From: Letharia columbiana
Taxonomy: Eukaryota > Ascomycota > Lecanoromycetes > Lecanorales > Parmeliaceae
NCBI RefSeq assembly: GCF_014066305.1
Contig: NW_023501077.1
Coordinates: forward strand, 1-64,000
DNA length: 64,000 nt
Reading direction: 5' to 3'
The position numbers and the translations under genes were made by a program. Numbering within the stretch: position 1 is the stretch's first letter; every line of letters starts with the position of its first letter. Under the pieces are notes generated by a model, which made no database searches, was not told the DNA's origin, and saw nothing but the letters and a program-made list of their open reading frames with translations. Positions 1 through 64,000 of this stretch are shown here, in pieces.

Positions 1-180
1 AGTTTAAGATATTATATATAAAGAATCTTCTCTAACGATTATTTTATAGAAAGATTTAATTAAAAATTAATTTTATTTAGATACCAATATAATAATAATT
101 ATATTCTATTTATAGTTATAATTAATTTTTATTTATATATATAAATTAAATATATAGTATTAAAAAGTAATATAAAAAAG
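1..180. other. AT-rich non-coding DNA
   Basis: Almost entirely A and T with no open frame of useful length. It resembles the mutated repeat DNA that fills the right part of the window and is probably the end of another decayed element extending beyond the left edge. Confidence 0.5.
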
Positions 181-505
181 TATCTGTAAATCTAAAAAGT
201 TCCTTTTCGTATAATTTCCGCCGGGTTCGTATCATAAGCACGATTTAGCACGATTTAGTCTATTAAGCAGACTTTATCTATATCTAATCCTTTCCGCCAG
301 TTCTATTAGTTTAGCAACTTTAAAAATTTTAATAACTTTAAAAATTTTACGTAATGCACTCTAAGTACTATTCTATATACGAAGTATATATGATATTAAT
401 ATATATCATTATCAATATACGCATTATTATGCGCTATATTAGAGTATTATCTACGCGACTAATTTTATTAAATCATCTAATTCCGTAGCTAAATTTGAGT
501 TCTCT
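181..505 (+). mobile_element. Left part of a TA-type MITE (copy 3, truncated)
   Basis: The start reads TATCTGTAAATCTAAAAAG, the C-to-T and G-to-A mutated form of the terminus CATCTGCAAATCTGAAAAG that begins the complete copies near 28851 and 55444. The homology, in the same orientation as the 55444 copy, runs through the characteristic 'agcacgatttagcacgattt' and 'cctttccgccagttctatta' segments to about 505. There it stops at an unrelated sequence, so the right half and right terminal repeat are missing. It encodes nothing; it is a relic of a non-autonomous DNA transposon. Confidence 0.75.
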
Positions 506-919
506 TCGTATTTTTAAAAAGAGCTAGTTCGAGGTGATAAGTAGACTATTCTTTATAGTATTTTACTATACTATAGAGCCTCGATATAGTATAACGTCTT
601 ATTTAGATAGATATATAGTAAGATCAAAAACAATGCCCATATTTTGGTGTTGCGCCGGACTTATCGGATTTAAAATCGGGTATTATCAGGTATCGGGCAC
701 TTCCGGGTATATACGAATATGCAATCAGGGGTACAGCTGCAGGGATATTCTGTCACAAAAAAGTAGAGTGTCCGAATCTCGGATACTATGCTGTACTACT
801 TTGCAACCAAGGAATTTTAGCATACATTTTGTTCGAACTTTTCAAGATGCTGCCCATTGGCCCATGAAATCATTGGAAATCGCATTTGTATCCAGACTCT
901 CTCACAAGGTTCTCACCCA
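506..919. other. Non-coding transition from repeat DNA to gene island
   Basis: Base composition changes from AT-rich to ordinary near 620-640. A 130-codon open frame on the plus strand (534-926) crosses the junction. It starts inside mutated repeat sequence, has no recognisable domain and overlaps the 3' end of the minus-strand gene, so I do not treat it as a gene. The stretch after about 640 probably holds the 3' untranslated region and terminator of the 920-2570 gene. Confidence 0.5.
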
Positions 920-2570
920 TTACTGAGCACCCTTCCTGTCCTTTTTCAAGGGGGATATGGCACCGAAAGTACTCACGCTGGGACCAATTGCTTTGCGAGG
1001 CCCAAGTTTTGAAGCCCCGAGTCCCCCTTTCCCCAGCGTCCCAAACCCTTTGACACCACCAAGCAGTCCTCGGTCACCTTTGAGTGTATCCCCCTCATCC
1101 TCGTCAAACAGTGTCTTCCCAAGACCACCTCCGAGCAGCTTTCTCTTCCTCTTTTTCATTTCGAGACCGCCATAAAATATCTCGTTGGAGGAACCTTTGT
1201 TGCCTGCGGGCTCGCTCATGCTCGTCGTTGATCCTTCATTCTCAACATTCTCCTCTGCAACAAATTCTAAGGTGGGCGCAGCTTTTGTCCTTCGCGCAGG
1301 GGCTCTTGAGTTGATTCTGCCTGTCTTCGCATTTCCAAGTACACCGACTATTTTCGTTTGTACAACGTTTTTCATGGCGTCAGACGTGTCCACCGGGTCA
1401 GAGATTGCCTCGGACGACGCCGCCTTTTGGTTGGCAGTCCCAATCAGGCGATCAGATCCTTTGACATGCTCTTCGTCATGTCCACTAGCGTCGTCTGAAG
1501 GTGGGCTTTCTGGAGCCACGCTCGCCGTTCGATTGAGGAAAGGAGTGATGGAAAATGTGGATTTCTCGCCAATCAGAGTTGACTTCCGCTTGCTCTTCTT
1601 CGCAGCTGGAAGGTCTCCGGGCGTACCGATTATTGTATCGGCATCTATGTGCGCAGCTGCTCGTTTATGTGGGTTCCCGGCCACGAACGTGGTTGAGTCC
1701 ACCGACGCGGATGCGCGACTTGATGTGCTGTGATTGGATGCTTGTGCTGTCTGCATGGACGTTTGCGCTTCTTTGAGCTGCTCCTTAGTAGACTTCAATT
1801 TGTTCCTGAATGCATCCAACCGAGACTCCAGTGTTGTTATCCTGTTTTCTGATTGAGTGGAACTCTTTTGAGCCTCGCGCTCTACCTTCTGTCGTTCTCG
1901 ACGTTCTTTTGCAAGATCCGCTTGCAAATTCTCTAATTGGGATTCAAGTTTGGCGTCTTCAGCCTGTAATTTACCCTCCTTAGCTAGCACTCGCTGGGTG
2001 GCACGCTTTTCTCTTTCCAGCTCCACCTGCACCGTGCTCAATTGCTGCTGTAGAGACAGTTTCTCCGCAAGCAACGACTGATGTGATGCGGCTTGAGATC
2101 GCAAGTGGTCGACCTCGGGTTTCAATGCTGACAGCTCGCGGGCTAGGGTGAGCTTCTCCGTCAGCAATTTCGTAGAGTCCATGGTCACTCCGTGCAAAGA
2201 ATTGAGTTCTGCCTATGATGAGAAGTAAGCTTGTCTATGGCATTAATATTGTGCTTGTGTTCGCAAATACCTTCAATGTTTCAACTTCTCGTGATTTGAT
2301 TCGTAATTTTTCCTGTGCGCTTTCAAGTCTTCGGCCACAGACTTCCAGATCCTCTTGGAGACGCTCGTTGAATCTTTCCAGCCGATCAATGCGATCGTCA
2401 TCTTGAGACAATTGTGTGTGTAGGTCGTCGTTGTCATCCTCCAAGAGTAGTGTGCGTACTCGAAGCTGCCTGAGCCGTTCTGCATCACAAACAGCTTCAA
2501 CCTGGCAACAAGTTCTTTGGTAAGCCAGCTCGAAGGCACGAGACTCGAGGGCCAACTGTAACTGCTCCAT
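920..2570 (-). CDS. Fungal coiled-coil protein, two exons, function unknown
   Basis: The coding sequence is complement(join(920..2212,2271..2570)), about 530 residues. The ATG at 2568-2570 is the first possible start because an in-frame TAA lies just upstream; the open frame beyond it begins with GTG. A 58-bp intron (2213-2270, GT...AG) joins the exons in phase 0 and keeps the heptad pattern running. Residues 1 to about 260 are rich in Glu, Gln, Lys, Arg and Leu and look like a long, interrupted coiled coil. A Ser-rich linker and a basic KKSKRKS stretch (likely nuclear localisation) follow, then the short motif STFSITPFLNRT near residue 320, an acidic/Ser segment, and a C-terminal ~100 residues that is Lys- and Gly-rich (MKKRKRKLLGGGLGK, repeated GLLGG/LGKGGLG). 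There is no enzyme motif. The architecture suggests a structural nuclear protein, for example at chromatin, spindle or kinetochore, but this is inference. It is divergently arranged with the oligosaccharyltransferase gene. Confidence 0.85.
2213..2270 (-). other. Intron of the coiled-coil gene
   Basis: On the minus strand it begins GTATTTGCG and ends CATCATAG, 58 bp. Removing it joins ...GAAACATTGAAG to GCAGAACTC in frame; reading through it instead meets a stop after about 11 codons. Confidence 0.85.
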
Positions 2571-2800
2571 TGCGCTCGACACTTAGGTCAACAATGCGAT
2601 TCTTCTCAAATCATAACATCTCGTTAAAGTCAAGGAGGAAGACGCGTGAATGCCAAAAGTAAACAAAACCAGCACTAGTGCTAAGCTGCGGCATTTAGTC
2701 TAATATAACGGATAAACGATAATGCGAAGGCCAGAAATGTAAAAACGACCTGTATTGCTGTTTATTCTCACACCCACAACTGATACCCTAGTGAGCCAGA
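2571..2800. promoter_or_regulatory. Shared divergent promoter region
   Basis: About 230 bp separate the two start codons, so both promoters and 5' leaders must lie here or overlap. I see no clear TATA box or known operator. The segment is of ordinary composition and not visibly mutated, unlike the repeats. A pyrimidine-rich run (tgtttattctcacacccac, around 2759-2777) precedes the plus-strand ATG, as is common in fungal leaders. Confidence 0.6.
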
Positions 2801-3971
2801 ATGAACTTGTCCGGTTTACTCGCTCTGACACTGCTGCCTATTCTATGCCTTGGGGCAAAAAAACCATCATTTGTTGGGACTTTTGAAGATTACCATGTCA
2901 AATCACAATCATCCGCACCTTTGCGACTAGATGATGCTTCGTACGACGATTTGACGGCAATTCCTCGTAATTATTCCGTGGTCGTTCTTCTTACCGCTCT
3001 GGAAGCACGCTTCGGCTGCCAACTATGCCGTGAGTTTCAACCTGAATGGGATCTGCTCGGACGAAGTTGGGCAAAGGGAGACCGACATGGAGACTCTCGA
3101 ACTCTGCTGGGGACTCTAGATTTCGCAGATGGGAAGGGGACATTCCAGAAGGTACTTCCTTACGAATGTGGCATTGATGCTGCCAGTGGCTGGCTTTTGC
3201 TTACAGCTGCTCCCTAGCTTATGCTACAAACGGCTCCCATCTTTCTTTTATTTCCACCAACAACCGGTCAGAATGCAAAGCGAGACGGGCAGCCCATTCG
3301 ATATGACTTCACAGCTGGGTGAGTTGTGTGGAAGACCTCGATGCGCCCCTTGGCTGACTTTGGTGATCTCGAAGTCCCCAGTCCGCCGAGCAAGTGGTTG
3401 GATGGATTAGTCGTTATTTGCCAGACGGTCACAAACCCGCCATACAACGACCCTTAAATTATGTTCGCATCATCACGGTCACTACTACTCTCCTTGGCAT
3501 TGTGTCCTTCTTGAGTGTCGCATACCCATACATCTTACCCGTGATACAAAACAGAAATCTGTGGGCTGGAATTAGTCTAATCACCATTCTACTGTTCACG
3601 AGCGGTCACATGTTCAATCACATCAGGAAGGTCCCATACGTGGCAGGGAATGGCCAAGGTGGTATATCCTATTTCGCTGGTGGATTCTCCAATCAATTCG
3701 GCATGGAGACCCAAATTGTAGCTGCTATGTGTATGTTCTCCTAGTCGACGTCGGCTCTTAGCACTTTCACACTAATGGTCTTCACTTAGATGGCACTCTT
3801 TCGTTCGCAACCATAGCCTTAGCGCTAAGAGTACCTCGCATGTCAGATCCCAAGAAGCAGCAACTGGCAATTTTCATTTGGGGGGGCGTGATGTTTAGCA
3901 TGTACAGCTTTTTGCTCAGCGTCTTCAGGATCAAGAACGGGGGCTATCCTTTTCATTTGCCGCCATTCTGA
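2801..3971 (+). CDS. OST3: Oligosaccharyltransferase subunit, Ost3/Ost6 (gamma) family
   Basis: Join(2801..3151,3218..3318,3375..3730,3790..3971), 990 nt, 329 residues, the usual length for the family. Ost3/Ost6 is the oxidoreductase-like subunit of the ER N-glycosylation complex: a lumenal thioredoxin fold that transiently traps substrate Cys to aid glycosylation of nearby sites, followed by four membrane helices. Seen here: a signal peptide (residues 1-18, hydrophobic, ending near LCLGA), a thioredoxin-like domain with the CxxC redox pair C73-Q-L-C76, the family segment TAPIFLLFPPTTGQNAK directly after intron 1, and YDFTAG-PQSAEQV across intron 2. Exon 3 then gives two hydrophobic segments (IITVTTTLLGIVSF..., LWAGISLITILLFTSG) and exon 4 two more, ending in a short polar tail. 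An in-frame TGA at 2792-2794 supports the start. All splice phases agree. It could be called OST6; the sequence alone does not decide between the paralogues, and filamentous fungi usually have one gene. Confidence 0.95.
3152..3217 (+). other. OST3 intron 1
   Basis: 66 bp, GTACTTCC...CCCTAG, phase 0. Splicing replaces an unrelated tail (in-frame TAG at the acceptor) by the conserved LMLQTAP segment. Confidence 0.85.
3319..3374 (+). other. OST3 intron 2
   Basis: 56 bp, GTGAGT donor, CTGAC branch point at about 3354-3358, acceptor AAG. The AG three codons further on would break the frame; the upstream acceptor restores the family sequence GPQSAEQV. Confidence 0.85.
3731..3789 (+). other. OST3 intron 3
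   Basis: 59 bp, GTATGT donor, CTTAG acceptor, phase 1. It joins AAMY to GTLSFATIAL, giving a continuous last pair of membrane helices. Confidence 0.85.
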
Positions 3972-4107
3972 CAGTCGACATGAAGATCTCAAAGCAGCTG
4001 TTGGTGTTATTAGAGCGTGATGGTATGAAAACCCTGTGTCGATAGAGAAGGCAAACAGAGACCATGTTACCGTATACTGGAATGCATACACACTACAGCT
4101 TTGATAG
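3972..4107 (+). other. OST3 3' region
   Basis: Non-coding sequence of ordinary composition after the TGA, presumably the 3' untranslated region. An open frame on the minus strand here (3843-4091) is only the antisense of exon 4 and the trailer. No polyadenylation signal could be chosen with confidence. Confidence 0.5.
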
Positions 4108-4392
4108 GTCTCATGGGCTCTGAGTGCAGCAATATCAGAAAGTACCCTTCGTACGGGCGTTCAAGCCTGCTCCACTACAAATCAGCTACTCAGCATAGCC
4201 ATCATACTTCTTGTGTTCATGGTAACGTTTAATCAAAGGCATCGGTTTCAGTGCCTTCCTCTACAGATCTTCACGGTCATCATCGGGCATGTCTTCCTTT
4301 CGATGGCCTGCTTGCTGCTGGCATCCACGGCAATCACTACGATCCCATGGTGGTATGCGTCATCCTTGGCCCTGTGTTGGGCCATAGACTAG
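4108..4392 (+). pseudogene. Possible exon or remnant of a membrane protein (uncertain)
   Basis: A frame open for 94 codons begins right after a candidate splice acceptor (ttgatag) and has no obvious ATG of its own at the front. It contains two hydrophobic stretches, LLSIAIILLVFMVTF and IFTVIIGHVFLSMACLLLA, and a further PWWYASSLALCW before the TAG. A 45-bp in-phase GT...AG segment between the first two could be a small intron. The composition is that of the gene island, not of the repeats. No family was recognised. It may be the remains of a gene cut by the repeat boundary just downstream, an extra exon set of a short gene starting near ATG 3980, or chance. A second frame (4251-4433) is also open but is less protein-like. 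Confidence 0.3.
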
Positions 4393-4492
4393 CTCAGCTG
4401 TTTCTCGAATGGTCAGAAGTCCGATCAGGGTAATTGCTACGTTGAATTTTCGGCAACCAGTAATAGACAGGTTTAGCAATGTGATTTAAAAT

Positions 4493-4636
4493 AGGCAGCT
4501 ACTACGCGTACAGCCCCTACCCAGTAGGCGTACAGCCCCTATCTACTAGGCGTACAGCCCCCCTAATCGAGTTAGCGGCCGCGCGGAAGCTAACGAATAT
4601 TAACCGGAAATGGTAAAGAACCCGCATCTAGTCTCT
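4493..4636 (+). repeat. Left terminal inverted repeat
   Basis: About 144 bp, the inverse of 5166-5372. Contains three tandem 'ggcgtacagcccc(c/t)' units and ends at agtctct. Confidence 0.8.
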
Positions 4637-5165
4637 GCCGAATGCCTTCACAGTAGGATATGGTAGTAGAACCAACTCCCACCCCACCGCCCGCCTACAT
4701 CCCTCGCTCAATAGGCAAGGATCAGAGCGCATACCTACACCTACCTCTACACCTACCTCTACACTGCAAGCGTCACAGCGGGGGGGTTTGCGACCGCTGC
4801 AGCAGCCACCCCGACGACTAGGCATTATACGAGGGCGGCGAGGTGGGCAGGCTGAACAGGCTACAAGAGGAGGACAGCGAGGTGGTGCTACACGATGACA
4901 GCGAGGTGGTACTACACAGGCCTACATACAGGGTAACGAGGCTATATTCAATACGTTTCAGATGTAGGAAGATCAGCTGGCCGATGATGGGCGTATTTTT
5001 AGTAGCAAGCAGAGAGGGTAGCCAGCCAATCAGCTATCGCCATAGAGAAATTATTCAAAAACCTCACTAATCGACGAATTGAAACCGTCCGATATTAGAA
5101 ATCTACAGGGAGAGACATAGAGAGGCTTGCCCTGCTACCACTAAGCATCTCCGCAAGAATCTCGA

Positions 5166-5372
5166 AGAGACTAGATGCGGGTTCTTTACCAATTTCGATT
5201 AGTATCCGTTAGCCCATGCGAGTTCTTTACCATTTTCGGTTAGTACTCGTTAGCTTCCGCGCGGCCGCTAACCCGATTAGGGGGGCTATACGCCTAGTAG
5301 ATAGAGGCTATACGTCTATTAAATAGAAGTTATATATTTAATAGATAGAGGCTATACGCGTAGTAGCTATCT
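5166..5372 (-). repeat. Right terminal inverted repeat, with internal duplication
   Basis: The inverse of the left repeat. The blocks around 5181-5220 and 5222-5262 are tandem copies of one left-arm segment. Outer units are more AT-rich than the left arm, so mutation has been asymmetric and increases toward the AT-rich side. Confidence 0.75.
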
Positions 5373-5692
5373 TAAAAGAATAATTTAAAACGAAAAGAGT
5401 AATAATCTAATAGGCTAACTATATAGAGTAGTTATTAGTCTTATCGATTACTTATAAATTAAATTATTATTTTATATTATAAAATAGTAATTTAATTATA
5501 AAGTTATTCTATACGACGTTAACGTAATTACTTATTTAGATATATAAAATTAAATAAATAATTAATAAATCTATTAAGCTCTTATTATATATATCTTCTA
5601 TCTTTTAATAAGTAATAACTAAGCGAAAAGAGATTTTTAATACTTATATATTAAATATAAGATTTATAAAGAAGTTTTAATCTAGAAGAAAC
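5373..5692. other. AT-rich non-coding DNA
   Basis: No open frame and no recognised repeat end. Composition is that of the RIP-mutated block. Confidence 0.5.
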
Positions 5693-5875
5693 TATTAAAA
5701 TTCGAATTACGTAACTCTTAGCGTCTTAGTAATTATATAACTATATTACGTAATATATCTTAGCGCGCTTATATTAAGTTACTCTTTTCTTTTATAGAAC
5801 TCTATAATTAATATAATTAAGTATTTTATTTTTAATTTTAATAAATTATAAATTTAAATTATATTTAATAACTAT
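5693..5875 (+). repeat. Copia-type LTR relic 1
   Basis: Aligns to the much better preserved LTR at 57871 (start TGTTGGAATTCGG). Here the start is TATTAAAATTCGAATTACG, i.e. the same with G-to-A and C-to-T changes, followed by the shared segments tcttagcgtctta, gttactcttttctttta, agaactctataattaa and aataaattataaattt. Confidence 0.75.
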
Positions 5876-5987
5876 CTTACGAAAGCTACTATATATGAGA
5901 ATTTACTATTAATTAAAAATAGATAAACTATTAACGATAATAATACGATTTATATAATAAGAACTATATATCGAATATAGTTAAATT

Positions 5988-6170
5988 TATTAAAATTCGA
6001 ATTATATAATTTTTAGCGTCTTAATAATTATATAACTACGTTATATAATATATCTTAACGCGTTTATATTAAGTTACTCTTTTCTTTTATAAAACTCTAT
6101 AATTAATATAATTAAATATTTTATCTTTATATTTTAATAGATTATAAATTTAAATTATATTTAATAATTA
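5988..6170 (+). repeat. Copia-type LTR relic 2
   Basis: Same family and direction as 5693-5875, starting 295 bp later. Two LTRs this close imply either a tandem insertion or an element that lost nearly all of its interior. The sequence after it is homologous to that after the LTR at 57871, so this LTR is the 5' LTR of the following relic. Confidence 0.7.
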
Positions 6171-7354
6171 TTTTAATAATAATATAATCTATCGCTATAA
6201 TTATAATTATTTTTAAATATTTATATTTATTATAATAAAGATAATTATAATTATAAAAGACTTTATTAATTTTCTTAATATAAAATTTTTTTATTTTAAA
6301 ATAATTATTTTAGATTTAAATAATTATAATTTATTTATAATTTAAGAGCTAAAAGCTATTATTTAAATATTTTTACTTTTTACTTAAAATAATATAAAGC
6401 GAGTTAAAATATATTATATCTAGCTAAGACTATTAAAATTATTATATAATTAATTAAATTATATTATTATTAAGATCTTTAAAATATTATTAATTTTTTT
6501 ATATAAAATATATTAAATAAAAAAATAATATATTTTTATTTATATATTATAAATATTAAAGAATTAAATAATAAATATCTTATTTAGATTTTATATTTAT
6601 TTAATTATAAAATATTTATAATAAAGATTAGAAATTAATTATTTTAACTATTATTAAAAGAAGTATAATTTAAAAAAAAATCTTAGCTTTAATATTAATT
6701 ATATAATTTTTAATTATTATTAATAAAGATATATTAATTAAAAAAATAAGAATCTTAATCTTAAAAGTAAAAGAAGAAAGAAATTTCTATTATTATAAAG
6801 AAGTCTTAATATAAATATTTATTTTAAAAATAAAATACCTCGATAGTAAATAAATAATTTTATAATTAATCTTAATCTTAAATTTTAATTAAATTAATTT
6901 TAAAGAAGATAAATAAAGCTTTTAATTATTAAGATAATTAATATAACTTTAATAATATAATACTATATTTATATATAAAAAATAGATTTTTATTATTATA
7001 ATATTCTTAAATTATTTTAATATTTTTAATATTTATTAATTATTTAATTTTTTAATAAAATATTATTTACTATTTTAAATATTAATAGATAATAAATCTT
7101 TATAAATAAAAATTTAAATTATATTAAATTAATTTTAAAATTTAATAAGACTTCTTTTATATATTTAAATTTTTAATATATTATAAAAAATATTTTAATA
7201 GCGAAAGTAAATATTATAGATTATATTTAATAGATAGAAGCTAGTAGCTAATAGCTTAATATGGCTTAGCATTAAGATATATTTAGATAATTAGATTTTA
7301 TAGAAGAAGTAGTATCTTTTTACTACCTAAGAAACGTCTTTCTTAGAAATGAGA
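6171..7354 (+). mobile_element. Copia-type internal relic after LTR 2
   Basis: The first several hundred bases align with 58056-58400, for example 'aaaataattatttta' and 'aaagcgagttaaaatatatt' here versus 'aaagcgagttaaagtatatc' there. No reading frame survives. The relic ends where satellite-carrying copy A begins. Confidence 0.55.
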
Positions 7355-9590
7355 TTTCTAAGAATTAGTATATATAATAGAATAAGGTAGGGCTAAGCTT
7401 AAAAATCTTGAATTTATATATGCAGTCAATTATAAATTCGAGTTCGCTACGCTCTTTAATTAGACCGGCTAAATTAGCCCGATAGTTCTCCCGCGCTTTT
7501 CTTATTAAAAATTTATATATGAAGTTTTACACTTTAAAGTACTTAGCTTACGATATATATAATTACTTTATAATTTCTCAAATTATAAAGCTCGCTTTAC
7601 GCTTTCTAACGCTATAAAAATTATAAAGTTTAGTCTACTATTAGTGAATTAAATAGATATTTAAATATAATAGTTATAATAGTTATACTAGACGCGTTCG
7701 AGATTAAATAATAATCCTTTCATCTATTTATTATTCTTTTACTATTCTATTAATTCTATTAATTCTACTAATTCTATTAATTTTATTAATATAAATATAA
7801 TCGTCTTCGATATTTCTCGTCTAAAGGTTACTTAACGTCTAAGATATATATATCTCTTTACCCGCCTCTTAGAGTCTCTACTAACGCCCTTAGGCGATAC
7901 TATCTCTTAAGACGCGTCGTAATTAATTATTTAATTATTTACTTAATTAGTTACTTAACTAGCTACTTAGTCTAATACTTTATAAGAGAAGAAGTAAGAG
8001 AAGAAACTATAATAGATAAATGCGGAGAATATTACGGAGAAATTAAGCGGTAATAAAGCTATTATCGTCAAGAATACGGCTTAGCTCTTTAAGATCTCAT
8101 ATTATATTAATTATTTACTTAGTTAGCTACTTAGCTAGCTACTTAATTTAATACTCTATAAAAAAAGAAGTAAAAGAAGAAATTATAATAGATAAATGCG
8201 AAGAATACTACGAAGAATACTATAAAGAATATTGCGGAGAAACTAAGCGGTAATAAAGCTATTATCGTTAGAAATACAGCTTAGCTCTTTAAGATCTTAC
8301 GTTATATATCTCTACGATTTCATATTAAATTATTACTTAGCAAGCGGAGAATATTATTATAACTTAATCTATTATCTCTACTATATTAAGAAGTAAGAGA
8401 AGAAACTATAACAGATAAATACGAAGAATACTATAAAGAAATTAAGCGGCAATAAGGCTCTAGCACTAAGAATAGGCTTAGCTCTCCAAGATCCTATATT
8501 ATATACTCTCTACGATTCTATATTAAATTATTATTTAGTAAACGAAGAATATTACTATAATTTAGCCTATTATCTTTACTAAATTAAGAAGTAAGAGAAG
8601 GAATTATAATAGATAAATATGAAGAATACTACAGAGAATTCAAGCGGTAATAAGGCCACCATCGTTAAGAACACGGCTTAGCTCTCCAAGATCTTACGTC
8701 ATATACTCTCTACGATTCTATATCAAATCATCACTCAACAAGCGAAGAATATCACTATAACTTAGTCGTTCCACATTAAATCATCACTTAGCAAGCGGAG
8801 AACACCACTACAACTTAACCTATCATCCCTACTACATTAAGAAGTAAGAGGAGGAACTATAACAAACAAATGCGGAGAACACTACGGAGAACACTATGAA
8901 GAATACTACGGAGAAACTAAGCGGCAATAAGTCACCATCGTCAAGAACACGGCTTAGCTCTCCAAGATCTCACGTCATATCAGTCATCCACTTAGTTAGC
9001 CACTCAGCTAGCCACTCAGTCTAATACTCTACAAGAGAAGGAGCAAGAGGAGAAACTACAACAGGCAAATGCGGAGAACACTGCGGAGAAACCAAGCGGC
9101 AATAAGGCCACCATCGTCAAGAACACGGCTCAGCTCTCCAAGATCCCACGTTATATGCTCTTCACGGTTCCATATCAAATCATCACTCCGGAATAATACA
9201 TATTTAGACGAATTGAAACCGTCCGATGTCTATAGCTATTTCATTATTCGAAAAATTTCACTACGGCAGAAGATATTGTGGGATTCACACCACTAATTAG
9301 ACGTTGTTCCATTTCTTTCCGATATTTCGATACTTCTTGCCATAAGAATATAGCCTTTCTCTATTTTTATAGATAATTATTACACCTTCCTAATTAGGCC
9401 TTAGCGCGCCCTCTCCGCACATATATACCTATATACTATATAGATTAAATTATTTTATAGTAGTGAAGTAGGTCAAAAACGCATAGCAAGCGATTAGGTT
9501 CGATTTAACTTAGGCTAGGCTAAAATTCGATTCAACTTAGAAAAATCCAACTCTATAAATTTAATTCTAGTCTTTACTTATCTTATACTA
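7355..9590 (+). repeat. Satellite-carrying repeat, copy A
   Basis: One of four copies in the window. Starts attagtatatataatagaa, followed by the conserved left domain (agagttcgctacgctc type, cttctac/tatataaattttt, agcgtaaagcgag in other copies), a short attaattct minisatellite, an array of ~200-bp units (about 7980-9190) and the right domain (gaattgaaaccgtccgat at 9210, attcacaccactaatta, cctaattaggccttagcgcg). It ends near aatccaactctataaattta...ctttact. The array becomes less mutated from left to right: the last units at 8760-9190 are nearly as GC-rich as copy C. No intact gene; a 75-codon frame at 9069-9296 runs from a satellite unit into the right domain and matches frames in copy C. Confidence 0.8.
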
Positions 9591-12500
9591 TTATAATAAT
9601 AATAGTAATATCTATATAGTAGCAGTAGCTACTATATAATAATTTACTACTAAAAACTAATAGAGTCCTCCACCAATATTAGTAGAAGTCGAGGATCCTT
9701 ATACTTTCTAAAGTAAAGAATCCTTATATTTCTTTAAATACAAGAACGAAGAATCTTCGTGCTTCTTTATCTTCCGCTTCTTTATCTTTCGCTATAACTA
9801 TATACTCGTTACGCTAGCTTTTTATAATATAGTTCTTTAAGCCTAGCAGCTATAAGATTTTATTATCTTCGATTATTAAATAAACTCTTTTATTAATAAA
9901 ACTACGCGAAAGATTATTTAATATCTTATTAAGAATATCTTTAGAGCTATTAGATTAGTATTATTATTATTAAAAAACTAATAAGTTTAATCTTATTCTT
10001 CTTTATTTAATTCTCTTTTCTAATAAACTTAGCTAGAAGATTAGACTATTAATTATACTTTTCTAAAAACGATATTTTATTCTTTTTAAAAATCTGTAAC
10101 TTAGAAATATTATTTCTTTAATCTTTTTTTTATTAATAATACTCTAGAAGTAGAAAGATATACTTCGCTAGAGTAAGTAAATATTTTATCTATTAGATCT
10201 TTAAGTAATAATTCTTAACTTATAATTAAATTCGATAATTTATAATATTATTTATTAGAAATTTTAAATATCTCTATTAATAAGATGATTTATTATTATA
10301 ATAATAATAGAATAGTAGATAAAGAATCTAAAGTAGATCTCTAAGTTATTAATATAGAAGTAATTATTACTAATATTATTAATCGCTATATAAGAAATTA
10401 TTTAAATTTAAAATCTTCTAATCTATTAGATTCGCTAGAAAATCTAGGAAATTTAAAAATACTAGAGTAGAATACTATTAATAAAAGTAATGAAAATAAC
10501 GAATTTCGCTTTTTTAATAATAATATCGAATTTTTCGAATTTTTCTATAATAATAAATCTTCTAATACGATAATAGATATAAAGTATATAAAAAAAGAAA
10601 TATATTTTTAAGATATTACTATCTTTATTAATAGAATTAAGAATATTTCGAGAATTAAGAATATAGAGTTATTATAAAATAATTTATAAATTTATTTTTA
10701 AAATAAAGTATTTAAATAATATATATATTAGCTTATTAATAATAATAAGCGTTTATTAATTTATAATAATAACGTTAATAAATAAAGCGTTACTTTATTT
10801 AAGAGATTTAAGCTTATTAAAGTATTAAGAATAGCTATTATTATTAAAAAAATAATATATATTTAATAATATTATAAGATATTATAAGCTATATAAATAT
10901 ATTATAATTATTGTTAAAGCTATTAAGATAATAAAGCTTAATAATAAATATAATTAGTTTAATATTATTTAAAATAATCTTAATATTAAATTTTAATCTA
11001 ATATAAATTTACTTACTATTTAAATTACGTTTAATTAATTTCTTATAGCTATAAATATAAGAAAGAATTAATAATAAATAAATCTTTAAGAATAACGAAG
11101 TCTAGTATAAGTAATATTTCTTATATATTAAATCTATTTTATAAAAATAATTTTAATTAATATAATTAAGTAAGAGATATATCTAATTAATTTACGGATT
11201 TTAGTTTCTAGAATTTTAATTAGCTATAGTAGTAATCTTTAACTTTCTCTAATTAATAGAATTATTAAATTTATAATTAATTATAGAATTGTTAATTAGC
11301 TTATTAAAGTAATAATCTTATTTATTAAAGCTATTCTCGAAGAGATATATAATAAATATTATTAGTTTTATTAATTTTATTAATATAGCGTTAAATTATT
11401 ATTAATCTAAATTAATATTAATAATAAATTATATATAATTCTCATTAATCTTTTTAATTTACTTATATTTTATATCGATTTAAAGAAACTTATTAGAATA
11501 CTATTATTTAATCTTTCTAATTATAAAAATAGTAAGTTTATTAAATCTTAATTAATAAAGTAAAGAAATTCGAGGATTTTTAATAGAATTTAAGTTATTT
11601 AAAGAATTTTAATAGCTTTTATAACGACTATAATAAAGATCTCGAGGAATAAAAGAATAAAAATCTTAATTACTCGAGCTTCTACGAATTTTATAAAAGT
11701 ATAAAATCGAAAGTTAACTTTATCGATTTATCGTTATTAGAATACTCTTATTAGCGATATTATAAGAAGTTTAAATTTAGAAATAAGTTATTTTATTATT
11801 TTAAGTAGTAATATTAAAATTATAAACTCGAAAATAAGATTTTTAAAAAATTTAAAAATTTCGAAAATGAGAATTCTAAGAATTTTAAATATATTATTAA
11901 AATAGATACTTATATTATAAAAATAGTTTTTATATTTAAAATTATTAATCTATTACTCTAATATTATCTAGATATAAATAAAAAATTACTTTTTATAATT
12001 TATAATATATTAAGATAGATACTCGTCTAAATTTAAATTCTTTTAATTTAAAAGTTTATCTAGATCTTAAATACTCGATTACTCTAGATAATCGTACTTT
12101 ACTAGCTTTCTTATTTGATTTCGAGAAAAGAATTTAAAAGTAAATATCTCTTATATTAATTCGAGATTATAATAATAAAATTATTAATATTACGAAGTAT
12201 ATTCTTATAGATTTATATTTTTTAAATAATCTAGAAAGTATAAAAGACGCTATCTTTACTAAGATATATATAAAGATTTATCTTATAAATAACTTTAAGA
12301 TTAATATATTAATTAGAATAAATATTTTTATATTATATAAGTTTCTATTAGATTATAAGTTATAGTTTATTATTATATATAGTTATTAGAATATTAAGAT
12401 TTCTACTTATTTTTAAATTAAGCGAGTTATAAAAATAAAATCTATATTTATATTATTATTTAATTTTATAATAAATATCTTAATTAGTTATTATAATACG

Positions 12501-13080
12501 CTTTCTAATAATTATAATTATTTATTTAAATTTAAATTTTCGACTTTTCTTAGAAAAGAAAGCGATATCTTTATTTACGTTATAGATCTTACTATAACTT
12601 TTATATAAATAAGAAATTCTATAAAAGTATTAATTATATTTTCTAGAAATATAAGATTATATATTAGAATAAAGTATATTATAAATAAATATTATTAAAT
12701 TTCTTATAAGTTAATAAGCTTAATAGTTTATAAGTAATATATTTTAAATTAATCGAAGATAGTTATTATTATTACTATTATAAATCATTCTATTAATATA
12801 AATTATATTATTATAATAGATTCTAATTTTAAATATATATTTTTAAATAATATAATTATTTATAGTTTTTAGATATAAGAAATCTTTATTATCTTTAGTA
12901 TTTTTAATAATAGATAAACTATATTTTTTAATAGCTTTTTTAATTATTATAAAAGAAATATTTTATAAGTATATAGACTATTTATAGAGTGTAAGAAACT
13001 TAATTCTTTCTATCTAGAAATCTATTACTTTTAATAATAGTAAGTATTAAATTATAATAATAGTAAGTTAAAAAATAAAA
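9591..13080 (+). mobile_element. Ty3/gypsy relic: gag and protease part
   Basis: Translating with RIP in mind gives a gag-like region (roughly 10200-11950) followed by a retroviral-type protease region (about 12150-12720). The latter can be aligned by eye with the protease region of the 32.3-40 kb element: an acidic/hydrophobic segment, then KIYIKIYLINNFKINILI and later DLTITF-type sequence. The frame is cut by many TAA/TAG. No reverse transcriptase follows before the next element's LTR at 13102, so the 3' half was lost or displaced. Confidence 0.6.
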
Positions 13081-13101
13081 CCCTTATCTTACGTGATAAT
13101 A

Positions 13102-13400
13102 TTCTCTATAGATAAGAAGAAAGTATAGCGACCTCGCTAAAGCAAAAGCAAGTAAGAAGTAAATGTCTATTTTAAAACTTCTTGAAGAAACGTCTTTCGT
13201 AAAGAAACGTCTTTCTTGAAGAAACGTCTTTCTTAAAGAAAGAAACCTCCGAAGAAATCCTTAAAGAAACCTCCTTTCTAAAGAAACTGAAGGAAGCCGA
13301 TAAGGTAAGGAAGTAAATCCCCGGAAAGATATCTTAGGATTCTCACCCTTTCTCTTTCGACGAGATATCCGGATTCTCACCGCGGTGTTTCTCTAGAGGG
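13102..13400 (-). repeat. 3' LTR of element 1
   Basis: Matches the LTR at 39421 in reverse complement, sharing ggtcgctatactttcttctt, acatttacttcttacttgct and several agaaagacgtttctt units. The outer border carries TGATAATATTCTCTAT on the plus strand; the inner end near ctctagagaaacaccgcgg is estimated. Confidence 0.75.
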
Positions 13401-13442
13401 GTCTGATATAGATTATATATACGTTTTAATTCGTCTTTATAT

Positions 13443-13575
13443 TCTTTAACGAGCTCTATAGTATTATTAAGATTCTTAATATTATATTACTTATCGTATA
13501 CTAGATCGTAGTCTTTTTATTTAATAAGATACTTTATAGTAAAGTCGTAACCTTTAATTATAATTCTCTTATTAA
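13443..13575 (-). pseudogene. Chromodomain of element 1 polyprotein (decayed)
   Basis: Minus-strand translation gives FTIKYLIK-stop-KDYDLVYDK-stop-YNIKNL and then IELVKEYK, the core of a chromodomain (methyl-lysine histone binding). Both stops sit where the family has Trp, so each is a TGG-to-TAA change. Element 2 has the same two Trp-to-stop changes. Confidence 0.75.
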
Positions 13576-16189
13576 GTAGTTAATTAATCTTATAAGATTT
13601 TTATTTCTTAATATTACCTTCGACGAAGATTAATAACGAATAATTCGATCTCGGATAATTAAAGAAATTATTCTATAATATAGACTTTAGTTACGCTATA
13701 GTAAATATAAGATATACTTATTAATTCTCGAGAATATCGAGGTAATACGCTAGACGATCGACTCAATTAAGAATTTTAAAAGAATTAATATACTATTAAG
13801 ATAGTTTCTTAATAATTTCGAGATTTATAGAAATATTATAATTTTTATAAAGGCGTAGAAATATATAATTATTAATCTTAAGAAATATTAGCTAATAATA
13901 TCTATTATAATAATATTTAATATTTATATTAATAAAAGTAATAATATTCTTTACTAAATTTCGAGTATAAAGAAAATTCGATATATTTAAAGATTTAAGA
14001 AGATTAAGAGATATATTCGAGATAAAACCGTAGGCGATTTCGTTAGAAGTATTTCTAGTTATTAACGATATCGAGTTATTAAGTAATTTTTAAAGTTAAG
14101 ATAGAATTCTTAGTTATAAAGAAGTCTTATTAAGTATTATATTAATATAAAAATATATAGCGATTTTTATAGTCTAATTAATTCTTTTACTATTATTATC
14201 GATTTATAGAGTAATAAATAATAAAATAAAATAGAAAAACGCCGAGGCGCTAAAATAGTGCTTATTATAATTTTAAAAGAAATTTATAATCTCTATTCGA
14301 GATAATAGTCTTAGAAATACTTTAATTAGCTATCTCGAGCTTATTAAGTAAAATATTAGTTTATTAAACTACTAACTATATAGATTTCCCGAGTACGTTT
14401 ATTACTCGCTTAATAAATTTATCGATAACTAATATAATCGCGTTAAAGTCTTTTTTAGACTTCGATAAAGCGAGTATAAAGTTAATTATAAGCGTATAAA
14501 AGAGAATTAACGATAAGTTAATAAAGCTTAGTAATCTATATAATTAATAATATCTAATTTAAAGAATTTAATAATTTAAATAATAGCGAATAAATTCTCG
14601 TAACTAATTAATAAGACTTCTAATATATTAGAATATCGATATAATTTTATAATATCTTTAAAATCTCGAATAGCTATTATCGTAGACTAGATATAAGATT
14701 TTATTAATAATTATTAATAGAATATAGAGTCGTTAATAACTAATAACTCTATCGATATAATAAATTAAGTTCCTAAGATTAAGAATCCGAAGTTTCTTAG
14801 AATTCTTAGAATTCTTGAAATTCTAAAGTTACTTAGGATTCTTAAAATCCTAAAGTTACTAGCGACGTATTTTCTTTATATCGAAACTCTTAAGAATCCG
14901 AAGTTATCTATAATTCTCGAGATTAAGAATCTAAAGTTTTTTAGAATTCTTAGAATTCTTAGATCCTGAGTTACTTATTTTTTAACCTTGAATTCTTAGA
15001 ATTCCGAGAGTTTCTTAAGTAAATTCTTAGAATTTTTATCGCGAAATTTTTAAGTAAGGGTTATAAGTAAGCGATATTAATAAATTCCCGCGGATAAAAG
15101 AAAGTATTACGACGTTCTCGCCGAAATCTTCGTTATTATTAATTTACTATATTAGATAAGAGTATTAGTAATCGAATTTATAGCCCTTAAGAATACGTTT
15201 TTAAAAGTCTTTAGATATTTTTATTAAAGAATAAGTACTTACGTAAAAAATATTTAACTTTATATAATCGAGAGAGGCAAATTTTTTATTATTATTTATA
15301 CTTATTAGTTATAATAGCGTATCTAGAATAATATAATTCTTTCTAGATTTATATCTAATATCTAGCTTAAATTAATATAAAAATTAAGAGATATATATAA
15401 GATAAATATTTATATATATTATAAAGAATATTATAATAATAAAAGTTTATTTTATAATATTAAGAATCGCTAAATAATTCGTCTAAATAATAATTATCTA
15501 CTTCGAAGATTTAATTAAATATCTAACTTTCTTAATCGCCTATATAAATCTTATAATTTCGAGTTTTATTAATTAATAATTCTACTTCGCGGAAGTTAAT
15601 TATTATAATAAGAATATAATTAGCTATATAATTATTCGCGACGATTATTTCTTTATAAAAATATCGTCTTTAACGTAAAAGATAATAATTTCGAATTTAA
15701 ATTCTTTAAAAGTATTAAGATCTATTTATAAGATTCTTAAAAGATCGAAATATATTAAGATACTTAATTCAAATAACGCTTTCTAAAGTTTTTCGAAAGA
15801 AATTTATTCGATAACGAAAGTTATTAATAATCTTATTTTCGAAGTATATACTTTATAAGAATTATCTTTTATTAAGACTTTCTTTAATAAATAAGTCTTA
15901 AAATTTTAAAGAGGCTTTATTAATTATATATAGAAATATATATATTATTATAAATACTCTATAAGATTTAAGTAATATTTTAAATTATTAAGAATTTTTA
16001 GATATTAAAGTCGATTAATTACTTTAAATTTTTTTTCGAAAGTAGCTAATTTAAATAAGTTAACTCTTTATTTAAATAAATTTATATCGAAATAATTAAG
16101 AAAGACTTTTTTTAAATTAATTAAGATATTATATTTCGATAATAAAATAAAAAGTTAATAAAGATAAGAGATATAATTAATAAAAGATT

Positions 16190-16330
16190 TAAAGTTATAT
16201 ATTATATCGTTAATATATATCTAAGCAAATTTCTTAATAGCGCGAAGTATATTATCAATTTATCTTTAAATATAAATAATAAAGTTTATATTTCTTATAA
16301 TTAATATTAGAAATATTTTTTATCTATAAT
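16190..16330 (-). pseudogene. Reverse transcriptase core of element 1 (decayed)
   Basis: Minus-strand reading gives ...LLRNLLRYILTI in one frame and KFA-stop-IYINDIIYNFKSF in another. The latter aligns with SRVKVYINDIVIK of element 2. It lies about 2.7 kb from the chromodomain, as in element 2. Confidence 0.65.
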
Positions 16331-19300
16331 AATTAATAATAATTTATAAGTATTAATAGTTTAAATATATTTATTATTAATAGAAGAATAATAAAGCGTT
16401 AAGAATTAAGATATAGCTATATTCTCGAAATCTAGCGATTATATTTACTTATTAAAGAGATATTAGATAAGAATTATATATTAATAAGTTATTTAAATCT
16501 CGAATATCTATAACCGAGTAACCTTTTCTCTTATTATTTAAAAGATTTTTTTATATTATAAAGATTAAATAGCTAAACGAAATAAGCTAAGAAGTCTATT
16601 TAAGACATTTTTACTTATAGAGTTCGTCGAATATATAATTAATAATTTTCTTATCGCGTAATTCTAAAAAAATAAACCTTCGTCTTATTATTAACTCTAC
16701 TTTTCTAATTAAACTTAAAAAAAAGTTTTATTTACTCTTTCGATAATATATTAATAAATTCTTTATTAATCTAAAGCGTAAGAAATTCGTTAATAAGATT
16801 AGTAAGAGTATTTCTAGCGAGATTATTTTTATAAATAATTACTTTATTAAAAAGTTATTTCTCTTTTTCTAATATAAACTCGATATTTAATAAAGATTCT
16901 AACGTCGTAATAGCGATAATAAACGCTTTCTTTAATTATTCTATTTTCTTTAAAAAGGCTATTAATATATATTCTAGACTAAGGTTTATTTAGAAGTAAT
17001 TCTTATAATTAAATTCGGTAATATCGCCGAGTTAAAATCTTCGAGAAATCTCGATTTCTCGATCTAAGTTATTTTTAGTAAGTATATTAATTATATTATA
17101 ATTAACTAGATATAAAAAAAATATTATCTTCATTTAATCTATAAATTTAAAAATATAATTATAATCGTTGAGGAGAGCGAGTATTCTTAAGATTAATATA
17201 AATTCTTCGCTATATAATAAGATTATAATTACTAAGTTTACGTAAATCTTTCTTCTAATAAATTAATTATCTTAGCGAGTAATAATTATAATCTTTATTT
17301 TATAGCTCTTAATATAGATCTTTTATTTAAAGATATTAATTAAGATTTCTTTAGAATTAATAAAATCGTTATTAATTAGTATATTTAAAGTTATAAGTTA
17401 TTTATAATATAAATTTCTTATTAAATATATATAAGAACCTCGTTTTTTTAATTATTAAGTTCTAAAAAGTAGTAGAATATAATAATATACTCTAGAGTTT
17501 TATATTTAAAAGATCTTACTTTATAGACTTTTAATAACGATTATATTTTAGAAATTACGACTTTTAATAGAAGATTTATTAATTATAAATAATTAATTAA
17601 AGTTATTTTATAGTCGATATTTAGATAAATATTATTATTTTTATTAATCTTAATAAGTCTAACTTTTACTATAGTGTAATTTTAGCTTTTAAAGTTAAAA
17701 CTAGATTCTTAATCTATTATAATAGCTTTTAATTTAATAATTCGTAGAATTCTAGTAGCTGAGAAAACGATTATCGGCTCATTAAGATTTATAAGAAAAC
17801 TTAAGATTAAAAAGTAAGGCTCGCTTAACGAGAAAGTATATTTCTTTTTATAAGAATATTCTTTTTATAAATATCTATATAGCCGAGATCTAAATAAAAA
17901 AATCTTATTATAATTGCGATAGAAGATTTCGATATCTATAAATTCGAAAAATTATTAATTATAATTACTCGATAAATAATTTTAAGAATAATAATCCTCG
18001 CCGAAGTAGATATTATTATTATACTTATTCTAGTTAATATACTAAGATTTAAATTTTATAGCTTTTTTTTAGATTTCGAAGTAATAAAAAGAAGCGTTTT
18101 TATTAAGATTATACTTTAAGAGAAAATTAGAATCTTTAATTATCGAAGTTTAATAGATGATAGTCTTTAATCGAAATTCTAACTACTATTAAAGCTAACG
18201 ATCTCTAAGATTTCTATTATTTCTTTTTAAAAATCCTCGAAATTCTTAATTTCCTAAATTTTTAACTCTTTAAAAATCTAATATTTTTAGTTATAGACGA
18301 TTTAATAACATCGAAATAAATTTATTTAATATTAATATAAGCTATAATAATTTTTAAGAATTAAAAAGATTATTAAGAAGATTAAGCTTAATCTTAGAAA
18401 CTCGCTTAATTAGATTAGCTATATATCTATTATTAAGAATTTAAATAAATATATTAAGCGTTAAAAGAATAATAAGAAGATATCTAATAGTCGAAACCTC
18501 GCTATTTTAAAGTTTATTAATCTTAATACTATTAATATAATTAAGATTATAAATTATTAAGAAAAGAAGTTTAATATTTATCTATCTATTACTACTAACT
18601 TAATTAATTTTAATAATCTTAAAATTATATTTAATTAAATATTTATTATTAAATATTTATCTTAAATTAAATATTTTTTTTTAATTTTAAAATCTAGATA
18701 AAAGAAGTAATTATAATTATAGATGAAAATGAATTTATAAATATTTATAATTTAATGGCGATTTCTTAATAGGCGAATATTAGCTAATTTTTAACGCTAT
18801 TAATATTAATTAATTTAATATAATAAAGAATAGCTTATATATAAATAGCTAATTCTTATCGAGTTCTAATAATATAAAGTATATACTTTTTAAAAGTTAG
18901 ATAATAAAGTACTACGTCGATAGATTTCTTAAATCTCTTAATAATTATTAAATATTATTTCTTAATATTATTTTTATTTATATATAGATCGACTCGCTTA
19001 AAATTAAATAATTTCGTTATATATTAAATTAAGATAGATTCTCTTAAGATAGTATTTAGATTATTTTAAATAATTCTTAAGTCTTTAATAATAGCGAGAT
19101 TATAAATTTATTTTATAAATAGAATTAAGCATTTATAGTAGATATCTTTCTTAATTATAATAACTTTTTCTTCTTCGTAAGATTTATTTAGATAAGAATT
19201 AAAGAACTCGAGATTCGCGATATTTTATCTACTATTATTATTATTATCTAAATTATTAATATCTAAGAGATCTAATAAATTAAAAGATTCTTATATTTTA

Positions 19301-20218
19301 ATAAAAGTATTAAAACTCTAAATAGCTATATTAATTATCTATATAATAAAATCCTATAATTTCTAAAAAGTTATCTAATTAATTATAGAATCTTCTTCTA
19401 ATAAAATTATAGACGTTAACTTAAAAGATTATTAAGTATTTATTATTAACGTGAAATTCGAAAGTATAAATAAATCTAAAGTTATCGATCTTAAACAAAT
19501 ATCGCTTATAAAAGAAGAATTATATTTTCTAAAGTATTAAATAAGATCTAATTCTTTCTAGAAGTTATATATTCTATTATTAAAGGCTTTAAATATTCTT
19601 CGAAAAATAGATAGATTCATAGACTAGATATATAAGAATCCTAGCGATTCTATCGAGAAAGCTCTTAAAGTTTTTATAAGTTCTAATATATCTAAAATTT
19701 ACTTAGATATAAATCTTAGATAATTCTTAATTATATAGTTAATAAAAAGATCGATAAGTTCTAGAATCTTATATAGATAAGTATATTCGATAATAGTAAG
19801 AAATTAATAGATTTAATAATTAATTATAATTAGATTTCTCGAAAGTAGAGAAGCTAGCTTAACGAAGCTTAAGATAATAATTTTAGAAATTTAATAAGAA
19901 GAAGAATAAAGAAGTAAGGCGAGTAAAAGACTTAAGAAGCCTGGAAATCGACGAAAGAAGAAGCTCGATGAAACTTGAAACTTAATATCTTTAATAGAGG
20001 AACTTCTAGATCTATTAATAATTAAATAATATTAATAATTGATATTGCTATTATATTATTATAGTAGATATATAGATTTTATTATATCGATACTTTTAAA
20101 ATATAGAAATTCGCTATTATAGTTTATTATATATAAGAAAAAAAAGTTTTTATTTTTATTAGAGGAGATATATAGATTATAATATTTCTAAGTAAATTAA
20201 TTAATATTATAAAATAAA

Positions 20219-20505
20219 AATTCATATTTTTTAAAACTTAAAATTTTTTTTTTTTTTTAAAAAATTTTAAAAAATAAAAATATAATTAAAATTTTAAAAA
20301 TTTTTATTATTAATTTTTTTATTAAATTTATTTATTATTTTATAAAATAAAAAAAAAAACCTATTTTTTATTTTTTTTTAATAAATTTAAATTTTTTTAT
20401 TTTTTTTTTTTTTTTTATTTTTTTTATTTTTTTTTTTTTTATATTAAAAAAAAAAAAAAAAAAATTATTTTTTTATTTATTTTTTTATTTTAAAAAAAAA
20501 TAAAA

Positions 20506-20543
<38 letters not shown>

Positions 20544-20592
20544 TATAATAAAAAAAATAAAAAAAAAAAAAAAAAAACTAAAAAAAAAACTT
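20219..20592. repeat. A/T homopolymer block 1
   Basis: About 370 bp of long A and T runs with almost no G or C, at the presumed 5' end of element 1. May be a true low-complexity tract or consensus error in a hard-to-assemble repeat. Confidence 0.8.
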
Positions 20593-20668
20593 AGTCTATT
20601 ATATAACTTTAATAGAAATAAATAATAACTTTAAGAAACTATCGAAATGTATTATCTGACTGAATTGA

Positions 20669-22381
20669 AAGGTTAGCCGAGGCGAGGAGGGTTTATTAAG
20701 GCTTAGCGATATATATATTCGTAATACTCTCTATAGTTAGATCTAATTAATTAAGTATTTTATCTACTACTTTTAATAGATTATAAATTTAAATTATAAG
20801 ATATTTATTTAATATATTATTTATAAGCTAGCTAGCTTATTAATTAAATACTTAAAAAATAAAAGAAAGTTTTATCGTAATATTATATCGCTTAATAATA
20901 TTATCGTAATATTAAATACTTAATTAATTTACTTCGAGATAATTTAATAATATTTTCTAAGCTTTATCGACCTCTAAATAATAAATTATACTTAGATATT
21001 ATATAATAGCCGTAACCCTTATAAAAATCTCGCTATTATTATTTTTAATCGCTATATTATAAAGTAGAGAATTAGAATAAAGAGTTTAAGTATTAAGTTA
21101 ACTAAAAATTTCGCTATATTAACTAATTAGCTAAGCGCTTTAAACGATATTAATTTCGCTTATAAAACGCTAAATTTATAAATAGAAATAATACAATTAT
21201 AAAAGAGGTAGTATATAAAGAAGTACTCTTATTTCCTAATCGAAATATAGCTATATTAGTTAGATAGATTATAGCGAAATATTATTATATTAATACTATT
21301 AATCGCTTAGCTAATAAATTATTAAGTTAATAATTAAATATTTAATTAATAAAGAATATAACTATTACGTAAGATAAAGGGTATAAAAAAAATTATTTTT
21401 ATTTAATATAGACTTTATATTTATCTAATTATCTTTAAATTTAATTATATCTTAAAAAAATCCTTTATTTAATTATATTAGTTAAAATAATATTATATTC
21501 TCTAGATATAATTATATATTAACGTCTTCTCTTAATTAAGATGATATTGAATATCTTAGATATAATTACTGTATTTATTAATATCTCTTATAGTTTAAGA
21601 TAAACTTAAAAGCTACTATAGATTATATATATCTATTATATCTCTAGATATTTCTTAAAAATAATTTTATATATTATATAATAAAGCACGCGTGGATAGA
21701 CGCATTTTTAAGCGCGACTTTTCTTGATATAATCGAGTATTAAATAAAGTCTAATATTAATTTAAAAAGCGTTTAGAAAATTAAGAACGTAATTATATAT
21801 CTATTTATCTCTCTAATAACTTTATAACTCTTAATAATTTAACTCGCGAATTATTTTTTAAATTAATCGATAGCGAGAAACTCTTTAATACTATTATATA
21901 ATTTATTAAATTTAATCTTCTTATAAACTTTTAATTTCTTTATATTTTAAATAATATATCGAAGTTAAAGCTATATTAAAAGAAATTAGCTTAAATATAA
22001 AGTTTAATAAATTATCTCTTTATATTACTAAGCTTAAAGAATCTAAAGGTCTTTAAATATAATAGTAAGATATATATTAATATCTTATAGCGTAGCGCCT
22101 TATTAAGTTTATCAAAGTCGAATAAAAAGATCGCCCTATTATTTCTATTTTAGCTAAAGATATACTTAACGCTAAAATTATAAGATTTATTAATATCGCC
22201 GAAGATAAAATTACTAAGTAAAAATTAGGGTAAAAATTAATTATTAATATTATTTAGAGTCGCCTTAATAATAATCTACTATCGAACTTAAAAAGCGAAA
22301 CTAATATCTATCTTCTATAGAAGACTATTATTAATAATACCTTAGGGGAAACACGCACTTTAAGAATTTTCGGCTAACCTT
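20669..22381. mobile_element. Segment bounded by inverted AAGGTTAGCCGA motifs
   Basis: The 12-base motif AAGGTTAGCCGA occurs at 20669-20680 and inverted (TCGGCTAACCTT) at 22370-22381; a third copy lies at 45422. The interior begins with copia-LTR-like sequence (ttaattaagtattttatcta, 20746-20765, then aatagattataaatttaaat) and is otherwise AT-rich with no surviving frame. The ends could be the termini of a DNA transposon, or remnants of one sequence split by insertion. The borders themselves are of normal composition. Confidence 0.4.
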
Positions 22382-22999
22382 CCACACTCACACAGTCGAC
22401 AAACATGCCTTATTAACTTAATACCCACTTTTCGAATTTCTATCAATACATCATGTATACCACGTCCATCCCAAAAGTATATCTGGCTTAAGATATTATT
22501 AATAACTCAATTTCCAGAATAGATAGCTATAAAGGAACCTAAAGTATCTTATAAAATTATTTTATTAACTATAAATTAATAGATCGTTAATAGAGAAAGA
22601 TAATATTTATCGAAATAGCGCATTTATAATTATAATATCGATAGATATAGACGGCGATAGAAAGCGTAAATTAATATTATATAATATATATATAATATAA
22701 TTAATTTAGATATTCGCTATTATAAATAGCGTTTAAGCTAAAAAATAGTTTAAATAATAATAACGAGATATTATAATTTTTCTAGGCCTTAAATAAGATT
22801 AAGAAAGTATAAATATATTAATAATATAGGACTTATAGATATAAGAATGAAATTCTATTAATAAAATACTTACCTATTAAGTTTAGCGATAAAAATATAT
22901 TAATTCTTCTCTATATATTAGGCCTTCTCTAATTCTTCTTTATATCTAAAGATATTAGAGAATAGGTTTATTAAAGATATTTATTCTTACACTATCTTC
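22382..22999. other. Mixed-composition non-coding stretch
   Basis: 22382-22490 is an unusually GC-balanced patch (ccacactcacacagtcgaca..., catcccaaaagtatatctgg) surrounded by AT-rich DNA. No frame or RNA gene could be recognised. It may be a piece of unique DNA trapped between elements. Confidence 0.4.
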
Positions 23000-25900
23000 T
23001 TATTAGATAACTATATTAGCTATTATAATTATTATTTAATCCCTTATCGTAGTTAATATAGAGTATCTATTTCGTAATTTTAATAGTATTATCTTATTTT
23101 AAAAAGATTATATAAATAATTTAATTTAATTTTAAAGACGTCTTTAAAGCTTAATTAAGAATCTCATCTATAATATAATTAGCTTTATTTTTAATATATT
23201 TAAAATATTAGTGTTAATTAGTTTATAATTTATTTAAATATTATTATACTTACCCTCCGCTAAAGCTTATTATTCTATCCTCTCTCTCTTTAACTTTATA
23301 ATTTTATTTTTTAATATTAATATTAATATCTATATCTTCTTCTCACATAAGATAAATTTAATTTTATATACTTTATTTTAAACGATATTATTAGACTTTA
23401 TATTATTTTAAATAAAAATTAAGGCGTAAAGCGAAAAGATAATATTCTTTAAAAAATTAAAATTATTACTATATTATAAATTAATTATTTAATCTCTATA
23501 ATTTTAAAAAATTAAAAATAGTAAATAAATAAATAAATATACTATTAATAAATAAATATATCGATTATTATAATATTTATATTTTTAAAAAAGCGCTTTA
23601 TAATATAATTAGTTAATTTATTAAATAAATAATAAAACTTATCGATAGTAACGCTAAAATCTAAAATAAAAAATATTATTTTAAATTAATATATATAATA
23701 TCTAATATATTATATTACTTACTATTTAATTAATATAAAAATATTATAAAATTTATAAAGTTTAAATAATTTATATAATATAGAGTTAAAGTTAAAAATA
23801 ATTAAAAAGTTATAAAACTTTAAATTTTATTTTATTAATTTAGATTTTTATATAATAGAGTAGAATTTAAAGAAAATTATAATAGTATATAATAAAACGA
23901 AGTAAATAAATAACTTATCTTATCGCTATTATCTTATAAAAAATTTATATATTTCTATTTATACTTAATATTATTTAATAGTTATTCTCTAGAATTTAGA
24001 ATTAATCTTATTAATATTTTATAATAAATTTTAATTTTATTTATTTTATAGCGGAGATATAATTAGAATATTAAAGTAATTATATATATAAGAAATATTA
24101 TAACTCTTCGAGAAAGTCTAAGAGAATACTCTTTCTTTATTATCTTACTATTATAAATTACTCGATATATATATATTAAATAAATATCTTAAAAGTATAA
24201 AAGTTATTTTAATATTATATTTTATTTAAATCGTAAAATATAATCTACTTATTATATTTTAAGGTATTATTATTATAAAAGTAAATATTAATTCTAATTT
24301 TTTATTTATTATAAACCCTTAAATAGCTTAATAGATTATATTTTTTTAAAGATATAATATATATAAAATAGAGATAAATAGTAAATTATAAGTCTAAATA
24401 GATAAGTATATATAGAGATAATAAAATATAAATTTTAGATAGTAATAGGTCGTTTAGCGTATAATCTACTTCTCTTTAATAAAGATATTATTAATCTTTT
24501 TAATATATTAAAAAGATAATAGTAATATTTTTTTAAAGTAATAATCTAAATCGTTATTCGAGAAATCTAATTTATTCTTTACTTTATTATTATATTATTA
24601 TTTACTTTTTAATATAATAAAGTTCTTATTTTAATAGTTATTATACTTTAATAAAGAGTTTATCTTATTTATCTAAAAAGTAAATTATATAAGAATAAGA
24701 AGACTTAATATATCTATCTTTATTTTAAAGTTAATTTATATATAGCTTAACTCTAATATCGAAGATTAATTAAATATTTTATAAAAAGATTAATATTAAA
24801 GTATTAAAAATAAGTATTTAAATTTAATCTACTTTTAAAATAGAAATATTATTCTTTATTTATTTTATCTAATTTAGATATATCGATAATACTATTAAAA
24901 AAGTTAAAAATCTAGATAAAAGAATTAAGTAAGTATTTATTTATAAATTAACGTATTAAAGTTTTAGATTTTATGATAATAGCTAATATACCTATTATAT
25001 TCTTCTTTAAAAAGTCTATAATCTTTATTTATATATAAAAATTAGTTAACGAATAAATTATAAAAATAATATTAAGATAAATTATATTTATAATTATATT
25101 CGAAATAAATTAAATTTTTTAATTTGTATTATTTTAATTAAGATAATATCTACTCTCGATTTATTTTTAATTATATTACTTAATATTATCTCTTTAAATA
25201 AATTTAATAATATATATAATTTTATCTAAATTAAAATATATAAGATATATAATCTAATAATTATATAAAAGCTTATTAAATTTAATTTAAATATTATCGA
25301 TAAAGTGTAATAAGCTATTAATCTTAGATATAAATAATATATTATCTTATTAAGACTTCGATTTAAATATATTAAATATCTATTTAATACTCTTCTTAAA
25401 AATCTCTTCTTAATATATAATATTATTAAGCTCTTTATCTACTTTATTCTCTTTTAAAATACTATTACTCTAGATATTATATATTAAAAATATTTATATT
25501 TTAAAAAAAGAAAACTTACTTCTCGCCTATTCTTTATAGGCTTTAATTTATTAAATCTCTTATCTCTATCCTCGCTTTTTTCTATATTATTTAATAGAGT
25601 AATTTCTTAATAATTTAACTCTATTTTAAAGAGTTTATATATTTTAAACTTCTTTATATTAGCGGGCTAAAAGATTATCTTTTTTTTTTTAAAGTTTTCT
25701 CTAATATAAACTTAAGCGAAGAGCTTATAAAAATAAATTAAAATTATATACTTATTCTCTTAATTTATTTTATACTAGATATCTTAAAAAATTTATTATA
25801 TATTATAATAAATAAAAGAATAACTATTATCGCTATTAGAATAAATAAAAAAAATAAAAAAAGTAGAAGATTATAAAGAATAATAAATAGTATAAATAAA

Positions 25901-28900
25901 CTAACTCTCGAGCTATAGATTTTTTAAAATAATATTTATTAAAAAAGTAAATTTAGCGATTTTAATATTTTAAAAATATTAAAAAGTTAATTATCTTTTC
26001 TTCGTTAATAATATTATTTTATACTTTATATAAATTAAATATTATTATATTTTAATTTAGAATATTCTATAGAACTATTTAATATTTTAAAAATTAAATT
26101 TAAATATTTTTTTTTTATAGAGAGCTTTTATAATATAAAAGCGAGGTTTTAAATTTAATCTCTTAAGTTTTAAAACTAATTATTTTTATAATAATAAGAT
26201 ATCTATATAATTAAAAGAAGATTTAAAAAGATTTATTAATAAATATTAGAATAAGCTAATTAAAATATTTAAGCTATTTAGAAAAATTAATTATATAATA
26301 TCTAAAGCTAGATAATAATTTAAAAAATTAATAAATACGTTTATATAATATAACGAAGTATTTATAATAATAGTATTATTTTATAAATAATAGAATTAAG
26401 TTTTATAAAAAGAAATAATTAATATTAAATAGATAGATAATCTCTTTATTTTTTTTTAATAATAATATTAATAAGAATTTAGCTAATTAAGTAATAATAA
26501 TCTTTAAAAAAAAACTATTATTTAATTAGATAATAAATTTAAATATTTATTATAATATAACTAATTATCTTTAAAATATTTTTATATTTATCTATTTTTC
26601 TTAAGACTCTTCTTTATTTCTTTATTTTCTTATAAAGATAATATATTATTAATTCATCTTTTTAAATCTATAGCTATTATTTATTTTCTAATATTTATTT
26701 ATTTTATAATTCTCGATCTACTAGAATCTTAATTTATTAAATTAATTTACTTTAAGTATTTTAATATAGCTCGCGATATTATATAATATATATCTCTTCT
26801 AATTAATAAATATATAGCGAGATAATAATATATAAGCGTTAAATCTCTAATATTCTAATTTTAGATTTATTATTTTTTAAAATAATTATATTAAAAAATA
26901 ATAGAAAATAATAATAGAAGAAGAGATTTAGATAGAGTAAAAGAGTTTAAATAAAATTATATTTTTAAAATATTTTAAAAAAGATAATATTAATAAATAT
27001 TTTAAAACGCTAAAAAGCGTTATAAATAGCGAAATAAATATAAATATATAAAATTATATTTTAATTTATTAATTAACTTTAAACGTTTATTAATTTTAAA
27101 AGAATATTATTATTATAATAAATAATCTCTATTAAATTATTAAAAATACTATATTAAATAATAACTTAAATACTATATTAAATTAAGAAAACGAATCTAA
27201 TAATAGAGAAGATTTTTTATTATTTATATTAAATTTATCTTTAACTCTCGCTTCTCTAGAAATATTAGTATAAGATTTTAAGAATAATTTTAAGAATAAC
27301 TTTAACGAGTTAGCACTTAAGGGTAATTCGCGTAAATAGATTATAAATATATTATCGCTATTAAAGCGCTCTTCTATAATTAATCTTTCTAAAGAGATTT
27401 TTTATAAAAAAGTCTTTATAAAGTTAAAAATCTTTATAATAATTTTCGAATTATAATATTAAATAACTAAACTAAGTAGATAAAGCTATTAGAGCTTATT
27501 AAAAATATTTAATCTACTAAAAAACTTAAAGACTTTAAGAAATCTATTAAAGTCTATTTTTATTATTAAGAAATATATTAAAGCGTAGTTACTATTTATT
27601 AAACTACGATATTAAGAGATAGCTATAATACTTTAAAAACTATTTACTTAAAGTTCTAAAAGCGTTTCTTATATTAACTAAGAAGATATATATTTCTTTA
27701 ATTCTTTATATCTCTTTAAGATGATTCTATTATCTACTAATTTTTATATAAAAATATATATTAAAATAATTTATTTTATAGATAAATTAATAGAACTCTA
27801 TTATTCTATAATATAGACGATATTAATAAAAATATATTCTAGAGATTATATTAAAAATTATAATAACTCTTTTATAATTCTCTTATCTAACTTAATTTAT
27901 TATTATTATAAAAAATTAAACTACTATTATTTAGCTATAGTAAATATTAAATTCTATTTTAATAGAGTTCTTAATGTTAGAAAAGATTTTATTAAGGCGA
28001 TAATCTCTCTAGAAATAGTAAAACTTATTATTAATTCTCTTTACTTCTTATCTCGCTTTAAATTAAATTAATTAGATTATTTAATTTCTTTATAATCTAT
28101 AGCTATAAAACTATTTCTCTTAAAAAACGAGTTTTATTATATTATTTAAAATTAAATTAATTCTTTAAAAATAGAAATATACTATAATTATCGCTATAAG
28201 AATTTAAATATAAATTTAAATAAAAAGCTAGCTATCTATAAGACTCGCTTTATTATATAAAATATCTATAATATTTAAATTAAGTTAATAAACGCTTTAT
28301 AATTTTATTCTTCTTATCGCGATAAATTAAAACTTCTAATTTATAATTAATATTATCTTCTTAACTTCTCTAAATCTCCTTATATTAATATATCTCTTCT
28401 TATTTTTATAAATATATTCGAATTATATTAAAATATATATAGATTAATTCTTAGAATATATATTATTATTACGAGATTAAATTAATATAAAAGAAAGAGA
28501 AAAATTAATATCTTATTACTTACTCTAAAGTCTTATAAAAGCGAGTTTATAAATATTATTAAAGTTATTAAGTCTAAAATAGCGAAATTAAATAAAAAAA
28601 TCTTAATAGAGATTAACGAAATAGAATATATAATATATATTTATATAATAGTATTTATTAAGAATATAAAGTAATAGATATAAAATATAGGATTTAACTC
28701 TTCGCTAGTAAATCGAGATTATACGAAATATCTAATTTTTAAAAAGTATAAATCGAATTTAATATTTAATATTAGACTTAATAAACATTTTTACTAAAGA
28801 ATTTTATATAAGAGATTAAAAGCGAAGTCGTTATCTAACTCTATTAACTACATCTGCAAATCTGAAAAGTTCCTGCTAAATTTCAAATTGCTGATCTTGC

Positions 28901-31900
28901 GAATAGGGCTGAAATTAAGAATTCCGCCAGTTTAGCAACTATCTTAAAAATCAGCCAAAATTCCGCCGGTTTAATAACTATTCTAATCTTTTTCGTTAGT
29001 CCTACCAGTTTAGCAGCAATATACACGAAAAAAGAAAAGTTCTAATAATCGACGTTGCGATAGCAAGGTTCTACGGTAACGAGTATTAACGCCAACTCAA
29101 ATTTAACTACGAAATTAGATAATTTAATAAAATTAGTCGCGTAGGTAATGCTCTGATATAGCGTATATTAATAATAATATATATTAATGCCATTATAATA
29201 TATATATAGAATAGTACTTAGAGTGTATTAGAGTGCATTACGTAAAATTTTTGAAGTTATTAAATTTTTTTGAAGTTGCTAAACTGGTAGAACTGGCGGA
29301 AAGGATTTGGATATAGATAAAGTCTGCTGAATAGGCTAAATCGTGCTGATCGTGCGGACCCGGCGGAAATCGTGCGGAAATTAATTTTTAGATTTGCAGA
29401 TATACTTAAAAATACTAAAAATAAGTTTAAAGTAAACTCCTCTTATTAAAATCTTATCTTCTTTAAATTTTATTCGAAATAATTTAATTAATATAATATA
29501 CTCGAAGTTCGCTAATATAGTAAAATAAGTTTAATAAGTTTTAATTAAGATTATTTTTATAGTAGAAAACGCCGAAGCCTATACGATTAAATTTTACTAC
29601 TTTTTTTTTTATTAAATTAAAATAAATTATAATCTTCTACTTATTATTTATAAAACTACTAAATATAGAAATATATAAAAATCTCTATTATTATATTATT
29701 ACTTTAAGAATATAATTATATTTAAAATAGATAATATCGCTCTTTTTAAAGATTTTAAAAATATTATTTCTTTAAATTTAGAATATAACGCTATAGATTT
29801 TATTATATAATACTACGCTTATATAATAAAGAGTAATATTATTATTCTAATTTATAATATAATTAGCGAAAATAGAGATAATATAGCTATTCTATTACGT
29901 TAATTAAAAAAGTTATTTTAGAGACTATTTTAATATACCGCTCTCGCTATATTATCGAAGTTTAAATATAAAAAAAAGCTTATTTTATCTAGAGATATAA
30001 TATTAATAAAATCTTAATAAGAATTTAATAACGAGTTAGATATTCTTAATATATTTAAGAATTATAAGATATAAAAGATAGGGCGCTTAAAGTATAAGAA
30101 TTTTATAGAGTCTTTTACTATAGAAGAGATATTATTAAAAATAATAATAGCGTTTTAAACTTTTATAAATAGATTAAATATTTATATTAAATTATATTTT
30201 ATTAAAGTAATATAAGAGTACGCAACTTTAAATAATCTAATAATCTTCTCTAAAGAAGATAAATACTAATAAAAGATCGTTTTAATAATTACGATTATAT
30301 TTCGCTAATTTAAATATCTAAAGACTTTAAGATATCTATTTTATATATAAATTATCGCGATATTATTAAGATATTATTATTTAAAAAAAGCGTTTATTAG
30401 ACGCTTCGTTTTATATTTATCGACTTAATATAATATTTTAAATTAAGATTAATAATAGAGCTATAGAGAATTTATATTTAATACCCAATACTATTTAAAT
30501 AATTATTATTATTCTCTAAAAGAAAATAAAAGAATATAAAGAGCGAGTTAAGATTAATTATTCTAGGGGATAAATTATATAAAAAGCTTATTATTTTAAA
30601 CTATCTTAATAAGAAGTTTATTAGAAAGTTAAACTAGCCGCTTTAGTCTATTGATCTTAAATATAATAATTTATTTATTTTAATATTATAATAGATATAT
30701 TAGATTAACTATAATAAGTTTAATATAATCTTTTCTCATAGTGCTAGATTATAATAATATTAAAAGTTAAGCTTTATAAATAGATATATTCTACTTCTTC
30801 TTTATTTTATTATAAATTTATTATATTAATATATTAAATATATTAAAGACGAGTTTAGAATAAGATTAGAATATTAATTACTAAGATATAGAAAATCTAA
30901 ATATTAAATTATATTTAAAGTTAATAACTTTATTACTATTAGAGTAGAAGAGTTTACTTACTTAGATAAAATATTTTTATATTAACTTTTATGTAAATAA
31001 ATTAGAATATTTACGCGTATTATTATAATAAAAAACTTTTATATCTTTTAAATTAATTTTATTCTAAACGCTTTCTATCTTAAATTATCTATAATTATAA
31101 ATATTATAAAACTTTCTAATATTAAAAGTAAGAAGTATTATATTATATATATTAAACGTATAAAGTAACTTAATAAAACTCGATAATTAATCTATAAAGA
31201 AATTATCTTACTTCTAAATTAAGATTATAATATTTAATTTATATAGAATAAAAATAATTTATTATTTTAAAGATTTTTATCTTAATAGTGAAGAATATAT
31301 TTATCTAAGTTATAAAATAATAAAACTTATAAATGTTTATTAAATAAGCGCTCTCTATAAAAAATTCCGCTATATTTTCTACACTCTAAAATTATTTATC
31401 TCGATATTAGATTATTAAATATAGAATATAATACGCGAAATATAATATTTAAATATAGATATTAAGGCTTAAAGTGCGAGTCGTTAAAACCCTAATTTTA
31501 AAACTACTAGAAAACTCTTAAAATATAAACTTAACAAAAATTCGAGAAATACTTAATATTTAACTTAAAAGAATTTCGAGAAGATAAATATAATTTATTT
31601 ATTAATAATATCACCCTAAGCTTTATTATATATCTATATATTTATATTCTAATTTAAATAATCTTATAAAATAGTCTAAAAAGTAGAAAATTAATTTTAG
31701 CGTAAAGTTCGTAGTATTAATAGATATATTTAAACGATAAACGTCTTTTTAAAGCGTCTAGTAATAGAGTTCTTTTTTAATTAAGATATTTAATTTAAAG
31801 TTATATAAATATCTATACTATTAAAGAATATTAAAAAATAAAATCTATAAATAGTTAGAGTTATTTAATTAAAAATTAGAAAATAATATAAATACTTATC

Positions 31901-31950
31901 TTTTAAATATTATAATTTAAATTATAATCTCTTCGAAAGATAGAAGTTTA
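23000..31950 (+). mobile_element. Large unclassified element, copy E3
   Basis: Colinear with 45.4-54 kb on the same strand. Matching anchors: 27490-27545 with 49665-49715 (ctattagag(c/t)ttattaaa, aatatttaatct), 28660-28850 with 50820-51000 (agatataaaata, then aatatta-acttaata), 30640-30790 with 52225-52400 (aaattataataatattaaaa). After subtracting the MITE at 28851 the spacings agree within about 20 bp. The plus strand retains long peptide-like runs between stops, rich in Tyr, Ile, Asn and Lys as expected after RIP. I could not tie these to reverse transcriptase, integrase, DDE transposase, helicase or tyrosine recombinase. Both outer borders are estimates. Confidence 0.55.
28851..29402 (-). 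mobile_element. TA-type MITE, complete copy 1
   Basis: 552 bp. Begins CATCTGCAAATCTGAAAAG after TA (28849-28850) and ends AGATTTGCAGATA before TA (29403-29404). The terminal inverted repeats and TA duplication are those of the Tc1/mariner/pogo group. No coding capacity. It is inverted relative to the copies at 181 and 55444. It lies inside E3 but is visibly more GC-rich than its host, so it arrived later or escaped mutation because of its size. Confidence 0.9.
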
Positions 31951-32164
31951 GCGAGTATAATTTATATATATAGAAAAATATTAAATATAATTATAAAGCT
32001 CTTCTTTAATAGCGAGGTATATAAAAAAAAAAATTAATAAATTAATATTTTTTAATAGGAAAATTATATAAATAAATAATATCTTCGAGTATTTTAAGAT
32101 AGATAATAATATATATTTTCTTATTAGTATAATATAGAAATTTTTTTATAAAAATATTTAAAAT

Positions 32165-32352
32165 TTTTATTTTTAATTTATTTTTTTTTTTTTTTAATTT
32201 TTTTTTTTTTTTTAAAAAATTTTTTTTTAAAAAAAAAAAAAAAAAAAAATTTTTTTAAAAATTTTTTTTAAAAAAAAAAAAAAAATTTTTTTTATAAAAT
32301 TTTTTTAAAAAAAAAAAAAAAATTTTTTTTATTTAAAATAAAAAAATATTTT
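32165..32352. repeat. A/T homopolymer block 2
   Basis: Alternating long runs of T and A, nearly no G or C, immediately before the 5' LTR remnant of element 2. Confidence 0.8.
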
Positions 32353-35300
32353 TTTTATAAGTAGTAGATTTCTAGATAGAAATAATCAAGCTTATTATAT
32401 ACTACGATTATAGATTCTTATTATTATTATAATATAATAGTAATATTATTTCTTAATATTAATTAACTATTAAGAGATTTTAGAAGTTCCTTTATCAGGC
32501 CAGTTAAAGAAAGCTTATTCTTTAAGAAAACTCATTCTTTAAGAAAGCTTATTCTTGAAGAAAGCTTATTCTTTAAATCTTATCTTAAGCTTTCCGCTAC
32601 GTAAATTCTTTAAGTATATTATTACTATCTAAAATCACTTTTAATAGCGAATTCTCTATATCTACCGTAGTTTTAATTAAGGATCTATAAGAGATAAAAA
32701 CCTCCCTCTTAGAAATCTTAATTCCTCGTAAGATTTCTTAATCTTTCTCTACTTTCTTTTAAAAATTATTAATATCGTTAATTAATAGCTAAGCTGGCTT
32801 TCTTAAGTTATTTAGTATTTAATCTAATCGCTTATAATATCGTTATTTTTATATTTTAACTATAAGAGTTTCTTAAAAGTAATTATACGTTTATAAATCT
32901 ATTTAATAAGAAGAACTATTAATTTATTAAGAATATCGTCGAAAGTAATTTTCATTTATTCTTTATAACTCGAGAAATCTTAATAAGAAACAATTATTTA
33001 TATATTAGATTTAATTTAATTAAAGTATTATTCTAGCCTCTTAATTAGATTATTAATAAACTATATTTTTATACGATATTTAGAATATTCGATAAAGAAG
33101 TAAAATTACTACGAAGACTCGAGGATCTTCTATTTATAAGAGTTACCTCTAGAAAACTCGCCGAGTTTCTTATCTTCGAGAATTATTATATTTTCTTTAA
33201 TAAGCTTAGTTTTATCTTTAAAAATCGCTACGCTTTCTTTAATAAGCTTAAGAATTATAATAAGAGTAATCTTCGTTAACGAAGTAATCTACTCTTATCT
33301 AATTAGTCTATTAAATAGAATAGATCTTAATAATTTATAAATATAAGTCGTTATCGCGATAGTTGCTTTCGCGGCGGTAATCTAATATATATATAATAAT
33401 TTATTATAATAAAGAATATTAGAATCGTTAAGCTCGCTAGATATTATTAATACTTTAGAAAATAATAAAGATTTCTTATAATCGAGATAAAATTTAAGCG
33501 ATATCGATTTTTTTAATTTAATATATAAAGATAAGTCGATAGCGTCTAGAGCTTCGTCGATAAAGTATATATTAAAGAAGATATACTTTTATAATATTTA
33601 TTTTTTTATTAAGTATATTTATAACGTAGCTAATATTAAAGATAATAATCTTATATATATAAACCTTTAAACTTATTTAAAAGACCCTATTTTAAAATAA
33701 TAATTTAATAAATTTATTAATAATAATAAGCGTTTTATTAAGCTCAGCAATAGACTTAATAAGTAAAAATAACTACTTATTAAACGATTTAAGATATTTA
33801 CTAATATAATTATTAACTTAATTTTTAAGAAACGCAATATACTTTATAATATTAATAATTATAAAGAATCTCGAGAATATATTTAACGAATTTTATAAGT
33901 AGTAAAAAATATCAAGTTTATAGATATTAGTAATTAAATCGATATTATTTATAATAATCTCGATTTCGATCTTAGATAAGATATTAGATATTTTAAAAAA
34001 AGTATAAAATTATAGAAATTTCTTATTAAGCTTAATAATTTTAAATATAATTAATAAATATATATAGATAAATATAAAGTAGAAAGAAGTATAGATATTA
34101 AAAATACTTCTAGATTTTAAATAAATTAATAACCTCGATTTATTAATAGTAATAGAGATAATTATAATTAGTTATAACCTCGATAATAATAAGATTCTAG
34201 ATTTAATTAGTAAGTATTTTATAATTATTAATCTTATTAGCTTTACTACTCGTCTTTTTCTTATTATTTTAATAATATAAATACTTATTTAAATTAATAG
34301 TAATAGAATTCTAATTAATATAGCTAGCAATTAAATCTATAATATTAATCTCGCTTATTTAAAACTCGATAACCTCTTTAAATTATCGCTTCGCTAAACG
34401 AATATATTTCGATATTCTTAAATTCTTAATCTTTATTAGAAGAAAGCTTTCTTAAAAAAAAGACCGTAATAATTAAGCTTTCTCGAGTTAAGATTTTTAA
34501 AAATCTTAATAATAGTAATACTTAAAGATATCCGCCTATTAAGCTTTTATTAATAAGAATAAGAAATCTTATTAGTATAAAGAAAATAACACTTAAAAAG
34601 AAAATATTAAGATCGAGTTATTATACTTTACGGGTAAAGATTAATAAGAAAATAAAATATATTATAGTATTATTAACTACTCGCTAAGTTCCCATAATAA
34701 ATAATTCGCGAGTTTTATAGAATTTAAAACTTATTATCGTCTTTACGAAGATACTTTCTTATTTAAAATAAAGCTTTATAAGTATCTTTATATCGATTAT
34801 TTCGAGAAAGCTTAAGGTTACTTAGATTAATAATAATAAAATACTAATCTCGAAAGCGTTATCGAAAGATTTTTTAAAGAAAATCTTAAGAATAATTAAA
34901 TTCGACTTCTCGAGTAAGAATCTTAGTTCGAGATTTATATTTTATAATTAAAACTACGCTTATATAGAACTTCGTCTAATATCGAAAAAAGAAATTAATA
35001 ATATATATCTAAATATAGATTATAGCGTAATCTTAAATAATAGATTATAGCTTAAAAGCTTATTATTTAAAATTAGGATTATTAAAATAGCTTTATCTTT
35101 AAGAGTTCGCGAAGTAAATATTAATAAGTATAAAATTAATAAATATATAACTACGAAGCTTTATTTTCTAAAACTAGATTTCTAAAATAAAAAAGCTCTT
35201 ATCTATCTTCGAAGAGAAGTTTATATTATTAATAATCTTTATACTAGAATATTAATTAATAATAATATTATTAATTTTAAAGATATCGTTATTAATATTA

Positions 35301-36239
35301 TTAATAAGAGTATTTATATAAAAAGCTATAAGATTATAATCGAAGTTTTTATTTATTTATAAGAAGAATTTATAAGAAGAAAGATTTATATAAAGTCGAT
35401 AATAATAATTTCTTTATATAATAAAATAGTACTATTTATAAAAAACGTTAATCTACTCGCTAATTATAATTTCTTATTTAAATCTATTATCTAAACGAAT
35501 CTTACTCTTTTCGCTTATATAATAGATTATTTAATAATTAATATTTTTATTAAAAATAAAATAAGTAATTCTATTTAAATTTTAAAGAAACTAAGATTTA
35601 GAAGCGTATTCGAGATAAATTATAAGAATTATTTTCAAATCGTAATCGAGTCTAACTTCGCGATAACTCGCTTAAAAAAATTATTAATTATTTTTAACTC
35701 GCCGAGATCCTCGATCTTAATATTTATTAGCTATTCGAAATCAATATTCTTAATTTCTATTAAATAGAAAATAAAGCTATTTAATAGAGTTATAATTTAT
35801 AATAATATTTAAAAAACTTAAATCCTCGCGGAGTTAATCGAAGAATTTCTCGATATTTAAATAAATATTAAATTTATAAAAGTTTCTAAAGAAGAATAAA
35901 TAAAAATTCTATTATAAGATAATTAGTAATTTAAGATTAGCGATAAAGTTAAGATCTATCTACTTAAAATTAAGAATTATAAAATTATTAATTAAACTTT
36001 TAATAAGCTTTAATATTAGAATAAATTAAAATATATTAAATAAGCTACTTCCTTCGCGTATTTAATCTTTATAATTTAAAAAGCGCTTTTAAAAAACGAA
36101 TATAAAGATTAATTAATAATAGATATTAGAGACTTAAACGACTTAATTTTATATAATACTTATTTAGTTTTACTATAAGATAAAGTAATTAATATATTTA
36201 TAAGTTATTATTATATTTTAATAATTAACGCTATATCTT

Positions 36240-36760
36240 TCTTCTATTAATAGTATATTTATCTTAATTATCAATATATATTTATAATAATAACTTATCG
36301 CGATTAAGAAATATTTAATATATTAATTATAAGTTATATAAATTTAATTACTTACGTCTAGCGCTAAATTAATAAAATTTTATAATAATTAAGTAGAGTA
36401 AAAGTTTATATTAACGATATCGTAATTAAGATAACTATCTTTTAAGAATACTTAAGAGATCTTTAAGAATTTTTTAAGTTATTTATAAAGTATAATATTA
36501 TTATCTCGCTAATTAAAGCTTTTCTAGACTATTTTAATATTAATTTATTTAATTATAAAATTAATTTATTTAACTTAATTTTCTTAGAAGAGAAATTAAA
36601 GATAATCTCGAAATTTTAATATCTTAATATTCTTAACGAGTTTAAGTATTATCTTAAATTTATAAAATATCTTTAATAATATATATATTTTTATATCTAA
36701 CTCTTAAATCTACTATAGAAATTAAAAACTTTACTTTTTAAGAAAGCTCTCTTAATAAAT
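36240..36760 (+). pseudogene. Reverse transcriptase of element 2 (decayed)
   Basis: Residual motifs in order: ITYVQRQINKIL, VYINDIVIK (the YxDD box with Asp to Asn, GAC/GAT to AAC), EYLRDL-stop-EFFKLF, NIIISLIKAFLDYF, EEKLKIISKF and a thumb/connection-like segment. The spacing matches Ty3-type polymerases with few insertions or deletions, so the damage is by substitution. Confidence 0.75.
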
Positions 36761-39084
36761 TATTAATAAAAATAATTTATATTTATAAAGCGTTTTTCGA
36801 ATCTTATAAAGTCTTAATCCGTATTATTTTAATTACTATAAAAAGTCTTATCTTATTTTTTAATTCTTATATACTTTAATAATAAGAGAATATTATAAAT
36901 AGATTTAGATACTTTTAAAGAATTTAATTTTAAAGCTATTATTTTCCACGTTAAGAAAGATAAAAAATTTTATTAATAAGTAGCCTTCCCGCGCTACTAT
37001 AAAACTTATACTCTTTCTATTAAGACTCTTAACTTCTATTAAAAATAACTATTAATCTATAAAGCTCGAAATTATAAATTTCGTCTAGATATTTAAGAAA
37101 GTAAGATATATAATAAAATTCTTTAAGTATTTAATAAGAGTATAAATAAATTATTTTATTATTCTCGATATTATAAAATAAAGCTTTATTATATTAATAA
37201 CGTTAATAATATAAATAAATATAAGATTAATAAAAGCTTTCTAATTTTTTCGCTAGTTTAATCTCGAGATAAAATATAAATCTAATAAAGATTATATTAT
37301 TCTTAACGTCTTATTTAGACTAATAAGTCTTAATAAGAATATTATTATTACTTTAAATTATTTAAAACTCGATATACTCTTTATAATAGCTTTAATATAA
37401 ATAAACTCGAGTTTTTATAATAAATATATATTTAAATATTAATAAGATAAGAATTAAAAGTATATAGTTAAATAATTAGATAATAATTATACTTTTAATA
37501 AGAACGCTATCTCCTTATATTTTATTTAGAGAAAAAATCTTTCGACTATAGATTTAGATCTATATTTCTCGCTACGCCTAGAAACTTTCGAATTCTTAAA
37601 AAACTCTCGAAATCTCGTTCCTCGAATTCTTTAGTAGAAACTTCGTCTTTCACCCTACTTTATCGAATTCTCAAGAAACTTCAAAATCTCGTTTCTCGGA
37701 AACTTGTCTTTTTATCGGATTCTTAAGAAACTTCGAAATCTTGTTCCTCGAATTCTTTAGATGGATTCTTAAAAAATATTAAATTCTTATTTCTCGAATT
37801 CTTAAGAAGCAACTTCGTCGAAAGAATTCTTAGAAAAAGACTTAATAAACACTTAAGAATTTACTTTATAAATTAATAACTTAATCTTTTATATAAATAA
37901 AGCCTTAGAATACTAGCGTCTATATATATCTTCGAATCTAATAAAGAAAATCTTAATTATTATCTATAATTTTGATTATTTAGAATTTTAGCGATATTAT
38001 AAAATAATTTTATTCTTCTAATATATTTATAATCTCGTTAAAGAACTTCGCGATTTTATTTATTATTACCCGAAATATCTAATTTTATAAACTCGTTAAT
38101 ATACTTTATACGATAATTTTTAGTCTATTTTATTATTTTTAATATTATTCTATACTCTAATATTAGATTTTATTCTAATATTATTAATATCGCGAAACTC
38201 TTTAAACGCTATTATATTAATAATTTATAAATATATAAAAGAAATTTAATTAATATTTAATAAGTTTATTTAAATAATAGTTAAATAGATAAAAGCTTTA
38301 CTTAAACGCCTTAATATCGTTAATTAAGATATTTCTAGAATTCTAATCTTAAATCGTAATTCGAAATTCTTATTAGAACTATAGATAGATCTTTTTAAAA
38401 TACTCGATATAGATTTACTTTACTCGATGATTTATTATTCTTAAACTAATAATATTAATAAATATATAAACTAAATAGCCGAAATAGTCTTAAGATACTT
38501 TATTTACGCGCTTAATAATTTATTAATATAGTTTAAAAATCCTTTATCGTATTTAGATAATCTTAAATAATTCGATAAGTATTAAAGTTATTTCTAATAA
38601 AATAGTTTATAAATTTATATTAAATAAACCTTTAGACCTATTAAGTCTTTTATTAAAAATCGATTATATTATAATATATATTATCGTTAAGAACGTCGTC
38701 GATTTTATTTAAATATCGAATAAATTTTACTACGATTATCGATATTAATTAATATTCTTTAAGATTAAAGATTAAATATTACTTCGCCTTTATAAAGATT
38801 ATAAGATTCTCTTTACTCTAAAAATTACTAAGAAGCTAATTTAGTAATATATAAGATCTTTTAAAATTCTTAAAAGAGTTAATAAGCTAGTATATAAACT
38901 TATTATTTTTAAAGATTAGCGAGTTTATTTAATTTTTATAATAGCTTAGCTAGAGCTAGCTTCTAGTTTATAAGATAATCTCTTTTATAGATCTCGCTTA
39001 TAGTATATTTCGCTAGTCTCTATTAATAAGAATAATATTATAAATTATAAGATTAAGCGATTACTTAATAAGCGAATTATTAAG

Positions 39085-39210
39085 AAAGAAAAAGAATTCG
39101 TTATAGAGTATTTAATACGCTAAAAGAGATATAATTCTAAGTTCGATAGATAATATAACGTTAAGAATCTCGATAACGCTTTTAATCTAATAAAAGAATA
39201 TAAGAAAGAG
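39085..39210 (+). pseudogene. Chromodomain of element 2 polyprotein (decayed)
   Basis: FVIEYLIR-stop-KRYNSKFDR-stop-YNVKNLDNAFN, then LIKEYKKE. The first stop replaces the Trp of the 'KWKGY' core, the Gly after Lys has become Arg, and the second stop is the Trp before Tyr; all are G-to-A changes. Confidence 0.8.
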
Positions 39211-39420
39211 CGATAATACGTATTTATTAGTATACCTTTGCGTTAGGAAACTCGCCGAAGTAATATTATTCTTTAAGAAAGTAATGTTATTCCTTAGAAA
39301 AAATTAAGTTAATTTCTTAAAAAAACGTTAAATTTTTTAAGAAAGTTAAGAATATTTTTAAGAATCTCGCCGAAGTAACGTTATTTCTTAGAATTAGTTT
39401 ACGCGCTTTAGATTATAACG

Positions 39421-39664
39421 TGATAATATTCTCTATAAAGAAGTAGAAGGATAGTTAATAATTGAGATTTCGCTATTTAAATCGAAAGTTTCTTTAACAT
39501 AGATTTACTTTCTTGCCTTATCGACTTTCTTTAAAGATTTCTTCGAATATTTCTTCAAGAAAGACGTTTCTTCAAGAAGTTTTAAAATAGACATTTACTT
39601 CTTACTTGCTTTTGCTTTAGCGAGGTCGCTATACTTTCTTCTTATCTATAGGAATACTATTACG
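39421..39664 (+). repeat. 3' LTR of element 2 (core part)
   Basis: Begins TGATAATATTCTCTATAAAG and runs to ttcttatctataggaatact. Compared with the element 1 LTR (reverse complement), the shared core includes agaaagacgtttcttcaaga and tttgctttagcgaggtcgct. The repeat aagtagtagatttctagata at 39783 is also present just inside the left border (32361), so the true LTR may extend to about 39850. Confidence 0.7.
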
Positions 39665-40005
39665 GAAATGAGAATGAGCTAAGCCTTTTATCAAGCTTAC
39701 TTTATCAAGAAAATAAGCTTAAGCTTACTTTGCCAAGCCTTACTAAGCTTGCTTTATCAAGTCTTATCAAGCTTACTATTATAAGTAGTAGATTTCTAGA
39801 TAGAAATAATTAAGCTTATTACACACCACGATCATAGATCCTTTTTTTTATTATAATATCTTCGACTTTTTCTACTTTTTCTAGACTTCTTCGATTTCTT
39901 ATTAATTAAATATTCGCTAATCTATATTTTATTTTTATAGACGTTATCTATAATATTAATAACTTAATCTTCAATTTTAAATTAATTAAAAATTAAAAAT
40001 AAAAT
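39665..40005 (+). repeat. LTR-flank sequence with AAGCTTACTTTATCAAG repeats
   Basis: Contains four or more short units of the type aagcttactttatcaag, then the 39779-39840 segment (ataagtagtagatttctaga... cacgatcatagatcct) that repeats at 32357-32415. It is probably part of the 3' LTR of element 2 or of a neighbouring LTR. The last ~150 bp is AT-rich and leads into the poly-A tract. Confidence 0.6.
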
Positions 40006-42430
<2,425 letters not shown>

Positions 42431-42810
42431 ATAATATAGATAAGAGAAAGACGATATAACTTAAAATAAAAAAGAGATTTATATTTAATAAAATATTAGA
42501 ATAAGATAATAATATAAAATTAGCGATAATAGAGAAGAAAGTAGAATAATATAATTAATATAAGTATTATAGATATTAATTTTAAGATATTAGATTTTTT
42601 TCTATTTTAAAATATATAATCGCGCTATATTCTACGCTATTTTAATTATATTTTACTAATATACTATATATTAATTCTAATAACTATTCTAGATTAGATA
42701 AGATAATTTTGAATGATATATTTATATCGAAAAACTTCTAAGAAATATACTTTTAATATTATTTCTACTTCTTCGCTAATATTAAGCTATACGATATTTT
42801 ATTATCTAAT
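42431..42810. other. AT-rich spacer between copies D and B
   Basis: About 380 bp separating two inverted satellite-carrying repeats. No recognised repeat and no frame. Confidence 0.6.
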
Positions 42811-44786
42811 TTAAATCTTTATTAGTATATATAAAAGAATAAGATAGAGCTGAATTAGAAAATCTTAAATTTATATATATAGCCAATTATTAATTTAGAG
42901 TTATTACGCTCTTTAATTAAACCGACTAAATTAGCCTATTAGCTCTTTCGAGCTCTCTTATTAAAAATTTATATATAGAAGTTTTATACTCTAAAATAAT
43001 AAGCTTTCTACGAATACTATTACTTTATAATTTCGTAAATTATAGAGCTTAGTTTACGCTTTCTAACGATGTAAAAATTATAAAGTTTAATTTACTATTA
43101 ATAAATTAAATAGATATTTAAATATAGTAGTTATAGTAGTTATATTAGACGCGTTCGAGATCGAATAATAATCCTTTTATCTATTTGTGTAATTATTCTT
43201 TATTTATTATTCTACTAATTTACTAATATAAATACGTTTATTCTCGATATATTTCTAAATACTTTAAGTATATATACCCCTTCTATTTACCTTTTAGAGC
43301 CCCTATTAACGCCTTTAAACTATTTCTTAATAAATTTACTACTATTAATAATCGAGGCCGTAAGCGAGCTTAATAGATATCTACTATTACTTATAAACGC
43401 GTTAATACTCTATAAGAGAAGAAGTAAGAGAAGGAATTATAATAGGTAAATACGGAGAATACTATAAAGAAATTAAGCGATAATAAGGCTACTATCGTTA
43501 AGAATACGACTTAGCTCTCTAAGATCTTATATTATATTAGTTATTCACTTAGTTAATTACTTAATTAGCTACTTAATCTAATACTTTATAAAAGAAAAAG
43601 TAAAAGAAAAACTATAATAGATAAATACGAAGAATATTACGAAGAAACTAAGCGATAATAAGATTATTATCGTTAAGAATACGGCTTAACTCTTTAAGAT
43701 CTTATATTATATTAATTATTTACTTAATTAATTACTTAGCTAGCTATTTAATCTAATACTCTATAAAAGAAGAAGTAAGAGAAGGAATTATAATAGATAA
43801 ATGCGGAGAATACTACGGAGAAATTAAGCGGTAATAAAACTATTATTATTAAGAATATAGCTTAGCTCTCTAAGATCTTATATTAATTTACTTAGCTAAA
43901 ATAAGAGAAGTTACGATAGTAAATAAATACGAAGAATATTATAGAGAATACTATAAAGATAATTATTAGTAGTAGTAATATAATAGATCTACTCTTTATA
44001 ATCTTATATTAATTCACTTAGCTAGAATAAGAGAAGTTATAATAATAAGCGAATGCGGAGAATATTACGAAGAAACTAAGCGGTAATAAAGCTCTTAATA
44101 TTAAAAACACGGCTTAGCTCTCTAAGATCCCACGTTATATACTCTTTATAGTTCTATATTAAATTATTACTTAGTAAGCGAAGAATATTATTATAACTTA
44201 GTCTATTATCTCTACTATAACTTAACTTATTATCTCTATTATATTTATATAATACATTAATAATATTATAAGAGAAGAATCTACTGCGATAATCATAGCT
44301 AATTAGACCTCTATAAAAGGAATATCGAACGATATATATTTAAACGAATTGAAATCGTTCGATATCTACAGCTATTTTATTATTCGAAAGATTTCACTAC
44401 GATAGAAGATATTATAGGATTCACACCACTAATTAACACGTTATCTCCATTTCTTTTCGATATTTCGATACTTCTTATTATAAGAACATAGTCTTTCTCT
44501 ATTTTTTATAGGCAATTATTACGAATTAATCCTCTATACTTAATATACCTTCCTAATTAGGCCTTAGCGCGCCTCTCTCCGTACATATATATCTATATAT
44601 TACATAGATTAAATTAATTTTATAGTGGTAAAAGTAGATTAAAAACGCATAGCAAGCGATTAGAGTTCGATTTGACTTAGGGCTAGGGCTAAAATTCGAT
44701 TTAACTTAGAAAAATCCAACTTCATTTAACTTAGAAAAATGAAAAATCCAACTTCATGAATTTAATTTATGGGCCTTTACTTATAT
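42811..44786 (+). repeat. Satellite-carrying repeat, copy B
   Basis: Starts ttagtatatataaaagaata and runs in the direction of copy A: left domain, shortened array (about 43390-44260) and right domain (gaattgaaatcgttcgatat at 44349, attcacaccactaattaaca, aggccttagcgcgcctctct). It ends aattcatgaagttggattt-type sequence in inverse (aaatccaacttcatgaattt...gggcctttact). It is the most heavily mutated in the left domain. It lacks the 915-bp insertion found in copy C. Confidence 0.8.
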
Positions 44787-45421
44787 TAAATATAAGAATA
44801 AAAAGTTAATATATATTAATAGTAGTATATAAGCTATTAAAGTATTCTTAAATCTACTTAATTAGATAGCGAAAGCGTATAGAGGAATTTACTTAATAAA
44901 TTATAATTATATTAAATAATAAAGTATTATAATAAATTACTTAACGATTTTATATTCTATTTAAATATTTTATTATACTATTATACTTCTATAATATTAT
45001 ATAATATATTATTAAATATATAAATATTATAATAAGCTATTTTAATCTTAATAGGGGTTTTTATTTAAAAAAAAAAAGTAGCGCTATAACTAATACTATA
45101 AATTAATTATCTTAAGTATATATCTACTAAATTTTTCCTTTTAATAGATTAATTATATTTATTTATATTATATAATACTTATTTAATATATAAACGAATA
45201 TATAATTAAAGCTTAAAGAAGAAATAATATCGCGTAATAATATTATATAGATTAATAGCGTAGCGTAATATTTATCTTAACTATTTAGATAATAGATATA
45301 ATAGCTATTAAGTAATATCTATTATTTAAATATATTAATATATATATATAATTAAAGATATTAAATATATCTTAGAGGGCTTATCTATACATAAGACGAA
45401 AAGTAGACGATTCGTATAAGA
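44787..45421. other. AT-rich non-coding DNA
   Basis: No frame and no identified repeat ends apart from a short poly-A at 45069-45078. Probably part of a mutated element. Confidence 0.5.
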
Positions 45422-48400
45422 AAGGTTAGCCGAGCACACCTGTCGGGAATCTATTCGAAATCTATTAAGCTTCTCGAGTCGCTTTCGAAGTCTATTAGTA
45501 CTGTATCTTATATAATAACGTCTTTAACTAAATAGTATATTAATACGATATTAAATAGAATATATTATTAAGATATAATTTTGAAAAGTATATTATTAAA
45601 TATTATTATATTATTTTTATATATATCTCTATTAGTATATAATATAGAATAGAGAATATATAATAAGTTAATCGAGGCTAAGCGAGTAGTAGTCTATAAT
45701 AATAGATTTTATTTTTAAATTTAGAGTAATTAATTAAAAGAAAATATAGGGGTTATAGCTAGCTTTATATATCTTTCTTAATCTAAGTTATAAAATAACG
45801 ACGAGACATTAATATTATATTATTCTTTCGCCTAGTTACTATAATATGCTAATATACTATTAGACTAACATCCTAGTTAGCACTAGAGAATCATAAGAGC
45901 GAGTCTTCTATCTAAAGTTATAGTATTTATTTTATAGAGATAGAGTAGATAAAGATATAAATAACACTCTTAGAATATTTAAGCTTAAAAATAAGATTTA
46001 AATAAGTATAATAGATAAGATTAATAGATAAAATTAATAGATATTAGATATAATTCTATAGTTACGATAGCGAGATAGGATATATTACTATTATAAAGAA
46101 TCTTCTCGCTATTTAAATATATTATATTAACTAATATGATATTAAATAAGTACTCTCTATAATCTTATAGTAGTTAGAATATATCCGATAGTCTTACTCT
46201 AAGAAAATTTAAGAATTATATATCTTATTATATTAATTAATTTATAATAAATATAATTCTATAATATAATATTAGATAATAGAAGAGAATTAATTAATTT
46301 ATAAGATACTCTTTAAAAGTAACTCTTTCTTCGAATTAATATCTTAATTCTATATATATTATAAGCTTATTTTATTAAATAAATATCGTAAAATTAAATC
46401 TCCTTAAAATATATCTAGATATATATTTTAAGAAATATTTATCTTATAAAATAAATACTATATATTATAAATCTTATAATATTATATCTTTACTAAAAAT
46501 CTAATACTCTTTTAACTTAGTAGAATAGTAATATATAATAAAATATAATATTTTTATAAAATTATAATAAAAAAATAAATAGAGTTATATAGAAAATAGG
46601 GAAAATAGAGATTATATACTTTTTAGATTAAGATAAAGCTTATAGCGTAAGTAGATATATTTATTTCGAAGGCGAAGTTCTTAAAAATAGATAATTAGTA
46701 TTTTTATTTAATTCGATTAGATTAGTAAATTTATATTTAATATAATACTTCTTCGATTTAATATATATAAAGTCTTTAATATTAATATAATACTTCTTAA
46801 ACTTCGTTATAATAAAGATTTATATTAAAAGAAAATTTCGACTATACTTAGAATTATATAAAATTTATAAATTTATTACTTAATTCGTATAGAGCTTAAC
46901 TCTTATAACGAAGTTAATTTATATATTTTAAAATATATTAAAAATAAATATATAGCGGAAAAGCGAAGAATAGAATAAAAGAATTTACTTTTAAAGTAGA
47001 AATAAAGTATTAGCTTTATATTAGACTTCGTAATATTAATATATTTATTTATAAAATTAAAAACTTAATTAAATATATTAAAAGAATATTTAAAGATAAA
47101 GAATTTAATAAGTAATATATATTTAAAAATATTTTTAAGAGTATAATTTTTATTATTTTTAATATAATCTTAAATCTTAATTTATAAATTATTAATATAA
47201 ATATTATAGTAAGTATAGAGCTAAGAATTATATCTATATATTCTAAATAGTATAAATCTTTTAATTACTTTTATTTTAATTAATTTTATTATTACTCTTT
47301 TTTTATTTTTAACTCTATCTTATAATATTATTTCTCTATATAGCTCTAATAATAAAAGTATAAAAAGTTATTCTAAATTTTACTAGATATACGAGCTAAT
47401 AACGAATTTTAAATTTATTAAAAATTATATATATATTAGTAGAGATACTACTAGCTCTATCTAATACTTTTTTAAAAGAATATTTAAGAATATTTATCTT
47501 TTTAAATTTAAAGATAAATATTAGAGATTAAATAGTAAAGCTATCTTTTAATAAAGCGACTTTTATTTTAAATTTATTAAGCTTATTATCTTTTTCTTTA
47601 TTTAATAATATATTATAACTCTAAATATTTAGAATTAATTTTTATTAATAATATAATTAAATTAAGTAATTTATAGTAAAATTTCGAAATATATATTTAA
47701 AGCTATTATTATTATTTTTATTTTTAGAATTTATTTTCTATTAGTGAGATAGCGAAGATATATAATAATTCCTTTATAAAATTAAATATCTATTCTTTTA
47801 ATCTAGAGTCTAGATTCTTTATTTCTTTATATTAATTTTAGATATATTTTTCTAATATCTCTTATTAAAAATTAATTTAAAAAAAATAAGATTTAATTAA
47901 AATTAAGATTAGATAAGATTCTTTTTTACTATATTTCTTATTAATATATTTAAAATTATAAATATATTAAAATAGAGATAATAAAAGATTTTATATATTA
48001 GATTTTAAATATATAAATAAATAATATAAGCTCTATCTAAAGAACGAAGATAATAAATTAAAAAGTTAGAGAAATAAGAAAACTTGAATATTCTTTACTT
48101 ATTTTTATTTTAATAGATTTAAATATAAATATATAATTAGCTTTTTTTTATATCTAATAATATTAATATCTTTTTATCTATTATAGTTATATTATTAATA
48201 CTATTATTATATAGTATCTAGATTATTCTTCTATTTTAGCGCTATTTAACGCTTTTATATAAATTATTAATTATATCTTATTAGCTCTCTAATATTCTAT
48301 TATCTCTTTATTAAAAACGCTATTTTTTATTATCTAATATATATCTAAAAAGAATAAAATTTAATATATTTAAAGAGTAGAGAAGTATTTATATTAATAA

Positions 48401-51400
48401 TCTATGTATAATTATTATATATAAATTTTAAAAATTTATTTTTTAAATAGAATTATAAGAATCTAATTATCTTTATAATTTATTATTCTAAATTTATTAT
48501 TAAAAGAGATATTAGATATATAGAATATAATTATAATAAATTAATAATAAATAGAATAGCTATAAAAATAGTTAGATATTATAAATTTTTATAATTATAA
48601 AATAAAATATAAATATCTTTAAATTCTAAAGACTAGAGTATAAAACTACGCTTTCTCTATTTTCTTTAATATTATAATAATATTAGATATAGATTAATAA
48701 TATTATAATAGTATTTATTTATAATATATATTTTTAATATTCTAATTTATAATCTAGCTATTTATAAGCTTTTTTTAATATTCTTTAAAATATCTTTAAA
48801 ATCTTCTATCTCGTCTTATCTTTCTTAATCTTCTTTATTATCTTAAGTCTTCTCGATATTCTATATAGCTTTTTTAATAATTTTAATAATACTACTTATT
48901 TAAGCTTCGCTTCTATAATTATAATTCTTTATTTTAAAAATTTATTACTATTATATATATAAGTATAAGTTTTTAAAGAGTATAAACTCGGCTTATAATA
49001 TTAAGTAAGAATCTATAACTCTAATTATATCGTTTTATTTTAAGATTTAAATTCGATATTATTAAGCGATAATAATTAAATAATTCTAAGTGAAAGAATA
49101 AAAGAAAAAAATAGAAATATAATAATAATATATTTAATAGATTTAATAAGTTTATAAAGTCTAATAAGTCTATAAAGTCTATAAAGTCTATAAAGATTAT
49201 ATTATAAGATAAGATATTTATATTATTTAAGACTATTATTAATAATAACTTTAATATAAGTTTTCTATTATTAATATATATACTTTTACTAATTTTTAAG
49301 AATACTATCTTTATTATTAATAATTTATTTAAATATATAAAGAATATAAAAGTAAAAGATTCTATTTACGAAGCTCTAATTAATAATCTTAACTCTTTAT
49401 TTTTAGAGATCTCTATTAATACGCTATCTAATCTCCTCTTATCTTCTAAATCTTCTTAGTAATAATTTTTAAATAATTTTAATAAGCTAGCTTAGAATAA
49501 GCTTATTATATCTTCTAATAAAAATATATTATTATCTTTATATCGTTTTTTAATAATAAATTTATTAAAAGAAGTATTATATAAGCGAGCTAGTTAAAAG
49601 ATAAAGACGTTTTTAATAATATTAGACTTATAATATAAAATATCTAATATTACTTAATAAAACTATTAGAGTTTATTAAAGATATTTAATCTTCTCGAAA
49701 ATTTATAAATATTTAAAGATCTTTCTTATTTTATTATAATTTTTAAGAAATATATTAATATATAATTACTATTAATATAATTATAATATTAAAAAATAAA
49801 TATAATATAAAAGTAATTCTTGATATAAAGTAAGTAAAAAAAAGTTTAAATTATAAAGAATATAATATATTTCTTTAATTTCATTAAGCTATTTAAGACT
49901 ATACTTTTATTAATTAAATTTTATATTAAGATTTATATCGAAATAATATATTTTATTAATTAACTTTTTAAGTTTTATTATTTTTTAGTATAAACTTTTT
50001 CTATTAAATCTTACTCGAGAGAATATATATTCTATTTTAATTAAACTTCGATCTTCTCCTTTAATATTATTTACTATTATTATAAAAAAAAAAATTATTT
50101 TTATTAAAATAAGCGTAAATATTATATAACTTATATCGCTATAATTAATAGAGATAAAATAATTATTAAAAAAATAATTAATTAAGTTAGAATTCTCGTA
50201 AATTCGCTCTATATTACGAGCGCTTTTAAATTAAAAGAATTAGATTTTTTAATATTAATATACTTAACAGCTAAAGAATTATTTCTTTTAAAATAAAAAT
50301 CTCTTTATTTAAATTAAGAATAAGTTTATATTAAAAAAGTCGATATATATTTTAATTATTATTATAAAAAATTAGATATTAAATTAAATAAAAATATATT
50401 AGCGTATTAATTAAGATTTATAATATATTAAATCTTTAAATTTAATAATAAAAGTATTTATTTATTATAGCTCTTTATATTTATTTATAAAGTATTAAAA
50501 TTAAATATATATAGATATATATATCTAGCTAGCTTTATTATATCTTTATATCTTTTAATTCCTCTTTTTATCTTTATTAATATATTTAATTTATATTAAA
50601 ATATATATTAATCTCTAATAAGGATTTATATTATAATCGTTAATTTAAATTAGCGAGAGAGAAAATAAAGAGTTAATATATTACTTTTAATACTTAATTT
50701 ATATATTAATAATTTCGAAGATATAATTAAAATTTTAGAGTTTAAATTAATAGCTTTAAATTATAATATTAAAATTAATCTTAATAGTATAAATATATTT
50801 ATATATATTTATATTATAGTTTTTATAGAAGATATAAAATAGTAATAAAAGAATTCTAACTTTATATCTTCGATTATTAATAGAAAATACTTAAAATATC
50901 TAGTTATAAAGAAGTAAAAAGTAGATTTAACTTTTAATATTATACTTAATACTCGCTATTATTATTAAATCTTATATAAATAAATTAAAGGCAACGCATT
51001 TATAAATAGTATTAAATTCTTTTAAAGTATAGAGATAAGATCTAAATAAACTTCGCTAATTATTATTATATTATCTCTAAATATTATATATAATTAATCT
51101 AAAGATATAATATATTTAAAATATATTAAGATTATTAAATAAGCGTAATATATATTATTCGCTATTATACTTACTAACGTTAATACTAATATCTACTATA
51201 TCGAGCTTTAATACTTTCTTTTTCTATCTAATTAAAATTAATTATAATTATCTAAATATTATATCGCTAATTATTAAATATAAAAATATAATAAACTCTT
51301 AATTATTACGTCTCTACTTCTATAAATCTAATTATAATTTAAATAAATTAATTCTATATATTTAAAAATTATAGAAGTAATAATATCTTCGACGTTAAAT

Positions 51401-54200
51401 TTTAATAGTATTAATTTAATTATTATATATTATATTATTATAATTAAAAGTAATATTATAATTCTAATATAAAATATAAATTAAATAAATCGATAGAATA
51501 TAATATCGCTATTATTATAATTAAGAAAGATATTTTAGAGACTCTATTAATACGCTATTCTTATTTACTTTAAAAACTTTAAGCGTAATAATTATCTTAT
51601 TTTCTTTAAATAAATAATATTAATTAATTTTTTAAATAATAATTTTAAAGTAGAAAGTATATTTAAAAATAGCGAGTTATAATATTTAAGTTATTTAGAA
51701 TATAAATATTTAATAGAGATTTTTAAGATTAAGAATAATATTATAAAATAAGTAATAATATTTTATAACATTATAATATATTTAAATATATATATTACTC
51801 TATATTACGAGTATATAATTATAAAGTACGCTATTTTTAATAATTATATTACTCTTAATAATAAGAATAAATATAGATATATATATAGAATTCTTCTTAT
51901 TTATCGCCTCTACGCTAATCTAATAAAAAAGATTCTTTAAAAAAATAATAATTTAAATTAATTTTTAAGATATAGAAAAGATTTTACTTAATAAAGAGAG
52001 TTTATATTAAACTCTACGCTTTATTCTTATTAGTTTATATATATCTATTAAGCCTAAATTAATTATAAAAATAATAAAAATATATTTAAAATACTTTATT
52101 TTTCTAATTAATTTATTATTCTATTCTAAGCTAAATACTAAAGAGAATAACTTATATTAATTTTAGATAATAATTACTAAAGATATAGCTTATAAAAGGC
52201 CGCTAGCGCTAAGATATCTAGATTGTAAATATATTATAAAGAATTTAAAATAGCCTTTATAGTCTAATTAACTTACTCTTAATAATTTATTCTTAATACT
52301 ATTATAATATATTTACGAGATAGATTATAAAGAGCTTAATATTATTTTATCTAGACGTATTAAATTATAATAATATTAAAAGCTTAATTTTATAAATTAA
52401 TAAGATATCTAACTTTCCTCTCTTTAATAGCTTTTATATTTTTATTATTTATTTATATATATAGATTTAATAATAGCTATAAAAATCGCTATTTAGAATA
52501 AATAGTTATTAATAAATTATAATAGAATATCTAAATATCGAATTATATTTAATATCGAAGATTTTATTATTATTTAAAACTCCGACTTAGTTTAAATTAA
52601 TAATATTTTCTTATATAAACTTTTTAAGAAATATATTAAACTATTTACTAGAGTAATTATAATATAAAACTTTAGAGAACTAAAGCTTAACTCTATTCTT
52701 AAAATTTTTTATTAAAAATTATTAAAAATAATATAGATTATTAGACTTTTAGATATTAATATAAGAAAGTATTATATTCTATATATAAGTTATAAAGAGC
52801 GTAATAATAGAATTAAAGGAGGCTTAAAGAGAGATAATTAAACCCTTTTATTAAATTATAATTACGATATTTAATTTATATAAGCTAATAAATCTACTTT
52901 TAGATTAATATACGGGTTAAATACTTTATTCTTCGATATTTTAATTAGCTATTAACGTAAATAATGTTTTATTTTAAATAAAGTATCTTAAAGATAGAAG
53001 TAATAAGGAGATAAGAGTTACTAAGTGCTATTATTAGATATATTATAAATTAAATAATATAGATAAATAAGCCCTTTATTAAATTTCTATATTTTTATCT
53101 TATATTTATACTTTATCTACTATAAACTAGCTAATCTAGCGAAGAAATAAACTTAAAATATTAAACTTACGGGGATATACGGAGAGCGTAATACGACTTT
53201 CTAAGATATTTTTTTTTCTAAAAAGCTAGCTATTATAGTATTAACGTCTTTATATAATTAATAAACTAGACTTATTATCTCTCTAGATATATATATATAT
53301 AGATATCTTTAGAATATAGCAATTATCTCTATAGAGTTATAATATTAAATTATCGACTTTTTATTTTATCTATAAAGTTTATTTATTAGTCTTTATTCTA
53401 CTACTAATTTTATCTCTAATAATTATCTAAAGAATAGTAATAAAGAGCTTATTTAAGATAGTTAGAGCGTAGGAATTATTAATTTATATAGTTTATTTTA
53501 AAGAGAGCTTCTCTAAAATAGAATATTAATATTTTAATAGAGATATTTTTAATCTAATTATTTTTAGATATAAAGATATTATCTAAAAACCTATAGAGAG
53601 TATAGTATATTATTAGATAGAGTTAAGAATAAATAAACTATCTAATTAAAAGGTAGTAGATTATAGAATATTATAATTATATAACGATTTTAATATAAAT
53701 TAAAATAGAAGATATTAGAGGAATAAATTATCTCTTTTTTAGATTTCCCTATATTATAATAGTAGTAATTAGATATAATTAATTTATAATCTAGCTATAT
53801 AAATAAATATAATAAATAATTATAAGATATTCTTAACGTATAGTAAGTTATTCTTAAGTTATCCTTAAGATATCTCTTTTATTTCCACTTTTTTATACTA
53901 TCTTCGTATTTATTAGCAGCGCTCTTTTATATAATAATATTTTTATATTTTATTAATGGCTATCTAGTATCCTTACGCTTTTAGCTTTTATATTATTTAT
54001 TATTATATCTAAATTAATATTTCTCTTAAATTAGCGATAATTAGAAATACTAGCTATTATAATCTATATCTATAGCGATAAATATTAATACGTTAATAGA
54101 CTTATATATAAATATCTTTTATTCTAAATTATATAATAGCGATAAATTAATTATAATAGGGATATAGAAGATATAAGTAACTTTTATAATTCTATAAATT
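45422..54200 (+). mobile_element. Large unclassified element, copy E4
   Basis: Colinear partner of E3 (see anchors there). The left estimate is the AAGGTTAGCCGA motif at 45422-45433, where composition is normal (agcacacctgtcgggaatct); the right border is not defined. The plus strand holds long stop-poor runs rich in Tyr/Ile/Asn between about 49500 and 52450. No enzyme motif was recognised. E4 has no MITE at the position corresponding to 28851 in E3, so that insertion post-dates the split of the two copies. Confidence 0.5.
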
Positions 54201-54204
54201 AAAT

Positions 54205-54363
54205 AACTTATAAGCCTAATTTATAGGTACGCTGGAAATACTTATACGATATTAGATAACTTGTGAGCCTAATTTATAGATACGCTGAAAATATTTATAC
54301 AATATTAGGTAACTTATAAGCCGAATTTATAGATATATTAAAAATACTTATACGATATAATAA
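54205..54363. repeat. Three tandem 53-bp repeats
   Basis: Units start at 54205, 54258 and 54311, each 'aactt(a/g)taagcc(t/g)aatttatag...' to 'cttatacgatattag'. They differ by a few transitions. Not related in sequence to the 53-bp unit of the satellite family. Confidence 0.85.
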
Positions 54364-55128
54364 TCTAAATAGCTAATCTCGCATTATAAATAGATTAGCT
54401 TTCTTCTCTTTTCTAGCCACTTAAAAGTAAATATATTTTTTTATATTATTAGCGAGAATTAAGCTAACGAATAAGGCGGAGATATCGAACCTATTTATTC
54501 TCTATATTAGCTTTCTCTCCAGCATATCGCCTATTTAATAATACTATATTCCTATTATATATCCCTTTTCGTCCCTTTATTCTCAGCGCGCCTATATTTA
54601 AAGCTTAAAGAGCCTTTTAATATATAATAAGTTAATATTATAAATAGAAGAGATATACTAATTATAACGCGATTAAATTATAAATAAAATTCTATCTAGC
54701 GAAGATAATATAATATAATTAAAGTACGCAATTTATTTACGCTTCTATTATATATACTTTAGTATCGCTAACTACTTAATCTAGTAAATATAAGAAATAT
54801 ATAAATATTATTAGGTATATATCGCTTTTTAACCCTAGTATATCGCTCTATAAGTATTCTATTAATAAAAGATTGCTAATTAACTTACGATAGTTGAAGA
54901 TTAGATAAATGTTATAAAGCGGATAAAGAAATAGAATAAATGAGATTAGAGGGATACGGAGAGGGTAACTACTTTCACCTATATAATGTATTTTATAAAT
55001 AATAGCAATTATTAATAAAGTATATAAGATATATATATAAATTTACATCAACTAGATCTGGTTCATTATATAAAATAAAAATAACACTTAGTTAAAATAA
55101 TTCGATACCTGCGGAGATAGAACTAAAA
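54364..55128. other. Non-coding, partly GC-balanced DNA
   Basis: Contains two better-preserved patches (54465-54600 and 54885-54985, e.g. ggataaagaaatagaataaa) between AT-rich segments. No frame or RNA gene recognised. Confidence 0.4.
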
Positions 55129-55190
55129 GATCTTTAACAGATCTCCGACAGATCTTCAACAGATCTTCAACAGATCTTTAACAGATTTTC
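55129..55190. repeat. 11-bp tandem repeat, five units
   Basis: Five units of AGATCTtcAAC (variants agatctttaac, agatctccgac, agatcttcaac) followed by a partial unit. Confidence 0.85.
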
Positions 55191-55441
55191 TATAGTTTTT
55201 AGATGGCATACGATAAGTCGATAACTATTATTCGGATATAGGGTTATATAAATTATAGAGTCAAATAAAACGGAGAGTTATTTAAGACGAATTATTTATC
55301 TCAATAGAAGGTTTATTAAAATAGCCAATTCGACTCTCTAATCGTAGAGATATATATCATATAAAACAGTCTATTAACTAGCCGAGGATTTGTCTATTGT
55401 AACTGAATAGTGAGGACGATCAATATCAAAAACCAGTCATC
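55191..55441. other. Short stretch of near-normal composition
   Basis: Lies between the 11-bp repeat and the MITE. It has no long frame; the composition suggests non-repeated sequence that escaped mutation. Confidence 0.4.
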
Positions 55442-55443
55442 TA

Positions 55444-55996
55444 CATCTGCAAATCTGAAAAGTTTCTTTTCGCACGATTTCCGCCGGGTCCGCACCATAA
55501 GCACGATTTAGCACGATTTAGCCTATTAAGCAGACTTTATCTATATTTAATCCTTTCCGCCAATTCTATCAATTTAGCAACTTTAAAAAATTTTTAGTAA
55601 CTTTAAAAATTTTACGTAATGCACTCTAATATACTCTAAGTACTATTCTATATATAATATTAATATATATTATTATTAATATACGCTATATTAGAGTATC
55701 ATCTACGCGATTAATTTTATTAAATTATCTAATTCCGTAGTCAAATTTAAGTTAACGTTAATACTCGTTATTGTAGAACCTTATTATCGTAACGTTAATT
55801 ATTAGAACTTTTCTTTTTTTATATGTATTACTGCTAAACTAATAGAACTGATAAAAAAGATTAAGATAGTTATTAAACCGACGGAATTTTAGCTGATTTT
55901 TAAGATAGTTGCTGAATCGGCGGAATTCTTAATTTCAGCCTTATTCGCAAGATCAGCAATTTGAAATTTAGTAGGAACTTTTCAGATTTGCAGATG
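55444..55996 (+). mobile_element. TA-type MITE, complete copy 2
   Basis: 553 bp. Starts CATCTGCAAATCTGAAAAG after TA (55442-55443), ends CTTTTCAGATTTGCAGATG before TA (55997-55998). About 20-bp perfect terminal inverted repeats. Inverted relative to the 28851 copy. No coding capacity; needs a pogo/mariner-type transposase from elsewhere. Confidence 0.92.
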
Positions 55997-55998
55997 TA

Positions 55999-57870
55999 CG
56001 CTATACACACTATCTATAGATATATCGTCTTTCGTACTATCGACTCCTATAAGATAGTTTATATAGAGTTACTTATAGTGAACTAATATATAATAAGCCT
56101 CTAATATAAAATTGATATTATATTATTTCGTTATTAGTATACTATTAACTATCTATTAACTATCTATTAATACGCAAGTTTAAAAAAATAATAAGTTTTA
56201 TTAAATTTACTATCAGCGACAACGGTAGATATTTCGTATTAATACATTATGAAGAATATAAATTATTTAGAATTAGCCATTTTATCTAATTCGATATATA
56301 GTCTTTATTATATAGTTCACACCATTCGTCAAAATGGCTATTCTATATAAAGTTAATCTAAAATCCTCGTTACTACTAAGGCCCATAAGGTAATAAGTTT
56401 AAAGATTTCGATATATTTAATAATCTCTATCGATAGCTATTTAAATTAAATCTTAATTAATATAAAGATATATTAGATTTCGCGGCTCGCTTTAAAGATA
56501 TTTATATCGATATTATTAATATATCATCTAAATTAAAGATTAGAAATTAATTTTTTTATTTTCTACTTTTATATCGAGTTAAATAAGATCTATAATATCT
56601 ATTTTACTTATTATATTTAAAATTATAAATCGATAAATAAAGTAAATATAGAGTTTATCTTCTCGCTAAAATACGCTATTACTTAATTTATTTAAATAAT
56701 TATTAATTTATCTTTTAAGCGTATTAAATTTAGCTATATTTTTACTACTTAATATCTTCGCCATTTTATCTTAAATAATTTAAATCTTATTATTACTATC
56801 GAGCCGTAAAAGAGAATTATATTTAATCTCGATAATTATATAATTTAAAAGTATATTAAGTATTATATCTACTATAAGAAATATTATTATATTAAAACGA
56901 AGTATAATTAACTTAATAAAAAGAGTTAAAATAAAAATATTAGCGGCGATAATAATAGAGGTAATATTTAAGATAATAACTTTAAATTTAATAATAAAAA
57001 GAATAAAAATAGAGATTATAAGCTTAATAAAAAGCGTTATTATAATTCTATTAATATCGAAAGAGAAACCTATATCGTATATACCGCTAAATTCAATAGC
57101 TTTCTTATACGATAGACTCTAAATTATACCTACTTATAATACTTTACTCTTTATTAAAACGTTTTTATTAAATATTATTTTCTTAATTTCGCGATTAATA
57201 ATATTTATCTAATTAAGAATATTAAAGACTTTCTTATCTTTATTAATATTAATAAAATATATTTTAATATTATTATTAATAATAAGAAGAAGAAATTAAT
57301 TTTTATTAATATTCTTTATCTTTTTAAACTATCTCTAAATTTAATTTCTTAAAAATAATTAATACGCAATAATCTATTTATAAAATTCGTTTTAAATAAT
57401 ATTAAAATTAATTATCGTGGTATTATCGCTTAGCTATAAAAAAATAATCTATATATCTTTTATATATAAAAATTAAAATCTATATTAATATCGTTTAAAG
57501 TTAAATCGATATTTATATTAATATCTAAATAATATAATATAAAGTTCGCTATATTTTAGATTATTTCGAAATATAAGAAAAAAGCTAATTCGATAAATAA
57601 AGATATTTCTATCTTCGCTAAGTTTAATATCTCTAACTCTAATTTTAATTTCGACTTCGATAAGACGCCTTATAAAATTAACGAAGAAACTCTTAATCTT
57701 TAATATATTTATATAAATTATTTAGAATATTAAAATATTTAAAAGCTCGCTAAGTTATTTAGAGATATAAATTTTATTAAAAAGATTATAGAAATAAAGT
57801 CTTACGCTTTATATACTATTAAAAAAATAAAAAATACGTTATATAAATCTTATATTCACCTCGGGAAAAG
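55999..57870 (+). mobile_element. Copia-type relic: gag and protease region
   Basis: From about 56360 the plus strand follows the layout of a copia gag-protease polyprotein. A zinc knuckle at 56864-56905 keeps the CX2CX4HX4C spacing with every Cys and the His changed to Tyr (TGT/TGC to TAT/TAC-type and CAT to TAT). At 57308-57349 it reads NILYLFKLSLNLIS, the mutated form of the copia protease motif 'VLYVP-LxxNLIS'. Integrase and reverse transcriptase are absent: the relic is cut at 57870 by a second copia LTR. 55999-56350 shows nothing recognisable. Confidence 0.7.
56864..56905 (+). pseudogene. Mutated gag zinc knuckle
   Basis: Fourteen codons with Tyr at all four zinc-ligand positions (TAT at 56864, 56873, 56888 and 56903). 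The simplest history is three TGT-to-TAT and one CAT-to-TAT change, i.e. both strands mutated. Confidence 0.7.
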
Positions 57871-58055
57871 TGTTGGAATTCGGATTACGTGACTCTTGGC
57901 GTCTTGATAATTATGTGATATGATCACGTGATACGCCTTAGTGTGTCTATATCTAGTTACTCTTTTCTTTTATAGAACTTTCTAGTTAATACAACTAAGT
58001 ATTTTATCTTATATTTTAATAAATTATAAATTCGAGCTCTACTTAATAACTATTT
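57871..58055 (+). repeat. Copia-type LTR, well preserved
   Basis: Starts TGTTGGAATTCGGATTACG and includes gtgactcttggcgtcttgat and gttactcttttctttta. It is clearly less mutated at its left part than the related LTRs at 5693 and 5988. The right border is estimated from where similarity with 6170 and 58056 continues into internal sequence. Confidence 0.75.
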
Positions 58056-59062
58056 TAATTATTTTATAATTTATCTACTATTTATTATAGCTATAACTAC
58101 TTCTAGCGTATTTATTATATTAATATTTATTAAATAGTAGTAGTTATAATCGCGGAGAATCTCTTTTATTAACCTTCGTAATATAAGTATTTCTTATTTT
58201 AAAATAATTATTCTAATTAGATAATATACGTCGAATACGCTTTTAATTAAAAGAGTAGAGATAGCGAGTAAGAGAGGCTATATCGAAATTATTAATATAT
58301 TAATATATTATATTAATAATTTAGTATATAGACTCTCTTATTATCTCTTATATAAGATAATTTAAAGCGAGTTAAAGTATATCGTATTTAATCATATAAT
58401 ATTAAAGCTATTATACGCTATAATAGAATATTATATATTTATACTTTTTCGTTATATAGTCGCTATAATTATTAAAATATTATTAATTTTCTTATATTAA
58501 ATAGAATACGCTAAAAATAAAAGATAATATATTCTTATTCTTATATTTCGCTATATTAAAAGCTAATAATAAGCGATTAAACTCTAATATCTTATTATAT
58601 AATTTCTATAATAAAAGTTAAAATATAATTTAAGATAATAGCGTAACGCTAAAAGAGAAAATAATCTATATCTTATATATTTAATATATTAATATATAAA
58701 GAAGAATTATTTTCTACTATAGTAATCGAAGAGTAATTATCCTCTATATCTATATAAATAAAGCGATCTTATAAAGAAGCTTTAATTAATTTTAATAAGC
58801 GAGCGAAGCGAAATTACGAGTAATCTTATACTCGATTTTAATTAATTTCTTTAATAAAAGAGCTAATTAATAGAAGATATTATATTATAAATACGATAGA
58901 GAGTAATTAAGATAATCGCGATAATAATATAAAAGATAGAATTTAATTAAATTCCTCCTTAAGTATAAAGAGTGACGATTTTTTATAAAGATTTTATATA
59001 CTTATATTATATTTCCCCTTAATATCTATAAATTAAAGCCTATCTCTTTAAAATATTATTAA
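58056..59062 (+). mobile_element. Copia-type internal relic
   Basis: Follows the LTR at 57871 and aligns with 6171 onward, so the pair represents the 5' end of the same element type. Stops are dense. It is cut by satellite-carrying copy C. Confidence 0.55.
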
Positions 59063-59185
59063 TTACAAGTAAAGGCCCATGAATTAAATTCATAGAGTTG
59101 GATTTTTCTAAGTCAAATCGAATTTTAGCCCTAGCCCTAAGTCAAATCGAACTCTGATCGCTTGCTGTGCGTTTTTGACCTACAT

Positions 59186-60100
59186 TTTGATTGATTTGAT
59201 TGATTACATCATACTACCCTGAAGTCTTACCTTGATGGCCGACTATGCGAGACGCGTAACTAATCTATCTAACCGTTTTTGGACTAGCCGAAAGCTGAAA
59301 GGGGGTCCCCTACAAACGCAGAGCCCCTGACTCAAGTGCCGTATCCTTCTTTTTAACCCGTAACCCTCATGTGTGTGTGTGCTTGTAGACTGAATGAAGG
59401 ATTCCACTGAGCCCGGGAGTCCCGTAGAAAACAATATTCAAATCCCAACTCTTTTGTCAATCATTCTGCTCGGCGGGGTTACTCTCTGATGGTTACTGAA
59501 GGTTATTACTCCTCAGTAATCCATTGCTCGGTGGATAAGGCCGAGGTTTAAGATCCGGTATTATCACGTCGGATACGTTTCGATAGAGCGAGGTCGAACG
59601 ATTTGTGCTGTGTATCTTAAGGTACCTCCAGAAGGCATGAAGAAAGGTGGAGATTCTTTCGCGTTGTAGGCTGATTGCTAGTCGATGAAGGGAAAAGAGA
59701 TGTATCTCTTGGGGTAGATGTGGTGTAATGGTGTGGTTTGGATTGGCGAATTAGTGTAAAGTGAAATGTAGTTGTTGCAGTGTAAAGGCGTTGAAGCTGA
59801 AATGACTGAAATGATACGTGGCGTCTGGTGCCGATGTCGAAAGAGCAGAATTGGTATTGTTGTTGCTGATGATAATGATGATGATGTTGCTTTTAGGAGG
59901 GGAAGGTCGGTGTGTGACAGTGATAATTGACTATTAAATCCAGTGAGAGGAGGGAATGCTGCCTCTCGAAAGGACGCGTTGCTTTGCGGTCTTCAGGGGG
60001 TTATTTTGGTCCTGAGGCCTACAGTCGTGTGATCGCTTCATTATTGGTACGGGCCCTATACCAAATAATGAGCTGATCACCGTACTGAAGGCCTCAGGTC
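59186..60100 (-). mobile_element. Retroposon-like insertion inside copy C
   Basis: Absent from copies A and B. It is flanked by a 14-bp direct repeat TTTTTGACCTACAT (59172-59185 and 60101-60114). Read on the minus strand, the 3' end carries a simple tail of ATCA-type units (gtaatcaatcaaatcaatca) next to the duplication, as in LINE/SINE-type retroposons; the 5' end is the large palindrome at 60011-60098. No coding frame longer than about 60 codons. Ordinary base composition. About 30 bp found in copy A next to the insertion point are missing in C, so the insertion may have removed some target DNA. Confidence 0.6.
60011..60098. repeat. 88-bp imperfect palindrome
   Basis: Arms start CCTGAGGCCTaCAGT and end ACTGaAGGCCTCAGG, and meet around gtacGGGCCCtatac; about four fifths of the positions pair. 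It could form a long hairpin in DNA or RNA. Confidence 0.85.
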
Positions 60101-60150
60101 TTTTTGACCTACATACAGGCACATATGTGCGGAGAGAGGCGCGCTAAGGC

Positions 60151-60408
60151 CTAATTAGGAAGGTGTATTAAGTGTGAAGGATTGATCCGTAATAATTGCC
60201 CATAAAAAATAGAGAAAGGCCACGTCCTTATGGCAAGAAGTATCGAAATACCGGAAAGAAATGGAGACAACGTGCCAATTAGTGGTGTGAATCCCACAAT
60301 ATCTCCTGCCGCAGTAAAATCTTTCGAATAATGAAATAGCTGTAGACATCGGACGGTTTCAATTCGTCCAAATATGTATCGTCCGATGTTCCTCCTGTAG
60401 AGGCCCAA
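60151..60408 (-). pseudogene. Possible coding remnant in the right domain of copy C
   Basis: An 85-codon minus-strand frame contains a protein-like stretch with a hydrophobic segment (LIGTLSPFLSGISILLAI) and RIETVRCLQLF. The corresponding region of A and B is also conserved but is broken by transitions. The same 258 bp are open in two frames, so coding is uncertain. No family recognised. Confidence 0.25.
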
Positions 60409-60488
60409 TTGACTGTGATGTGAGTAGATCCTCCTCTTGTGACGTTATTGCAGTGATATACCATATTAATGCAGTGGGGATGACAGGC

Positions 60489-61790
60489 CAAGTTGTAGTG
60501 GTGTTCTCCGCTTGCTGAGTGATGATTTGATGTGGAACCGTGGAGAGCATATGACGTGGGAACTTGGAGAGCTGAGCCGTGTTCTTGACGATGGTGGCCT
60601 TGTTGCCGCTTGGTTTCTCCGCAGTGTTCTCCGCATCTGCCTGTTGTAGTTCCTCCTCTTGCTCCTCAATGTAGTGGGGATGACAGGCCAAGTTGCAGTG
60701 GTGTTCTCCGCTTGCTGAGTGATGATTTGATGTGGAACGGCCAAGTTGCAGTGGTGTTCTCCGCTTGCTGAGTGATGATTTGATGTGGAACGGCCAAGTT
60801 GCAGTGGTGTTCTCCGCTTGCTGAGTGATGATTTGATGTGGAACCGTGGAGAGCATATGACGTGGGAACTTGGAGAGCTGAGCCGTGTTCTTGACGATGG
60901 TGGCCTTGTTGCCGCTTGGTTTCTCCGCAGTGTTCTCCGCATTTGCCTGTTGTAGTTCCTCCTCTTACTCCTCAATATAGTGGGGATGACAGGCCAAGTT
61001 GCAGTGGTATTCTCCGCTTGCTGAGTGATGATTTGATGTGGAACGGCTAAGTTGCAGTGGTGTTCTCCGCTTGCTGAGTGATGATTTGATGTGGAACCGT
61101 AGAGAGTATATGACGTGAGATCTTGGAGAGCTGAGCCGTGTTCTTGACGATGGTGGCCTTATTACCGCTTGGTTTCTCCGCAGTATTCTCCGCATTTGCC
61201 TGTTATAGTTCCTCCTCTTGCGATGTTATCAATGCAGTGGGGATGACAGGTCAAGTTGTAGTGGTGTTCTCCGCTTGCTGAGTGATGATTTGATGTGGAA
61301 TCGTGGAGAGTATATGACGTGGGATCTTGGAGAGCTGAGCCGTGTTCTTGACGATGGTGGCCTTATTGCCGCTTGGTTTCTCCGCAGTGTTCTCCGTAGT
61401 GTTCTCCGCAGTGTTCTCCGCATTTGCCTGTTATAGTTCCTCCTCTTGCTGTTATCAATGCAGTGGGGATGACAGGTCAAGTTGTGGTGGTGTTCTCCGC
61501 TTGCTGAGTGATGATTTGATGTGGAATCGTGGAGAGCATATAACGTGGGATCTTGGAGAGCTGAGCCGTGTTCTTCACGATGGTGGCCTTGTTGCCGCTT
61601 GGTTTCTCCGCAGTATTCTCCGTAGTGTTCTCCGCATTTGCCTGCTGTAGTGACTTCTCTTGCACTGGCTGAGTGGATTGGTGTGAGACCGTGGAGAGTA
61701 GGCCTGTTGTGTCACTGCTGCTGATGACTGTCTCCGCAATGTTCTCCGTAGTGTTCTCCGCATTCGCCTGTTGTAGATCCTCCTCTTGTT
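60489..61790 (-). repeat. Satellite array: ~200-bp units with nested 53-bp and 12-bp repeats
   Basis: Unit starts (caagttg...) lie at 60489, 60689, then 53-bp sub-repeats at 60742 and 60795, then 60995, 61048, 61252 and 61478. Basic period is 200-204 bp; one unit is 226 bp because the 12-bp motif CAGTGTTCTCCG is amplified (61388-61420). Each unit contains gagctgagccgtgttcttga and cttggtttctccgcagtgtt. The same array, more mutated, makes up 7980-9190, 40610-41640 and 43390-44260. Confidence 0.88.
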
Positions 61791-61821
61791 TAACTGAGTG
61801 CGAGGATACCGAGGGTAAATG

Positions 61822-62450
61822 TGTTCATATTGGTGGAATTGGTAGAATTGGTAGAATTGATAGAATGGTGGAAGAAGAATGGTTACACAAATAGGTGGAA
61901 GGATTATTATCCGATCCCGGACGCGTTTGATATAACTACAATATTTAAATGTTAGTTTAACCTATCTACCGCTGGCTTGAGAGGAGTATGTAGGGGAGGA
62001 TGTATCCGTTTGGGCTCTTTTTAAGGGCCTTCCAACGCGTTTATGAGCAGTAGTAGGTAGCTGTTAGGCTCGCTTGCGGCCTCGATTGCCAGTAGTAGCG
62101 GATTCGCCGAGGGGTGGCCTGGGGGCGTCAGTAGGGCCTCTAAGAGGCGGGTAAAAGGGGTGTACGTGCCTGAACCGGACTCTTTTTGAGGGCCTTTCAA
62201 CGCGTTTATGAGCAGTAGTAGGTAGCTGTTGGGCTCGCTTGCGGCCTCGATTGCCAGCAGTAGCGGATTCGCCGAGGGGTGGCCTGGGGGCGTCAGTAAG
62301 GGGCTCTAATTGGGCGAGGGGTACCGAAGACGATTGTGTTCATATTGGTGGAATTGGTAGAATTGGTAGAATTGGTAGAATTGGTAGAATGGTGGAAGAA
62401 TAACAAATAGGTGGAAGGATTATTATCCGATCCCGGACGCGTCTGGTGTG
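61822..62450 (-). repeat. Direct duplication with GGTAGAATT minisatellite
   Basis: Two copies of a segment: gtgttcatattggtggaatt ... aaataggtggaaggattatt ... cgatcccggacgcgt at 61822-61924 and 62336-62441. Two copies of the GC-rich block gcgtttatgagcagtagtag ... ggatt cgccgaggggtggcctgg lie at 62034-62130 and 62202-62298. A 9-bp repeat ATTGGTAGA opens each first segment. Copies A and D retain only one version. Confidence 0.8.
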
Positions 62451-62770
62451 ACTACCATAACTACAATATTTGAATGTCCATTTAATCCACCAATAGTAGG
62501 CCAAACTTCATAATTTTTACAGCGTTAGAAAGCGTAAAGCGAGCTCTACAATTTGAGGAATTATGAAGTAACTATATATATCGCAAGCTGAGTACTTCAA
62601 AGTGTAAAACTTCTACATACAAATTTTTGATGAGGGAGGCGCGGGAGGGCTACCGGGCTGACTCAGCCGGTCTAACCAAAGAGCGTAGCGAACCCGAATT
62701 AATGATTGGCTGCACATACAAATTCAAGGTTTTCAAGCTCAGCCCTATCTTATTCTTTTATATATACTGA

Positions 62771-64000
62771 TATTATAAATTGTAATATAAAATCCCTTTT
62801 TAAATAACGCTTTAAATTTTATTGAATTAATTTTAAAGCTTAATAAAACTTTCTCTATATACTTTAAATAATTATAAATATTCTAAATACGAATAATATC
62901 GATAGCGAGTATACTTTAATTTCTTATATTAATTCTATTATTATATTAAGTTAATTTATCTTTAAATTATTATTAAAATTAATTTTATATAAAAAGCTTT
63001 TTAAGTTTAGAATAAAGCTAGTTTTATTAGCGCTATCTATTCTATTTATTTTATTAAACTCTACTATATCGTAAATCTTATTTTTAAATTTAAGCTTTTA
63101 TTAAAGCTTTCTTCTATTAAATTCTAAAAATTAGATTAATTCTTTATAAATAGTATTATATCTAAATATATTAATATTAAGCTTTTAATTAATTTAAATT
63201 AACTTTATTAAATTTCTATATTTAAAAATATTTTTAATTATTATAAATAAAAGTAAAATATATAAGATTTCTTTATATTGCTAAATCTCTAATATTATAT
63301 TAAAATTAATACTATTTAATTAATCTCTTATTTAGCGATTATCGTATAAAATTATAACTAAATAATAATCTATAAGAGATACTCTTAAAACTATTATTAA
63401 TATAAATATCGTAATATAGATTAGAGCGTATTATAAACTCTATATTATAATAAAGACTTATTATAAGAATAATTTACGCGATCTTATTAAAAGCTATATT
63501 AACGCTATAATTATCTAAAAGAATTTAAAAGAATATAAGTCTCGTAAATTAGATATTCTTAATTCTATTATTTAGAGACTAAAGTCTCTTATTTTTATCG
63601 CTTATAAAAATAAGCTATAAGCCTATATTAACTAATTTATAAATCTATTATAAGAGATTAATAGTTTATCTAAGAAATTTCCCTTTATTATTAATAAGAA
63701 TTAAAAGATTTATTACTTTTATAAGAGTTTAGATAATTAATATACTTAGTATTATAAGATTTATAATTAAAATCACGATCTTTATAATAAAAATAAATCT
63801 TTTAAATTTACGCTAGTTTACGCTAGAATATAATAACTTAATATTATCTCTAATTCTATTATCTTCGCTAAGTTCTTTAATACTTATACGATAACTATCT
63901 ATATCGAAATAGATATTTATATCTTTATTTCTATAACGCCTATATTAATTAAATATTATATTTAAAATAATATTAATTCTAATAATTCTTATATCTAGAT
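62771..64000 (+). mobile_element. Copia-type relic: gag region, runs off the window
   Basis: AT-rich DNA in which the plus strand resembles the gag region at 56360. A degenerate zinc knuckle lies at 63711-63752 with CX2CX4HX4C spacing: TAT at the three Cys positions and AAT at the His position. Frames are broken by stops. It continues beyond the right edge. Confidence 0.6.

Follow-up and report, generated by a model that had tools for sequence, protein, structure and literature searches.

The repeat family represented by four copies (A, B1, B2 and C) in the window, i.e., the whole stretch of 64,000 nucleotides of the Letharia columbiana genome that was analyzed, is almost certainly a non-autonomous Helitron, meaning a DNA transposon of the rolling-circle type that lacks its own RepHel protein. 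This reading is carried by the ends of the element, the sequence of a subterminal hairpin, insertion sites between A and T, and one nested empty site, along with copies that have the same ends and carry Rep and helicase domains. The initial annotation of this DNA had listed a non-autonomous mobile unit among several options, and the Helitron ends, insertion sites and same-ended transposase-bearing relatives bear that option out. It had also considered fixed, non-inverted ends without a visible transposase to be unusual, which is instead the normal look of a non-autonomous Helitron.

The original placement of all four copies was correct to about 11 bp, and their boundaries are now fixed from the termini by comparison with relatives. 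Copy A (7365..9580, plus strand) and copy B2 (42822..44783, plus strand) are RIP-degraded and retain both ends, A/TTAG ... CTTA/T (slashes mark the element boundary), while copy B1 (about 40610..42431, minus strand) is RIP-degraded and retains its 5′ end only. Copy C (59066..62770, minus strand) is a whole element by its termini and flanks, with a length of 3705 bp that includes a nested insert of 915 bp. The fixed end domains attributed to all four copies are thus found at both ends of three of them (A, B2 and C), but B1 lacks the 3′ end: its array ends abruptly near 40634, and 601 bases of almost uninterrupted A (40009-40609) occupy the expected place of its 3′ part. The minus-strand orientation of copy C and the presence within it of an insert of another repeat (59186-60100) had both been missed. 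In line with the remark that no transposase, reverse transcriptase or replication protein is visible, no Pfam family was detected in the 4 ORFs scanned of the 14 of ≥60 aa that overlap copy C. As to a long non-coding RNA, which had been another of the options, a scan of 59000-62800 against Rfam yielded no family at gathering score. Elsewhere in the window, the protein encoded at 923-2197 (minus strand) has relatives in Lecanoromycetidae sp. Uapishka_2 (64%), Puttea exsequens (59%) and Dirinaria sp. (55%), the latter two being classed in Lecanoromycetes, and its best match reaches 98%; these relatives point to a lichen-forming ascomycete.

In minus-strand orientation, copy C starts as A/TCAG and finishes as CTTG/T. 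Its 5′ terminus (62741..62770, minus strand; TCAGTATATATAAAAGAATAAG..., with A before it) reads A/TCAGTATATATAA on the element strand, and end comparison places its 3′ terminus (ATGAATTTAATTCATGGGCCTTTACTTG, then T) at 59066..59093 (minus strand), where the palindrome ATGAATTTAATTCAT is followed by GGGCCTTTACTTG/T. This palindrome is 19 nt long in copy C and stops 11 nt before the 3′ end. Across the window and the family loci compared, an A preceded the 5′ end in 32 of 33 distinct contexts, and a T followed the 3′ end in 39 of 39; neither flanking base belonged to the search patterns. Loci L072 and L073 represent one and the same 3′ end. The ends, whose variability between genomic copies had been proposed as a ground for rejecting a defined family, are thus not variable. 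The lone non-A flank is a head-to-tail junction, CTTG/TCAG, at C8:846116-846133, and this junction occurs genome-wide as 1 exact match and 4 matches with one mismatch.

The family-typical 3′ end was predicted to fold into a hairpin with an 8-bp stem and a 3-nt loop (−6.3 kcal/mol, z −3.90, 1 of 200 shuffles as good), with z-scores of −3.90 and −4.08 for two versions of this end, and the copy C hairpin, in which one base is changed, folds less stably (−2.9 kcal/mol, z −1.89, 10 of 200 shuffles as good). The 8-bp stem finishes 11 nt from the end, within the 10-12 nt typical of Helitron1-type elements. The 5′ TC of this type is also present, as TCAG in copy C and other GC-rich copies and as TTAG in RIP-changed copies. 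The 3′ end, however, is CTTG or CTTA rather than CTRR, and since CTTG is accepted for HELPO2, we file the family as a Helitron with a variant 3′ end. As originally noted, neither end is an inverted repeat of the other: between the first 60 nt and the last 200 nt, the longest inverted match spans 7 nt, a length equalled in 249 of 500 shuffles. The family accordingly has no terminal inverted repeats, in line with the Helitron1 type, and, as judged from exact matches only, none of the asymmetric terminal or subterminal inverted repeats that mark Helentrons and HINEs (Helitron2).

Insertion between A and T without target duplication is illustrated by a nested copy of ~2.3 kb (C4, about 27978-30277) that interrupts the 5′ end of another family member. 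The site reads TTAGTATA/TTAGTATATATAA...CTTG/TATAATAGAATAAG, and removal of the inner copy restores the outer 5′ end as TTAGTATATATAATAG, i.e., the outer halves meet exactly, with zero duplicated bases. The search for target duplications that had been recommended for the flanks found none at this site or around copies A, B2 and C. A second nested site, on the downstream side of its locus, was unconfirmed, with no 5′ end within the DNA piece examined.

These ends are numerous in the genome. With patterns that accept C-to-T and G-to-A changes (RIP-tolerant), the 5′ end was found at 1,703 places (≤1 mismatch) and the 3′ end at 1,723 places (≤2 mismatches) in 52.24 Mb, and both reversed patterns gave 0; the near-equality of the two counts is partly luck, as the mismatch limits differed. 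An exact-type pattern of the 3′ end, allowing as many as 3 mismatches, matched 669 places, again with 0 for its reversed control. Ends were also paired among the zero-mismatch matches listed for C1, C2 and the start of C3: a 5′ end on the same strand lay ≤6 kb upstream of 42 of 60 3′ ends, vs 12 of 60 in the opposite-strand control. Two of these 42 end pairs are head-to-tail junctions, leaving 40, and the median 5′-3′ spacing over all 42 is 2.37 kb. Overall, the family ends occur beyond chance. If most copies were full length, ~1,700 ends at this median spacing would amount to ~4 Mb of the genome, which is an upper estimate because many copies are truncated.

Some copies with the same ends carry the domains expected of an autonomous partner. 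Genome-wide, we detected 28 matches to Helitron_like_N, of which 26 exceed the cut-off, and 33 to PIF1; the majority contain many stops. Two relatives with family ends display the order 5′ end, Rep, PIF1, 3′ end on one strand over ~6.4 kb, and both are RIP-mutated: one on the plus strand of C3 (5′ end 217075; Rep 219099-219575; PIF1 221757-222386; 3′ end 223425-223453) and one on the minus strand of C44 (5′ end near 389999; Rep 387487-387963; PIF1 384669-385304; 3′ end near 383607). A third, on the minus strand of C8 (841586-846125), retains both ends and contains a partial match to Rep together with an open frame of 593 aa that includes PIF1. The helicase of this third relative is of the PIF1/Helitron kind and has relatives with up to 84% identity. 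None of the listed Rep or PIF1 places combines a full Rep beside a full PIF1, both stop-free. The possibility, raised at the outset, that the family belongs to an element with an intact transposase elsewhere is therefore borne out as to transposase-bearing family copies, but none was seen intact. An open 588-aa helicase frame on C9 is accompanied by a match to the last part of Rep only; its DNA matches the C8 helicase region at 76%, the family 3′ end is unmatched there, and this locus may be a source of transposase. The long open frames of another locus, L079, were dismissed as the product of a run of N.

Copy C consists of several domains. Its 5′ domain of about 0.97 kb (61800..62770, minus strand) aligns in large part with the 5′ part of Rep/helicase-bearing copies, and its 3′ domain of about 120 bp (59066..59185, minus strand) is common to most family members compared, transposase-bearing ones included; both domains of the non-autonomous copies align with transposase-bearing copies. 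The 5′ domain also contains a duplicated 125-bp block (62012-62136 and 62177-62301, minus strand) and short GGTAGAATT-type repeats. Between the two domains lies the tandem core (60464..61788, minus strand), made of ~200-bp units with one to three 53-mers (spacings 204, 253 and 306) and 12-bp sub-repeats. The nested repeats originally described are real, namely a 300-nt family spaced 204-306, a head-to-tail 53-mer and 12-bp CACTGCGGAGAA-type units. Anchor spacings were 53, 200, 204 and 226 in copy C, and those of the other examined copies ranged from 53 to 736. Neither the tandem core nor the ~250 bp that follow it can be aligned with the transposase-bearing copy on C8 (841586-846125), which has both ends but no array. 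The array is probably cargo whose length would vary by slippage or recombination. It is unlikely, in our assessment, that the core is instead a working part, e.g., a series of sites bound by RepHel or a host factor, or a replication element, which would aid the spread to ~1,700 ends despite heavy repeat mutation and keep fresh unmutated copies appearing in AT-rich DNA.

A retroelement of the non-LTR or another type (SINE/LINE-like) with an internal satellite is a highly improbable reading of the family, although copy C does hold a retroelement-like piece. This 915-bp insert (59186..60100, minus strand) sits between two copies of the direct repeat ATGTAGGTCAAAAA, a 14-bp duplication that adjoins it on both flanks (59172..59185 and 60101..60114, minus strand), and it has a (TCAA)n tail and a truncated 5′ end. 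The same repeat occurs at 7 other loci, where it extends further upstream and shows the (TCAA)n tail at 5 of 7, as expected of a 5′-truncated non-LTR retroelement. No Pfam domain was detected in 4 ORFs beside the repeat at two of these loci, and the retroelement label therefore rests on structure. The piece is, however, a secondary insert: it is missing from four other copies that span the same point, and it is the reason why copy C is longer than the others, its length being ~2.78 kb once the insert and one copy of the 14-bp duplication are subtracted. The element itself has no tail and no target duplication, and its insertion between A and T together with fixed ends on both sides refutes a retroelement origin.

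The two other readings that we weighed account for part of the same evidence. Fixed ends and many copies would also suit a derivative of a cut-and-paste DNA transposon (MITE-like), but this has next to no chance of being correct given the lack of terminal inverted repeats and target duplications, and the Rep and PIF1 helicase domains held by large same-ended copies. A tandem core and copies that lie in AT-rich DNA could likewise be expected of a subtelomeric or centromeric satellite module maintained in place by recombination rather than transposition, an option that had been raised for this family and that we regard as very unlikely. The listed ends are scattered over many contigs, at interior positions, and insertion is precise between A and T, including into the family's own 5′ end. 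Moreover, satellite DNA proper forms arrays of many kb, whereas the longest array span here was ~1.5 kb across 41 clusters (drawn from the 150 matches listed out of 197, with scores for 40 of 462 candidates). At least 18 of these 41 clusters had a same-orientation end ≤2.5 kb from the array, as assessed from partial, hand-picked end lists and with no control.

The copies display different mutation loads. Copies A, B1 and B2 have a GC content of 0.25-0.31, a TpA/ApT ratio of 1.30-1.40 and a (CpA+TpG)/(ApC+GpT) ratio of 0.27-0.60, vs 0.47, 0.81 and 1.20 for copy C. The latter is alike to the gene-bearing first 5 kb of the window (0.46, 0.87 and 1.20), and the AT-rich middle of the window stands at 0.17, 1.19 and 0.15. 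Copies A, B1 and B2 are RIP-degraded, and copy C is not. Lighter changes can be seen among 19 young 5′ ends (19 of 20 rows used; L041 dropped), where CpA>TpA was found at 38 of 266 sites vs CpG>TpG at 2 of 418. These changes are strand-uneven, since TpG>TpA, the opposite-strand equivalent of CpA>TpA, was found at only 13 of 322 sites, which runs counter to a simple RIP prediction. RIP is a candidate for the mutator. Fresh copies beside RIP-destroyed ones offer a natural clock of transposition vs RIP, and self-nested copies supply ready-made empty sites.

Taken together, these observations suggest the following scenario. A RepHel enzyme, presumably made elsewhere, would nick at the 5′ TC, and the strand would then be displaced and replicated up to the point where the 3′ hairpin and the CTTG end are recognized. 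The copy, probably circular, would integrate at a new site, between A and T, with no target duplication. The variable tandem core would travel along, its length shifting by repeat slippage or recombination, while old copies would be destroyed by RIP-like C-to-T mutation, copy C being a putatively young one. Rolling-circle transposition would here be assumed by analogy with other Helitrons.

Among known systems, DINE-1 of Drosophila is reportedly also a set of very numerous non-autonomous rolling-circle elements, and differs in belonging to the Helentron branch. A nick at TC, a hairpin as end mark, a circle, and integration into AT-rich DNA between A and T are all established Helitron knowledge, as set out in the Helraiser study (PMC4778049). 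Helraiser/Helibat1 of bats, as described there, shares with the Letharia element the 5′ TC, the target between A and T, a bias towards AT-rich DNA, exact head-to-tail junctions of the kind that circles give, and a palindrome of 19 bp that lies 11 nt from the 3′ end, but it ends in CTAG, is autonomous, was reconstructed and tested, and has no tandem core in the excerpted account (PMC4778049). HELPO2 of Pleurotus ostreatus has the same AT site, a 5′ T[C/G], a 3′ CTTG, a subterminal palindromic hairpin, and Rep and helicase; its host is a basidiomycete, the excerpted account describes neither a satellite core nor RIP, and the likeness is one of description only (PMC4289320). The central satellite-like array between defined flanks is paralleled in Cg_HINE of Crassostrea gigas, also a non-autonomous rolling-circle type dispersed in its genome. 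Cg_HINE differs by its Helentron branch, subterminal inverted repeats and microsatellite, whereas the Letharia element has TC/CTTG ends and no above-chance inverted match between them (PMC7492417).

The FoHeli elements of Fusarium oxysporum are likewise Helitrons of filamentous ascomycetes, with self-insertions, a TCAG start for FoHeli1/2 and RIP marks in F. solani copies; unlike the Letharia family, they are Helitron2-like, with asymmetric terminal inverted repeats, ends in ATTTT or CTCCTGT, and other target sites (PMC5148889). The Helitrons of Umbilicaria pustulata also reside in a lichen-forming ascomycete, with 680 copies, 23 of them full length, making up 1.7% of the genome, vs Letharia end counts of ~1,700; the part of that paper at hand describes no satellite core, and the two are likened by description only (PMC8773270). 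A limited literature search returned no report of this family or of any satellite-carrying fungal Helitron. Overall, the Letharia family adds a new member to already described sorts of Helitron, extending satellite-carrying rolling-circle elements to a fungus and adding a numerous Helitron family to a lichen fungus.

Copies of the Helitron family were found paired with their 5' ends facing each other at two loci of the genome, L083 on contig C153 and L084 on contig C8, with a gap of ~29 bp between the paired ends in the former and the ends lying back to back in the latter. Self-insertion close to the 5' ends therefore looks frequent in this family. Within the window, copy C carries a 5'-truncated repeat of 915 bp on the minus strand (59186-60100), with a (TCAA)n tail and a 14-bp duplication; seven other genomic loci (L002-L008) hold the same repeat, there reaching further 5'.

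Copy B1 breaks off before its 3' end, and at exactly that point a run of 601 nearly pure A bases occupies window positions 40009-40609; this run may be either a real homopolymer or an assembly artefact. Poly-T/poly-A blocks are also present at 20392-20589 and 32162-32360, the latter alternating A runs with T runs at a period of 37 bp. The AT-rich part includes other short tandem repeats at 49144-49201, 54198-54358, and 55128-55190.

Elsewhere in the genome, an additional Rep-like (Helitron_like_N) open frame was detected at G000:C8:881847-882410 (loci L010 and L080), near a reversed and diverged piece of the Helitron tandem array and ~3 kb upstream of a weak reverse transcriptase match. At G000:C9:118774-121156, a PIF1 open frame of 588 aa adjoins the end of a Rep match, and this region is possibly a related Helitron with less damage.
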